Origin: Asparagopsis taxiformis
Taxonomy: Eukaryota > Rhodophyta > Florideophyceae > Bonnemaisoniales > Bonnemaisoniaceae
Assembly (NCBI GenBank): GCA_030407315.1
Contig: JALQPE010001848.1
Coordinates: 34,013-98,012 of the forward strand
DNA: 64,000 bases
Reading direction: 5' to 3'
Position 1 is the stretch's first letter. The number at the start of each line of letters is the position of its first letter. Made by a program: the position numbers and the translations under genes. Positions 1 to 64,000 of the stretch are shown here, in pieces. Below the pieces are notes generated by a model. The model ran no database searches and was not told where the DNA came from. It saw only the letters and a list, made by a program, of their open reading frames with translations.

Positions 1-1
1 G

Positions 2-223
2 GGTTCTACCTTGTTGAAGGGTACCAAGGTTGGCGACCATTCCTACATCTCCAACTCAATTATTGGCTGGCACAGCAACATCGGCAAGTGGGTTCGTATT
101 GAAAACAATTCAGTGTTCGGCGAAGACGTGACTGTGGGCTCGGAACTGCACGTGGACCAGTCTATTATTCTGCCACATAAAGGCGTCAAGAAAAACCTGA
201 ATGCTGGTACCATCATCCTGTAA
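2..223 (+). CDS. GMPPB: Mannose-1-phosphate guanylyltransferase, C-terminal part
   Basis: Only the last ~73 residues are in the window; the 5' part lies to the left. The visible part has the hexapeptide-type left-handed beta-helix seen at the C-terminus of the GMPP beta catalytic subunit: a GT-V-SYI-SIIGW segment, then GKWVRIEN, an FGEDV turn, and a short ILPHK tail ending in IIL. The family makes GDP-mannose from mannose-1-phosphate and GTP in the cytosol, feeding N-glycosylation, GPI anchors and matrix polysaccharide. The stop is at 221-223. It is convergent with the Gemin6-like gene, about 100 bp away. The beta rather than the alpha (regulatory) subunit is inferred from the short tail. Confidence 0.85.
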   Translation, partial: GSTLLKGTKVGDHSYISNSIIGWHSNIGKWVRIENNSVFGEDVTVGSELHVDQSIILPHKGVKKNLNAGTIIL

Positions 224-325
224 CTTGTAAACTCTTTTTTCGGATTGCACATGTTTTCAGCTTACCATTTCCCTCACTTTGAATGAGTAATCAATGTAAC
301 ACATAAAGAGTTGAAAATGAGCATG

Positions 326-778
326 CTAACCTTGACGTATCTGTTCGCAAATCTGTTCAACAACGGTTCGAACGCGCCGCAGCACACTTTCATTCTCACT
401 ACGACACGTTTGTGGTCCGAATGGTTTGTGCACAAAAGCGGCACCGCCGAGTACACATATTCTGTCCGGATGGTTGGGGTCAACGTCAGCTTGCATGCGC
501 CTCTGTCGCAACGCGTCGAGTAATTGGGCGCAGGGAACGCCGTCAGATGAGGCTGTGCATGTCGGAAGGCTGGGCGGTTGTGATTGTAAAACAGTTTTGG
601 TCACCTCAAAAACCGTGTCCGGACTCAACAAATGTAGATGTGTCGCGGTTTGCAAAGCGAGCGTACCCGTCTCTGGGTCCACTGCATGCAGATAACCCAC
701 ATGAGTTTGGTTGGTGTGGGTGCGGACGGAAACGGCTGTATTCTCGAACGGCACGAGGTCTTCGTAGCTGGAACACAT
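326..778 (-). CDS. GEMIN6: Gemin6-like (Sm-fold plus AD-domain) protein
   Basis: The product is 150 aa. I chose the ATG at 776-778 because the frame upstream of it has no further ATG. The N-terminal ~60 residues look like an Sm/LSM fold (NTAVSVRTHTN, then GYLHAVDPETGTLAL). The C-terminus has the AD-type signature RICVLGG, KPFGPQTCRSENESVL and RV-TVVEQI, which matches the Gemin6 C-terminal domain better than LSM12. Gemin6 pairs with Gemin7 in the SMN complex, which loads Sm rings on snRNAs. The gene is divergent from the KHDC4-like gene across ~250 bp, so two RNA-processing genes may share a promoter region. LSM12 is the main alternative. Confidence 0.6.
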   Translation of the reverse strand: MCSSYEDLVPFENTAVSVRTHTNQTHVGYLHAVDPETGTLALQTATHLHLLSPDTVFEVTKTVLQSQPPSLPTCTASSDGVPCAQLLDALRQRRMQADVDPNHPDRICVLGGAAFVHKPFGPQTCRSENESVLRRVRTVVEQICEQIRQG

Positions 779-1027
779 GACGCAACTGTGTGCAGGGGAA
801 ACGAACAAGGCGAAGCGCGCTTTAATATACAAAACTCTAAAATGGATGGCTACATCAACGGCAACGCTTTGCAATGACCGTACATGAATAATATGCTACT
901 TGGTTGATATTTTTTTGAGGCAACAAACAAACACACTTGATTTGACCGTCGCAGTCGAACGTGTCAACCGCCGTAACAAGTCGGCAGCAGGCAGAGATTG
1001 TGCGTCGCGGTACGCGCACACGACGCG

Positions 1028-2011
1028 ATGGAAGCGGGAGGGTCTGACGCGGGTCGACGCAAACGCAAATGGGACGAAGGGGCGCCGTCGCCGTCCAAGG
1101 CGACGACGGATGCGGCGGCGGCGGCAGCAATAGCGGCGGCGAATCTGTCTCGTCTAGTGGCGTCGAAGAACGTCGCGCAACGCAAATCACAAGGCGAGGG
1201 CGTGGTGCGTGAGTTTGAAATCAACGACCATCCAGGCCGTCGTTTCGCGATGATGTCGGTGAATCTCAAGGCGGTCGAAACGCGCACAGGGGTGGTGATC
1301 GTCTCGAAAGGACGCTACATCGCGTCTGGCACAACGGCGCCGGACAATGCCGGCGAGAGCGATCGTAAATTGTTCCTCAAGATCAAGGGCCCGTCCGAAC
1401 AGGCGGTGGCGGACGCGGTGGATATGCTGCAGAAAATTATGACGCGCGACGGCAAGGGAGATGCGGACCGCGTGTGGTGCGACATGGACGTCGCGTCAGC
1501 GCCGGGCTTTGATACGCTCGAGAGAATCTGCGGGCCGGACCGCGAGTATCTCAAGTATATCGAGCGCGAAAGTGGCGCGGAGATTTCGCTCACTGGAAAG
1601 GGAACGGTGGGGTATACGGGGCGGGATAATCTGCATCTGGCTGTTCATGCGCCAAATGTGGCGGCGCTGGGGAAGGCTATGACTTTGTGTTCGTCGCTGG
1701 TGCGAACGGTGCGTCCGGTGTTTAATGAGTATCGTACAAAGTATTTGGGGGAACGCGCTCGGGGACGAGGTATGGGCAGAGGATATGGTGGTCGAAGCGG
1801 TTGGTACAATGGTGGCGCTGCGTATGGCGCGCAGCAGTACCAACATGGCGATCAGCGTGGCGGAACACTTGTTGCCGAAGCGGCGCCTGCGTCTGCATCG
1901 GGCGGGATGTTTGGACAGGAAGCTCCGCCGCCACCTCCACCACCACCGGGTTTGCCTCCGCCACCACCGCCCCCTATGGCGCCGCCGCCACCACCTCCGC
2001 CACCGGGGTGA
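1028..2011 (+). CDS. KHDC4: KHDC4/BLOM7-like KH-domain RNA-binding protein
   Basis: The product is 327 aa. 1028 is the first ATG; an upstream in-frame TTG at 998 is not needed. An alanine run (about residues 30-45) precedes a KH-type domain opening with VREFEINDHPGR and containing an RGRY-like GRYIAS loop and RKLFLKIKG. A second KH-like region runs from DMDVASAPGF through GPDREYLKYI and SGAEISLTGKG to the end of VRPVFNEY. This two-part order is that of KHDC4 (KIAA0907/BLOM7), a splicing-associated nuclear factor. A Gly/Arg-rich linker and a tail of three polyproline runs follow, as in SF1-type splicing factors. Codon use is GC-rich like the neighbouring housekeeping genes. Confidence 0.7.
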   Translation: MEAGGSDAGRRKRKWDEGAPSPSKATTDAAAAAAIAAANLSRLVASKNVAQRKSQGEGVVREFEINDHPGRRFAMMSVNLKAVETRTGVVIVSKGRYIASGTTAPDNAGESDRKLFLKIKGPSEQAVADAVDMLQKIMTRDGKGDADRVWCDMDVASAPGFDTLERICGPDREYLKYIERESGAEISLTGKGTVGYTGRDNLHLAVHAPNVAALGKAMTLCSSLVRTVRPVFNEYRTKYLGERARGRGMGRGYGGRSGWYNGGAAYGAQQYQHGDQRGGTLVAEAAPASASGGMFGQEAPPPPPPPPGLPPPPPPPMAPPPPPPPPG

Positions 2012-2362
2012 GGGCGTGTATGTTTGCATTTGCTAGTTGGCGTAGAGAGGAGAAGAAATTGTTACAAGTGATTGCGACATGAATTGAAGAGACGTCATTG
2101 TAAAGAGTGGCCAATGGGCATCTGGCATGCAAATCGTTTGGTAGAAAAATCACGTTTTTCCGACACACGTACCAATCAAAGTACGACTATCAAATTCAAA
2201 ACTGTCTCGACCACCTGAATGTCGCAACCGCCAACGAGACCACATGACGCAGCCCCGTTCACATGTGCAACAAATCGCATTGCATGACATACTTAACATC
2301 CTTCCACGCCACCACCGTCGTTCGCCCGCCCGCCCTCCCGCCCATCATCCACACCCCAAATC
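2012..2362. other. Intergenic region upstream of MDH
   Basis: About 350 bp without a supported gene. It is pyrimidine-rich towards the MDH start, with runs of CCCGCCC and CCACC in the last 80 bp, as expected for a TATA-less housekeeping promoter. No repeat was recognised. Confidence 0.5.
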
Positions 2363-3348
2363 ATGCTTCCACAAGCCCCAATTACCGTTTGCCTCACCGG
2401 TGCCGCCGGCCAAATCTCCTACGCCCTCCTCCCACAACTGCTTAATGGCTCCATTTTCGGCAAGTCCCAACCGATCAACCTCCACCTCCTCGAAATTCCC
2501 CCCGCCCTCCCGGCGCTGGCCGGCGTCGTCATGGAGCTCGAAGACTGCGTCTATCCCTGCTCAACTCGGTCCTCCAAACCGACGACGCCTCGCTCGCATT
2601 CAAGGGCGCCAATGTCGCCATTCTCATCGGCGCTTTCCCGCGCAAAAAGGGCATGGAACGCACCGATCTGTTGGAGAGAAATGCGCGCATCTTCCAAACC
2701 CAAGGCGCCGCCATTAATCAAGTCGCAGATCCCAATATTAAAATTCTCGTCGTCGGCAATCCCGCAAATACAAATGCACTCATCCTCCGTTACTTTGCCC
2801 CCAACATTCCGGACACCAATATCACCGCCCTCACAAGATTGGACCACAATCGCACCGTCGCCCAAATCGCAAAGCAGTTGAGTGTCTCCGTTTCCGACGT
2901 GTCCGGTGTGTGCATCTGGGGAAATCATTCCGCCACTCAGTATCCTGATGTCACCCGTGCGCAGGTCGCCGGTAGTCCCGTCTTGCCCCAATTGGGTGGT
3001 GAGGAGTTTCTCGCCGAGAAACTCATCCCGACCATTCAGAAACGTGGAGCCTCCGTCATCGCCGCTCGTGGACTCAGCTCCGCCTTGTCCGCCGCTACCG
3101 CAATTGCCGATCATCTGAGATCGTGGCTTATGGGCGATGATCAGGTCGTCAGTATGGCCGTTATTTCAGATGGAAGCTATGCAATTGAGAAAGGACTTTA
3201 CTTTTCATTCCCCGTCAGATGTACTGGCAATGCAAACTATCAAATCGTGCAGGACATTGAAATCTCGGATTTCTCGATGCGCTATCTCCAAGCTACTTCT
3301 GCCGAACTGTGCTCCGAGAGAGAAGAGGCGCTCAAACTGCTGTCATAA
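2363..3348 (+). CDS. MDH1: Malate dehydrogenase, cytosolic type, with one apparent frameshift
   Basis: NAD-dependent oxidation of malate to oxaloacetate. The ATG at 2363 begins a frame with the Rossmann GAAGQIS loop and MELEDC. That frame is lost at the CCC run 2555-2557 and regained one base over, where [40 protein letters not shown] (substrate arginine) and [12 protein letters not shown] (catalytic histidine) follow to a stop at 3346-3348. One extra C would restore a 328-aa protein of normal length. Everything else is conserved, so either the base was lost in sequencing (homopolymer) or the gene was inactivated very recently. It is convergent with NDUFA6, with 155 bp between stops. Confidence 0.88.
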
Positions 3349-3502
3349 CTGCACATGTATCGTATCTCGTTCAACAACGCGCCAATTTTGCTCCAACTGC
3401 GCTTGTACAATGTGTGCCCTCAACTCCCTCCCCAGTCTACCTTTTGATAAAGTCGAGTGAATTCAACATTCATTTACGCCTCTCCTCATATATCCATCTA
3501 CA

Positions 3503-4177
3503 CTACATGATAGCACACGTCCCGCCCGCTTTCCCGCCTCGTTCCAACTGTTCGTTAGTGAAAATTTTGTTATCAACCGCGAATGAAGCAAACTTGGCCT
3601 CCTCTTCCTCCCTCCATCTCAAGTACTGCGGCCACGTCTGCAATTCACCGGGAATCAATCCGCGCTGTTTCCACGCATGCAGCAACGCGCTATGCTTGGC
3701 AGCCTCCTGATCTCCTTCACTACTGCCCGTGGCACGCACGACCTCATCCACACGCAGCTTATCTTTGTACGCCAAGATGTACTTGTAGACATGATGACGG
3801 CTCTTCCATTGTTCGCGGATCTCACGCAGCTCCTGACGCGCCTTGAACACCAGCATGTCGACGATGGCCGGGTCGCGCACGTCTGCATGCGCATGGAATA
3901 GATCGCGGATCACGCCGCGTACCAACTGCTCTTCCTCGACAATTGTAAAATTGGCACGCATGGACGGCACATTACGCAGCGCTTGACGATATGTACGTAC
4001 CGCCAGTTTGGACGCTTCCGCAAGCGATTTGGATTGAACGGTGGCATCTTCTCCGCTACCACCCGTCGCCGTGTACCCCGATGTGTCCGCTCCGTATGTC
4101 CCCACCGCGACGCGTGCTCGCAGCGCCGGCGCCGCCGTTGATAACGTGCGCGATAAATTCTTTACGGGCGCCGCCAT
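3503..4177 (-). CDS. NDUFA6: Complex I LYR-family subunit NDUFA6 (B14)
   Basis: 224 aa, ATG at 4175-4177. The N-terminus is rich in Ser/Ala/Arg (NLSRTLSTAAPALRAR), as expected for mitochondrial import. From about residue 58 the protein follows NDUFA6: RTYRQALRNVP at the LYR-motif position (TYR rather than LYR), then RDLFHAHADVRDPAIVDMLVFKARQELRE, an EQWKSRHHVYKY segment and a longer C-terminal extension than in animals. The family sits on the matrix arm of respiratory complex I and binds acyl carrier protein. The gene shares its strand with the Sel1-repeat gene, whose stop lies ~180 bp upstream. Confidence 0.85.
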   Translation of the reverse strand: MAAPVKNLSRTLSTAAPALRARVAVGTYGADTSGYTATGGSGEDATVQSKSLAEASKLAVRTYRQALRNVPSMRANFTIVEEEQLVRGVIRDLFHAHADVRDPAIVDMLVFKARQELREIREQWKSRHHVYKYILAYKDKLRVDEVVRATGSSEGDQEAAKHSALLHAWKQRGLIPGELQTWPQYLRWREEEEAKFASFAVDNKIFTNEQLERGGKAGGTCAIM

Positions 4178-4355
4178 TTCGATGGATTGCGAGCAGATGG
4201 TGGGAGAAACGGCAGTGCGATCGATCCCTTCTCTGCATGTAAATCATGTTCATCACATCTGCTACTCAGCGTTTTTGAAAATATTTTTAAATATTTTAAA
4301 TAACTTTGCAGCACACAGCTTTTCAACTCTCGCAGCAACTTTGCCGTTCTCACTG

Positions 4356-6233
4356 TCAGATCAAAGTCATCTCCACCAGCCCATCTACCTGTTCACGGCC
4401 GTCTTCATCTATCTCAAACTCTGCCACAGCTCGCTCTGTCAGTAACAGAAGATCTATTATTGCGCTCTCGTTACCCTCTTCATAAACTGATTTTCTATAC
4501 AGCTGTTCAGCTACCGAGGCATCTGCTTTCAGTCCCGGTGCACCATAATTGAACAAAAGCGCAAGCTGGCATAACGCGCTGCAATCATTGCTTCTCTTCA
4601 CAATTCCACATTTTTCAAACAGCTCGAGAGCACGAATCGCATCGACTTCCACTCCATCTACGCCCTTGCTCAATAGCACAGCAAGATTGAACGTTGCGTC
4701 GCTGCGACCATACAACTTACTTGCTTTCTCGTACAACTCTACAGCCCGAGCTGGATCAGGCCTTACTCCATCTGCACCGTTTTCGAGTAGCACTGCTAAG
4801 TTGAATGATGCCTCACAGTTGTCATAATAACGAACAACTTCTTCATATAGCTCTACAGCTCTAGCTGCATCCGGCCTAACTCCATCGGCGCCCCTGCTCA
4901 GCAGCACTGCGAGATCGAACATCGCATCACTTCGACCATGATCTTCTATGGCTCGTTCATAACATTTTACAGCCCGGGCAGCATTAGGTTTCACTCCGTC
5001 TGCACCATTTTCGAGCAGCACAGCTAGGTTGTATGACGCATCATAGTGATCATAATAGGCAACAACTTCTTCGTACAGTTCCACAGCTCGAGCTTTATCG
5101 ACCTCCACCCCATCTGCACCGTTTTCAAGTAGCACTGCGAGGTTGAATGATGCATCACAGTGGTCATAATCATGAACAACTTCTTCATATAGCTCCACGG
5201 CGCGAGCTTTATCGACCTCCACTCCATCTGCTCCATTTTCCAGTAGCAAAGCTAAATTGAACAATGCGTCCATGCTATTAGAAATTTCTATAGCTTCCTC
5301 ATATAAATCCACAGCTCGAGCTGCATCGGGCTGCACTTCATTTGCGCCGGTTTCAAGGAGTTTGGCTAGATTTACCATTGCTTGGATGTGGTCTAGACTG
5401 ATTGCCCGTTCATATAGTGCCACAGCTCGACTTGCATCAGGCTGCACTTCATTTGCGCCGGTTTCAAGGAGTTTGGCTAGATTTACCATTGCTTCGATGT
5501 GGTCCAGACTGATTGCCCGTTCATATAGTGCCACAGCTCGACTTGTATCAGGTTGCACTTCATTTGCGCCGGTTTCAAGTAATTCGGCGAGGTTAAACAT
5601 TGCATCATCGTGTCCCAATGTAGAAGCCCATTCTAAAAGTTCCACTGCTCGAGGTGCATCGGCTTTCACTCCATAGCCACTAATCATGATCATGGCAAGC
5701 TGATTCATGGCATCACAGTGAGAGTTTACCGCAATGTTTTTCTCATGCAACTCTACAGCCCTAGCTATATTGCGCTTTATCCCTGACGCATAATTTCCAA
5801 ACAAGTTTGCAAGTCTGAACATAGCGTCTCCGTGATTGACGTCAGCAATAACAGACTCGAAAAGATTGACAGCCCGAACATTATTCTCCCGTTTTCCACA
5901 TCCATCTTCTTGCAGTAGACATGCCAACCGATACTTTGCACTATGATGATCATTTTCCGCGATACACATACCATATAAATCAGCTGCTTTGCGCACATCT
6001 TGCTCGACCTGTTCACTGCCATGTTCTAGCTCCAGCGCATAATGATACATGGTTGCGTCGCGGAATTTGGTCGACAGCGAGATTGAGAGTCGGACTGAGG
6101 AAAAGAAGCGAAGCGGCGTGCGCAAATGAACTACAGTTGTATCTCGGACATAGATTGGCAATTTACATAATTCGCAACGACGGGCTGGGGCTTTGAGATG
6201 TCCTACACAGAAGCCGTAGGAGTGATGACACAT
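4356..6233 (-). CDS. Sel1-like repeat protein
   Basis: 625 aa from the ATG at 6231-6233; a second ATG at residue 62 (MYHYALELE) is an alternative start. The first ~55 residues include a Cys pair (CELC). The rest is about 14 Sel1-like helical repeats of 36-37 residues with the pattern A-x-NLA-LLE-GA-V-D-ARAVELYE-A. Two central repeats (codons at about 5370-5590) are almost identical at the DNA level, and pairs near 5040-5230 are also close, showing recent internal duplication. Sel1-repeat proteins are adaptor scaffolds, for example in ER-associated degradation. There is no signal peptide or membrane segment here, so I assign no process. Confidence 0.8.
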   Translation of the reverse strand: MCHHSYGFCVGHLKAPARRCELCKLPIYVRDTTVVHLRTPLRFFSSVRLSISLSTKFRDATMYHYALELEHGSEQVEQDVRKAADLYGMCIAENDHHSAKYRLACLLQEDGCGKRENNVRAVNLFESVIADVNHGDAMFRLANLFGNYASGIKRNIARAVELHEKNIAVNSHCDAMNQLAMIMISGYGVKADAPRAVELLEWASTLGHDDAMFNLAELLETGANEVQPDTSRAVALYERAISLDHIEAMVNLAKLLETGANEVQPDASRAVALYERAISLDHIQAMVNLAKLLETGANEVQPDAARAVDLYEEAIEISNSMDALFNLALLLENGADGVEVDKARAVELYEEVVHDYDHCDASFNLAVLLENGADGVEVDKARAVELYEEVVAYYDHYDASYNLAVLLENGADGVKPNAARAVKCYERAIEDHGRSDAMFDLAVLLSRGADGVRPDAARAVELYEEVVRYYDNCEASFNLAVLLENGADGVRPDPARAVELYEKASKLYGRSDATFNLAVLLSKGVDGVEVDAIRALELFEKCGIVKRSNDCSALCQLALLFNYGAPGLKADASVAEQLYRKSVYEEGNESAIIDLLLLTERAVAEFEIDEDGREQVDGLVEMTLI

Positions 6234-6444
6234 GTCAGTAATATGGATATTTTGATTTTCTTGCTGTCATGCGTTCATTGGCTGTGCCCCTTGACTATGC
6301 CACAAATATTCACTCCATTCAACATAAATTGACCAATCCCCAATTGATGTTCAACTCACGAGTTGTAACTCGCTCGCATTGCTGGCACAATGCAATCTCC
6401 CGAATGGCCACTTTACACCACTGTTAAACATATCACTCTCCTCA

Positions 6445-6529
6445 GGGCCGTTCCCAGGAAAAATTTTGCACGGGAAATTTGTATGCACGTGCACGAAACG
6501 ATGGAATAGAGACTTTTGATTGGCTCCAT
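6445..6529. repeat. Harbinger left terminal inverted repeat
   Basis: 85 bp, identical to the reverse complement of 12220-12304. The outer end follows the TCA target duplication. Confidence 0.93.
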
Positions 6530-6857
6530 ATGTTAATATGTTAAACTACTTTTATTGAACTACTGAACTCCTGATCTCTGCATGCGCGCCACTTGTAAGT
6601 AGTACGATGGGGAATCACTGAGGTATCCTGAGTGCTAGCTTGTTCTTTTCGGTATCCTAGCATAGCGGAGGATGCCAAGGAGCGGCCGGATCCTCGATCG
6701 GACCACGAGTACCCGCCTGTACTTGACCCGATCATACCGGGTCAGAAGATCCTCGTACGTTGTAAAGCTTCCAAACCTCACGTCTAACGCCCATCCCCAG
6801 CATTCTCTGTATCTAAGCAGATTGGCACAAGTTCAAACGGTCTACTCATGCGCTCTA

Positions 6858-8393
6858 ATGGAAAGGCGTCCATCCAATCTACCTACAACCGCGTTAATCT
6901 CTCCCCCCAGTGGGGAACACAGCAAGCAAAATTTAGAAGATGCGCCTTCCATCGGCAGTGTAGAAGATCAGTCACCATCTCGTGACAATTTGAAGCAGCC
7001 GATGACATGTCCGGAGGTTCGAAGGCATGGAAGTGGAACTTTGGATGAGGTTTATTCTTTCTTGCAGTTCTGCAAGCATGGAGAGTTGCGAAACATGAAT
7101 AAGAGCTGGGGAATGAATGTAGGAGGAAAGAAAGAGGTTTTAGTTGCACGTGCTATGTTGCGAATACTGTCTATAGCTCGGAAGGGACAAGATATTCATG
7201 ATGTTCTGGTAAAGAACCAATATGTACCTTCACTGGACACGTTCTGGGAAAACAGACGTGTAAAAAAAGACTTAGTTCGAACATTCCCCGGCAAGGAAGA
7301 GCTACTCAAGGTTTTAGATGAAAGAGAAAGAAGAACTGTGGAAAGGATGTTTTGTGTTTCTGTGAAGAGAAGAATATTACAACCGGAAGAGTGCAAAGAT
7401 GCTGCACAAAACAATGCGAAAGACGGAGAAAATACAGGGACAAAACAGAATTGCGGAAAAGGTAACAGGGAAGGGAGCATTCAGTTCTCACTAGGTGAAT
7501 TTGCAAGACTAATGCTTGTTATCCGCGACGATCAAGTTGCCAAATCTGCAGTTTTGCAGGCAACAGAAGAGGAGCTCAGTAAGCGGGATATGGATATAGG
7601 AAGAACAAGAGACTCATTCTGGAAAATTGTTGAAATTCGGTTCAACACAGCTGTTATCACTGAAGGAATAGATCTCAGTGGTCGTGTGGACAACGTGGAC
7701 GCAACAGCGCCACCATTAGTTCCGAGAAATGCAGCAAAGTTGAGGGCTGTGTATACTGACGCGAAATCAGATTTCACAGAAGCAATGGCGAGGTATAATA
7801 GATCAGGTCAGTCTGATCCAGGTCGTTTTCCAAAGTTCTTGAGCTACCTCCAAAATGGAGAGCTTTCCCAAGAATCAAAGAGGGTTTACATCATTTTTTC
7901 TGCTGCAGGAGTAGGTTCAAGAACGCAAAACGATGATTTCATCCGTCTCATGTCGAAAAGTATCGATCCGAATGGCTCAGACACTCGTGGTTACGAAGAA
8001 GGAATGGATATGAATCCTTCACAATACACACCCGTCTCATCTCCTCCCAGTTCTAGTTTCTGGGGAAAGCGCCGTAGAAGCTCCGACCAGGCCAGCTCCT
8101 CTGGAATGCTACATATTTTCCAAAATGTGGTCCAAGACTACAGTCGCCTTCAGCGGATGAAGCTAGATACTGCCAGCAATAATTCACATTTATCTCCTAC
8201 AGAATCTGCAACAAGAGAAAGGTGTTCAGGTGTACTTTCGAACGCAGTGGAAAAGGAAAAGTTGATGGAGCTGGTGAAAAATGCGGCGACTACGTTGGAG
8301 ACTGCCAAAGAAACTAGTAATCAAAGCTTCCAGGATGTAGCGCAAGAACACTATGAAGACATGCTGAAGAAGTATAAGGAGTTCTCAAAGTAA
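6858..8393 (+). CDS. Harbinger accessory protein (SAP-like / SANT-like ORF1)
   Basis: 511 aa from the ATG at 6858. An earlier ATG at 6672 lies in subterminal-repeat sequence and is less likely. Around residues 60-105, EVYSFLQFCKHGELRNMNKSWGM and the KKEVLVARAMLRIL helix resemble a SAP-type DNA-binding fold. Around residue 240, IRDDQVAKSAVL and IGRTRDSFWKIVEIRFN resemble the trihelix/SANT-like segment of Harbinger ORF1 partners. The C-terminal half carries a basic KRRRSSD stretch (possible nuclear signal) and ends in charged helices. The family protein recruits transposase to the ends and to the nucleus. The function is inferred from position in the element and these weak motifs. Confidence 0.6.
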   Translation: MERRPSNLPTTALISPPSGEHSKQNLEDAPSIGSVEDQSPSRDNLKQPMTCPEVRRHGSGTLDEVYSFLQFCKHGELRNMNKSWGMNVGGKKEVLVARAMLRILSIARKGQDIHDVLVKNQYVPSLDTFWENRRVKKDLVRTFPGKEELLKVLDERERRTVERMFCVSVKRRILQPEECKDAAQNNAKDGENTGTKQNCGKGNREGSIQFSLGEFARLMLVIRDDQVAKSAVLQATEEELSKRDMDIGRTRDSFWKIVEIRFNTAVITEGIDLSGRVDNVDATAPPLVPRNAAKLRAVYTDAKSDFTEAMARYNRSGQSDPGRFPKFLSYLQNGELSQESKRVYIIFSAAGVGSRTQNDDFIRLMSKSIDPNGSDTRGYEEGMDMNPSQYTPVSSPPSSSFWGKRRRSSDQASSSGMLHIFQNVVQDYSRLQRMKLDTASNNSHLSPTESATRERCSGVLSNAVEKEKLMELVKNAATTLETAKETSNQSFQDVAQEHYEDMLKKYKEFSK

Positions 8394-8399
8394 ACGTAT

Positions 8400-10345
8400 A
8401 CCGATATTTAGTAACACAACAGAAACTCTTTGCTTCCTTCTCTGCTTTCTTCTTCGCACTACGCTCAGCTTGGACTCGTTTCCTCTCTATTGCGGCATCC
8501 AACAATTCAACTTCCTCATCCAATTCAATCTCAAGCACGCTCTCCGCGCCCTTTCGCAAACTCACACATACACCCTCGCGAGCAACGTACGGACTATGTG
8601 GCCCTATTGCCGTCTGAACTTCCTAACCACTGCTGTGATGTTTTCCGAGCACGCGTGGTAAACTCAACAGCTTACACGCAACCTCCAATGTTACTTCACT
8701 GACATCCATTCCGGGAAGTAATCCACACCTCTTCGGTTTCTTGCCTTCTACGGCGTCCTCGTCACGCCCTAATTGCACGTACGGTCCATAACGGCTTGTC
8801 TTCAAAAGAACTGGCAGTCCTGACTCGCTGTCTACCCCCAATTGCGGATCTTGCGCCATGTGTAGCTCTTTTTCCACATGCTCCCCACATAATTCATCCG
8901 CCAGAGTTGCTTTTGGTAGCGACGCTACCACACTTTTCGACAGCAAATGCAGTTAGACTAGGCACAAGTGATTTCGATGACACAGACTTGCCTTCACCGA
9001 ATGTACTGCCGCGATACGCATACCCTCTCTGAATCAATTTTTCTGTAATGCTCACACATGTGCTAGGTCGTCCAATTCCTATTTCTTCTAGCTCTTTTAC
9101 TAGTGATGCATCATTATATCGTGCAGGTGGTTTTGTTTCATGCCTCACTACCGTAATATCACTTGCTCCCAACGCATCACCGTCTTTCATCGCCGGTAAA
9201 TATGAAGAAGTGTTCGAAATATCGTCACCGGTATGCTCGTAGAAAACCAGGATCAACCACTACGTTTCCCGTTGCCTTGAATTCAGCCACATCTGCTTCG
9301 CATGGAACAGTGATTTTTACAGCAGTTTGGTCCAGTAGTGCAGGAACCATTTGCGTCGCCAAAGTCCACCGATGAATTAGTGAGTATACTGCTTGTTCAT
9401 CTGCTTCAAGCTCAGTCAATTCCTCCGGCCTACGAAACGATGTCCCGGCTGGTCGAATAGCTTCGTGTGCAGCCTGCGCTGCCTTGGGCTTTGAGCCGCG
9501 TTTGCCACTCGCCCCCTTCCGTAACGTATCAGCACCGTAGAGGTCTTTGAATGCTTCCCGACACGCCTTTACTGCCTGCCCGCTCAGCGATGGGTTGTCC
9601 GTCCGCATATAAGTAATATGCCCGTTTTCGTAGAGCTTTTGCGCCACACGCATGCAACGTCCTGCCCCCATTCCAAGTTTATTCCCACATTCTTTTTGTA
9701 GTGTGGAAGTAATTAACGGTACAGGAGGATTGCGCGTTGTCCGTTTCTTCTCAACAGTTGATACTTTCGCGCTTTCACATTGCAGCCTGCTTACAAGCTG
9801 CTTCATTCCTTTCTCATCAAATAGTCTCAAGCCCTTTTTCTCTGCCGCAGCAGAGAGTTTCCCAGTTTCATCTTCAAAATCGCTACCTCGGAGCAGTCGT
9901 ACACCATTGACAGCAGCGAGAGTACCAACAAACTTTTTGCCATTATCGGAAGTAAAATGAACAGTGCAATAGTGGTATTCTGCCCTTAGGAAACGCAAAC
10001 GCTCCAGTTCGCGGTGCAAAACAACTGACATGGCAACACTTTGTACACGACCAGCGCTAAGGCCACGTGCAATTTTCTTCCATAACAATGGTGACATAGT
10101 GTATCCCGCAAGTCTATCGAGCACGCGGCGTGTTTCCTGTGCCTGGACGAGGTTGAGGTCAATTTCCCTGCAACTTGAGAAGGCATGTTCAATGGCTTCT
10201 GGAGTAATTTCGTGAAAGACGGCACGTTTGATAGGGATGGAAGGTTTTAGAACTTCAGTCAAATGCCATGAGATAGCTTCGCCTTCTCGATCCTCATCTG
10301 TGGCCAAAATGAGTTCATCACTTTCTTTGAGCTCTGCTTTGAGCT
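8400..10345 (-). pseudogene. topA: topA (bacterial/organelle-type DNA topoisomerase I) pseudogene, transposon cargo
   Basis: Type IA topoisomerase remnant in pieces on the minus strand. It starts at a TOPRIM fragment (SDELILATDEDREGEAISWHL) and continues with GLSAGRVQSVA, the active-site YMRTDNPSLS, AHEAIRP, EEIGIGRPSTC and a C-terminal YGPYVQLG repeat. It lacks the first TOPRIM strand. The frame shifts near 9230 and near 8940, the second time with loss of the FTA-MEE segment. There is an in-frame TAG near 8623, then VSLRKGAES-LEIELDEEVELL and a Lys/Ala-rich tail. The gene family relaxes negative supercoils; plant and algal nuclear copies serve organelles. Its position between the TIRs marks it as captured cargo. 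It abuts ORF1's stop at 8393. Confidence 0.85.
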
Positions 10346-10614
10346 GGGATCATGCTCTGCATCTGCGACGAGAACGGCCGGCGCGGCTGTGCCTTGCGGC
10401 AGATTCAGTTCTGCTATCAGTGCGCGTAGACGCGTGTCGGATCGGCCTGCAATGGCTAGACGGAGATGCGCGTGCTGACGGATGGCTGAACATTCACTGA
10501 TTTGGACGATCGATCGTCAGTTGGTACAGGCATTTTTCGAAAAATGCCTACACCAACTGGTCTGGAGAATACAAAGAAATTTCTACGAGAGTAATCTCTT
10601 TTACTTCAGTTCTA
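10346..10614. other. Short non-coding stretch between topA remnant and transposase
   Basis: No recognised gene. A perfect 20-bp palindrome, GGCATTTTTCGAAAAATGCC, lies at about 10529-10548 inside a longer hairpin flanked by TTGG/CCAA. A minus-strand frame at ~10330-10500 is open but matches nothing I recognise. Confidence 0.4.
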
Positions 10615-11829
10615 CTACACCTTTCGTAAATCCCATACCAAATCTCTCAGTTTGTCCCTTTTTATTGAACGAGCAGGTGACCTCGTTCTCGAAAAGGATT
10701 GAGATGATTGTCTATGTTCTTTGGCCTCCTCGTACCATGCCTGCACTTCTTCCACAGTACCTCCATGCGAATTCAATTCATTTCTTACAGAATCAAAACT
10801 CTCGCCTTGTTCAATACAAAGATTGTGTAGTTTCATGCATGCACATACGACTCGTATGTTTCGACTTAGAGAAAATTCCAAACCACCATTCAGAACACGC
10901 CACCTAGCCACCAAGTGCCCGAACGCCTGCTCGATATGGACCCGGTGAGAGGAGAGAAAGAAGTTGAAATACTTTTCTTTGTCGTTGCACTGACTTCTTG
11001 CGTAAGGAGTAATCAACCAATTTCTGCATTCGTACGCCTCGTCTCCACAAATCCAAAACTCTTCCTGCAAGCCTCCTTGAGATAGATAGGCTCCCAATTC
11101 TGACACAGAATGTGCTAAAGCATCGTGTGTGGCACCTACACACCGAGCGGAATAGCAGAGAAACCTGTAATTGGCGTCTACGAGTGCCTGTACTGGGATT
11201 GCGTAATACCCTTTTCTGCAAAAGTACGCTGCTGGTCGCTCGTTACATCCTGGTTTTGCAATTTGTATGGCAATTCCATCGAGTGCACCGACACATCCGC
11301 TTAATGGATTTGTGAATCTTCTTGACAATTTAAATTCTATAGATGCCCTGTGCAGATCTTCCCAGCTTCTTGAAATTCCTGGAAGCCGAAGTGCTTCCAT
11401 TATTGCTTGGCATGTGTCATGAAAAATGCGATAAATGGAACTAACAGAGACATTGAAACACAACCTTAGATCCAAATAACTGGCCCCAGCTAGCATCCGA
11501 AGTGTAATTGCCAGGCGGCTGTCTGCTGCAACCTTAGTTCCAGTGTTGTGAACGCAGCTTACACTTTCAAAAACTATTCCACCGAGAAGAAGCGACAATA
11601 ACCGGTAAAAGGAATTCCGTGACAGTCTGTAAGTTCTTGTGAAGTCTTCTTCGTTTAGCATAGAACTTATGCAAATAAACTGCCTACACTGCCGCCTGCA
11701 GGGAGATTGCAGAAATGTTTCCTCTAGGAGAACCATCAAATACCCCATAAAAACCACGATACCGAATTCATCATCTTCTGAAGCGAATACCTCGCTTATT
11801 TGACGGGTTAGAAGACTAGAACCACTCAT
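10615..11829 (-). CDS. PIF/Harbinger transposase (DDE_Tnp_4)
   Basis: 404 aa from the first ATG (11827-11829). The frame is open further upstream only from a TTG. An N-terminal helical region (TYRLSRNSFYRLLSLL, then SRLAITLRMLAGASYLDL and a VSVSSIYRIF helix-turn-helix) precedes the catalytic domain. The DDE acidic residues are D184 in GALDGIAI, D263 in CGDEAYEC and E300 in VHIEQAFG. The C-terminal CMKLHNLC is typical of the family. The catalytic triad and spacing are intact, so it is probably active or only recently silent. It cuts at the 85-bp TIRs and makes 3-bp target duplications. Confidence 0.93.
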   Translation of the reverse strand: MSGSSLLTRQISEVFASEDDEFGIVVFMGYLMVLLEETFLQSPCRRQCRQFICISSMLNEEDFTRTYRLSRNSFYRLLSLLLGGIVFESVSCVHNTGTKVAADSRLAITLRMLAGASYLDLRLCFNVSVSSIYRIFHDTCQAIMEALRLPGISRSWEDLHRASIEFKLSRRFTNPLSGCVGALDGIAIQIAKPGCNERPAAYFCRKGYYAIPVQALVDANYRFLCYSARCVGATHDALAHSVSELGAYLSQGGLQEEFWICGDEAYECRNWLITPYARSQCNDKEKYFNFFLSSHRVHIEQAFGHLVARWRVLNGGLEFSLSRNIRVVCACMKLHNLCIEQGESFDSVRNELNSHGGTVEEVQAWYEEAKEHRQSSQSFSRTRSPARSIKRDKLRDLVWDLRKV

Positions 11830-12219
11830 GCGATTACGTTCGGAGTACCACGCGCTGTTTTGATGTTCTATTTCTCTCCTGGTGCCCAATACCTCCAATA
11901 TGTTGATCAGTGCATCGTCTATACGTGTGTATACGGAGCGTTACAGATCCGGGAAGATCAAATTTGGAGTTCCCGGTTGTTCTTACCCGTTACAATCGGG
12001 TCAAGTAAAGGCGTGTAATAGTGGTCCACTCCAAGATTCGTCCGCTCCATGGCATCCTCCGCTATGAGAGGTTACTGAAGAGAAAAAGCTAGCACTCGGG
12101 ATACCTCAGTGATCCCCCATCGTATAACTTACAAGTGGCGCACATGCAGAGATTTTGAGTTTTAAACTTATCATCTCGGTACGTTTTCGGGCTGTGCAAG
12201 GTGTCTCACTCACTTCTAC

Positions 12220-12304
12220 ATGGAGCCAATCAAAAGTCTCTATTCCATCGTTTCGTGCACGTGCATACAAATTTCCCGTGCAAAATTTTTCCTGGGAACG
12301 GCCC
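12220..12304. repeat. Harbinger right terminal inverted repeat
   Basis: Exact reverse complement of 6445-6529, followed by TCA at 12305-12307. Confidence 0.93.
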
Positions 12305-12446
12305 TCAATCGCTTCCTTTGCATATCAAAATAACGTTATCCATCCCTGACTATACAATCATGACGATCCTCTGCTTTCTATCTCTTCACATACTAGATCT
12401 GTATTTACCAAAATCGTCCGCCTGTTTATCTGTTGCATGTTGCCAT

Positions 12447-12775
12447 TGTAGTTAATCGTGGTTTGAGTTTTTGTTGAGGTGGTTTTTTCCTGCCTCCTTT
12501 ACTTCTACTCTCTGGTACCTGCGTTTAAATACACTCGATATCTCCCTAGCTATGTTTTCTGTTTCATTGACTATGTCCAATTCCCAGCGATAAACAGCTT
12601 GCACCGCCAAAGTTTCCTAGTTAGCCAGTCAAAAAGAAAAGGTCTTCCATTAATTGGGTAGCATTTGGCTGCGCCAAACGGAGTATTGAGAGGAAATACA
12701 GGAAAGATGATAATGGGCATAATAGAACCGAATTTGGGATCTCCATTTGAATCGCATTATTTGGAATGCGTGACA
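12447..12775 (+). mobile_element. Solo LTR, family S, forward copy
   Basis: It begins TGTAGTTAATCG and ends ATGCGTGACA (TG...CA) and is flanked on both sides by GCCAT (12442-12446 and 12776-12780), a 5-bp target duplication. No internal coding region is attached, so the element was probably removed by LTR-LTR recombination. A second copy lies at 32675-33008 in the opposite orientation. Confidence 0.88.
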
Positions 12776-12932
12776 GCCATTTTCATTTGTAGTAACCTCT
12801 CTATACAGTTCCAGGGCGAGCACTTCACCAACATCCTCTCGTTCTACTCACTTTTTTGCGAATAGTACTTCGTATGAAATCTTGAGTACTGCGCAAAGCA
12901 TCTCAATTTTCCATGCAGATACTTCCGGGTAC

Positions 12933-13330
12933 TGTAGACCGGCGAAACCTGGTCCAACAGAATTGGCAAATAGCATTGAATGATTGGGGTAAGTTGTTTT
13001 CAGTGCCGGATTACTGATATATGGATCTCCAATTAATAACATTATTCAATGTCGTTAATTAACGGGAGAATAATGGCCTATTCAATATACACTGGAGTTC
13101 GGTACCATTCAGCATGCGTCTATGCTGAATGACTATTACAGCAGCTGAAACGATCCCGGAATCAGTACAGCACACTGCTTGTCATCACAAGCACCTCGCG
13201 GCAGTAGTAGAAGATGTTCGGGGTATAAATACACCAAGGTAGCGATGGTAGTAGGAGAATAGAAGCTAAGCGGGCTCAGGAGCCCTAACAGACGGATTAA
13301 AGGAACACGGCTAAGGCTGTTCCAGCTATA
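12933..13330 (+). repeat. Gypsy 5' LTR
   Basis: Starts TGTAGACC and ends AGCTATA. It carries a TATAAAT box at 13224-13230, likely the element's promoter, and a small hairpin around ATTCAGCATGCG/ATGCTGAAT. Confidence 0.9.
13224..13230 (+). promoter_or_regulatory. TATA box of the Gypsy 5' LTR
   Basis: TATAAAT about 100 bp before the end of the LTR and 150 bp upstream of the gag-pol ATG. The same box is present in the 3' LTR at 27612-27618. Confidence 0.6.
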
Positions 13331-13381
13331 GTGATCACTAGCAAGTGAACATCCGGTATTTCCATCCAGTCTGGTAATACA

Positions 13382-16300
13382 ATGGGATCAGAAGGTGAAG
13401 CACAGAGCAGTACGACACTGTTCGCACCACTCAAGCACCCAGAACTACGGAGGCTGGGAAGCAAGTCGATCCAAACTTTTCTCGCACAGCGAGAACAATA
13501 TTTGCTCAGGGCAAAGGATGCTGAAGAGCAAGGAAGCACATTCAAACCGATATCACTTACTAACTCAGTTGATTTCAAACTGTTGAAGGCACTAGTGCAA
13601 TTAGGAACATTTGAAGGAGTACAGCAAGTGTCAGAGCTGTCAGATGTTTCTCTAAAGAAGTGGTTGGAATTGCAATTGGAAGATGCGCTGGAGAATGTCA
13701 CTGCAGAGGAGCTGCAGTCGATGCTTAAAAAGAAAGTTCGAACAGACATGGCTGAAACCGATCCGAAGCTGAGGATCATAGCTCTGTTCACGGACTATAT
13801 ATCATTCCTGGAGGAATATAAACTACAAGAAATAATTGAAAGTAATCCAAAGCTAGCCGTACAGCACATATGCAAGGTTTTGCGGCCAGCAGCACTCAAG
13901 AATAAGGTCGAGAATGACCTGGAACTGCATAAGACTGATTTGAGGAAGGACTGGAAAGGGTTCTTCGATTATGTAGTCGAGAAGGCTATTGTATGTGAAG
14001 AGTTTCACAAGGTATCGGACAATGGAAATAATGAAACGTCCGGTATGACAACCAAACAGGGATCATCATCATCATCTTCACGAAGCGGCTTCAAAGTTAA
14101 AGGGAAGCCGTGGAAGAGACAGTCTGTTACCAAAGACAGACAAATTGAGACCAGACGCACAGCGGAAAAAGATGTTGTAAGTGATCCAAACCTGGCCAGA
14201 CCAGCATCATCGGCTCCATTCTGCCTCAATACCATAACGTGTCCAGGAGAGAGACACTATATAAGGTGGTGTACAAAATCTACTGCCGAACAGAAGCGTA
14301 AGCTTTTGGAGGACTTTAGGCGGAAGAGCTCAGGGGCATCAATTAAGCGCGTGCGCATGGAAAATGATACCCAGTCAGGTGACCATATGAAAAGCGATAA
14401 AAAGGCTCATAAGAAGGGTCGAATCAATGCCGTATTGGCTGACAAAGTTGAAGTTGTCGTTTCCGGGGACTACGGAGCAGATCATGCTGCACTCTCAGAG
14501 GAACATTTGAAGATGTTGGCAAAGGAAAACATATATGTGTCTATGTTGCCACTCAATGATCCAATTGTGATGCGATTGGCTGTTGACGGTTATGATGATG
14601 CAATGACTATCACGGCACATTCTAAAGCGAGAATTTCAACGACTCTATCAACCTTGGAAGGCCCATTCAGGTTGCGCAATGTTGAATACTTAGTGTTCAA
14701 GGAGCCTATGGATGAGGTGCTGTTATCGCGACCAGTATTGCAGACACTTGGATTTGATCTAGATCAACACCTCTTGCGTGTACGTGCGAAATACAATGAC
14801 GTAGATATGACGGGTATCTCTTTTGAACCAGAAAGTGGCTTGCAAGAAAATGAAATCGAGCCTGCTGGATCTTTGTCACAGCTTGTGACGGCAGAGTCGA
14901 GTGGGACTGCGATATACTTGGACGAACATACGGAGAAGAAAGGTTCTATCATAGAGCGAATTGATGCATATGCGTCAACAGATCAGTATGCTGCAACTTG
15001 CCACGACCTTGACATTGATAAGGCAATGGATGTTGGACTGCATAACCCTAATGGTGTCAATGTACATTTAAAGCGGATGTATGACGAGGCTATGGAAGCG
15101 GGATTGCCCGTAAATTTGGGGCCACGTATGCAGCATATACTAACACATCATGCTGATATATTCCGACTGCGATTGGGATCTGACCCACCCGTAAGCATCG
15201 AGCCGATGCAGATCAGGCTGCAGCCGAATGCAGTCCCGGTACGAGTAAGGCTACGTCGCTACACGCAGCAACAGCATGATTTTTTGACCAAAAAGGTGTC
15301 TCAACTGGAGCAACTTGGTTTGGTTCGGAAGAATAACCAAAGTGCATGGGCATGCGCTCCTCTTCTGGTACCCAAGAAGGGCCCAGAAATGTTTCGGTTC
15401 ACTACAGACTTGCGGCCAGTCAACAAAGTAACCATTCCATACGCATGGCCTATGCCAAACGTTGAGAGCGTTTTGGCCAGACTGGCCGATAGAAGGTGCT
15501 TCGCGACTATTGACTTGTGCCAGGGTTATTGGCAGTTGCCTTTGGCGGAAGACGCACAAGAATGCCAGAGCTTTATCACTCCGGATGGAGTTTACACACC
15601 CACTCGGGTCATGCATGGACAGCGCAATGCTGTAGCCTATTGTCAAAGCTCTGTGCAACACATTTGCGAACCAATCATGGAGAATCTGCTTCTTTGGTTG
15701 GACGATATACTGCTTCATGCCACAACAGCAAGTGAGCTGTTGGATGTCATGGAACGATTTTTTGCTTTGTGTAAGCAATTCAATCTGAAGTTGCATGCCG
15801 CAAAGTGTCATCTATTCATGACAAAAGTACGCTGGTGTGGACGAATTATCAGTATCAACGGTGTTAAGATGGATCCATCAAGGATGGAAGCGTTACTACG
15901 CATGCCATATCCAAAGACATGTGATCAGCTGCAACAGTTCATTTGTGCAGCCGGATGGATGCGCACTGGAATACCACAGTTCACAACTGTAATTGAACCA
16001 CTGGCTGTGCTTATGGAGGAAATTTATAAGATTGCAGGTACAAGGAAGAAGCGCAGACTAACAAAGTACGCCTTAGATGCTAATGGATGGAATCATACTC
16101 ACAGAGAGGCTTTCGAAAATGTGAAGCAAGCTTTGGCAAAGTCTGTTGTGTTGGCGCACCCCTCTGCATCAAAACTGATATGTTTATTCACTGATGCCAG
16201 TGACAAACACTGGTCAGGAATCCTGACGCAAGTTCCACCCAATGACATTGATTTACCGTTTGCGGAACAGAAACATCAACCGTTGGCATTCTTATCTGGA

Positions 16301-17999
16301 TCATTTCACGGCGCAAGTTCAAGGTGGTCAACTCCTGAAAAGGAAGCAGCAGCTATCATATACAGTGTACAGAGGTTGGACTATCTATTATTGAGACCTG
16401 AAGGGTTTCATATATTTACAGATCACAGCAATTTGATCTTTATGTTCAATCCAGAGACAGCAGCCACGAGGCTAAACAGGGCCAGTTTCTCCAAAGTACA
16501 GAGATGGGGTATGATACTCGCACAGTATCAATATACTATCATACATATATCAGGCGAGCAGAACTGTTGGGCCGACTTACTATCACGCTGGGGTGCAACA
16601 GAACTTAGAAACAAGGACGCTGAGCAAGAGCATATGCGAGTAGCATCCTTGTGTCGTGCTCCCCTTTCTCCAGAGTATGATCCCGACTTTACATGGCCGA
16701 ATAAGGAAGACTTTTTAGCTTCGCAAGCCGCTGTTGATGATGCAGAGAAGCTGACAAACGTCTTGAGCATACAGGATGGACTTCTGAAGACTAATTCTGG
16801 TGCAATATTCATACCTTCTAATGATACGCACATGCAATTACGAGTTTGTGTGGTTGGTCATTGCGGGAAGGCGGGGCATCGTGGATTCGATAGCACGTAT
16901 GAATCAATCAAGAGTTGTTTCTATTGGCCGTCTTTGCGAGCAGACGTCAGGCATTTCTGCAAATCGTGTCTGCACTGTCTGGCAACATCAGGAAGCCAAA
17001 GAATTGAGCGCCCAAGAGGACATGCTATACATGCAACCAAGGTCAACGAGGTAATACATTTTGACTTCTTATATATGGGTGCGAGTGACACAAAGGACCA
17101 ATACGTCATGATCATCAAGGATGATTTGTCGAACTATACATGGTTACAAGCATCAAGGGAAGCTGATGCATTTTCTGCGTCAATTGCATTGCTGAAATGG
17201 TTCGCTGCTCTTGGGACGCCGCGAATATGGGTAAGTGATCGAGGATCACACTTCAAAAATAAGTTGGTTGATTATATTAATCGAGCTATGCATTGTCAAC
17301 ACCACTTTACCACACCTAATACTCCTCATGCTAATGGAACTGTTGAACGAGTATGCAGAGAAGTCCTGAGGTGTTGCAGAGCGCTCCTATCCGAGTTCAG
17401 GCTGAAGGAAACAGAGTGGCCGCATGTTCTGCACATTGTGCAATCGGTGCTCAACAACTCTGTAGTTGCAAGCTTGGGAAATCGAGCTCCGATAACTGTG
17501 TTTACAGGAAGAGAGCCAGACAGTCCTTTAAAGTTCCTCTTACCGCCTGCTGTTGCAAAGCCAAGGGCAATTGCAGAGGTGAAGCTACTACAATCAATCA
17601 AGATTGAAGGACTACACAAGTCATTGGAGGCCATACATCGCGATGTTACAGAGCGAAAAACGAAGCAAAGGTGTGCAGATGTAAAAAGGCATAATGCAAA
17701 AACGTTTGTACATGAAACCAACTTTGATGTTGGCGACTTTGTTTTGGTAGCGAAGCGACTGAATAAGGATGGGCATAAGTTGCAGATGCAGTGGTTGGGA
17801 CCCCAGCGAGTTTTGCGGGAGGAGTCGGAATGGGTATATGAGTGTGAGGATTTAATCAATGGAAAGGTTTCATTGGTACACGCGAACAGGTTGAAATTCT
17901 ATGCAGACTCACAGCTCAATGTTACACAAGAACTACTGGATACTATAGACCACAATGATCGGCATTATAATACTGTGTCCAGACTTCTGGATTTGCGTT
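13382..17999 (+). CDS. Gypsy gag-pol polyprotein, main part (interrupted by MULE)
   Basis: The ATG at 13382 opens 1,539 codons before the MULE joins the frame at 17999/18000. Order: a gag region (residues 1-~340) with a serine run and a CX5CX4HX4C variant knuckle; a protease-like segment around GDYGADH, where DSG is replaced by DYGAD; RT with FATIDLCQGYWQLPL and WLDDILLHA (LDD instead of YVDD); RNase H with LFTDASDKHWSG; an HHCC zinc finger (GHCGKAGHRG to CKSCLHC); the integrase core D-D-E (HFDF, VSDRGSHF, PHANGTVERV); then the linker to the chromodomain. Gag and pol share one frame. The frame reads on into MULE sequence to an accidental stop at 18127. Confidence 0.93.
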
Positions 18000-20900
18000 G
18001 GGGAGCACTTAATCTACCGCCGGTAGAGACGGTAAGATTTCAGCCAATCGGACGAACTCGTCAAGCTGTTTTGACCAATCGCAGAAACTTGTCAAGCGCC
18101 TGGCCCGGTTATCTCCGTGGCCCGTAGATGCACCAATCACAAAAACTCGTCAACCAAATATGATAAATTTTGGCGAATACGGCCTTTTCATTGGTTGAAA
18201 ACAGCCTGGATCCAGGAAAGCTGGAAAAAGTACCGCTAGCGCAACATGCGAAAACAGCTGCTCTGAGAGGGTTCGCACCGCCCGTCGCTCCGCGTGACAA
18301 ACTCAACCATTTTCGCGTGACTCGAACTTTCAACTTTCTCGTTCACCGAAATTCAATTTCCCATTTTCGCCGCCGCCAATTATTGGAAATGGCGGGTAAT
18401 CCAAATCTCGAAATCTCTCGCCGCGCGGCACCGGCAGATAGGACCGCCCCGCAGTGGTCCGCTCCTCTCGAGACCCCATGACATCGTCATCTACCCCCGT
18501 GCCACCACCGCGGCTACTGCCGCGATATCGACACCACTGTCAACATTCCCGCCCGGTTTCTATGCGCGTTGACGTCTTCTACACGCAGTTATCGATATTT
18601 TTGCGCGCCAGACAAGACCATTCACTTCCTGTGTGAGTGAAACGAACCGAGCTAAAACATTTATGCAGAACAGCAGATAAAGGAGCGAGAATACCTGCAT
18701 GACTAGCACCAGTATTGCTGCAGTCTTCTCACACTTCTGCATGCTTTCAACATTGCAGTACTCTTTCTGATCTCTCGTTCATTGTCTTACCCGGTTCTCA
18801 TCGCAGGTCTGCGAATTTGAAATTGCCTTTGCTGGGAACTGTCTTTCTCGTAGATAACAACGGAACGAATTAGTTTACTGTTCTCTGTTAACAAAAAGAG
18901 GGACGCGATCCGCCGGTTTCTTCCTTCAATTAAGTTCTGAAGCGCTAACATTGTATTGCAGTTTCTGAAAAACCGCCAAGACGCTGTCATGAGCTCATCC
19001 AATCATCAATGGGAACTTCTGGCGGATGAATCCGGAAGCTCTAACACATTGGAAGAGTGTTTGGAAAAGCGCATAGAAGAATTTATGGAAATGGTGAAAG
19101 TGGATGGCATGATTTTAACGGAAAGACAGTGGAACTCTCTTCACATACATCTGAATGAGTCGTTTGCATCATTCAAATCGTGTGACGACACAAAACCGTG
19201 GTTTGAGCACGCGAAACCAGAATGCATGCTTGACGACCATTTGTTGCTTGCCGGACTGTCCGAACTAACAATGGCCGATAATTTCATAATATTCGGCTGC
19301 AACTCAGGGCAGCATTTTATGGCAGGTGCAGGGAGGGCTGGAAATGGCGTTCGAGAAGAGGATGGGATGTTTGACAACATTCGAAACATTGTTCTGCAAG
19401 CATGGGTCGATTCCGATGTCGCTCCTAGCTTTATTATTCCGGTAAATATCAGGAGATCGCACTGGGGTGCTGTGTTCGGTGTCAACGACCCAGAAGATGA
19501 AACGCATGGAATTGTTTACTGGGGTGACAGTTTGAGACACCCCTGCCCTCATAACCTTCTCGAGTTCGTGACCAGTTTCTTCGAGGATACGTGCATGAAC
19601 ACGGTGTGGACGACAAGTGGAGATAACTACATCCTAGACGTACTATCATTTAAAATGCAGCTCGATGCATACAGCTGTGGATTTTATGTTCTCAGCGCAG
19701 CAACAAGTCTCTCGGAATACTCTGGAAATATGCCGAAACAAACTTTCAAGACGCAGTACTCTGCAGAACTTACGGAGGATATCCGGAAATGCTGTACTAT
19801 GCGATACGTGAGGGCTGTGTTGGAGTTGTGTGATTGTGATGAATTTTCGAATGGCAAGCCTACCGACTTAGATGTGTGCAGATATTTGATATCATTCCTA
19901 CCCGGAAATCAGTGCCCCAGCGAACGTGTCTATGACGAAGCTCCGGTAATAACAATTGAAATGGACCCTACAGTTTCTCAGAGCAGAATAGTGCAGCCAG
20001 GTGATGTCGAATATGACTGGAGCGAGAGCACAGAAGGGAGTAGAGCGTTTGATGGAAGTGACGGAAAGAGTATGTTCGAATGGTACAATGAAATGGATGC
20101 TAAAAGCACAAAGAAGGATACGTTGGCTGCTACTAAATGTTCTCCAGCTCAGACTGAGATCGACGTGCTGCCCGATGAAGAAGACTTTGAGCCTGCTCCG
20201 CCCGCGCAGCTTCAGAAGAACGTAAATACGGACGCTCTAGTCAAGGCTAGAAGGGAAAAATCTACGATCGAGGCGCGAATACAACGCCCCGGAAGGGGAT
20301 CTCGAATGCTGTCCTCAGCTGGGCCAGAGAGACTTGGCACAGAGCTGCACGGTCCACGGGGCATGGAGGCGGATCCTGAGAAACACGACGCATTAATGGC
20401 CCGGCACACTGCTAGTACCAGTGTGACACGCGCCGGCAGTGCTGGTACCTGCCCAACTGTCTCTCCGGCGCCGCCGGCTTCAATACCTTGTCCCGGACCA
20501 AGTGAGTTGCCAGAATCTCACAGTCATGTTTTCGCATGTAATGATGGAAGAAACGAAGGGGAAGGAATTGCCGTCGATGAAGAGTGCGCACGTGAGTCAT
20601 CTGCCATAACTGGTGTACATACCTATGTTCAGGACTCATTGAAGCCTGTGGAGCCACTTACAATAGAAGAGTGCATCGTTGTCAGAGGGTCAGTTCTGCA
20701 TTACTTGGACCAGTGCCATGCAAAAGGCGTGCACTACGGTGCAGTCACAACAATTTTGCGGCGGAGTAACGAGACAAGACCAGGTGATCCTCTCAGCTTT
20801 ATTGGAAGCATACGGCTCCGGTGCGTAGAGCGCCGTCGTGCATCAAATTGCCCAGTGGAATTGTTAGCATGGAGATCGAGGGACGAATGCCAGTGGCTCG

Positions 20901-21023
20901 TGAAACCACCGACTACAAGCCACACACACGAAAAGAGCCCCAGCTCCAAACCGTCCCAACGCCACAAGTCTACCATTCGCACTATTTATGACTTCGAGAA
21001 AGAGCTCTGCACTATCTCCCGTT
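18000..21023 (+). repeat. MULE inverted repeat, left arm
   Basis: Contains the promoter/5' region and codons 1 to ~678 of the transposase gene. Identity with the right arm stops abruptly after CTATCTCCCGTT. Confidence 0.93.
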
Positions 21024-23893
21024 CATGCAGAAGAGCATGCTTTGCTTACTACGCCGAACGAAAATCGAAAATTGGAAGCGGTGTGATCTCTAGAAATGAG
21101 AAGGGGCTTGGCAAACAGAAGCTGAATACATTACAATCCAACCACAAAAAAACTGATTCCCTGCTTGCTTCCCGTTCCGATCACCTCCGAAATCCCAAGT
21201 ATGACGCCCCGCTTATGACAGATACCGAAGGGCAGTGCGATGTCACTCGGGAAGACGGTGGTGAAACTAATAAGCAGATGAACTCTAACTTGGAACAAAT
21301 ATCAATGATTGAAATCCCATCCAGCAATGACGAGCGTGGAAGTCTTCCGGAAGGGCAGGAATCAACAACTCATCAAGCAGATATCGATAGTGTGAAAAAC
21401 ACGGTACCAGAGGCCATGAAAAGCGTTGCTCGCAAATACGATGGCTTTGACAGCAACGGTCTTCTCCCCTCACTACGCCATGTTTCGGAAAGCTATGGTT
21501 ACAAACTCAAGATCAGACGTTCCATCTATTATGATGAAGATCGCCAGTACGTGAATAACGTGACACTCTCATGCACACATGCCCATCGCGGATGTCAGTT
21601 TCAATGCCGCGTCAGAGGTTTCCTTTCTGATGCATACATTAGTGATCAAAATGCGTCAGGAAACGATCCGAGATTGAGTACCGGGAGTCGTATGTTTGAG
21701 ATTAGGCATGTGCTTCGCTTTTGGCACAAATTTCATAACCACGACCCGTCACCTACTATTGTAAAGGGTGCTGTCCCACCGGAGGCCTTGAAGACTGCAG
21801 AGAATATGAGAAATGTTTCATTTATGCGTTGTCGAGACATTACAAGATATATTGAGGACACTTACAAGATCTGCGTGAGTCGCACATACCTTCGCAATTA
21901 CCTTTTCTACCGTTATCGCAGCGCAAATCCTATCGAACAGGACAGCATGCGCCTCATTCGAAACCTGGTTTCTTTACAACAGAAAAACTGTAGGACGTAC
22001 TTCACAATTCGATTGACTGGCGACAACAGGCTTCACTCTATCGTTTGGTCCTTACCACTTTGGAGAGACATGTACCACCTCAACGGAATTCTTCCTGGAG
22101 TTTCAGTTGACTGTAAGTCAATATCAAATATCTATGGTCTACCACTCATCGCTTTTTCTGGAAGGACAAATGAAGGGAAAGTTTGTTTCTTTATGATGGG
22201 TGTCCTGCATGACCAAACGGAAGAAAGCTTGGAATGGGCTATGAGAGAATTTGACAATATGGTACCAGCTACACCAAATATCGTCGCTCTCGACCAGGAT
22301 GCGGCTGGAATAAACGCTGCGAAAAAAGTTTGGCCGTTTTCATATCATCTACTAGATGACTGGCACATTAACCAAAACCAACTCAAGAACGTTGCCTCTT
22401 TTATTAACAAATGTGGCATCACGGCCCTAGCAAATCGTATATCTGTTGGGTCTTCTTTGTTTCCAAGACGACGCAGAACCGAACATGATCATTCAGCGGC
22501 AATACCAAATTCGTACTCGGATATGTGCTCCGACTTGTACGCGTTGCGCAGAAGCCCAACCGAGGCCGTATTCCTGGAGAGGCGAGAATCGTTCGAGAGC
22601 ATATATTTTGAGGGAGTTGAACCACCGAGATGGTATACGACGCTTTACAAGAAGCTACCAGAGATGGTCATTCAGTGCTATAACCGGACTCGGTGTGGAT
22701 TGCGGTTCCTTTTCCAAGGTACCACTCATACTGAATCATTCAACTCGATATATAAATCTTCCATCTTGGACAGGAATGTCCCGTTGGGAGAGGTTCCGAT
22801 AGAAATGAACCGTGTAACTACTACACTCGATGAAGAACGTATCAGAGATGTCAACAAAGTCTCGAGGGTGCTCAGGCTGCAAATGAAAGGAACTGACTTC
22901 TTTCCTACCACAGAATTGTTGGACCAATTTATGCTATCATTCACCAACTATTCTATTTCTTCTTTCCTTAATCTGAGCTATTCTGGATCATCTGAGTGGC
23001 ACATTGCCGGATTTATTCTTGTGCCACAACTTTCGACCGTTCCAGCAAACGCAACTAGTACTGTTTTTGGATCGATAGAATCGGACGCCTCCTACTTCAA
23101 GCATGTGAAATTTTTTCTTGAGTTTGGCGAAGAGAACAACCGCAGAACAGTTGATGTTAAAATATGGAATAGAATGTCCCAAAACAAAACTGATGTTATG
23201 GGATTGCATGCAACATGTTCCTGTCCATTCTACAGATCAGCTGGAATACCCTGTCGTCATCTAACTCGAGTGGCATTTCAATATGCCGACTACACAAAAA
23301 CAAACCCGACTATCAAAGAGTATTTGGGAACCAAAGAATCGCTGAATCTGAGCTCCATGTTTCACAAGTACTGGAGGCGGAATAGAACGTCATGGCGCGA
23401 TGAAGTAATACGTTCACGGTTCACAACAACGACAGACCAATCGGTGGGCTTATCTACGAATGTTAATGAAGGAGAGCAAGTCAATGTAGCTGGTGCACCA
23501 AACCCAATCGAGAAGGATGTGAGATATAGCAACTGCAAGGCTGTATTTGACCAGATTTTCCGGCACGTGGAATGCCAAGGAGCATATGCTTCTTCAGTTT
23601 TCAAAAGCGCTCTTGATGCTATGCTCGCACAATCTACGAGAGGTGGGCTGCCTGGCTCGGGAATAGATTTAGACCGCCCACTAGACCTAGAAATTGCTCC
23701 AAACAATCAAGATTTCATTCGCAGCGAGGGCAACAATATCGTCATTAACGGCGAGATTGGTAATCCCACTGTGAGGAGAGCGGGAAACCGAGGATCCAAC
23801 AAGAGAAAACGTTCATTCCTGGAGAGAGGTGGGCGAAAGTCATTACGTATCAAACGAGGTCTTGCAGCACCTCGCAAAGTAGAACACAAGTGA
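18989..23893 (+). CDS. MULE transposase with N-terminal Ulp1/SENP-type protease
   Basis: 1,634 aa from the ATG at 18989. A good 3' splice site (TTGTATTGCAG) just upstream suggests a 5' UTR intron. Residues ~100-260 form a C48 cysteine protease: H158 in RSHWGAV, D180 in YWGDS and C230 in DAYSCGFYVL. A long low-complexity linker follows. Around residue 820 there is a FAR1-like Cys/His DNA-binding segment. The MULE catalytic core has D1041 (GVSVDCKSI), D1102 (VALDQDAAG) and E1249 (THTESFNS). A SWIM zinc finger (CSCPFYRSAGIPCRHL) and a basic tail (RGSNKRKRSF) end the protein. All catalytic residues are present, so it looks competent. AATAAA at 23984 is a likely polyA signal. Confidence 0.93.
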   Translation: MSSSNHQWELLADESGSSNTLEECLEKRIEEFMEMVKVDGMILTERQWNSLHIHLNESFASFKSCDDTKPWFEHAKPECMLDDHLLLAGLSELTMADNFIIFGCNSGQHFMAGAGRAGNGVREEDGMFDNIRNIVLQAWVDSDVAPSFIIPVNIRRSHWGAVFGVNDPEDETHGIVYWGDSLRHPCPHNLLEFVTSFFEDTCMNTVWTTSGDNYILDVLSFKMQLDAYSCGFYVLSAATSLSEYSGNMPKQTFKTQYSAELTEDIRKCCTMRYVRAVLELCDCDEFSNGKPTDLDVCRYLISFLPGNQCPSERVYDEAPVITIEMDPTVSQSRIVQPGDVEYDWSESTEGSRAFDGSDGKSMFEWYNEMDAKSTKKDTLAATKCSPAQTEIDVLPDEEDFEPAPPAQLQKNVNTDALVKARREKSTIEARIQRPGRGSRMLSSAGPERLGTELHGPRGMEADPEKHDALMARHTASTSVTRAGSAGTCPTVSPAPPASIPCPGPSELPESHSHVFACNDGRNEGEGIAVDEECARESSAITGVHTYVQDSLKPVEPLTIEECIVVRGSVLHYLDQCHAKGVHYGAVTTILRRSNETRPGDPLSFIGSIRLRCVERRRASNCPVELLAWRSRDECQWLVKPPTTSHTHEKSPSSKPSQRHKSTIRTIYDFEKELCTISRSCRRACFAYYAERKSKIGSGVISRNEKGLGKQKLNTLQSNHKKTDSLLASRSDHLRNPKYDAPLMTDTEGQCDVTREDGGETNKQMNSNLEQISMIEIPSSNDERGSLPEGQESTTHQADIDSVKNTVPEAMKSVARKYDGFDSNGLLPSLRHVSESYGYKLKIRRSIYYDEDRQYVNNVTLSCTHAHRGCQFQCRVRGFLSDAYISDQNASGNDPRLSTGSRMFEIRHVLRFWHKFHNHDPSPTIVKGAVPPEALKTAENMRNVSFMRCRDITRYIEDTYKICVSRTYLRNYLFYRYRSANPIEQDSMRLIRNLVSLQQKNCRTYFTIRLTGDNRLHSIVWSLPLWRDMYHLNGILPGVSVDCKSISNIYGLPLIAFSGRTNEGKVCFFMMGVLHDQTEESLEWAMREFDNMVPATPNIVALDQDAAGINAAKKVWPFSYHLLDDWHINQNQLKNVASFINKCGITALANRISVGSSLFPRRRRTEHDHSAAIPNSYSDMCSDLYALRRSPTEAVFLERRESFESIYFEGVEPPRWYTTLYKKLPEMVIQCYNRTRCGLRFLFQGTTHTESFNSIYKSSILDRNVPLGEVPIEMNRVTTTLDEERIRDVNKVSRVLRLQMKGTDFFPTTELLDQFMLSFTNYSISSFLNLSYSGSSEWHIAGFILVPQLSTVPANATSTVFGSIESDASYFKHVKFFLEFGEENNRRTVDVKIWNRMSQNKTDVMGLHATCSCPFYRSAGIPCRHLTRVAFQYADYTKTNPTIKEYLGTKESLNLSSMFHKYWRRNRTSWRDEVIRSRFTTTTDQSVGLSTNVNEGEQVNVAGAPNPIEKDVRYSNCKAVFDQIFRHVECQGAYASSVFKSALDAMLAQSTRGGLPGSGIDLDRPLDLEIAPNNQDFIRSEGNNIVINGEIGNPTVRRAGNRGSNKRKRSFLERGGRKSLRIKRGLAAPRKVEHK

Positions 23894-24070
23894 TGGAGTA
23901 AATCAAAGCCCCCTTCCCTTACATAACTCCCATTGTGTGTCAAATCTGTTCACATCACTACACAGGGTTCGATCTTTGCATAGAATAAAAAAAATCAAGT
24001 AAAGAGTTGTGTATCATAGTGAGCGCTGAATGACCTATATTTATCACAACTTAACCCATTTCAATGCAGT

Positions 24071-26119
24071 TCAATGTAGACAGCAACGGGAGATAGTGCA
24101 GAGCTCTTTCTCGAAGTCATAAATAGTGCGAATGGTAGACTTGTGGCGTTGGGACGGTTTGGAGCTGGGGCTCTTTTCGTGTGTGTGGCTTGTAGTCGGT
24201 GGTTTCACGAGCCACTGGCATTCGTCCCTCGATCTCCATGCTAACAATTCCACTGGGCAATTTGATGCACGACGGCGCTCTACGCACCGGAGCCGTATGC
24301 TTCCAATAAAGCTGAGAGGATCACCTGGTCTTGTCTCGTTACTCCGCCGCAAAATTGTTGTGACTGCACCGTAGTGCACGCCTTTTGCATGGCACTGGTC
24401 CAAGTAATGCAGAACTGACCCTCTGACAACGATGCACTCTTCTATTGTAAGTGGCTCCACAGGCTTCAATGAGTCCTGAACATAGGTATGTACACCAGTT
24501 ATGGCAGATGACTCACGTGCGCACTCTTCATCGACGGCAATTCCTTCCCCTTCGTTTCTTCCATCATTACATGCGAAAACATGACTGTGAGATTCTGGCA
24601 ACTCACTTGGTCCGGGACAAGGTATTGAAGCCGGCGGCGCCGGAGAGACAGTTGGGCAGGTACCAGCACTGCCGGCGCGTGTCACACTGGTACTAGCAGT
24701 GTGCCGGGCCATTAATGCGTCGTGTTTCTCAGGATCCGCCTCCATGCCCCGTGGACCGTGCAGCTCTGTGCCAAGTCTCTCTGGCCCAGCTGAGGACAGC
24801 ATTCGAGATCCCCTTCCGGGGCGTTGTATTCGCGCCTCGATCGTAGATTTTTCCCTTCTAGCCTTGACTAGAGCGTCCGTATTTACGTTCTTCTGAAGCT
24901 GCGCGGGCGGAGCAGGCTCAAAGTCTTCTTCATCGGGCAGCACGTCGATCTCAGTCTGAGCTGGAGAACATTTAGTAGCAGCCAACGTATCCTTCTTTGT
25001 GCTTTTAGCATCCATTTCATTGTACCATTCGAACATACTCTTTCCGTCACTTCCATCAAACGCTCTACTCCCTTCTGTGCTCTCGCTCCAGTCATATTCG
25101 ACATCACCTGGCTGCACTATTCTGCTCTGAGAAACTGTAGGGTCCATTTCAATTGTTATTACCGGAGCTTCGTCATAGACACGTTCGCTGGGGCACTGAT
25201 TTCCGGGTAGGAATGATATCAAATATCTGCACACATCTAAGTCGGTAGGCTTGCCATTCGAAAATTCATCACAATCACACAACTCCAACACAGCCCTCAC
25301 GTATCGCATAGTACAGCATTTCCGGATATCCTCCGTAAGTTCTGCAGAGTACTGCGTCTTGAAAGTTTGTTTCGGCATATTTCCAGAGTATTCCGAGAGA
25401 CTTGTTGCTGCGCTGAGAACATAAAATCCACAGCTGTATGCATCGAGCTGCATTTTAAATGATAGTACGTCTAGGATGTAGTTATCTCCACTTGTCGTCC
25501 ACACCGTGTTCATGCACGTATCCTCGAAGAAACTGGTCACGAACTCGAGAAGGTTATGAGGGCAGGGGTGTCTCAAACTGTCACCCCAGTAAACAATTCC
25601 ATGCGTTTCATCTTCTGGGTCGTTGACACCGAACACAGCACCCCAGTGCGATCTCCTGATATTTACCGGAATAATAAAGCTAGGAGCGACATCGGAATCG
25701 ACCCATGCTTGCAGAACAATGTTTCGAATGTTGTCAAACATCCCATCCTCTTCTCGAACGCCATTTCCAGCCCTCCCTGCACCTGCCATAAAATGCTGCC
25801 CTGAGTTGCAGCCGAATATTATGAAATTATCGGCCATTGTTAGTTCGGACAGTCCGGCAAGCAACAAATGGTCGTCAAGCATGCATTCTGGTTTCGCGTG
25901 CTCAAACCACGGTTTTGTGTCGTCACACGATTTGAATGATGCAAACGACTCATTCAGATGTATGTGAAGAGAGTTCCACTGTCTTTCCGTTAAAATCATG
26001 CCATCCACTTTCACCATTTCCATAAATTCTTCTATGCGCTTTTCCAAACACTCTTCCAATGTGTTAGAGCTTCCGGATTCATCCGCCAGAAGTTCCCATT
26101 GATGATTGGATGAGCTCAT
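24071..26119 (-). CDS. Truncated second copy of the MULE protein: protease half only
   Basis: The right arm carries the same ATG (26117-26119) and the same sequence as the main gene for the N-terminal ~678 residues, including the full H-D-C protease triad and the linker. Past the repeat junction the frame runs only four more codons (CCLH) to a stop at 24071. It therefore encodes an intact 682-aa protease-plus-linker protein without transposase. It has its own copy of the 5' region and would be transcribed towards the centre, convergent with the full gene. It may be expressed or may simply be a by-product of the duplication. Confidence 0.8.
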   Translation of the reverse strand: MSSSNHQWELLADESGSSNTLEECLEKRIEEFMEMVKVDGMILTERQWNSLHIHLNESFASFKSCDDTKPWFEHAKPECMLDDHLLLAGLSELTMADNFIIFGCNSGQHFMAGAGRAGNGVREEDGMFDNIRNIVLQAWVDSDVAPSFIIPVNIRRSHWGAVFGVNDPEDETHGIVYWGDSLRHPCPHNLLEFVTSFFEDTCMNTVWTTSGDNYILDVLSFKMQLDAYSCGFYVLSAATSLSEYSGNMPKQTFKTQYSAELTEDIRKCCTMRYVRAVLELCDCDEFSNGKPTDLDVCRYLISFLPGNQCPSERVYDEAPVITIEMDPTVSQSRIVQPGDVEYDWSESTEGSRAFDGSDGKSMFEWYNEMDAKSTKKDTLAATKCSPAQTEIDVLPDEEDFEPAPPAQLQKNVNTDALVKARREKSTIEARIQRPGRGSRMLSSAGPERLGTELHGPRGMEADPEKHDALMARHTASTSVTRAGSAGTCPTVSPAPPASIPCPGPSELPESHSHVFACNDGRNEGEGIAVDEECARESSAITGVHTYVQDSLKPVEPLTIEECIVVRGSVLHYLDQCHAKGVHYGAVTTILRRSNETRPGDPLSFIGSIRLRCVERRRASNCPVELLAWRSRDECQWLVKPPTTSHTHEKSPSSKPSQRHKSTIRTIYDFEKELCTISRCCLH

Positions 26120-27108
26120 GACAGCGTCTTGGCGGTTTTTCAGAAACTGCAATACAATGTTAGCGCTTCAGAACTTAATTGAAGGAAGAAACCGGCGGAT
26201 CGCGTCCCTCTTTTTGTTAACAGAGAACAGTAAACTAATTCGTTCCGTTGTTATCTACGAGAAAGACAGTTCCCAGCAAAGGCAATTTCAAATTCGCAGA
26301 CCTGCGATGAGAACCGGGTAAGACAATGAACGAGAGATCAGAAAGAGTACTGCAATGTTGAAAGCATGCAGAAGTGTGAGAAGACTGCAGCAATACTGGT
26401 GCTAGTCATGCAGGTATTCTCGCTCCTTTATCTGCTGTTCTGCATAAATGTTTTAGCTAGGTTCGTTTCACTCACACAGGAAGTGAATGGTCTTGTCTGG
26501 CGCGCAAAAATATCGATAACTGCGTGTAGAAGACGTCAACGCGCATAGAAACCGGGCGGGAATGTTGACAGTGGTGTCGATATCGCGGCAGTAGCCGCGG
26601 TGGTGGCACGGGGGTAGATGACGATGTCATGGGGTCTCGAGAGGAGCGGACCACTGCGGGGCGGTCCTATCTGCCGGTGCCGCGCGGCGAGAGATTTCGA
26701 GATTTGGATTACCCGCCATTTCCAATAATTGGCGGCGGCGAAAATGGGAAATTGAATTTCGGTGAACGAGAAAGTTGAAAGTTCGAGTCACGCGAAAATG
26801 GTTGAGTTTGTCACGCGGAGCGACGGGCGGTGCGAACCCTCTCAGAGCAGCTGTTTTCGCATGTTGCGCTAGCGGTACTTTTTCCAGCTTTCCTGGATCC
26901 AGGCTGTTTTCAACCAATGAAAAGGCCGTATTCGCCAAAATTTATCATATTTGGTTGACGAGTTTTTGTGATTGGTGCATCTACGGGCCACGGAGATAAC
27001 CGGGCCAGGCGCTTGACAAGTTTCTGCGATTGGTCAAAACAGCTTGACGAGTTCGTCCGATTGGCTGAAATCTTACCGTCTCTACCGGCGGTAGATTAAG
27101 TGCTCCCC
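24085..27108 (-). repeat. MULE inverted repeat, right arm
   Basis: Exact reverse complement of 18000-21023 as far as I can check. The outer end abuts the duplicated GATTTGCGTT, so this arm serves as the element's right terminus. Confidence 0.93.
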
Positions 27109-27372
27109 GATTTGCGTTATAATCGCGGCAAGAAATGCTACGAAGTGCAAGTATCATGGAAAGGGTTTAGTCATGAAGAGCCGACGTGGGAGCCAATTTA
27201 TAATATGGAAGAGGACATACCTGATATGCTGCGCAAGTTTCTGGAAAGCTATCCAGACAAAGGAAAAGTGCAGAGAGCATTGAGTTCTCTCGCGGGAGTA
27301 GCTCGCACTGAAAGAGAGGAGTGTAGACCGGCGAAACCTGGTCCAACAGAATTGGCAAATAGCATTGAATGA
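27109..27372 (+). CDS. Gypsy polyprotein, chromodomain exon-like tail
   Basis: Continuation of the Gypsy frame after the MULE. The 10-bp duplication keeps phase, so DLR before the MULE and DLRYNRGKKCYEV after it are the same codons. The 80-odd residues have the chromodomain core YEVQVSWKGF, EEPTWEP and a following helix, marking a chromovirus, which uses this domain to target integration to modified chromatin. The last ~17 codons lie inside the 3' LTR. Confidence 0.9.
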   Translation, partial: DLRYNRGKKCYEVQVSWKGFSHEEPTWEPIYNMEEDIPDMLRKFLESYPDKGKVQRALSSLAGVARTEREECRPAKPGPTELANSIE

Positions 27373-27718
27373 TTGGGTAAGTTGTTTTCAGTGCCGGATT
27401 ACTGATATATGGATCTCCAATTAATAACATTATTCAATGTCGTTAATTAACGGGAGAATAATGGCCTATTCAATATACACTGGAGTTCGGTACCATTCAG
27501 CATGCGTCTATGCTGAATGACTATTACAGCAGCTGAAACGATCCCGGAATCAGTACAGCACACTGCTTGTCATCACAAGCACCTCGCGGCAGTAGTAGAA
27601 GATGTTCGGGGTATAAATACACCAAGGTAGCGATGGTAGTAGGAGAATAGAAGCTAAGCGGGCTCAGGAGCCCTAACAGACGGATTAAAGGAACACGGCT
27701 AAGGCTGTTCCAGCTATA
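27322..27718 (+). repeat. Gypsy 3' LTR
   Basis: 397 bp, differing from the 5' LTR by a single G deletion (GATTGGGTAAG versus GATTGGGGTAAG), followed by GTAC. Confidence 0.9.
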
Positions 27719-27722
27719 GTAC

Positions 27723-28945
27723 GAAGCTATACTCAACAGGAAGGTAACTATTAATTGTGGAATCTAGCACCCTAAACTACCTTGTTTGATTCAACTTCTT
27801 TTCTTTCGCAAAAAACTGCCTAGTATAATTGTCGCCACTGCATAAATTACCACAAATCTCGGAGTTTAGGTGAAACCATGCTTTCGCACACCTAAACACC
27901 GAATCTAGCCAGAAATTGAATATGATTTATGGCTCGCAAGGAAGATATCCCTGATCTGAGCCTCGTAGTGAAACCTAGGAGGAGTGCCATTCCGAAGGAG
28001 GTCGTAAGCAAAGCGCTCGCGTGAGCAGTCTTTCAACCGAACCTATAGATAATTTAGTGCATCAAGGGAAATTGAATTTCTGAAAGACATTAGCTTTGCA
28101 TACGGGAACCATTGTGCCCCTTGCTTATTCTACGAGAAGAAATGCCCCCATGGATCCACGCAACGTTTTTCTACTTTCACAACCTTTTTATTCTTGTTTG
28201 TATTCTATCAACCTCTGCTTTCCATGTCAAACCTGAGCGAGTCACAATGTCTGCGCGTCATTGCAGACTCTCCTTTGGACCCAATCCACCTTCCTCCGGA
28301 TTATACCATCGTCCATTTCAGTTACATCTACTATTTCTGGTCATAGATGCAAGCCTGACAGTAAATCCCTCAAACATTCCAATCCGATCCGTTCGGCACC
28401 CCTCATATGAATACCCGGCCTTCGCGTCTGTTTGTCATACTTTAAGAAATTATGATTTTGACTGGCTCCGAGTCAGTCGGTCCAGAACATGAAAATAAGA
28501 AAAACGTGTCCACGTCGTACACAGCGTATCGATATAAATCCAACCGCTTACTACCCGCGGCTCACGCGACAGTAGAGGTCTCGTAATGTCGTCCCGCAGC
28601 AAGCAGCGGTGCAACCGCATCATTGATTCATATGCTGAGATTGCGCAATGGAAACATACCTTTGACTCACGTAACATTGCTGTCATGAATCTTATTTCCT
28701 TCACGTCGCAAACAGAATCGGACACGCGCCTAACAGTACCAGTGCATCATCCGACAGGAAATTAATTCAACAAGAGGCAAGGTTTGCCCAGCAACTTGAA
28801 TCTATTTACCAACCACAACCTCCAAGAAGGGTCACCCCTGCCAATAGATCATTTAAGCACGCCTAATACGACACAAACTAGACGAATTAAGATAACGTCG
28901 ATCTCCCTCTGCAACATAACTCCAAAGTTGAACAAAACGGCATCA
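27723..28945. other. Gene-poor stretch
   Basis: No recognisable gene. A 126-codon frame at 28112-28492(+) has a hydrophobic N-terminal part but no family resemblance, so I leave it uncalled. A short inverted motif, TTTAGGTG...CACCTAAA, lies at about 27869-27896. Confidence 0.4.
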
Positions 28946-29773
28946 CTACTTATACGTCAAAGATTCCGGCGACATAGCGCGCTTCGTGTTCATAGTCTTC
29001 AACGACATGCCCAACCTCTTCGGTAGAAACCTGAGCAAAGAAATCGCCATGGTATTCCGTCTACCCGGCGTCGTTCTCAACCTATTGCGCGCGAGACACT
29101 TCAACGTCACACCCGCACATCTCTCCGCCGACTGTTTCGGCATACCAAATTTCTTAAAATCAACATCATCCACACCGGCACTCATCTCGCTCTCCACTAA
29201 TCCCGGCTCGAGCGCCAGAACAGACACGCCCTTATCGGCGAGTTCACTGCGGAGCGCGTATGACATGGTGGACACAAAGCTCTTCGTAGCCGTGTAGGTA
29301 GCCGTCCACGGCAGGGCGTCAGCGCCTACGCTACTAACGAAGATGATACCGCCGCGATTCTTGTCGGCGAAGCGTCTTCCGAAGCGGTATGCCAGGGTTG
29401 TTACCGCGCACACATTCACGTTTATGACCTGCTGATGTTTTTCGAGCTCTTGACGGAACATGCTGCCGTGGACTTCAATGGCGGCATTGTTGATCAATAG
29501 GCCGACATCGAGATCAGCGGTTTGCGAGGCGATTTGTTCCGGACCCTCGGCAGTGGAGAGATCAGCGATGATTACACGCGTTTCGATGTTGTGTTCTTTT
29601 GCGAGCGACTCGGCGAGCTTTTTGAGCCGATCTTCGCGACGGGCGGTGAACACGACGGAGAGCCCGTTGGCGGCAAGGATTTTTGCAAAGGCTTCTCCAA
29701 TGCCGGATGAAGCGCCGGTTACGACGGCCCACGGGCCGAATTTCAACTTGAAGTCTTTTGAGAGCTTGACCAT
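28946..29773 (-). CDS. Classical short-chain dehydrogenase/reductase
   Basis: 275 aa, ATG at 29771-29773. Cofactor loop TGASSGIG (19-26), NNAA (95-98), catalytic Ser around 147-148, and Y160-x3-K164 in a YTATK motif give a complete classical SDR active site. VVFTARREDRL with Arg after the second strand suggests NADPH preference. The C-terminal segment with RFLPKRLG is basic and may touch a membrane surface. The substrate cannot be read from sequence. The gene is isolated among repeats, and its GC-rich codon use resembles the 1-4 kb housekeeping block. Confidence 0.9.
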   Translation of the reverse strand: MVKLSKDFKLKFGPWAVVTGASSGIGEAFAKILAANGLSVVFTARREDRLKKLAESLAKEHNIETRVIIADLSTAEGPEQIASQTADLDVGLLINNAAIEVHGSMFRQELEKHQQVINVNVCAVTTLAYRFGRRFADKNRGGIIFVSSVGADALPWTATYTATKSFVSTMSYALRSELADKGVSVLALEPGLVESEMSAGVDDVDFKKFGMPKQSAERCAGVTLKCLARNRLRTTPGRRNTMAISLLRFLPKRLGMSLKTMNTKRAMSPESLTYK

Positions 29774-30703
29774 TTCGATGCACGACGTAACGTGACGATC
29801 GGGATATCGAACAATGGGGGGGCTTGAGGTGATGACTATTTACGACCGATGGCAATGTTGGTAACCTACTACTGAGGTGACTTGGTGAGAGGTGTGATGT
29901 GGATTTGTTGTGCACGAATGAACAGAATACAAGTGGATGGGTCGGACATAACAGTAGGCATGATTGGGCACATTACGTACGGAATCTGACAACCCATACG
30001 ATCAAACATTCAGATGGGCCAATGACTGTGGGCGGCATGCGGTAGACGTTTTCTCAAAGAAGATGTTGAGAGGCGTGTTATTAAAGTTGTACCTGCCTGT
30101 AAATTCTGTTATATTGATGATGCGAGAGCTGTCCCACCACGCAACGGCTACCTTCTGGCGTAGTTGTGGGCTCGACCAATTACAATTCGTCGTATGGCAA
30201 AGAGGTTTTATTCAACTTTTTCAATATAAGCCAATCATGTTGAGAGAATTCCACGGTTAGTTTATTTCATTTTCCATGTGCCGGCATGTGGCAGCTGGTG
30301 AGTGGTTAGAGTGTTTCCACCAATTGGACAACACCAATTGTTTCAGGACACATCTGGTCGTGGACATCCTGTGCACATTCATTGGAGTTTGTACAGTATC
30401 CGCAGGAGGTATCGGTAGCACAGATGGTGATCTGTCCTGTCACCGTCCAAGAGGTCACGATTGTCGCTCTGCTTCCCCCGATTCAATGGTCTCCACGTGA
30501 AATGAGTTTCACAGTTGCATCCAATACATTGAACTACAATGTGCCTCTTGCATTCATAACTGTATCGAATATCATCCACATCACAACTGGTCCTCTTTGT
30601 ACAACTGAATATGGTGTTGTGCTTCCAAGCTGTTCGTTGGTACTTCTATTAACTCGCACAATTATTTCACTGCAGTTATGACTTGGATAAAGAATGCCTC
30701 CAT
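29774..30703. other. Intergenic stretch
   Basis: No supported gene. A 99-codon plus-strand frame at 30382-30681 has weak secreted-domain character (two Cys, beta-rich) and may be a relic. Confidence 0.35.
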
Positions 30704-31297
30704 GGAGGAATTTGGCAATAGTCATATGACTACTTTATGACTAATTTTGACTAGTTCTGCGCAGCGGCGGTGCTGGCTCGGCGCACTCTCCTAAACCACT
30801 GCGTTCAAGGGAGAACAAAACATTTTAGCTTACAGATACCTAGAAATGAAATGTCTACAGCAATCATCGAAAAGCGAATGTAAAACGAAAGTTGCGCAGT
30901 TTTGTCACCATCACTGTCACAGTGAGGCCGGAAAGATCACGCCCGTGAAGAAAACACAGCTGTCTTTCGTTTTATAGATGCAGTCAGTAGAGGACACTCC
31001 AGCCTCGGCTGCGTGCTTACTTCTGAGCGGATAGCGAGACAGGTGTCTTGCACTAATATGTCACGCTCTGGAAAAGAATGAAACTATCCTGACTACTTTT
31101 GGTAAAAGCTTTCACTTTGCTGAACTTTATCTCTATGAACTAAAACCTACTGTAATTCGGCAACATGTTCAGTCATGCTCACCATCCCTCCCCAGAAGAA
31201 AGATATCCAGGAGAATGCGCCGAGCCAGCACCACCGCTGCGCAGAACTAGTCAAAATTAGTCATAAAGTAGTCATATGACTATTGCCAAATTCCTCC
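30704..31297. mobile_element. MITE, 594 bp, with ~88-bp TIRs
   Basis: Ends GGAGGAATTTGGCAATAGTC on the left and its complement on the right. About 88 bp are inverted with two mismatches (GCGGCGG/GCGGTGG and CGCACTC/CGCATTC). CAT on each side (30701-30703, 31298-31300) is a candidate 3-bp duplication. There is no coding potential inside, so it is a non-autonomous element of unassigned superfamily. Confidence 0.85.
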
Positions 31298-31461
31298 CAT
31301 GTCCTGCACCGGCTAGGCCGATGAAAAAAATCCCAACGGCGGAAATGTCATTGCCTAGTCTGTCTCACGTAAAAAATATATACGCCAACTCTCATGCAAT
31401 TCAGTCAAATAATATACACAACAGCACATCTACGTCATCATGCTAGCAAAACAACATCTTT

Positions 31462-32207
31462 CTAGCTAGAGGTACAGTAATACAACAAGACCGGATCTAA
31501 GAAAGACCACAGCTCTCTTGTATCGCCGTCCAAATCGTTTTCCAAAACGGTATAACGAAGGCGGTCGTCACGTGGAGGGGAGGACATGAAGTCCGCGTAA
31601 CGCCGACAAACTGTCTCTCGAAAGTTCACGAAGTATGCTCTCAGGCTGTTTTTCAAGCATATTCCACGTCATCCAATGAAGATTCGAGAAAAGCGTTACG
31701 CACCCATTTCGTTGGCCCACACGTTGTAGATTGTCGACGTCCAGATATTTGATACATCCCGTCGTTGATGACGTCATTCGGATATTCAAATTCTCCATTA
31801 GTCATCGGACAAGTGTCGTCATACAAAAGTTCTCTTGTAACGAATTGCTCAACTTTTTGGCCAATCACATGCCTCCAGTTCATATCCGCCCAGAACCTTC
31901 GGGAGAAGTCGAATCCGCTGTCTTTTCGAATCCTCGGCATGCCGACGGCCACGGTATTCAAGCCTGCGGTTTGCAGAGGGCGACCGGAGAAGTTTCAATT
32001 GTTGCCAAGCATCGGTGGGGTGCCGTTGCCTGATGACAGCTCCTGCTGAGCGACGATATCTCCCAGTAGTTCAATGGGCTGGACGTAGACACACATTGCT
32101 GACAAGGTTACATCTGGATCTGCCAGACGAAGCGTGATAGAAAACACATGGTCTGCAGCGCACTGGAAAATATTTCCAACCCCAATTGTAAGTACAGATA
32201 TTGACAC
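31462..32207 (-). pseudogene. Broken unknown reading frame
   Basis: A minus-strand frame beginning near 32207 continues in phase past a single TGA (after PPMLGNN, near 31996) to 31653. It then resumes one frame over (SLRAYFVNFRETVCRRYADF) to a stop at 31462. Together this is about 240 residues with little competing coding signal on the other strand. I do not recognise the family. It could be a degenerate gene or a gene with unrecognised small introns. Confidence 0.3.
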
Positions 32208-32674
32208 TCAGACACGATCAGCGCATTTTTTTTAATCATGGCGAGCAAGTCCACAGTGATAGATACCTCCTCGTCATCCCTATTAACTCCAACAATACGG
32301 ACAATTGTTCACAAGATGGATTTGGAAACACCTCGCAGCACTTTTTCGTGAGACGTGTAGATTCGAATAACAGCACTGCACGGGCAAATCAAAACTGAAA
32401 ACTTTCAGCGACATTATGCTTACTGTCACGCTTGTGTGCACCATGTGGAGATAATCGATGGTCTTTATTGTCGGTGTTATTGACGCCGCGCAAGGTATAA
32501 GGAGAGCAGGACATTGCTGTAAGTACTGTAAGTAGTAAGTTGTTCTTAAATTACAGTTGCATGTTGCAAGTCCTTGAAAGAGTTCTTCAATACACGATCT
32601 GAACTTGCGACCTGAGAAATCTTCATACGTTCCGATATAATGTGAGACGTTTCCCGTATTCCTACCTAAATACC

Positions 32675-33008
32675 TGTCACGCATTCCAAATAATGCGATT
32701 CAAATTAGACGGGAGATCCCAAATTCGGTTCTATTATGCCCATTATCATCTTTCCTGTATTTCCTCTCAAGACTCCGTTTGGCGCTGCCAAATGCTACCC
32801 AATTAATGGAAGACCTTTTCTTTTTGACTGACCAACTAGGAAACTTTGGCGGTGCAAGCTGTTTATCGCTGGCAATTGGACATAGTCAATGAAACAGAAA
32901 ACATAGCTAGGGAGATATCGAGTGTATTTAAACGCAGGTAGCAGAGAGTACAAGTAAAGGAGGCAGGAAAAACCACCTCAACAAAAACTCAAACCACGAT
33001 TAACTACA
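32675..33008 (-). mobile_element. Solo LTR, family S, reverse copy
   Basis: Reverse-complement relative of 12447-12775, bounded by TG...CA and flanked by ATACC on both sides (32670-32674, 33009-33013). The separate 5-bp duplication shows an independent insertion. Confidence 0.88.
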
Positions 33009-33847
33009 ATACCTTTCTTTGACATTTCAAGTTGTTCGAATTGCTTTGCTTTTCGTGATTGATTGGTCACCATGACAGAGAGGGTAGACAGCATGGTGTA
33101 AAACTTGTTTTGGTTTGGTTTTCGAACCGAAACAGAGAGCTCCATCCCCAGTTCCTACTCGCAGGCGTTTTCTTCTCTATCGACGTTCACTACGACTCGA
33201 TGATATATGGAGCTTTTCGTAGGGCATAGTTGTACAAATAGAACTGGATCGGAAAACATGTTGTTGCCCACTCAAGTTGTTCATTACATGACTTGAATAT
33301 TCCTATCCTTCTCTTATTTTCTCCGGTGTATGTGAACGTTTTGCAATTAATTGGTGAAAGGCTCTGGTTCACAACCTGGAATTCGAAGTGTGGAATTAGC
33401 TCTTGACACGAGAGAAAAGTGAAGATGCCACGCTCTTCAGAAGATATATTATCGTCCTTGTACACAGCAAATCCCAGAGGAGGAATGCGACAAATACCAA
33501 CAGGAAATTTCGGAATCATTAGCCTCTCCTGAATGAATTGAAATCTGCTATGAAACAATGAAATAGCAGACTATGCTTTCTTATGGCATTCAAGGGCCTT
33601 CAAAGCATTTCTATTGAATCTCATGACGCTCAGATTGGACAATTTCCTACAATCTTCACTTGTATAAGTAGCAGAGCGCATTATCACTTTCAATGGAAAA
33701 AAGTCACCAACTTTGTCGTCCACTGTTTCATCAGAGTCATAGACATTTCAAAGGGCGTAAGTTTCAGTTAAACTTTTCGGATGAAGTCCCATGGTGAGCC
33801 ATACATTCTGAGTCTGATAAAACCATCTGTCGTCGCACTTCCAGAAA
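33009..33847. other. Intergenic stretch
   Basis: Contains a 122-codon minus-strand frame (33190-33558) that opens from TTG and has four Cys. It is unrecognised and not called. Confidence 0.35.
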
Positions 33848-34282
33848 ATGAAAGTCGTATTCTGGTTGTTTTTTCTGGTCTGTTGTGTATTACGTACCTC
33901 AGGTGTAATCGCACACCCGAGCAGGACATGCAGAACATTGGGGAAATGCTTTCCATCTTCTATAAGAGATTCGTCTGGACTTCGTTTTTGCTCATGTTCC
34001 ACATCTACAACAGGCAAATGCAAGCCTTACGAAAAATGTAAAACTGATGGAGGCTGTGTCGTAGACGAAGAAGCCAGACAAAATGGCATCTGCTCGTGTG
34101 TTGGAGTAGATAAGGCATTTTGCATGCCAACGGTCTCTAATGGACCGCTCATTCGCATAGATCTAGCCAACACATTGGATCCAAACACGAACCGTCTATA
34201 TGACGCGAGTAAGAGGTTTTTGGTCGAAAAAGCCCGTAAGATGGAGTTACTACCCGAGGAGCAAATCAGGAAAAAAGTTTAG
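33848..34282 (+). CDS. Small secreted cysteine-rich protein
   Basis: 144 aa with a clear signal peptide: MK, a hydrophobic stretch VVFWLFFLVCCVL, then a likely cleavage before residue 22-25. The mature part has about ten Cys between residues 28 and 97 (CRTLGKCF, FCSCSTST, KCKPYEKCKTDGGCVVD, ICSCVG, FCMP), a spacing that resembles small extracellular disulfide modules. A charged helical tail follows. No family is recognised. It may be extracellular-matrix or defence-related, but nothing in the sequence decides this. Confidence 0.5.
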   Translation: MKVVFWLFFLVCCVLRTSGVIAHPSRTCRTLGKCFPSSIRDSSGLRFCSCSTSTTGKCKPYEKCKTDGGCVVDEEARQNGICSCVGVDKAFCMPTVSNGPLIRIDLANTLDPNTNRLYDASKRFLVEKARKMELLPEEQIRKKV

Positions 34283-37244
34283 AAGTTACAGTGGTTGTCA
34301 TTTCAGCTTGGAAATGAGTGTATCATTGCGAAAGACCTAGACGTTTCGAATTTCTTCCATTGTTGACGGCTTTTAGCCTCTATGCACATATGTTTGTTAC
34401 ATATGCGATTCCAGAAGACATTTGTTGTAAAACCCGAAACGTTTCAGGAAGCATAGAATGGAAGATGCAACCGACCATGAATAGGTAGTGAAAGTGTCTG
34501 TTGAAATAATGGGCTGTGTAGGCTCCAGATACTCCCAGACATGTGGTAGTGTGGTTTCGAACGCAACTGATGTCAATGCTAGAGCCCTGGATGTTAGGAA
34601 CGGGCAGCGATGGTATTTCTTGGCAACTTGCAGTCCTGTTATCGTCGCTGTCGATATCAAGCTCTCAGGCTGCAACCGTGATTCAATCAATCCTAAGCAG
34701 GCGCAGTGAGTGCCGCTCCAATTGTGGGTTGTACACTGTTCTGGATGTAGAAATATCTTCTGTGTGCCTCGTCATTATTCGTCAGTATTTCACCACGGCT
34801 TGTATGAGCGGAGTACCGGAGGTTTCCACGTTGACACGTGGTAGAACCACCCAAGTGGGCCATCCAACATCCATATGACTGGTTTCAGTACGACAAACTA
34901 TCCTGCTGTCCGCCACGCTATTGGTGATTCACTAAGATAACAAATATTGTATACAGTAGGTGCCAATTGGGTGTTAAATTTCTGTAAATGTGCTTTCTGT
35001 TCACACCCATTCGATAGTAGAATTTAAGCGATCCTTTGTACAGGTCGAGCTCAACTAGTGAAAATTGCAAGAGCTGCATAGAATAATCGGTCCCCAGCAC
35101 GCTCAGGCTGCTACTGATATCCCGTAGCGGAAGATACAACTGCTGCAGATACCACTACCGTTTTTAAGCTTGTAGTGAGGGACTGTGAAATTATCAACTC
35201 TCTAATTCCTTCCAAGCTTGTATTGTAACTAGCAAAAGTCCACAATGAATTCAAAAGGAATTATGTAACGCGGTGGATTGAAACATACATATCTACCAGT
35301 GACAACTTTTGGGATGATCATTAGAACGCAGGATAGAAGCGTACGAACGAAGGCTCATAGACTGCGCTCAAATGAGACAGGCATATCGGTATCGGCAAAG
35401 TTGTGCGCTTTGTGGGAAAGAAATGTCACCAATACAAGCGGAGAACATGGCTGGCTGGTGGTATGCATGGTGTTTGCGAGACGCTGAATGATAAATTGAG
35501 CGAAAGTTGGTGGTGCGGGAAAGAACTCAAAGGTGAACACATATGCACACTGTCTACTGGACGCAGATCATAGGGGAATCTAATGCTGACAAAAAATTGA
35601 GCGCACGTAGGCGTGACAAGGGGTGAGTGCAGAGAGAGATTAGTGAAGTTGATGAGGAAATGATAAGCACTACAAGACTTTACTTTTCGTCCTCATATCC
35701 AGGTCCATGTTTTTCCTTCTACCCAATCAGCTCCGCTCTGATCGGAGATTCATATGGAGAGCTCATATCTCAATCCAAATCTTTTCGGTGTCACAATTTT
35801 CTGATGCCCTTTTGGAGAAGATACGAAACACAGGCGCGTGCTTGACATTCATATTCTCAGAGTGACAATAGAACTCGTACTGTTCGTCGTACCGAAGGCT
35901 GATCATATCTTGCTTCGAACAACCATGATGTGTATGATGTTGTAGCGTGCAGTACTGTCAAAGTTGCACGAACAGCTCTTTTTCCGGAATCACATAGGTT
36001 ATTTGCACGTGACTTGAAAAATTGCTTTGTAGGCACAACTGGGGTGAAGGCAGCGTCATAGCTCGTTGAGTTTGAACATAGGTAGGATGGAAGATGCGTC
36101 AATGTAGGGTATGATATGAGCAGATAGCTCCATAAAACGCATGAAAAATTGTTGGGATATCGATATAACCAGGCGACATGCCAACTCTAGTGTCTGCGCA
36201 GGCACAACATTCTTTATAGTCTAACAAAAATGAGGTTCTTTGTTAAGTGTGACGTGAAATATAGAATACGAGCAGTAGAATCATCAAAGCAAGAGATAGG
36301 TTCACTGTAATTTTGTGAACTGATTCTAGCTTATTCGTCTCCTGGGTGGCTGCGCCCATGCCACTTCAGAACAGTTATGATGGCACAGATTCTTAGGAAA
36401 CTTTCGAGTAAGCATTGTTGAAGCTGAAAAGGAATGGAATGGTTTCTGTCATTTGCCGAAGAAGGACGGTGCCGATCAGATGAGCAAACGAAAAACAAAA
36501 AGATATTATAAACGGACACAGATCACCTGTAATGGGCCCAATGCTTCCACTGCATTTGGGAATACAGTGTTCTACACGACTAGGGTGAGCAGCTCTGTAT
36601 TCAAATTAGTTCGCGAATTGTATAAGGGTATAATGTAGTGCAGGATGCATATTCATTGGTGATGAATGGGGCTCAAGACGATTAATATGTATGGAACAGG
36701 TCGAACGCAAGAGAATCTCCATTTGCATCGTTGAACACTGCTCCTAGTGCAACGTGGGATGAACAAAGCAGAGCGACTTACCTTACGTGTGGTGATAAAT
36801 ACTTGGAGGGTACAGGTGCGTTTCAAAGTCCGTGTCCACACGCAAGTCGTATTATACCGATGTCGGTCAGATTTCAACGATATTATAAGGTGACTTCTTG
36901 TTGTTTCTGATAAATTTATGGCAGCTCTAATTTGAGCTCTGTGGCAAATTTGATAACTTGTTACGCAGTTGCCCCATCCAGCCATTTCTTTTCTGTTTGC
37001 TAATGCAGATAAGGCATCGTCGATCGTTCAATATTTTCTCATATCAGGGCAGATCAGAAAACGGTTCGACGCAGACTAACTTCTCGACAGGCTCTCTCCC
37101 ACGCGACATCAAATTCAAACACTTGTTGGATTCCACCCAGTGATTTAGATTTCTCCGAGACGCAAATCCACCTCTCGATCCTCAGTGCGCACCCAGTACG
37201 GAAATGTTTTCTCAACTTATGGCTCATCCTGACTCATATCCATT
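34283..37244. other. Long gene-poor stretch
   Basis: About 3 kb without a gene I can support. Overlapping short plus-strand frames at 34488-34878 (GQRWYFLATCSPVIVAV..., then ECRSNCGLYTVLDV in the next frame) could be a decayed secreted-protein exon. The rest is AT-rich with no terminal repeats seen. Confidence 0.4.
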
Positions 37245-37252
37245 CTATATAA
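37245..37252 (+). promoter_or_regulatory. TATA box of the secreted Cys/Thr-rich gene
   Basis: CTATATAA, 57-64 bp upstream of the ATG at 37309. This spacing puts the transcription start between the two candidate ATGs and favours the downstream one. Confidence 0.55.
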
Positions 37253-37308
37253 ACTGTCCTCCCTCCAACTCAAACCCACATTCTTCAAGCATCAACGAGC
37301 TTCTCAAC

Positions 37309-38826
37309 ATGAATTCCCCTCTCCTCATCCTCAACACACTCCTCATCATAGCCGCACTGCTAGTCCCAACAGTCGCGAACCCACTCCAGATTCGCTATGC
37401 TGAAAGAAGCAGTGATCACTACCCAGACCGCTCATCACAAGCTTCAGCCCCTACAAGCAGGTCCATTTACCCCAGACAAACTTGTCCCAGTGCATGTTTC
37501 GCCTCCCGTCATAGAGCCGTCCAAGCCTGCCAGTCTCCATTCGCCAGGAGAAACCATTGCGTAGTTGCAGGTTGCTCCCGCCGAAACACACATCCTGGAC
37601 GCAGAGGCTATCGATGCGTCAGAAGACGCCCAAGGCCAGTGCCAGCAACTGCAGCACCTCCCATCAATCCTCCTCCTGCCCAACCGGCTTCGCCTGCTTC
37701 TTCCTCCCGAGATTGCCCTAGTATCTGCTTTACGGCTCGTCGAAAAGCCGTCCATGCATGTTCATCCCGTTTCGCAAGACGGAATCACTGTGTGGTTTCA
37801 CGATGCTCATTTGATTCTCGACGCCGCGGAAGAAGAGGTTTCCGATGTGTTCGCAGACGTGGAGGCCGTCCTGATTCAGTTACAGTCATTATTACACCGG
37901 GAACAACTGCTCCACCTGGCGAGGCCCTTCCTGATGGCGCTTTTCCCTCTACAACCGCACCTGTCATGACCGTTACTACTGTTTCTACCTCTTCAGGAAA
38001 TGTCTTCCTACCAACCGAGGTCGTTCCGCCTGTCACTACAACCGCTATGGTAACCACAGTTCCGCCAACAGCTCAGGTGACAACAACCACCTTACCTCCG
38101 ACGACTGCCTCGACTATGGCGGTCTCAAGTACCGTTCCGATTACTGTTCCTCCGCTTCCGATTCCTGCCGTTACTACTACAGCACAGCCCCCACAAGCTC
38201 CTCAGGCCCCAACTGTAGCAGCGACTACTACGACTCAATTTCCGACAGCGCCCCCAAGTACCTTCCTCCCCACTACTGTTGTGGCTGCAACAACCACTAC
38301 AACGGTTTCCACCTCCCCAGTCATTGTGACAGTACTACCGATTACTGCTCCTCCCACCGTGCCCACAACGACCCCACCAGTAGTACAGACTACCTCTGTT
38401 ATATTCGCTTCAGTTATCACCCCGGCCACTACTACTCCGACTACTTCAACAACCACCTCCACTACGACTACTACAACGACCACCTCCACTACGACTACTA
38501 CAACGACCACCTCCACTACGACGACGACAACTTCAACTACCACTACTACAACGACACCAGCATGTAATTTGGCTATTTCAGACCCTCGGACAGGAGGTAA
38601 TATGCCAAGAGACATTGTTTGTTCCTGCCCAACGGATAGTAGAACGTTCAACGTGATCGACGCTGCAAACAATGATGTTGGGGCTTGCTTTGACGAGTGT
38701 ATAGTTCGAGAAGTTGGCCCTCTTTGTACCGTTGCATTGAATAATTTGCAGGCCATATTGAACTCACAGAGAGAGCCATGCTGCATGGGATGCGGTGGCG
38801 ACGTTGATTCCAATACTTGCCAGTAG
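37309..38826 (+). CDS. Secreted mucin-like protein with duplicated Cys/Arg-rich domain
   Basis: 505 aa. The ATG at 37309 starts a good signal peptide (MNSPLLILNTLLIIAALLVPTVA); the in-frame ATG at 37204 would bury it and lies upstream of the TATA box. Two tandem ~45-residue modules share CPS-CF-R-RAV-AC-S-FARRNHCVV--CS...RRG-RCVRR (six Cys each). A ~270-residue Thr/Pro/Val-rich stalk follows, ending in pure Thr/Ser runs and probably heavily O-glycosylated. The last ~90 residues form a third, different Cys-rich domain (CNLAI to CCMGCGGDVDSNTC). It is likely a cell-wall or matrix glycoprotein; no family name is recognised. Confidence 0.75.
   Translation: MNSPLLILNTLLIIAALLVPTVANPLQIRYAERSSDHYPDRSSQASAPTSRSIYPRQTCPSACFASRHRAVQACQSPFARRNHCVVAGCSRRNTHPGRRGYRCVRRRPRPVPATAAPPINPPPAQPASPASSSRDCPSICFTARRKAVHACSSRFARRNHCVVSRCSFDSRRRGRRGFRCVRRRGGRPDSVTVIITPGTTAPPGEALPDGAFPSTTAPVMTVTTVSTSSGNVFLPTEVVPPVTTTAMVTTVPPTAQVTTTTLPPTTASTMAVSSTVPITVPPLPIPAVTTTAQPPQAPQAPTVAATTTTQFPTAPPSTFLPTTVVAATTTTTVSTSPVIVTVLPITAPPTVPTTTPPVVQTTSVIFASVITPATTTPTTSTTTSTTTTTTTTSTTTTTTTTSTTTTTTSTTTTTTTPACNLAISDPRTGGNMPRDIVCSCPTDSRTFNVIDAANNDVGACFDECIVREVGPLCTVALNNLQAILNSQREPCCMGCGGDVDSNTCQ
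38430..38555 (+). repeat. ACT/ACC trinucleotide repeat in the Thr-rich stalk
   Basis: Degenerate (ACN)n tract with two near-perfect ACCTCCACTACGACTACTACAACG units. Such tracts vary in length between individuals. Confidence 0.8.
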
Positions 38827-39044
38827 GATTATTTTTCTCTACCTATTCGAAGCCCTCGCTGAGAATTCAAACGTTTTAATGGAGACTTATTGCTTCGCAC
38901 GTTCATCAGTGAAAAGAATAACTGCCGTGTGAGAAGTTTCTTCATATACAATAGACTTGTATCTCACTGAAGAGTTCGACTTTTTTAATCTAAAAGAGTC
39001 TCCACAGTTAACGAACGAATTGGGAAGAGTAAGAACTTATTACT

Positions 39045-39637
39045 TGTCAAGGACCATCATACGTGTACGCGTGACAGATAGGAATTACATATAAACATAA
39101 CCTCGAGACACCGACGACGTCCCGGGGTAAGAACTTCACTTAACAGGTTATGGGCCCAGGCACTCCACTGGCACACTTCACACCATCCCGGGTTCAACTC
39201 CCGACGACTACATACAACCTCCCTCCTGGTCGGGCCACAATAGGCAGGTCTAAATACCGTGAGTGTTGGATAAATACCTTTATCCTCGTATAACCACCAA
39301 GTCACCGAACATGTGGTTCATTGGTTTTACAGATTATAGGCCCAGTCGCTACCAAGACGCACTCCCACCAACCCTGCCCATCCTCCAGCCATCGCCGCTG
39401 CATTCTTCAACCATTGCCGCTGCTATACAGTCTCTGCAACATCCCTCACTGTCGCTCCAATATTGACGATCTTGAGGTAGTCTCGTAATCGGATACCATT
39501 TACTTTATCGGCGGCGAGATCGCTTGACGCTACCTTAAATACTGATTCTACTGTAATGCATTATTGTATTGGTATGATCTTCCGACAAGCGGAGGCTTTT
39601 GGAGATACGACACGTTGTACGGATTGATCTTCCGACA
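39045..39637 (-). repeat. Putative Copia 3' LTR
   Basis: Read on the minus strand it starts TGTCGGAAGATC 18 bp after the pol stop and ends CTTGACA, giving TGTC...GACA ends over 593 bp. TGTCGGAAGATCA recurs ~50 bp inside. With no 5' LTR present this boundary cannot be confirmed by a direct repeat. Confidence 0.5.
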
Positions 39638-39654
39638 GTCGCCGCGTGGCGTGT

Positions 39655-41136
39655 CTAAGAAAGCCGGAGGAGCTTAACTTGTTGGCGGAACTGAGCTGGT
39701 TTTAGTGCTTTAGTTAGGACGTCCGCAGCATTTTGTTCCGACGGGATGTGTTGCACGGTGATCCTGTTGCGTGTAATTTGTTCCTTGAGATAATGGTATT
39801 TGACATCCAAGTGTTTAGACTTTGGCGTTGGGTGCGATGTGTTGGCTGTGGTTACTGCACCGGCGTTGTCCATGTTGATTGTTGTCGGGTGGTCTTCTGC
39901 GTGATTGAGGTCAGAGAGGAGATGTCGAATGCAGTTGACGTGTTGGGCGGTGTGATACCCTGCAACGTATTCGGCGGCCCACGTGCTTGGTGCAACAAAT
40001 CGTTGTCTCTTAGATTGCCAAGCAACGGGGGATCCATTGTACATTATCACTGTTCCCGTGGTGGAGCGCCGAGTATTCGTACATGCTGCGAAGTCGCTAT
40101 CTGAATAAGCGGTTAATGTGCTCGTTAGCTTTGTGGAGTATGTAAGACCTCGTGTTTTGGTGTCCTTGAGGTATCTTAAGACACGGAGGCCTGCCTGCCA
40201 TTGCTGCTTTGTGGGTTGATGTGAATATCTTCCCAGGGAGCCCGTGATGTACGCTATATCCGGGCGTGTGGAATCAGCCAGGTATCGTAGGCTTCCAACT
40301 AATGAGTTGTAGTTGTAGGCTTTGGTATCGAGTGGTGTGTCGAGGTGTTTTGTGGTGTTGATTATGTCTGTCGCAATCGGTGAATTTGCAGACTTGGCAC
40401 CAGTTAGCCCATATTGGTGGAGAAGCTTGTCGATGTAAGCTGGTTGGGTGATAGTGATTGAGTGTGGGTTGCGGGTAACCTTCCATCCCAGGATGTGTTC
40501 CACGGGGCCTAGATCTTTGAGCACATATTTAGATTGCAGATGTTGCTTCGCCGTTTCGCGGAGTTGTTGGCAATTGGAAACGACAAGGAAGTCGTCTATG
40601 GTGATCACAAAGAAGACAAATTTGGTGTTGTCCTGTGAGGAGCGAAGGAGAAATGTGCAGCTTTCACTAGTAAGACGTGTGAAGTTGTGCAATTCAAGGT
40701 GTTTGGATAATCCTCGAGTGAAGTTACTGCAGGCTTGTTTGGCACCATAAATGTTGCCAGTGACTTTGCCCACATATCCAGGGTACTTAACAGATCCGTC
40801 AAATCGCGGGGGTTGATGGATATACAGAGGTTTGTCGTCTCCAAACGTTTCGTGGAGGAACGCCGACTCGATATCCCAGTGATGCACGTCGTATCCATGT
40901 GCCGCTGCAATAGCTAGTGCCGTGCGTACGGCGTCGCGATCGGCTACGGGTGATGTGATGTTATCAGGGTCGTAGTGTTCGTTTGGTTTTTGCATGTCGC
41001 CGCGAAGATTACACCTTGTTTTCCGTGTTAGTGGATTGCCGTTGGTGTCGGTCTTTGTTTTAAGAACCATCTTGACAGGGAGCAGTTTAGTGTTAGGGGG
41101 AATCTGGTTCTTGGGGATGTAGGTAATGGTACCTCT
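39655..41136 (-). CDS. Copia reverse transcriptase-RNase H
   Basis: Open from just after the in-frame TAA at 41137-41139; the first ATG is at 41070. The RT core includes DIESAFLHETF (first catalytic Asp) and FVITIDDFLVV, where the usual YVDD is IDD. Then follow PDIAYITGSLGRYSHQPT, RNase H (SDSDFAACTNTRRSTTG, and NAGAVTTANT) and the C-terminal HIPSEQNAADVLTKAL. RT and RNase H are otherwise complete. Confidence 0.92.
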   Translation of the reverse strand, partial: RGTITYIPKNQIPPNTKLLPVKMVLKTKTDTNGNPLTRKTRCNLRGDMQKPNEHYDPDNITSPVADRDAVRTALAIAAAHGYDVHHWDIESAFLHETFGDDKPLYIHQPPRFDGSVKYPGYVGKVTGNIYGAKQACSNFTRGLSKHLELHNFTRLTSESCTFLLRSSQDNTKFVFFVITIDDFLVVSNCQQLRETAKQHLQSKYVLKDLGPVEHILGWKVTRNPHSITITQPAYIDKLLHQYGLTGAKSANSPIATDIINTTKHLDTPLDTKAYNYNSLVGSLRYLADSTRPDIAYITGSLGRYSHQPTKQQWQAGLRVLRYLKDTKTRGLTYSTKLTSTLTAYSDSDFAACTNTRRSTTGTVIMYNGSPVAWQSKRQRFVAPSTWAAEYVAGYHTAQHVNCIRHLLSDLNHAEDHPTTINMDNAGAVTTANTSHPTPKSKHLDVKYHYLKEQITRNRITVQHIPSEQNAADVLTKALKPAQFRQQVKLLRLS

Positions 41137-43098
41137 TTATTCTAGTGAGTCCAGTTCTTTGTTCCAGGAGAGAGACCATTCATGGGCATCATGTGCTTGA
41201 CGCGCTTGCTGTAATGTTGTGGGATGGCTGAAACTTTGTTCGATTTTGGGTGCATTGGCAGTTTTTGTGGTTCGAGTGTGCGCGGCCATACTGGTCGCCA
41301 CAGGGTCTGTGTTGGAGTTGTATGGCTTGAAATCGTGAATGCGGCAGCGGCTGATTTTATCTTCGCTTGCATTATAGATGTGGTAGTGATTTGCATCTAG
41401 ACGACCAATGTAGTGATACAGTTTTGCTCGGGGCTGTAGTTTGGATTTTGGCTTGCGGTCATGTACATGTCCGAGCTGTCCAAAAGTGAGGAAGGTGGTG
41501 ATGTTAGGTGTTTTGCCTGTCCATACAGCCATTGGGGTCTGTCCATGTGTCTTGTGTGGTGCGTGGTTGTGGTAGTCAACCGAGGCATGCAGTGCATAGT
41601 CCCACAGATTGGTCGGTAAGCCGGACGTCAGGATAAGTGAGCGAGTAGTTTCCATTAGCGTGCGGTTTACGCGTTCAGCTAAGGCATTTTCTTGTGGACT
41701 GTGAGGTATTGTTGGGTGTGTCGTGATGTGTTCGGAGTCGTAGAACTGCTTAAGGGAGTTGGAAAAATATTCCTTTGCGTTGTCCATGGTAATGTCTGTG
41801 ACTCGGAATGGGGTGTTAGCGTGGATTTTAGAGATGTGTTGTTGTATGTGGCTGGCAGCCTGGTTTTTGTGGGGTGATACGTGGACATGAAGGAATCTGC
41901 TATGCTCATCCAGGAAGGTCGCAAAGTATCTATTGTTGTGCAGTGACGGTGGGTTGAAGGGGCCACATACGTCTGTATGGATGTGTGCGCAGAGTTCTGC
42001 TGGGCGTGGTCTTGGTCTGAACGGAGCCGACGTCTGTTTCCCGATTGCACATCCAGTGCATGTTAGTTCGGGAGGGGGACTGTTTTTGAGTGTGTCCGGA
42101 AGTCCTCTTACTCGACCGTGTACCGCAAGGTGGTGTATACGAATGGGGTGTAAATGACCAAGCCGCAGGTGCCATTCGTGGTATTCTTGGTCTGTTGTGG
42201 TGAGAGTTTTGGTGGCCTTCGGTCGAATTGGCGGTGTGAGGATGATACTTTTCTTCGCGGAAGAAGGGGTATTGTTTGATGGAATGAGTGGTGCCATTGG
42301 GTAGTGTGTGGGTGGGGTGATCTTGCTTGTTGGGAGTTTGTGCTGAGAAGCTTCATGAGGGTATGCCTGTTGTTGTATGGGAGGCTTTGGCTGTTGTGTC
42401 GTTGGTGTATTGTCTTTCGCTGCGGTGTTCTGGTATTGTGGTGGTGGGAGACGTATTTGTAGTGGGTCTGGCTGGATAAGGGGCGTGGCAAAGGTGACCT
42501 TTTTGTAATTTTGTTTTGTTGGTTGGGGAATACTCTGTTTGGCGGTGCGTGTGCAGGAAAGACGGAAAGGGCGGGGTGTTGTAGTATTGGGATTAAATGC
42601 TCTTGGTGGGGCTGTAGGAGGATTTGGTTGCCGTCGAGTGTTGTGGGATTTAGGTCTGGTGTTGCTCTTGGAGGTGGGGAGGGCGCGGGCACCATGGCAC
42701 TGGGTGTGCTTATCTCGAACAGGACTTGTTATAGGGGAGGTGGGCAGGTAATAGAGGTTATTGTTGCAGGGTGCCTTGGCGATGACATGTGCCTTGTCAG
42801 GGAGAGGTTGTGGCTTTGTTATGTATGCTGCATCTTTTTTGAAGATGACATCATTGTGTTTTGCCAGTTGTCCTACAGAGAGGAGGTTATGCTTGGCACT
42901 AGGCATGGAAACGGCGTGCGGGATATGGACTGTGTGTTGTGGGGATATTTGGAGGGACAGGGGACCGTGATGGGTCAACGGTGCTTGTTGTCCCGATGCA
43001 GTGATAGTAGATGATGGATATGCAACCATGGATGGGTATGGTTGGCGGGTGTGTGTGGGTGACGCGCCCGAGTCCAGGAGATACAAATCAGAAGTGGG
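41137..43098 (-). pseudogene. Copia protease-integrase, truncated at 5' end
   Basis: The frame enters at the protease active site LLDSGASPTH directly beside the palindrome centre. The codons before it, back to an ATG at 43161, derive from the inverted copy and flanking DNA and are not element sequence. The GAG-pre-integrase HLRLGHLHPIRIHHL zinc region (with CTGCAIGK), the integrase core (HTDVCGPF, DNAKEYF, NALAERVNRTLMETT) and a Pro-rich linker are present. The frame stops with TAA after ELDSLE; the next codons (RGTITYIPKNQ) are in the same phase, so one nonsense change separates it from RT. Confidence 0.88.
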
Positions 43099-43129
43099 CC
43101 CACTTCTGATTTGTATCTCCTGGACTCGG
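43068..43129. repeat. Perfect 62-bp palindrome at the Copia truncation point
   Basis: CCGAGTCCAGGAGATACAAA... reads identically on both strands, with centre GGGCCC between 43098 and 43099. One arm codes for the Copia protease motif; the other is its exact inverted copy. Confidence 0.97.
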
Positions 43130-45005
43130 CACAGGATAAGCAAAAATAGAGAATATTCCATGGAAAATGCCGTATTGTACAGTAGAACTAGTCACCATAT
43201 TTTAGCGGAACGCCCATCCCCAACGTTTGGATAAGGCCCATCGAAAAAAATGTAAAAAATCATGGGCTGAGACCAGCACGGCGATTTTGTTTTACAGTAG
43301 GCAGGAACCAAGCAGAACTATGGTGTGGCCGTGAGGTGATGGCTGAACCATGTACGGAAGGACACGTAGGGATGGAAATGAACCACGTCCATATATGAGC
43401 AGGACGGCGGGTTGACTAGAACGGGCCAAGTCACGCAGGCACGGACTGTTGGAATGGAACCAGTACTGTATATGGGTATAGTTAGATATGGGGTGCACCG
43501 TGACTGCGATATGTGGTGGAAGGTGCAGAGCGATTCGTAGAAATAAACTATAAAATATAATGGGCACACCGTGACGGTCCGGTGTCTGAAACCAGGCGTA
43601 AGCAGCACTCGCTGAATGGACGGTGACCAAAGTATGATTATTGTATTCATTGGAATAATTCCAGAGTAGGTGACTTTTTGCTCATGGGACGTGACCAAGC
43701 TGACTTGTGGAACTGGCCAAACGATAATTGGAAAGGGACCATTGACTGGGCATGTGCGGCCCAAGGCAAAGCGCGGTTAGTTTCCAAACTACAGTACTGT
43801 GTAAAGCCCGGATATATTCTATTATAACACCTGCTCGTGACACTGGTATTATTCCACCGTGGAGCACTGTAATGGGTACGGTTCACTTCCACTGGATGTA
43901 GTGGTTGTACCGTCGGGTGGGCGTGGACCATGTCCACTGGGTAGAGTGGTTGCACCGGTGGGCGCTCTGGGTAGAAACTGAAAGGTAGAACGGGCGGCAC
44001 ATCGCACTTTTGCGGAGAAACTGCAGGACGGATAGGTCTGACTGAAACGATATCTAGGTAGAATGGAAATCGGCATAGGGACAATGAATTAGACTAGGTT
44101 GCAGCCAGTAGCGGGTACGCAAGATTTACGATATAGTGTAGTGGATATGGAATAGGTAAATGGGCAGCTAACGCCAAAAGTTTAACGACATGAAGATCAT
44201 CTGTACACTGCACTACGGAACTATGAACTATGCCACCATGGCAGATACTAAACGGCAAAACACTAGCTCTACATAAAGTAACTACAAATACATATAGGCA
44301 TGAAAAGAGAGATGAGGGGAAGCCAGAAATTTCTGTTGGCACCTGGAAGGAAAAGAATAGATGAATCAATGGTTAGTGCTAGGAATGTAACTTCATCAAC
44401 GCTAGAAGCATGGTTAGAAGCGAGAGAACATACCGTTGATAGTGGAGCCAGAGCTTGAGTAAGCGGATTGTAGAGAACCCAGAAACTTCTGCTGGCACAT
44501 AGATGGAAAGAAGTGGATGACACAGTGGTTAGTGCTGGAAACGGTATGCCAAAAGCTCGATTAGAAGTGAGAAAACGTAGTAATGACAGTAGCCCTGGAG
44601 AAAGACGAAACAGAAAGTAGGAAAGGCAGAAAAGTATGTTAGCAGAAGAACAACGAAGAACCGCAGAAAAAGAGAATGGGAGGAATGGCTAAAAGACTAA
44701 ATGAGCAGGAAAACCTTATCGTAGGATGGAGGCGGCGGGGCACAATCACATCCGTAGGGATGTGATTGCACTCCGCCGCCCCATCCTGCGTAGGTGGTGT
44801 GCTCCGAGCGACAGGTGCTGGCGATGTTGCCCGGCGTGACGCAAGGCTTAAATACTGCTGCAGAGTGAGCCCAGAGGTCGCGTATTTCACTTGCGTAGTG
44901 AGAAAGCGCGCGCTTTTCGTACTGACAAATCAGAAACAAATCATCGATGATCTATGAACACGTCATGGACACGTCATGGACTCGAGATGGACTCGTCATG
45001 AATAC
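43130..45005. other. Gene-free stretch with degenerate repeats and one hairpin
   Basis: No gene supported. There are two diverged tandem copies of a ~155-bp unit starting at about 44324 and 44481 (ACCCAGAAA-TTCTG-TGGCAC...GGTTAGTGCT), a short duplicated GGGTAGAGTGGTTG-type motif near 43900-43970, and a GC-rich hairpin at 44723-44787. Short CGTCATGGACA-type repeats lie at 44957-45005. Confidence 0.5.
44723..44787. repeat. GC-rich near-perfect hairpin
   Basis: Arms of ~30 bp (AGGATGGAGGCGGCGGGG... / ...CCGCCGCCCCATCCT) around ATCACATCC-GTAG-GGATGTGAT, with few mismatches. Confidence 0.85.
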
Positions 45006-45045
45006 GTAATGAAATAGAACACTAGGTAGTGTTCTATTTCATTAC
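45006..45045. repeat. 40-bp palindrome with CACTA/TAGTG core
   Basis: 19-bp exact arms around a central GG. The core reads CACTAGGTAGTG (45020-45031). It marks the candidate left end of the CACTA-like element. Confidence 0.95.
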
Positions 45046-45131
45046 AGCTGGCGTGGAGCTGCACGCTTGTGAGCGGAAACGTGTATTGCAGGCTGAGGAG
45101 CCAATGATGAAAAATTAGAAAAAATGACTAG

Positions 45132-45241
45132 TTACTGCAGTAAAAAGTGATCTAGGAAGATGCATTTGGTAGATCAGTTTTTACTGCAGTAAGAAGTGAT
45201 CTAGGAAGATGCATTTGGTAGATCAGTTTTTACTGCAGTAA
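45132..45241. repeat. Hairpin family C, tandem dimer
   Basis: Three copies of the palindrome TTACTGCAGTAA at exact 49-bp spacing (45132, 45181, 45230) enclose two identical inserts, each AGTGATCTA...ATGCAT...TAGATCAGTTT. Each insert can fold on itself and the dimer can fold in several registers. Confidence 0.95.
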
Positions 45242-45511
45242 AAAAACCTAATTTGCTTTAATTTTATTGTGGTACGTTCCGCCCTGAGGAAGCTGGTTCA
45301 GGCTTGAGGCAGTTCAAGGAATGGATAAGCTCTGGAAGAAGCATGAATGGTATAGACGAGGAATTAGAGATGGTTACATAAAATATAACATAGTGTCTGA
45401 CAGTTTTTGGGACAAGGGACATAAGTATGGCCAATGTCAAGGTGGATGTATGTGACGGAAACGCTACAATATGAGGAAGTTTGTTTACGGGAAGTAATAT
45501 GGTAGAGAAGC

Positions 45512-48500
45512 TTATGTACTAGACCCTAGAGTATCATGCAGTCCTTGGCGGATATCCATCTTCTCTTGCAAAATAGAGAAGGAACCACCATCCATAAACG
45601 AAGGACCTCCATGCGTAATTCCTCCATTCGAAGTGCCTTGCTCCACAGAACATAATGAAGGGCTACAATTGTGGAGGAGACCAACCTTACGAACCCCTGA
45701 AGTGAGAGGGAGAAACCAGGAGCCGGAATCGGTGTTCGGAGCAAACGTAGTGGGGGACGACTTCTGCTTGATAACTGGAAGAACAATAGCGTGTGGTGGA
45801 GACAGGTTTTCCTGGTGAGATTCGTGTATGCAAACGTTTCCCGGTGAAGCAATGTTTCCATCAATAGTCAGGTCAAACACGGTGGTAACAGCCCAAAAAG
45901 AAGGCGAACAGGTCTTCTGTAGAATTCTAGAAGACGGGGAAGCTGAGTAGCAAGCTTGTACTACACAGCCAGAAGCTATTTCTTGTGGCTTTGAAAAGTC
46001 CCGAGACGCAGCAGAGGGCGAAGCTGCACAGGCAGGGTGGGCAGAACTGAGACGTGCTCCCTTGCATGGTTTTCCACGAAGCATGACTGCATCCGAATTC
46101 TGCCCACAGGAAAAATCCTGCTGTGGTAATGAAGAGGGAACTCCTGTCCACGAGTAATATGAATATGGAGAAGAGAAGAATGGTAAAGAAGACCTATTCA
46201 AATGTTCGAGAAGAGGTTCTTGACAGAGGTCATGCAGCGTACTAGCCGGGAGGTTCTCCATGGATTTACAGTGCTCCCGTCCGAATAGAACACGAAGGAG
46301 AAACCGTTTAGAACGTTGTCTCTCCACAGATGCTGGAGTAGAATTGGAGAAACTTTTCAAAGCAAGATGGAGGCTTCCTTTCCAATAGTTTCCGAGTGCC
46401 GCTAACATAGCATCCAACTGTCTGTCAGCACCTCCGGAATGCTCTAGACCTCGTTTCATTTGTTGATGTGTTGCTTCGAATGATAGCTCAGCTACCTGGC
46501 GAGCGTGTCCGAGCAGAGGAACAGTGTGTTCAAATGCCTCAATGAGACGGTGCAAGTTTGGCTTATTGTCAAGAATCTTCCTTGCCCGGAATCCAGCAGT
46601 CTTGTTTTCCATCTCAATGTGGTCATTATCATTCGTTACTATACCTTCTGTCTGCATCTTCCGTTTCTTCGAGACCGCTGTGCTCCGCTGTCTGGTAGGA
46701 ACAGTCTTGAGCAGGTCATCCACTAGAGTAGCATATTCTTTCGATAGCTGCTGCAGACGACGGAGACCGTTGTGCGCAGAATTCCCTGTAGCTCTCTGTA
46801 CTGCCTCAGAACCGTCGATATTTTTTCGTGGTAGGAAGTATGTAGCTGCAGATATAGAGGACAGGAGACGAACAAGTTCTAGGGACAGATGGCGTTGCTC
46901 TTCAGAAGCCTGGAGTGACCTTGAACCGCTACCTTCGGATGACCTTGTAGTCTGCGATTGGAATTTCAGAGAAGACCTGAAGCAGTGTTCGGCGACGAGG
47001 AGAACTGCAAATCTGTCCGAGATTCCCATTGTATGAGTTTCACCTGCGTTGAAGTTATATATCCTGTTCTGATTTGCGAGGCCCAATACACGGAGGGCAT
47101 CCACCATGAACCTGTCGGCCAGCCTTCTCACACCATCATTAGGCAAGCTTGAAAAAGCATTGTCCAGAGCATCCTTTGCCAGTCCATGGAGGAGATGGTC
47201 AATTCCAACAAACGTCGAACGGTATGGGTCCAGAATAGCAGGCACGACAGGGATTCGTAGACCATCGTTTCCGAGTGGTGTCCCGGTTGGAACCAGCCCT
47301 TTGGACCTAGCTTCATGAAGTAGTCTTTCAATGAGATGCAATGGAGTGTCTGTGATATTTTGCACTGTTCTCAAACCCAGATACTTCAAGATGTTTGCAG
47401 AACTTTCCGATGACTGAACAGCAGCTGTTCGCTCGGATGTGCGAAAGTGTGTATCAGAGCTCGAATGTAAACGGGTGTCGTAGCCAAACTGCGAGTTCTT
47501 CCCATATTTCCCCCCTCTTACAAAGAAACACAAATGGCATGGGCAGTCTGCGTTGTGCCCCATGACATCCAGCACATGAGAACAGGCAGGATAATCCGAT
47601 ACGAAACCAATAAAGTCCAGGAAAATTAGACATTCATTGCCGTCTGGATCGACATCACGAAACCCCGACGTACATCCTTGAATAATGTCTCTAGAGATAT
47701 GTCGAAGGATATGGTTTGTACTAACACCAGGACCTGTGACACCGATAACGCGCACAGCAGAACTGTTCCGGCGACAGTCCAGCGGAAGACCCATTGGGAG
47801 CATATAGCATCCTCCAGCACTCCCTTTCTTACCAGAGGCTTCATTGAAGTCATCGCAGTATAAAAGAAATGGATAGACGTAGTATGTGGTACCGCAGCTG
47901 AGAACCCCACGGAGATGTGTAGGATGAAAGGGGCTGGGGCTCGTGCCTGGTTTCAATAACTTGACATTATTGATTGCACGAGTTCCGCCGACAACTTTGT
48001 AATGCCCTTCAGAGTTGACGAGAAAGAGCAGTTTTTGTGATGGGCCTGGCGGTCCGGGAGAGCTGACGACAAGCCCAATGAAGAACTGTATACCACAATT
48101 TTGAGTAGGGTTACACTCAGGACTGGGTGATAAAACTGTCAGGTGATCACCCGGCCGAGCATATTCCCGGAACGACTCTTTCTGAAGGATGAAGGCGGAC
48201 CCATATGAATGCGGGGAGACCGAAAGCCTACTATGAAATGTGGCACCGGAGTTTATCCATGAAGAAGATGTGATAGCTTTGAACGACTCATGGCTGGAAG
48301 ATAGTGATTCATGTTGGAAAAGGGAACTGAGAGTAGGATCTAGAGAAGAGGCGTGCTGCCCTGATGTGACATGCAGTTCCACAATACTACCACCGAAAGC
48401 AGAAACGGGAAAGCCGTCTTTTACCGCCTCCGCCCTCATCGTGTAGTTTTGTCCTTTTAAGGAGTACTCTCTGAATTTTCCTAGCTTCGACTTGCACACG

Positions 48501-49582
48501 TTACCATGTAAACTTAGTATGTCATCCGAGTCGGAAGCATCCAATTGTGTGTTATCACGCCACGCAAGGTCGAATATATGTGGTGCAGTAATGTCTGCTC
48601 GTGCATATTCGCTTGGTGGAACGATAAGTACAGGTGCTGATTGACTAGCTTTGTTTTGTTCGACCTTGCTTCTTCGTAGAATTGCAGAAGAGGCAACACG
48701 AGCTGCACTACGCTCTGCGTTTACAGGGAAGTATACGGTTTCCGAACGTAACCATGCGTTGAAGAACAGCCACGGTCTTACCTTCCGCATAATTGTCGAA
48801 TAATGGGGTAGACTTCGCTGAACGTGTTTGTTCGTGGAACCTTGTCTAGCGAAATCGAACAACACGCGATCTTCCTGAAGGTTTGCTGCGGTGCATTTCG
48901 TCGACCCTGTCAGTTTGGCGACAGCGTACAACGTTGTCCATTCTGTCATGTAATTGCGAGCTTTGTCTGGATTGGACGTGTTCATGATAAAGGGAGAAGA
49001 GATTAGGAGCTTCGCTTCTGCCTCCTCCTGTAGAAACAGGTCGTTGTCATCCGAATCGGAGTCGTTTGTTGCGGTGACGTTCTCATGATGGTCGGAAGCA
49101 GCGGGATGGCACAGTTTAGGAACTGTCGCAGCAGAAGTGACGGGGTCTCTGCCGGAGGATAGTACAATATCATCGTCGCTAGGAGTAATACAAGCTTTTT
49201 GAACTTCTGGAACAATTGTTCCAGAAGTATACTTGAGTATATTGTTCTGCTGCCCACTATTGGCGTACGTCAAAGGGAGGGTGGTATCCACAGAATTGCT
49301 CCCAGGTCTGAAGATATCCTGTGAAGGCGAGGAAGGGAGGACTGGATCTGGATCTGGGGTCTGCGAATTGGTAGCTATGGGAGCATGGGGAGGGTTCGAA
49401 GTGCTACCATACTCTGTTGCCGGGCGAGGATGATGGGTTTCTGGTGTATTGCAGTCCATTTCCTGAACGGCAAAAGGATTTGAGACTGTTCTGGATGTCG
49501 AGCGTCTAGTCCGATTGCGGACAGGGGCTACATAGTTGAAACGGAGCCTCGGGCCATTCCTAGACTTTCTCGGTCTAGCCAT
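45512..49582 (-). CDS. Putative TNP2/CACTA-superfamily transposase
   Basis: 1,356 aa from the first ATG (49580-49582; MARPRKSRNG, an AT-hook-like basic start). The N-terminal ~230 residues are Ser/Pro/Asp-rich and disordered. The middle has LLYCDDFNEASG, GCYMLPMGLPL, VTGPGVSTNHI and FLDFIGFVSDYPACSHVLDVMGHNADCPCHLC, which parallels the TNP2 order 'Asp, PGP, DFPA, G, CP-C'. Near residue ~1050, ELSFEATHQQMKR supplies a possible catalytic Glu. The last ~230 residues are Ser/Pro-rich. CACTA motifs at both flanks support the call. Alternatives are a KDZ or Plavaka-type transposase or a new DDE family. Confidence 0.5.
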   Translation of the reverse strand: MARPRKSRNGPRLRFNYVAPVRNRTRRSTSRTVSNPFAVQEMDCNTPETHHPRPATEYGSTSNPPHAPIATNSQTPDPDPVLPSSPSQDIFRPGSNSVDTTLPLTYANSGQQNNILKYTSGTIVPEVQKACITPSDDDIVLSSGRDPVTSAATVPKLCHPAASDHHENVTATNDSDSDDNDLFLQEEAEAKLLISSPFIMNTSNPDKARNYMTEWTTLYAVAKLTGSTKCTAANLQEDRVLFDFARQGSTNKHVQRSLPHYSTIMRKVRPWLFFNAWLRSETVYFPVNAERSAARVASSAILRRSKVEQNKASQSAPVLIVPPSEYARADITAPHIFDLAWRDNTQLDASDSDDILSLHGNVCKSKLGKFREYSLKGQNYTMRAEAVKDGFPVSAFGGSIVELHVTSGQHASSLDPTLSSLFQHESLSSSHESFKAITSSSWINSGATFHSRLSVSPHSYGSAFILQKESFREYARPGDHLTVLSPSPECNPTQNCGIQFFIGLVVSSPGPPGPSQKLLFLVNSEGHYKVVGGTRAINNVKLLKPGTSPSPFHPTHLRGVLSCGTTYYVYPFLLYCDDFNEASGKKGSAGGCYMLPMGLPLDCRRNSSAVRVIGVTGPGVSTNHILRHISRDIIQGCTSGFRDVDPDGNECLIFLDFIGFVSDYPACSHVLDVMGHNADCPCHLCFFVRGGKYGKNSQFGYDTRLHSSSDTHFRTSERTAAVQSSESSANILKYLGLRTVQNITDTPLHLIERLLHEARSKGLVPTGTPLGNDGLRIPVVPAILDPYRSTFVGIDHLLHGLAKDALDNAFSSLPNDGVRRLADRFMVDALRVLGLANQNRIYNFNAGETHTMGISDRFAVLLVAEHCFRSSLKFQSQTTRSSEGSGSRSLQASEEQRHLSLELVRLLSSISAATYFLPRKNIDGSEAVQRATGNSAHNGLRRLQQLSKEYATLVDDLLKTVPTRQRSTAVSKKRKMQTEGIVTNDNDHIEMENKTAGFRARKILDNKPNLHRLIEAFEHTVPLLGHARQVAELSFEATHQQMKRGLEHSGGADRQLDAMLAALGNYWKGSLHLALKSFSNSTPASVERQRSKRFLLRVLFGREHCKSMENLPASTLHDLCQEPLLEHLNRSSLPFFSSPYSYYSWTGVPSSLPQQDFSCGQNSDAVMLRGKPCKGARLSSAHPACAASPSAASRDFSKPQEIASGCVVQACYSASPSSRILQKTCSPSFWAVTTVFDLTIDGNIASPGNVCIHESHQENLSPPHAIVLPVIKQKSSPTTFAPNTDSGSWFLPLTSGVRKVGLLHNCSPSLCSVEQGTSNGGITHGGPSFMDGGSFSILQEKMDIRQGLHDTLGSST

Positions 49583-49885
49583 ATCTCGATAACCTGGATT
49601 GAGGTAGCACCTAGGTGCAAACAGCTGTTTGGAAGGGAGGGAAACGCTGTACGCCTCTATATTATGAGGATACAAATCTCTATAGTCTATCAATCTGTAG
49701 AAGAACGAAATTGGAAGGGGAGATCTCAGAGCTGACCGTTACAGTCGTTGCAGAGAACATGTTCTCTATTTCCATGGAAGCCAGGAAATAGTGCAAAGTA
49801 CTGATGAGTATACATGAAGACTGAAAACTTCAAAGAATGACATAGTTTTTACCAGAATCGTAATTCATCCTATAGTGTTTACTTA

Positions 49886-49949
49886 GCAAGAAACACTGTC
49901 AAGTAGTGAAGGAGATGCCTCTCCTTCACTACTCGACAGTGTTTCTTGC
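49886..49949. repeat. 64-bp palindrome with mirrored CACTA motifs
   Basis: ~30-bp arms with one mismatch (GTCAAG/CTCGAC) around ATGCCT. TAGTG (49904-49908) and CACTA (49927-49931) face each other. It is the candidate right end of the transposase-bearing element. Confidence 0.93.
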
Positions 49950-50027
49950 AGCTTCGCAACTGCAGACAGAGCACTCAGTGCAAACACTATACTCCATGGA
50001 GTGGCACGGAGAAGTTCCAGACTAGTC

Positions 50028-50069
50028 TAAAATTTGGTAATTTTTTGGCACAAAAATTACCAAATTTTA
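50028..50069. repeat. Hairpin family A, simple copy 1
   Basis: TAAAATTTGGTAATTTTTT-GGCAC-AAAAATTACCAAATTTTA, near-perfect palindrome. Confidence 0.9.
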
Positions 50070-50335
50070 TGCCCCCACTCGTAGTGACCGTATGGCTCGT
50101 ACACCGCCCTGCTTTGTGCTCCCGTCCATATTCCATGAAACACTCACCACCATCGGTCAGCACCACGTGGGCAGCACCTTCTATAGTTCCTTTCAAATAC
50201 GTTTCTGGACTGCTGGTGCACAACAGTCTCAATGTACTACGACGAACACCGTCGGAATATTCAGAAACATACATCATTAAAGCATCGAATGCGACGACTA
50301 GACGAAATGTGGAGCAGGAGCGGTTGTCCAAATCT

Positions 50336-50822
50336 GGTGCAGACGGTCGCCAGACTAGTCTAAAATTTGGTAATTTTTGAGCCCAAAAATTACCAAATTT
50401 TATGCCCCACTCGTAGTGACCGTATGGCTCGTACTCCGTCCTACTTTGTACCAGCGACCTTATGCCATGGGACACTCACCACCACGAGTAAGCACCACGT
50501 GGGCAGCACCTTCTATAGTTCGGTGCAATTATGTTTATCGACTATTGGTGCACAACTGTCTGGATGCATCACGATGACTAGATGTTCAAGATTGTATGAG
50601 GAGAGAAGTAGACGGACATAGATGCACGTCATGGTAATACCGGTTCGGTTTTGAACAGAGCTGCAATGCGCCGTCAATGTTCGTCAACAACCATCCAGCG
50701 AAGAAGCGTAGCATTTGGAATGTTTAGAAACATCAGTAAAGCATGGAATGCATGAACTTGACGTAGCATGGGGCAGGAGCGGTTGTCCAAATCTGGAACA
50801 GGTGGGCGCCGGACGGGTCTAA
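50336..50822 (+). repeat. Module B, copy left of the dioxygenase gene
   Basis: Nearly identical to the reverse complement of 55214-55774. It starts CAGACGGTCGCCAGACTAG, contains a simple family-A hairpin (50361-50402), and ends CGCCGGACGGGTCTAAA. A shorter, diverged direct copy precedes it at ~50028-50335. A minus-strand frame (49987-50475) crosses both copies but is not convincing as a gene. Confidence 0.9.
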
Positions 50823-50926
50823 AATTTGGTAATCAAAAATTACTGCAGTAAAAACTGATCTAGCAAAGTGCACTTGGCTAATCATTTTTACTGCAGTAAT
50901 TTTTGCCCAAAAAATTACCAAATTTC
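50820..50926. repeat. Hairpin A with nested hairpin C
   Basis: A-type arms around a C unit (50840-50899; TTACTGCAGTAA at both ends, GTGCAC at the centre). One base of the GATC pairing arm is lost (GGCTAATCA). Confidence 0.9.
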
Positions 50927-51383
50927 ACGCCCCTTCTTGTACTCTCTTCACGACTGTTCATTGGGTACTGATTGATTTGAACGCAACCGGTGAGTCTTTT
51001 GGCGCGTGGGCGCGAATTTATTCGCACCCCTTCAGTTAACCTTCCAAACGTTACGTCTACACGATTTCCTGTCACTCTCCTCTGCTACTCATCTACTACT
51101 CCTTGTAGTACTCCAGCACCTCAAAGGCAATTCAGATCGTGCATCTCCCTGCTTCAGCCCAACTCCCCCTGCTTTCCAAGCTTCGCTCTTCGCATCTCTC
51201 TCTGCTTCTCCCGCTTTGCATCCATCTGTCTCCCCACAGTGACAGTGTCCCATCCCTCTCTCTCTCTCTTCAATCCTTGCTCTCCCGTGCCCTCTCTTTC
51301 TCTTCACTCCCTGCCCTTTTCGTGCCCACTTCACCTCTATACACCGTTCAGAGTTCAAGAGCTTGTTTATCCCACCCACAAAC

Positions 51384-54300
51384 ATGTTTCATCGTCAACG
51401 CTCTCGTCTCGCAGCTGCATCTTCCCGCGCTCCAGCTCGGGAGCTGACAGTCCCCGCGATGCCCCGGGCTGGTAGCACGCTTGCGAACTACGAGTTCCGG
51501 CAGATGACACTTCCGATTGCGGACATTCATGTCACGGAAGAAACATCGCGCGAGGTTGATGAGTCGCATGTAGATGTGTTGTTTCAGAAGATGGTTCTTG
51601 AAGGCTTTCAGACCTCTTCCGTGGGCTCCGTGACTGTCGTTGGTCTAGCCCACGAGTCCGACGAAACACGCTTCTACATCGCGGATGGTCTCCATCGTCG
51701 TGGCGCTCTTGTCCGAGCCAAAGCGGAAGGAGTTGAACGTCTGGCTTCTATTGTGGACAGCGTTCCTGTTCAGGAAGCGTTCAGGCCAGATGGACAAGCC
51801 ATGACGATGGAAGACGTGCTCTACCTGAGTCAGCGGCTGAACGAACTGGTGCACACGGTTTTACCGACCACCATCCGCGACCGTATTCATGCTATCATCA
51901 GCATATACAACTGCAACTTGAAGTACGCGAAGGAAGGGGAAAGGAAACTCTCCAGTATGACAGCTTCGCAGCTGTGCAACTGGTTCTTCCAGCGTCACTT
52001 CAGTGGCATACTCAGGAAGAGTACGGTGACGTCTATCGTCAATGTGGCTCTGAACATGAGACGTTCACCACGCACGTACGAGGCGTACAAGATGGCCTCT
52101 GGTAGGAAGGAAAATGAGGTTGGAATCAGCCTTCTAGTGCTGAAGGACACCGCGTTCACAAAGGCTGAGGACCGTGCCAGTGAGCTGATGGTTAGGTGCA
52201 TTCACTACCGCTCTGTGAAATTGCTCCAGTCCTTTGGTCGCATCCCAGGTCTCCAGCTCAGGGTGTATCTCAATTACATCAGAGATTTCTACCTGGTAAT
52301 CCGTGAAGTCGCACCCAAGGTTGGGATGACTACGGACGAGCTGGCAGACCTGGAGGACCTCGAACCGGATGGAACGGACATGATCCCGACCTGGAAATCC
52401 GTGTTCAAGCGCATGGTTCAATATGAAGAAGAACCTGTGCCAAAACAGGAGAAGAACCACGAGCGTCGCCGAGAAGATTTCCGAACCGTCATCCTGCAAC
52501 GTTTCAACATTGCACCGGATCGTGAGACTCCGCCCCCTCCTCCCGGAGCATCTGGCGATGCAGTGCTTGCCACTGCGGCCAGTCAAGGCGCAAAAGATGT
52601 GGGGAAGGAGAGCGAGAAAGCGGCAGAGAGCGTTCCTGCTCCTGCCCCTGTGGCATCAGCCACTCCTCCGAAGTCACCATCACAGGTGACTCGGCAGGCT
52701 CGCTCTCCGACCCAATTCGGGGAGAATATCATGGAACCTCTCCCCGTTCCCCTTCCCTCACAACCCCTTCCTGAGGACGAAATCAATCCGATGGACATTT
52801 CTCCTCCTGACTCCCAAGCCAAGCCGGACTCAACAGCCCGCGCCCCTTCCCCCTCGAAGCCCAACTCTCCTCCCCCTTCCCCCTCCAAACAACCCGACTC
52901 ACCCCCCCGCTCCCCCATGGCCGTCTCCCCACCCACGTCTGCTCCTGTTCCCGACTCTGCTATCGCCACGGAACAGCAGAACCCCGAAACCTCGGTTGAA
53001 GCTTCTCAACCGCAGGGGGGTGGTGGGGGGACAGTAGTTTCACGCTCTGTGCGCATTCCGCCCGATGAAACTACGCCACGCCCCTTTCCCTGCTCGCTTG
53101 GATCACACTGTCGCTTCCCCGGCTATGCCGCTGTGCACAAATGCACAGCGTGCAACATTCAGCCAGTACACAACCTGTGCGACTATCCTCGAGTATATCA
53201 CCTCATCCCCATCAAGTACCTCAACAACGGTGAGCGAGACATGGTGTTCGTCTGCTCCCGTGAGTGCTACGATGGCCGTCAACCGGATGACCCCCCTTCT
53301 TGGACCCCTCCTGCAGGGGTCACGTTACAAGAAGCGTGGGAAGGTGATGCGTACAATCCTTTCGAAAAGGACGCGTCCTCTACCGAGTCTGCTGAAGAAA
53401 AGGATAAGCAGACCGGTGAGGCTCCGCGGAGTACGATGGGAGGGAAGGCGCCCATATCCCGGGAACCAGCCAAGAAAAGTGCCTCTGGAACACCGCGGCG
53501 GGGAGAAAAGAGGAGGAGAGAGCCGACCACTCCTCCTCCGACTCGGATGACTCGGTCCAAGACCAGAAGTGCCGCTATCGCAGAGCAACTCATCGCTCTC
53601 GGTAGCCCGTCTTCTCCCCCTGTCTCCCTTCCGCTTCCTGCACAGCCACCCTCATCTGGCGAAAAGGAGCGTGAAGGTGAGATAGAAGACGGCGAAACCC
53701 CTACAAAGACGAAGGTGACTTCCAAGGGGTTTCGGGTACACAGGTATGAGGACGAGCAGCCACCGCCACCTTCCTTTCTCACGGAGCAGACCACGCTTGC
53801 CCAAGCTGCTACGTTCGTGCGTTCAATTTCGGGTCTGCTCCATCCTGAACACCGCTCTGGGTTCATCATGACGAGTGGGGAGGTGGAGGAGATCAGGGAG
53901 GATATCAACTCCGCGGCTGGTGGTACATCCGAGGAGAGGATTGTTTATTGGGAGCGGGCAAGGGCTAGTATTGATTTCGATGGATACATCGTCCTCGAAG
54001 ACATACTAGGAGCTTCCGATGTACGGTCTGCAATCCACGAACTGCTCTCTGGGTTTGCCCAAAAGTTCGATGACAATGTGGAAGGGGCGTGGGGCACGAT
54101 TCTGAACTCCGGTTCAGCTGCCCAGGATGCCCGGGGTGGCGCGTCTCGCCAGCGGTACATGACCCCCCGCTCGGCTGTCATTGAAGACCTCGACGGGGAG
54201 CAATCCATGTCGCTGGCTCATGACAAGGTTTCCGTGGATGTCATCCTCGCAATTATAGCGGAAATGTTGCACTTGGAGGATTCCGTTTCATCTTTGAACG

Positions 54301-54890
54301 GATTCAAGAAAGGCTCCAAGCTGCGCTTTGGGAGGACAGGACTTCGGATGCTCCTGACGGGTTCCAACTGTACTCGTCAGATCCCGCATCTCGACTTCAC
54401 GTACCCAGGACCGCCACGCGAGGAACCGAACCGCTATTGTGGGACCCCTGCACCAGACCCAGACTATTCTTTCATAGCTACTGGTGCAGTTGGGTCCCCA
54501 ATTCTGGTACGACCGCGGAGTCATGCCTTCCTCAACGCCCCTCGTGATGCCTTCCTGGCCATCTGGCCCCATCTCCATCCAAAATTGGTTTGGATTCCAC
54601 CCTTCTCTGTTCTCGTGACTCGTGGTGACGTAGAGCACGCTGGTGCGGGATGGCAGGATTACGACTTCGTGAAGGACAAAATTTCTAAGACTGGAGTACA
54701 ATACGGTCATCACATTCGAGTCCATAGCATGGCTGTACGTGATTCTTCCGAGCTAGTCAATGATCTCGTCTACGCACCGGTGCAGAGTGACGACCCCAAT
54801 CGTCTGCCGAAACCTTACGAGTTCGCACACGACTTTGAGTCGGACGATGAGGTACCGGATAGTAGTGAAGATTACATAACAGTTGAGTAG
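51384..54890 (+). CDS. ParB-like / zinc-finger / 2OG-Fe(II) dioxygenase fusion protein
   Basis: 1,168 aa from the first ATG. Residues ~36-130 resemble a ParB/Srx-type N-domain (LPIADIHVTE..., then IADGLHRRGAL as the G-x-H-R-R box). Residues ~130-385 are helical with no recognised fold, followed by a Pro/Ser-rich linker. At ~565-610 there is a Cys/His cluster (FPCSLGSHC, HKCTACNIQPVHNLCDY, VCSRECYD), probably a zinc-binding finger. A basic KRRR linker follows. The C-terminal ~300 residues carry the dioxygenase iron triad H1002-x-D1004 (IPHLDF) and H1085 (GDVEHAG), plus a downstream Arg in HHIRVH that could bind 2-oxoglutarate. Nucleic-acid or protein hydroxylation is inferred; the substrate is unknown. 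The frame is intact and single-exon, flanked by inverted modules and hairpins. Confidence 0.7.
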   Translation: MFHRQRSRLAAASSRAPARELTVPAMPRAGSTLANYEFRQMTLPIADIHVTEETSREVDESHVDVLFQKMVLEGFQTSSVGSVTVVGLAHESDETRFYIADGLHRRGALVRAKAEGVERLASIVDSVPVQEAFRPDGQAMTMEDVLYLSQRLNELVHTVLPTTIRDRIHAIISIYNCNLKYAKEGERKLSSMTASQLCNWFFQRHFSGILRKSTVTSIVNVALNMRRSPRTYEAYKMASGRKENEVGISLLVLKDTAFTKAEDRASELMVRCIHYRSVKLLQSFGRIPGLQLRVYLNYIRDFYLVIREVAPKVGMTTDELADLEDLEPDGTDMIPTWKSVFKRMVQYEEEPVPKQEKNHERRREDFRTVILQRFNIAPDRETPPPPPGASGDAVLATAASQGAKDVGKESEKAAESVPAPAPVASATPPKSPSQVTRQARSPTQFGENIMEPLPVPLPSQPLPEDEINPMDISPPDSQAKPDSTARAPSPSKPNSPPPSPSKQPDSPPRSPMAVSPPTSAPVPDSAIATEQQNPETSVEASQPQGGGGGTVVSRSVRIPPDETTPRPFPCSLGSHCRFPGYAAVHKCTACNIQPVHNLCDYPRVYHLIPIKYLNNGERDMVFVCSRECYDGRQPDDPPSWTPPAGVTLQEAWEGDAYNPFEKDASSTESAEEKDKQTGEAPRSTMGGKAPISREPAKKSASGTPRRGEKRRREPTTPPPTRMTRSKTRSAAIAEQLIALGSPSSPPVSLPLPAQPPSSGEKEREGEIEDGETPTKTKVTSKGFRVHRYEDEQPPPPSFLTEQTTLAQAATFVRSISGLLHPEHRSGFIMTSGEVEEIREDINSAAGGTSEERIVYWERARASIDFDGYIVLEDILGASDVRSAIHELLSGFAQKFDDNVEGAWGTILNSGSAAQDARGGASRQRYMTPRSAVIEDLDGEQSMSLAHDKVSVDVILAIIAEMLHLEDSVSSLNGFKKGSKLRFGRTGLRMLLTGSNCTRQIPHLDFTYPGPPREEPNRYCGTPAPDPDYSFIATGAVGSPILVRPRSHAFLNAPRDAFLAIWPHLHPKLVWIPPFSVLVTRGDVEHAGAGWQDYDFVKDKISKTGVQYGHHIRVHSMAVRDSSELVNDLVYAPVQSDDPNRLPKPYEFAHDFESDDEVPDSSEDYITVE

Positions 54891-55151
54891 GTAGGATTTC
54901 ACCTATAGGTTGCTCTCAACTAAAGTTTCTATTGTTTTCTTAATGTTCCTCCATTGCTTCACCTGTAGCATAGTATACTATATACTAACAGTATACTCTT
55001 CCCCATTGCTTACTGACAACTTGTGACATTCTGTGATCTACGATATTGTTTTCCTCTCAACCCAGACTAACGAGTGCGTATCCATGAGCTAAGAGCGCTC
55101 CCGACCTCAGCAGTACCTCTACTTTGTCTTTTCCAGCTGCTATTCAGGTCC

Positions 55152-55213
55152 TAAAATTTGGTAATTTTTTGGGCTCAAACATCACAAATTCTAGACCAAA
55201 ATTTTGACCCAAA
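55152..55213. repeat. Degenerate hairpin A at the right of the dioxygenase gene
   Basis: One intact A arm (TAAAATTTGGTAATTTTTTGGGCTC) followed by a decayed partner (AAATTCTAGACCAAAATTTTG). Confidence 0.7.
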
Positions 55214-55774
55214 TTTAGACCCGTCCGGCGCCCACCTGTTCCAGATTTGGACAACCGCTCCTGCCCCAGGCTACGTCAAGTTCATACATTCCATGCTTTA
55301 CTGATGTTTCTAAACATTCCAAATGCTACGCTTCTTCGCTGGATGGTTGTTGACGAACATTGACGGCGCATTGCAGCTCTGTTCAAAACCGAACCGGTAT
55401 TACCATGACGTGCATCTATGTCCGTCTACTTCTCTCCTCATACAATCTTGAACATCTAGTCATCGTGATGCATCCAGACAGTTGTGCACCAATAGTCGAT
55501 AAACATAATTGCACCGAACTATAGAAGGTGCTGCCCACGTGGTGCTTACTCGTGGTGGTGAGTGTCCCATGGCATAAGGTCGCTGGTACAAAGTAGGACG
55601 GAGTACGAGCCATACGGTCACTACGAGTGGGGCATAAAATTTGGTAATTTTTGGGCTCAAAAATTACTGCAGTAAAAACTGATCTAGCAAAGTGCACTTG
55701 GCTAGATCATTTTTACTGCAGTAATTTTTGTGCCCAAAAATTACCAAATTTTAGACTAGTCTGGCGACCGTCTG
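55214..55774 (-). repeat. Module B, inverted copy right of the dioxygenase gene
   Basis: Reverse complement of 50336-50822 with only scattered differences, but 74 bp longer because a family-C hairpin interrupts its family-A hairpin. Confidence 0.92.
55635..55753. repeat. Hairpin A with nested hairpin C (filled site)
   Basis: The C unit spans 55664-55724 inside A arms. The corresponding place in the left module (50361-50402) is empty, giving a filled/empty pair. Confidence 0.93.
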
Positions 55775-56130
55775 TAGCTAATGGGGCTTGAATTTAGGTG
55801 CAGTGTCTCTGTATTATTAGTGAAGCTAGCTCAAGGTTGTGGAGATTTTGTTTAATGCACTGTCATGATACAGAATGCGCCCAAGCTGCATACCCGTTCA
55901 AAACATTGCACCCCTTCACCAATCTTCAACAACAAAACTCCAAACTCTTTCATCATCCCGCGACCCCTCGTCAGAAATCGGGGCTTCCATAAATTCCAAT
56001 TTCAAATTTTGCGGGCGCGCGGAAAAATCTCCTTGCCGTCCTGTCAGGCACATGTGCCGGATTGCATTGCAATCTTCTCTACCAATCTATCGCATTCTCT
56101 CTTCTCCCTCGTTCCCGAGCATCCCCTGAA

Positions 56131-59100
56131 ATGGCGCAGCCACAACCCCGGCACGGGCTTGTCGAAACGTACAGCGAAGATGGGCCGATGCATCCATCTG
56201 ACAAGTACGGAAACGGAACCATTCTATGGGTTGATCCCGCTCGCGTTGTTTCAATTCCTGCTATCGCAGGGGCTAGCACCCCAGCCTCCGATGTCACATC
56301 CGTAGTGCATCTGGATTTCGAACGTCTCTATCTGTACGGTAGCATTGCGGACAATGGTGACGTAACCTTGGTGGGAGGCATGGACGTGTGCGAGGAGGTG
56401 TGGTCGCGCCCCCGACGGAACACATCGAGATATTTACTTCGCATGAGCTACGAATCTATTACTACCAAACCACATACGCTTGCCTCTATTCTCTTTCATC
56501 TCCTGGAGAGGGAAAGGATTATTCCGTTCTACGAAAGTGTAGCAATAGTCGCTCACATGCGAGACTGTTGGCATGAAGCTGAGAAGAAAGAGGATCATGT
56601 GCCCCTTGCAGAACGTTCGCTCACAGCGTTTCGAAGGGCTGTGAGCAGTATGTACAAGTTTGACCTGCCAGCGAATGCTTCAATCGTTCTGGATAAATGG
56701 TTCTCGTATGCCTACCATCGTCACACCTTTAACATTGTGCAAGCAGTCCGAAACTTCACCATTTCTGCTGGTGAAGATGGTAGTGTAGATATAGACACAC
56801 GGGTATGGGATCTATTCCTCACGAGCTGTGGGTTGCTGGATTTATCCGTATCCTTCTTTATTCCCGTGTTTGTCCATGAGCGTGATGAGCAATCAGCAGA
56901 GGATCCACTCAAAAACTCTCAGAGTCCTGGACCACCACTTCCAGTTCAGAAAGAGTTCTACACCGAGCATAACTTCTCCCAGTCCGCGATTGGTCGAGAT
57001 GCCTTCTCAAGACAATCACTAGCATGCCAATTCTTCGTTTCACAGACCCAGGAGCGCGCTTCGCATCAAGATAGCTGGACAACTCCGAGACTTACCACAA
57101 CTTTCGAGAGGGTTGTATTTCTCATGGCATTGATACAAATGGACCGAGACTGGAAGTTGCAGGCAGAATCCCGGCCACGCTCACGTACAAGAACGAGGTC
57201 TTCGAATAGACCCACGCCGCTTCTCAAGAAGGATAGTCCGTGGACTGCCCAGCGTCTTGGATATGGTATTCATGTGATTCTGAAGTCATGGGATGTATTG
57301 GCAAAGTCGCTAGGGGCTACCAATACCGAGGAGCTCTTGCAACCGTACCTTCTGTACGACCAGAGAGTATTCACGTACCACGTCCTGGACTCGGAAAATA
57401 GGGGCTTCGCACCGCTTCGAGAGCTGAAGACTTTGTTGCACGGCAGAGGAGCTGTTCGAAGAGTGCAGCACTCGGCAAGCATCTCGAGTGCGGCTGTCCA
57501 TCGTACGCTGCTGCAAGATGCTCAGATGCGCCTCTGCGCAACGTCCTTCTGGGAGCACATAATGACGATCTGTCGGCACAAAGAATTGTTCGACCAAACC
57601 GTTTCTTCACCGCGAGCAATACCTTTCCTACAGGGCTTCCAGGCGTCGACTGGTTCCCCGGATGCTGGGAGGTTTACGACTATTCGGGCTCTGGGTATGG
57701 TTGAAAGGCAACTCACGGCATTCAGCCTCACAGAAGAGCCACAATCAACGCCCGACCCTAATGAGGAGCTGTTCGGAGACACTGAGAGAACAGCTTCTCC
57801 AGTACGGGATTCTCCGCCCGGCGGGAACGGAACGAGCCCGAATGCTAAACGCAGACGACTAGATGAAAGCCCTTCTGGTGCAGGAAGCTCGAGCAGGAAT
57901 AGCGGTAACAGCGGTACCGCCGAAGCGGCCAGAGCTGATATAAAATCCATGCGTGCAGAAGATGAAGTGTTGATTCCTCCAGAAATGGACAACATGAAAG
58001 GATCTGTCCTGCATACTTTCAACTGCAGCTTCAGAGACCTTTTGAAGAACTATGACGCTGTTGACAATCCTCGAAAGCCGCAAATCCGGGAAGGTGCTCA
58101 GTTGGTACTCACTGACCCGCCGTACAATACTAGGCGTATGTCTGGCAGAGGAAACTCTGGTTACGATGTCCTCCGTCAGGAAGAAATCGAAGACACGGTA
58201 GCTGAAATTTCCAAGGTGACGCGCAAGGGTGGTCATGTTCTCATATTCACATCTGCTGCTCTGTTCTACAATTGGGTATACGAGCTTCGCAAAGTGAAAT
58301 ACTCTACGGGTAGTCCTATGTTCGCGCGTTGATTCGCAGCCTATCGTCTGTACTCGGAGCCCCACCCATTTTACTTCGCCTCCATATAGGATTACAACCA
58401 GTTTGTTAAATATGGTCGAGCTGGTTGTACATGCTACGAAGCTGGGTAAGGGTAAAGAAGGCTGGGGGATGGTGAACTACCGAAATGCAGGATACATCCC
58501 TTCTAGGTTCAAGGCTTGGACAAATGTCATCGACAACATCCCGCGCATCACAGCATCGGAGACAGTGAAATATTTGGACAAGGACAAGAAAAAGGTTACG
58601 TTGCGCCCCGAGCAGAAGACCGTAGCTCTCATGCAAGAGCTCATTGGACGTTTCTCAAACCAGGGAGACTTGGTCGTGGACATGTTTGCTGGCACTTTCT
58701 CTACTGCAGTTGCATGCCTTACTATGCACCACGGTCAGTACAGGAGGTTTGTGGGGTGTGAGAAGTTCACGGACTGCTTTGAACTATCCCTTCCTAGAGT
58801 AATCTTGCATTTCTGCAGCAGGTCTCCATTGGGAACTTTGCTCAACAGTCCACGCCCGCCCTGCAGCAGCTGGCCACTTCTCAACTCGGAACTTCCGATG
58901 ACGATTCCCACTCGAAGAACCCCTCCAGTTTACCAAGTTCGACACAACTTCCACCCCACCTCATCAGCTTTCTGACCGCCATTTGGTGCATCCCAGACCA
59001 GCACAATGACTTGATAGACCTTCCTATTCACAAATGGCCACAATCACTGCTGGGCTTGTTGTCCACCATGGATAGTAAAACCCTGCTATCAATTGATGCA

Positions 59101-59604
59101 ATGGCACACAATGTATACGTTGCAACTTCAACTATACCTGCAGCTGGTGATGGACTCTTCGCAAGAGTAGATATTGATCCAGGAGATATCGTCGGGTACT
59201 ATTTTGGGGCAGTGGTTTACAAGGATCTCTACCAAGCAAAACTGAAGACGTTTGGTACGGGTCCGACTTCGTTCTCGATTGAGCGCTTCCAGAAGTACGC
59301 AGTTCAAATCAAGGACCCAAATATCACCTGCTTGCTTCCGTCTACGTCTGGCCGCCCCATCTTCATTGTTCCATTCGAGTATTGCGCTGCTTCGAAAATC
59401 AACGACCCAACGTTCGTGGATCCAGCAGAGGGAACCGATCGCCCGTCGCGAACTGCTAATGTTAGTTTCTCCTCCCCTGTACAAGAACTCATCAGTGAGA
59501 GCTCTGTGTCTACCTACCAAGTTGTATGTGTTACTGCTAACGAGGCTATCTCAGCTGGATCCGAGCTGTTTATCGAATACGGTCATGATTACTTCACTGT
59601 CTAG
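56131..59604 (+). CDS. DNA adenine methyltransferase-SET domain protein (two small introns or frameshifts)
   Basis: The ATG at 56131 opens ~720 codons. The first ~600 residues are unrecognised; a Ser/Pro-rich basic linker (AKRRRLDES) follows. Motif IV TDPPYNT lies at residue ~661-667 and motif I VVDMFAGTF ~190 residues later: the beta-class amino-methyltransferase order, with the target-recognition segment between. The frame breaks near 58300. A 46-nt intron (58294-58339) or a 64-nt one (58276-58339), both GT...AG, rejoins it (FYNWVYELRK to PIVCTRSPTHF). It breaks again near 58799, where a 20-nt GT...AG piece (58799-58818), a 68-nt one or a 1-nt indel rejoins it. The last ~190 residues are a SET domain (AAGDGLFARVDIDPGDIVGYYFG to AGSELFIEYGHDYF). 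With 46- and 20-nt introns it is 1,135 aa. Two separate genes are possible. Confidence 0.6.
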
Positions 59605-59790
59605 CTGTTACCCTCTCACAGTCAAATTTCACAAGTAAATCCATCTCCATTAATGTTTTCACTCTGTTTCCCATACCTTCAATTTATTTTTATCGTAATG
59701 TACTCTTTCCCCCCAAGCAAGCAATGCGTAGAAGAATTTCCCGTTTGGTACGTAATGCGTCTGCATAAGGTTGGACAAGGTATATTCTGT

Positions 59791-59918
59791 GCGTAAAATT
59801 TGGTAATTTTTTGGGCTCAAAAATTACTGCAGTAAAAACTGATCTACCCGAGTGCACTTTGCTAGATCAGTTTTTACTGCAGTAATTTTAGAGCCCAAAA
59901 AATTACCAAATTTTACGC
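59791..59918. repeat. 128-bp hairpin A with nested hairpin C, best-preserved copy
   Basis: GCGTAAAATTTGG...CCAAATTTTACGC outer arms. The C unit is at 59824-59885 with both GATC sites and the GTGCAC centre. It is palindromic over nearly the whole length. Confidence 0.95.
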
Positions 59919-60303
59919 TGCCTTGTATGTGTTCTGGCATAGCCACGGGCACCACACAACCCTACATGGCATGTCGAAGGCTGAGGTTTGGATACCAGCC
60001 GTTCTTAGTTGTTTGCCTTGTTCCACATGCGGACGGTCTCCGCTTGTTTTTCAGCACAATGACAATGTAGAGAGAAATGCAGGTACCACAACTGTCTTGT
60101 ACATTGTACATCCATTCTCGCATTTCGTACATCATGCATGTACCACACGCAGGAAAAGCTGCTCAATGTACATTCTATGTGGTATGAAGTTTAACGCTTC
60201 TATAATTATAGCGTTAACGCTCCTAGCAACAAAACAGCCCGGAAGAACAAACTGAGCCGTGGTCATCTACATAGTCAGCTAGTGCTGCTTACATAGTGCT
60301 GAG
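59919..60303. other. Spacer between two A/C hairpins
   Basis: No gene supported. It contains an AT-rich inverted stretch around TATAATTATAGCG near 60200-60213. Confidence 0.4.
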
Positions 60304-60425
60304 ATTAAATTTCGGTAATTTTTCTAGCTATGAAATTACTGCAGTAAAAACTGATCTACCTATGTGCACTTGGGTAGATCACTCTTTACTGCAGCAATTT
60401 CAGCGCAAAAAAGATTACCAATTTC
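60304..60425. repeat. Diverged hairpin A/C copy
   Basis: The C unit is at 60336-60397 (GATCTACC...GTGCAC...GGTAGATC) with one end changed to TTACTGCAGCAA. The outer A arms have several mismatches. It is the most decayed member. Confidence 0.88.
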
Positions 60426-60722
60426 CTTGCCCCGAATATACCTTAGCCTACGTTCTGCAAACACATAGAGATGTAACCAAAATAACTTCTCTGGCTGATT
60501 GCATTGCTGGCTCCATTGCTTTTGGGTATGCCCAGGACCGTTACTGCCCGCAGCTTTTGTAACGGCCGTACCAATGTCCTTATCCGTTACATCTTCCGTC
60601 CATGCTCGAGACAAGTTTCCCCCTGGTCTCTTCTACTTATCCTTCCCTTCTCCTCAGCAACGTTTCCAGTTCTACTCAAGTACTCTATCCTGGGCGTGAA
60701 CCATTCAACGGTTTCCAGCAAA

Positions 60723-61193
60723 ATGAGAGATGATTTATCTTTGACTAGGTTTGCAAAGTTCGAAGAACGGTTCGCATCCCTCGAACAGTACATGCGCGAT
60801 TCCCTTTCGTCTATTCAATTGGAGCTGGCGTGTATTCGATACATGGCCTCCGCTGCTGCCGGAACAAACACTGTCCCTTCAGTTGTTCTGGATGAGAGAT
60901 CAAGAAAAGCAGGTCAAATTGCCACGCTGGTGTCTTCTCTGTTCAACAACAGGCAGGTGACATCTCGATTCGTCGCTTTCAGAACTGTTGCAGAGCTTGT
61001 TAAAACCTTTGTTGACGCCAATTTGCTCAAGAATTGTAATTCGAGGTCTGCAACATCACCACAGGTGGATTCCTGCACAACGTTGCTTCTTGCTGCCCTG
61101 TCGTTTTCGCAGACTTCAAGTTCAAATTCTGAGGTAAGGCAATCTAAGAGATCTCTTATCGGAACGGCAGTAGGAAACGACATGTGTTCTTAA
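60723..61193 (+). CDS. Hypothetical small protein with N-terminal coiled coil
   Basis: 156 aa from the ATG at 60723. The first ~40 residues (RFAKFEERFASLEQYMRDSLSSIQLEL) form a likely coiled coil. The middle is helical (AGQIATLVSSLF, FRTVAELVKTFVDANLL) and the tail is Ser-rich. No family is recognised. A pyrimidine-rich 100 bp precedes it, like the upstream regions of the dioxygenase and methyltransferase genes, so it may belong to the same cluster. Confidence 0.4.
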   Translation: MRDDLSLTRFAKFEERFASLEQYMRDSLSSIQLELACIRYMASAAAGTNTVPSVVLDERSRKAGQIATLVSSLFNNRQVTSRFVAFRTVAELVKTFVDANLLKNCNSRSATSPQVDSCTTLLLAALSFSQTSSSNSEVRQSKRSLIGTAVGNDMCS

Positions 61194-61248
61194 AACGCTC
61201 TATTATCGGAACTGCGTTTATTTCAATGGCAAATGACAGAATTGTGCG

Positions 61249-62393
61249 ATGGAAGGACTCGACGAGCAGGAATGCTGGGGTCCTCGATCCTGGGGGGAGG
61301 AGGACTTGAACAGCAATACTCTATCTCGAGACTATGCACTACGCAATGCTACAGTAGTGCCCATCGAAAAGCCGTCTTGGCTGCACATTTCCCAACGAGC
61401 TCTTTTCCATGCCATGGATATTTCGATGCCCACGGAGGCAGAACGAAACGTGGAACAGTCTACGCATTTGCAGGTTACTCTTTCAAAGCGTCGCCGACTG
61501 TCTGGTTCGAAAGAAGCACGCCGTACTGGTACATCCTCTTCATCTTCTTCCGCTGTATCCAACCTTTCTCCGTCTGACTTACAGTCTATTCCGATTATTA
61601 CCTCTGCACTACGGCAGCTTACACAGTTCTTCAACACTTCCGGAAACAGATGAAAATGGAATTGGTCAAACAAGCATTCTTCCTCATCCACCGAGATATG
61701 AAGGCAACTGTGGATGTTTCTCCTGCCCATGCTGTTTCCACAACAGAAATGTGTCCACCTGACTCTATTCCGACAACTTCGAGAGCTTACGGAACAGGAG
61801 AAGAAGCTCTCGAAGTGTATTCAAAAAATGATTCCATCTTCTCAAATTTCATTCTGAGCCGTCCTGAGCTTCACATTCAGGTTACTTACATAGTTCAGGT
61901 GAGCGGTGATATCGATGGTGAAAACATTGCGAGTACGCGAGTGGAGAAGTTGGCTGTCTGTTCATTCTCCTTTCTTACTCTAGCTATGATATTGTTATGC
62001 AGTTTTTGCCAATGTACACAACTGGAGATGCTCTGTCATGAACCTCATGCTATTCAAGCATGTTATAAGATTGCAATATGCCTCCAAGGTTTATTTAACG
62101 AAGCCCTGAAACAACAGCCTACATCTCATTTTGGGAAGGATGGATTCCCCTTGCGCGTTACATGGGGACATCTTGAGCTCCGGGACTACCTCATGGGAGG
62201 TGACTGCCTCACGGGGATCATTAGAAAGAAGAGAAACCTAACAGCACAAGAATACGAGTCTGTCCGTTTCGTTTCAGGCTTCAGACATACTGAGCGCTCA
62301 GAAGATAACCCAGCAAACAGACCAGTTTCCAATCATGATTGTGTACCTCTCGAGGAGGATGATGAACTTGGTATTTCTTTAATTGGCATGTAG
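61249..62393 (+). CDS. Hypothetical protein in two overlapping frames
   Basis: A first frame (61249-61653; basic LSKRRRLSGSKEARRTG stretch, then a Ser run) ends in the TGA of ATGA, and a second frame starts at that ATG (61650) and runs to 62393. An intron or a 1-nt shift probably makes them one ~380-aa protein. In the second frame a pyrimidine-rich run (about 61960-61983) reads as a false membrane segment and lies beside plausible splice sites (GTGAGC at 61899, TTATGCAG ending 62002). The downstream part (FGKDGFPLRVTWGHLELRDYL) is clearly coding-like but unrecognised. Confidence 0.35.
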
Positions 62394-62519
62394 AACTGTT
62401 CTAGCTGGAACACCGCCGTCTTCATGTGACTGTAGTAGTTCCCATTGCTTGCCTCTGCTCCGCAATGTATGCTTCAGAATAATTAAACTAGTTCTTCCAT
62501 GTTCATCTCACTACCTGTA

Positions 62520-63905
62520 TCATTTTATGTACTCCTCTGCCCTTTTCTCTGACACACTATACCCCACCACATCATTGACCACATCTTCCGATATTAACTT
62601 GCCTATTCTACATGGTTCTTCCACACCACGGAATATGACATACGGCATATGCACTCTCAATGTTCCCCACAACATGTCACCAGCCCTTCCTCTTTTCCTT
62701 TGCGTTGTAGGTTCCCATTCAATGCGGAAACATTTCTTTCTTTCGCTTCTCCACCCTTCTAGACTCCCGTCACCATCGAACCCCCCGTGCACGCCACATA
62801 TCGAGGGACATTCCTGCAGCTCCATTCCGTTCACATATTCACCTTGGACTACAGCACTACCGTTGCGAGCCAGACACCATACGTTCGATTTAGATCCGGC
62901 AATGCAGAACGAGCTACTGCCAATTGCAACAGATGTCGACTGTGCTTCCATCGTTTCCGAGCACAATATCGTACCAAACAACCGCAGAGCACATGGCCTC
63001 GCTGTTCCGTTCATGTCACCACACTCTTCATTCTCCTCCCCTTCCGAGTTGCTTATGTTACGCCTATGAACCAGAGACTCAGTTCGCCATCTGTGCCCCA
63101 ATCCTAGCAGATCCGATAGTGTGGAAAAACTGGAACACGTAATGTTCACAGCTTCTCCGCCATTTCCAGCCACTGCCGCGTGAAGCCCTGGGTACACTTT
63201 GTAATACCCCCCTCGATAGGTTTCTGCTGTTCCCTTTAGCATTTCCCGGAATAGCTCAGTGCTCAATGAGATTGGAATCTGGACAGGTCCGCTAATAGCC
63301 GTTCCACTCGTGCATGCACCGTCAATCTCACCATGTGGGTAGCCACCCCCTGGGTTGACAAAGTGCTTCGATTAACCTGTTCCACACTTTCTCTACCGCA
63401 CGGCTGCAAGAGCATTAACAAAACTTACCAGCCGATACTGTTGATGCACAATTTAGAACCCTTTCGTTCCAACCAAGCCGAATCTCGCTAGCATTTCCAG
63501 AAAGCATTATATTTTCTAGTGTTCTCAGCCTTGTCTCCATACCACTGTATGTTTTGACGTCAAGTGCTGATTCCACTTTTGGCTTCTTCCTCTGCGGTGA
63601 TATCGCTTCAGATTCTCCATCTGATTGGTCATGACATTCTACTCTCTCCGCTTCGTAATCCACAGCCTCTCCATTGCTCGTTCGCCACGGTGTCGGGGGC
63701 TGGCCCCCGACATCAACTTATTTCCGAGCAGAAACTTTACGTTTTCGTAGGCGACACAAGGATAATTCATTTCAGGAATAGCATCGTATAACAATCTGCC
63801 TTCTGCCACTGCCATTTCATTATGACTCGGCTTCACAGCGTTCGAATGCCGCCACGTAGTGACTTCCAGACTGATATCATCCTTTTCCTCCCTCGTCAAC
63901 CTCAC
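62520..63905 (-). CDS. Hypothetical minus-strand gene in pieces
   Basis: Three open segments, about 63905-63639, 63663-63415 and 63330-62520, each lacking a proper ATG and shifting frame. Segment 2 has a basic PQRKKPKVESA stretch and a coiled-coil-like METRLRTLENIM; segment 3 has GGGYPHGEIDGACTSGTAISGPV and a Gly/Ser-rich body. A GTAAGT...TTGCAG pair at ~63429-63405 (minus strand) is a possible tiny intron. Family unknown. It may be one spliced gene or a decayed one, and the 5' end may lie beyond the window. Confidence 0.3.
63691..63712. repeat. Small GC hairpin
   Basis: TGTCGGGGGC-TGG-CCCCCGACA inside the hypothetical minus-strand frame; 9-10 bp arms. Confidence 0.7.
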
Positions 63906-64000
63906 GACTGTGCATCATCCACATCCTTTCTATTCTGCTCCACCACACCGGGCGTGTACATTCCATTTCCTCTGTCTACGTCGATGCGGTCTCCCACTGA

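Follow-up and report, generated by a model that had tools for sequence, protein, structure and literature searches.

The gene and hairpin cluster at 45006..60425 of the window, i.e., the whole 64,000-nucleotide stretch of DNA analyzed here, forms the middle part of a family A DNA transposon of ~22 kb. This element has exact ends, 14-bp inverted repeats, 2-bp target-site duplications (TSDs), dispersed copies, three families, and a fixed gene order. Based on its predicted proteins, we favor with moderate confidence the reading of a cut-and-paste transposon equipped with an epigenetic toolkit of its own for self-marking and anti-silencing.

Ends and copies of the transposon

43130..64000, continuing past the window, + strand: family A transposon copy, exact left end, unrelated flanks
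43130..43143, + strand: left terminal inverted repeat, 14 bp, CACAGGATAAGCAA; 225 genome matches, reversed control 0

The element termini read CACAGG..CCTGTG. The right end lies ~1.2 kb past the end of the window, where the 98,012-base contig (C1725) also ends, and was read in copy C134 and others. Overall, 18 fetched copies, not counting the window copy, showed the left end, with 12 different flanking sequences among them; right ends were read at 14 of the 17 loci examined, with 13 distinct flanks. Both flanks could be read for five sites: four displayed a 2-bp TSD (GT at C2494/C2263, TG at C86, TG at C1000, and TC at C635), and C384/C98 had no clean TSD. Both marks of a cut-and-paste DNA transposon with terminal inverted repeats, i.e., exact repeats with unrelated flanks and a TSD, were found, and copies in the 141-Mb genome are many, dispersed, and often near-identical. 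The first-pass annotation had proposed a mobile cluster encoding its own modification enzymes, which it would have given up for unlinked, syntenic single-copy genes. Instead, the genes belong to a dispersed repeat with exact ends and different flanks, and the proposal gains support from these ends, the dispersed copies, and the three families, with the enzyme functions predicted from sequence.

Predicted genes

45512..49693, − strand: transposase-like gene, 1393 aa, open frame; candidate catalytic D near 613/699, C(2)C at 719-722
51363..54890 (ATG at 51384), + strand: ParB-like / C4HC3 zinc / 2OG-dioxygenase-like gene, open frame
51504..51785, + strand: ParB-like N-terminal domain with DGLHRR motif, PHROG 1033; motif kept in families A, B, and C
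53091..53267, + strand: C4HC3 zinc cluster in PHD-like order; spacing identical in A and C, cysteines kept in B
54387..54719, + strand: HxD...H...R motif, putative 2OG-Fe dioxygenase; kept in A, B, and C
56131..59604, + strand: adenine-type DNA methyltransferase-SET (MTase-SET) fusion; window frame broken twice, open reading frame intact in other copies
60504..62393, + strand: candidate fourth gene, several exons; kept between A and B at 72-88% amino acid identity, in stop-to-stop frames
62520..64000, running past the window, − strand: candidate fifth gene, with resemblance to family B

Three long genes in a row had been described, and they are indeed open at 45512-49693 (−), at 51363-54890 (+), and in pieces across 56062-59604 (+). 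Domain labels fared unevenly: methyltransferase and SET were borne out by PF01555 and PF00856, ParB was matched by PHROG 1033 only, and the dioxygenase and transposase labels found no profile match. The element also extends beyond what had been noticed at first, running from 43130 to beyond 64000 and including another arm of conserved coding sequence from 60.5 kb onward. In that arm, the candidate fourth gene is one open frame of 537 aa in family B, and the candidate fifth gene displayed 82% amino acid identity to family B over 62523-63371 (−) and 93% identity (98% positives) over L049:1-342 (−), with no Pfam family in a Pfam search.

The 1393-aa protein would be a DDE transposase, an assignment based on motif, position, and copy behavior, with the D and E positions placed by eye. 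It matched no Pfam family and no PDB sequence profile, and the structure model of its core (pLDDT 34) is too poor to use. An H(3-4)H motif after C(2)C and before the core C-terminus was absent in P0001 and P0013.

The second predicted protein displayed nothing above Pfam cut-offs. Its ParB-like domain combines the DG.HRR motif with a match to PHROG 1033 (3.3e-4 for the whole protein, 2.3e-5 for the domain alone), the sole profile support for ParB. The dioxygenase-like domain, for which Pfam and PDB sequence searches gave no match, is identified by its motif only, and the model of this C-terminus (pLDDT 31.5) is too poor to use. Relatives of the ParB protein were found neither among phages nor, in a scan with two short peptide patterns, in viral contigs.

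The MTase-SET gene lies in the window as three open pieces (56062-58332, 58403-58975, and 59011-59604, all +), which in copy C134 form one 1157-aa open reading frame from an ATG; over this gene the two copies differ by two single-base indels and zero substitutions. The methyltransferase domain (PF01555, 1.6e-10) has the Pfam match, DPPY, and FxGxG-type motifs of amino-methyltransferases and is nearest to adenine-specific YhdJ/CcrM/DpnA-type enzymes, under NCBIfam cut-offs. For the SET domain, PF00856 reached 6.2e-7 and 30.2 bits in the window copy against a cut-off of 22.4, and passed just over that cut-off in P0008 (23.6 bits) and P0010 (22.6 bits). A PDB search placed it weakly nearest to SETD7 (E about 1e-3), and it has INDP...ANV without the canonical SET motif NHSC. 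Across the families read, the DPPY, FAGT, ParB, and HxD..H..R motifs are kept. A separate scan, again with two short peptide patterns, found no relatives of MTase-SET in viral contigs; phage relatives cover the methyltransferase domain only, at 25–28% identity in the 8 of 252 records listed, and in PADLOC only type II/III methyltransferase models matched.

The fusion is present too in P0008 and P0010. Because P0007, P0009, and P0012 match families A, B, and A, respectively, P0011 is family C, P0013 matches family C, and P0008 has family C SET identity, P0007–P0009 and P0011–P0013 give no evidence for other species. P0010, at 38% identity to A, may be evidence for another species.

Hairpins and inverted repeats

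45132..45241, unstranded: hairpin to the left of the transposase-like gene, its three TTACTGCAGTAA cores spaced 49 bp apart; inner palindrome only
49886..50069, unstranded: two hairpins (49886-49949 and 50028-50069) between the transposase-like and dioxygenase-like genes; 50028 outer only
50361..50402, unstranded: hairpin, outer arm only, from DNA folding
50820..50928, unstranded: nested hairpin, 5' of the dioxygenase-like gene
55633..55755, unstranded: nested hairpin in the gap between the dioxygenase-like and MTase-SET genes, z -15.1
59789..59920, unstranded: nested hairpin after MTase-SET, z -18.0
60304..60425, unstranded: nested hairpin before the right arm, z -7.8
50349..50830, + strand: left arm of a 482-nt inverted repeat flanking the dioxygenase-like gene, 97% complementary to 55207-55688
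55207..55688, − strand: right arm of the 482-nt inverted repeat, pairing with 50349-50830

When the ten palindromes first listed were folded as DNA, nine folded better than every one of 200 shuffles (z -6.6 to -18.0), and the one at 55152 proved degenerate (z -1.5; 15 of 200 shuffles did as well). A 12-bp palindrome, TTACTGCAGTAA, is the nearly invariant core on which the hairpins are built, and cores are spaced at 48–50 bp in 11 of 11 within-hairpin spacings. Scored at ≤1 mismatch, 19 of 21 cores are perfect although flanks diverge, and a scan at ≤2 mismatches added none inside elements; two-sided changes were kept in 6 of 49 stem pairs. Within the window, the palindrome families are confined to the cluster as claimed: the consensus words occur only between 45.1 and 60.4 kb, with 21 matches at ≤1 mismatch (both strands, 11 sites) against 0.09 expected for one word and 10 against 0.00 for the other. 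A look-alike of the core with 2 mismatches lies at 30667.

Genome-wide, the hairpin core occurred 1307 times (control, 0). By hand tally of 100 listed hairpin places, 87, on nine contigs, had an element gene or end from the listings nearby, and the hairpins are therefore linked to element genes rather than randomly spread. The link may not be exclusive: the other 13, on seven contigs, had no element feature among the matches listed, which are a lower bound. The 1307 cores would amount to about 154 equivalents, but a match between hairpin and element numbers was given up, as the SET matches give only a lower bound of 150.

Families and cassette orientation

At least three related families (A, B, and C) occur in this one genome. 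Their common gene order, from the left end, is transposase-like, ParB/zinc/dioxygenase-like, and adenine-type MTase-SET, while the last two genes are oriented +,+ in A, −,− in B, and −,+ in C. In hand tallies of elements with both genes listed nearby, the two enzyme genes shared a strand in all 18 A elements and all 9 B elements, and lay on opposite strands in all 27 C elements. Relative to the transposase-like gene, they were opposite in 13 of 13 A elements and the same in 3 of 3 B elements (C50, C1847, and C86); for C955, the one C copy checked, the relation was also “same”.

Cassette orientation differs between families, then, with palindromes at the cassette borders, and relative to the genes, hairpins are placed alike in A and B. 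Hairpins lie on either side of the dioxygenase-like and MTase-SET blocks, whose direction is reversed from A to B; this supports the suggested role of hairpins as module borders, and the last two genes look as if they had been flipped in place between palindromic hairpins. The hairpins may also serve as recombination sites, terminators, or protein-binding sites. Hairpins as the sole exchange borders were rejected: the clearest A/B exchange breakpoint lies near 48.2 kb, inside the transposase-like gene and away from hairpins.

Between A and B, the enzyme genes are under purifying selection, with dN/dS of 0.158 for MTase-SET and 0.187 for the dioxygenase-like gene; the transposase-like gene gave 0.41. 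A SET query returned at least 150 matches, and hand sorting of those listed gave 51 at 95–100% (A), 54 at 84–90% (B), and 45 at 78–80% (C). Among these, a frame of 1200+ aa around SET, the size expected for the fusion, was found for 22 of 51 A matches, 2 of 54 B matches, and 29 of 45 C matches, of which one contains an internal stop; 29 of the 51 A matches listed, plus the window copy, are without the full MTase-SET frame. In family B, 25 of the 54 matches listed share one common 423-aa SET frame, with the methyltransferase part in an 856-aa frame. As nearly all B matches have a split MTase-SET frame, the spread of B coincided with, or closely followed, the loss of the uninterrupted fusion.

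Relationship to known transposons

Our best reading is of a variant related to fungal TET/JBP-dioxygenase transposons, the TET/JBP identity here being putative. Those fungal DNA transposons include Kyakuja, Zisupton, Plavaka, EnSpm, and others (Kojima 2025, PMC12730594), and for their enzymes an anti-silencing role has been proposed, with function not experimentally validated (PMC12730594). Like them, the element combines a transposase-like gene with a putative DNA-modifying dioxygenase. Unlike them, it places the dioxygenase-like domain behind ParB and zinc domains, adds an MTase-SET gene, and is a ~22-kb element with CACAGG termini, in which hairpins border gene blocks that are inverted from one family to another. 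The main text of that paper contains neither ParB, PHD, nor hairpin, and its six methyltransferase mentions concern cytosine or histone enzymes (PMC12730594). The titles and abstract openings listed yielded no such gene combination, and an earlier mention is possible.

The KDZ affiliation (Kyakuja, Dileera, Zisupton) brought up by the first-pass annotation was rejected, given a 2-bp TSD rather than the 7–8 bp of Kyakuja and Zisupton (PMC12730594) and no Pfam match. Plavaka was likewise rejected: its termini, TGT..ACA or CATCA..TGATG in PlavakaA and PlavakaB (PMC12730594), differ from CACAGG..CCTGTG. The CMCT clade (CACTA/EnSpm-Mirage-Chapaev-Transib) has 5'-CA..TG-3' termini and a 2–5-bp TSD (PMC12730594). 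The element resembles Plavaka and this clade in its 5'-CA..TG-3' termini, 2-bp TSD, and C(2)C after the putative second D; unlike the clade, no H(3-4)H was found between second D and E, and no Pfam match.

Further parallels are partial. Plant VANDAL (MuDR) anti-silencing proteins are described, in a passage of PMC12730594, as countering the silencing of their own sequences. A transposon protein acting against its own silencing is a likeness, here proposed only. The VANDAL protein is a sequence-specific regulator that is not known to carry these enzyme domains. SET is also carried by oomycete HarbingerS and MuDR elements, which have a different transposase type and for which the relevant passage mentions no DNA methyltransferase fusion (PMC12730594). 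Bdelloid rotifers, in the passage of PMC8885841 on them, likewise pair a bacterial-type amino-methyltransferase (N4CMT) with a SET protein (SETDB1) in a eukaryote, but as host genes silencing transposons rather than as one fused protein on a transposon.

Possible functions

Under the self-marking reading, the MTase-SET protein would act on two targets: element DNA, which would gain an amino-methyl mark (most likely 6mA), and element nucleosomes, which would gain a histone-lysine mark (perhaps H3K4). The ParB/zinc/dioxygenase-like protein would bind the element and remove or oxidize host silencing marks. The putative enzymes would jointly hold the element in permissive chromatin, where 6mA and H3K4me3 co-locate in several eukaryotes, as a passage of PMC12695648 reports. 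The element may hence set its own chromatin state instead of relying on the host for it. Recombination between the palindromes and inverted repeats flanking each gene would have flipped cassettes in place as families split.

Alternatively, the enzymes could be passive or self-repressing cargo, with MTase-SET silencing or limiting the element (copy-number control) instead of protecting it. Bacterial-derived N4CMT of bdelloid rotifers, which silences transposons with SETDB1 according to that passage of PMC8885841, is a precedent; the abundance of family B despite its mostly split frame is expected if loss is harmless or helpful, and the histone mark from the predicted SET domain may be a silencing one. 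We nevertheless consider this rather unlikely, as it is opposed by long-term purifying selection between A and B, by many near-identical A and C copies with an open frame, which may point to a recent spread of copies whose gene was whole, and by the weak PDB placement of SET nearest to SETD7, not SETDB1/SUV39 types.

Two other alternatives concern the architecture. That the palindromes are independent foldback or MITE-like insertions gathered in intergenic gaps, and the cassette inversions chance, would account for outer and inner palindromes being separable, as if by nested insertion, and for the 13 hairpin places without a listed element feature, yet fits poorly with hairpin positions identical in A and B, regularly spaced and mostly perfect cores amid diverging flanks, and two-sided stem changes; we judge it improbable. 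A duplicated host gene cluster, restriction-modification-like or developmental, with no transposon would share the kept multi-gene order and the purifying selection on enzymes, but is scarcely credible given the exact inverted-repeat ends, the TSDs, the 225 terminus matches, and left flanks of 12 kinds in addition to the window's.

Within the self-marking reading, we also put forward, as a speculative extension, that the palindromes are operator-like landing pads. By analogy with bacterial ParB loading at parS, the ParB-like protein would load at paired TTACTGCAGTAA, slide over the genes, and deliver the dioxygenase-like domain, while MTase-SET would write 6mA and a histone mark together; cassettes would then be self-addressed, orientation-independent chromatin units that can be flipped or exchanged. 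If true, the transposon would possess a complete epigenetic system of its own, addressed by sequence.

Taken together, the element joins a putative eraser, a predicted fused writer of DNA and histone marks, and a candidate addressing domain with matching palindromes, in many copies, and makes the idea of transposons writing their own chromatin directly testable. Inversion of genes in place, between palindromes, would be an unusual route of transposon evolution, and a multicopy eukaryotic element with a bacterial-type adenine methyltransferase joined to SET is a possible vehicle for moving 6mA systems.

Extent and mobility of the element

We searched the 141.5-Mb genome (3156 contigs), in which the window occupies bases 34013–98012 of contig C1725, up to the contig end. 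The mobile cluster proposed in the first-pass annotation was borne out by exact ends, many flanks and target-site duplications, as a transposon larger than reported (~22 kb), and the three long genes described there were confirmed:

45512–49693 (−), transposase-like gene, 1393-aa frame
51363–54890 (+), ParB/zinc/dioxygenase-like gene, 1175-aa frame
56131–59604 (+), adenine-type DNA methyltransferase–SET (MTase-SET) gene, three frames

With a probe covering 36001–45000, 23 other copies start at window position 43127–43131 (3 of the 23 at a contig end), and a probe from 60501–64000 matched 40 places including the window's own, mostly over its full length. The right end, read in the copy on contig C134, lies 1202 bases beyond the window and terminates in TTGCTTATCCTGTG; a genome-wide count of the terminal word CACAGGATAAGCAA gave 225 (first 100 places listed) vs 0 for a reversed control. 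A 295-base probe of the leftmost hairpins gave 117 alignments in the best 40 of 801 candidate places, a number that includes palindromes aligning with themselves. Among the 18 left ends fetched there were 12 distinct flanking sequences in addition to that of the window, copies with a common flank probably being allelic, and right ends were located in 14 of 17 loci, with 13 distinct flanks. Four of the five sites where both flanks were read carry 2-bp target duplications (C2494/C2263, C86, C1000 and C635), the fifth (C384/C98) being without a clear one. The element has moved in the past. Its copy on C86 (15616–37391, family B below) measures 21.8 kb, and those on C1000 and C635 are 25.9 and 35.7 kb long from end to end, so that both probably contain nested insertions. 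On contig C1754 (28260–29404; loci L083 and L066), two same-orientation copies lie ~0.8 kb apart, with a right end at ~28498 and the next left end at 29304.

Ty1/Copia-like frames (RVT_2, rve) occupy 39464–43097, directly left of the element, in a ~3.6-kb repeat with other genome copies. The final 31 nt of this repeat recur inverted immediately before the transposon left end, and the junction is a perfect 62-nt palindrome (43068–43129), either biological or an assembly fold-back. Upstream, a Gypsy-type frame encoding RT, RNase H and integrase (13382–18127) adjoins a MULE transposase frame with a SWIM zinc finger (18956–23893), and a 625-aa Sel1-repeat protein (4356–6233, −) is possibly a host gene. 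A 483-aa frame, gag-like by eye, adjoins the end of the C134 copy (locus L049:1289–2740), which judging from this sequence perhaps inserted into or beside an LTR retrotransposon.

Three families and inversion of the enzyme cassette

The SET query returned at least 150 matches. By hand count, the best 150 of 2074 candidates comprised 51 at 95–100% identity (family A, the window copy), 54 at 84–90% (family B) and 45 at 78–80% (family C); two of the 54 (C2012 and C2038, 90%) carry the family A methyltransferase and are probably decayed family A. The family C dioxygenase-like protein is identical to public protein P0011, with 26 full-length of 41 matches. From the left end, all three families share the order transposase-like, ParB/dioxygenase-like, MTase-SET, the family C transposase-like gene being observed in a single copy (C955, of which 2 kb was fetched).

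Gene orientation differs between families: with the transposase-like gene taken as minus, the next two genes read +,+ in A, −,− in B and −,+ in C. In a hand tally of elements whose two enzyme genes were listed near each other (omitting C2942 and C2378, where genes of different families lie 14–15 kb apart), these two genes share a strand in 18/18 A and 9/9 B elements and occupy opposite strands in 27/27 C. The dioxygenase-like and transposase-like genes lie on opposite strands in 13/13 A elements and share a strand in 3/3 B and 1/1 C. Aligning B to A revealed inverted homology at 51433–54937 and 56130–59617: the cassettes have inverted. Hairpins flank each inverted block on both sides, in both A and B, and the family A dioxygenase-like gene is enclosed by a 482-nt inverted repeat whose arms are 97% complementary. 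The simplest account of the inversion would be that the palindromes and inverted repeats on either side recombined. Since orientation is uniform within each family, inversion is rare and not a frequent switch. A vs B identity is 95–100% from 43130 to ~48.2 kb, then 63–87% inside the transposase-like gene, and a drop within this gene counts against a purely hairpin-bounded exchange.

Hairpin design

Nine of the ten perfect or near-perfect palindromes first described have strong folds (z −6.6 to −18.0, 200 shuffles), the exception being 55152 (z −1.5). The palindrome families had been thought absent elsewhere in the window; their consensus words are indeed confined to the element, but a two-mismatch look-alike exists at 30667. 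A GC-rich hairpin near the left end (44731–44780; fold of 44730–44800, z −6.5) was missing from the original list. In the window and C86 elements together, 21 cores match TTACTGCAGTAA at ≤1 mismatch, 19 of them perfectly, and a ≤2-mismatch search found no further cores inside these elements. Neighbouring cores within one hairpin are 48–50 bp apart (11/11 spacings), flank and loop bases vary, and the hairpins have a fixed design. Both-sided changes with pairing kept affect 6 of 49 predicted pairs in eight nested hairpins, many other pairs having at least one broken cell; quasi-palindrome correction could be an alternative source of these changes. Genome-wide, the core pattern occurs 1307 times vs 0 for a control, with 8 in the window element and 9 in that of C86. 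Co-occurrence of hairpins and genes, proposed as a check, held among the matches listed for 87 of 100 places (nine contigs), which lie near element genes or ends; the other 13 (seven contigs) have none nearby among the matches listed and may lie within or outside elements.

Encoded proteins and selection

The three window frames of the MTase-SET gene form a single 1157-aa ORF in the C134 copy, from which they differ by two single-base indels and zero substitutions, which points to either a recent break or an assembly error. A frame of fusion size (≥1200 aa) surrounds the SET match in 22/51 A, 29/45 C and 2/54 B cases (best 150 of 2074 candidates), and 1 of the 29 long-frame C matches has an internal stop. 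The fusion is thus kept in many A and C copies and split in most B copies, the commonest B version having a 423-aa frame for the SET part (25/54) and one of 856 aa for the methyltransferase part, as if a split-gene master copy had spread. The split version (856 + 423 aa) is common to many copies, e.g., on contigs C1844, C544 and C1837. This splitting counts against a strict need for MTase-SET in B, where the protein could be supplied in trans from the intact copies that exist.

PF01555 matches the methyltransferase in the C-terminal part of the window copy (1.6e-10) and in the compared proteins P0008 (1.9e-10) and P0010 (2e-13). Its nearest named models, below NCBIfam cut-offs, are adenine-specific (PRK11524/YhdJ-type, CcrM, and DpnA in PDB), and its DPPY and FAGT motifs are invariant. 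The SET domain is PF00856, with SETD7 as a weak best solved relative (E about 1e-3), and P0010 carries the same fusion (38% identity over its length). The second protein combines a ParB-like N-terminus (matched by PHROG only), a C4HC3 zinc cluster and a C-terminal HxD...H...R conserved in A, B and C; "dioxygenase" is a putative name read from this motif, the domain yielding no Pfam or PDB match and no usable structure model. In the transposase-like protein we take the arrangement, assigned by eye from CMC-type enzymes, to be DDF/SDYP-C(2)C, and the H(3-4)H of the CMCT clade was not found. From 60.5 kb, the right arm holds two candidate genes, one on the plus and one on the minus strand, that are also conserved in family B and to which a family search gave no assignment.

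Between A and B, dN/dS was 0.187 for the dioxygenase-like gene, 0.158 for MTase-SET and 0.41 for the transposase-like gene, at dS of 0.94, 0.80 and 0.15 (Nei–Gojobori script, stop codons dropped, B copy C86 itself frame-broken). Selection on protein sequence has been long-term, and the enzyme frames are open in many copies.

Possible roles of the enzymes

Bacterial ParB loads at palindromic parS sites, and the repeated palindromes are therefore natural candidates for the address of the ParB-like protein. Transposons carrying TET/JBP or SET are already known (PMC12730594); among the papers listed by our literature search, with two likely sources outside its reach, none described a transposon with either a ParB/dioxygenase-like gene or a fusion of an adenine methyltransferase to SET.

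The enzymes probably target the chromatin of the element itself. Alternatively, they may serve in silencing or be cargo, a reading with a precedent in bdelloid N4CMT with SETDB1 (PMC8885841) and with the split MTase-SET frames of family B in its favor. If the element's own chromatin is the substrate, 6mA and H3K4me3, marks that co-locate in permissive chromatin of several eukaryotes (PMC12695648), could be written at once by a protein in which a SETD7-like SET is joined to an adenine-type methyltransferase. CpG methylation is confined to transposon-rich regions in most basidiomycetes (PMC13297926), and the putative dioxygenase could oxidise such methylation, as is likewise proposed for TET/JBP transposons (PMC12730594).
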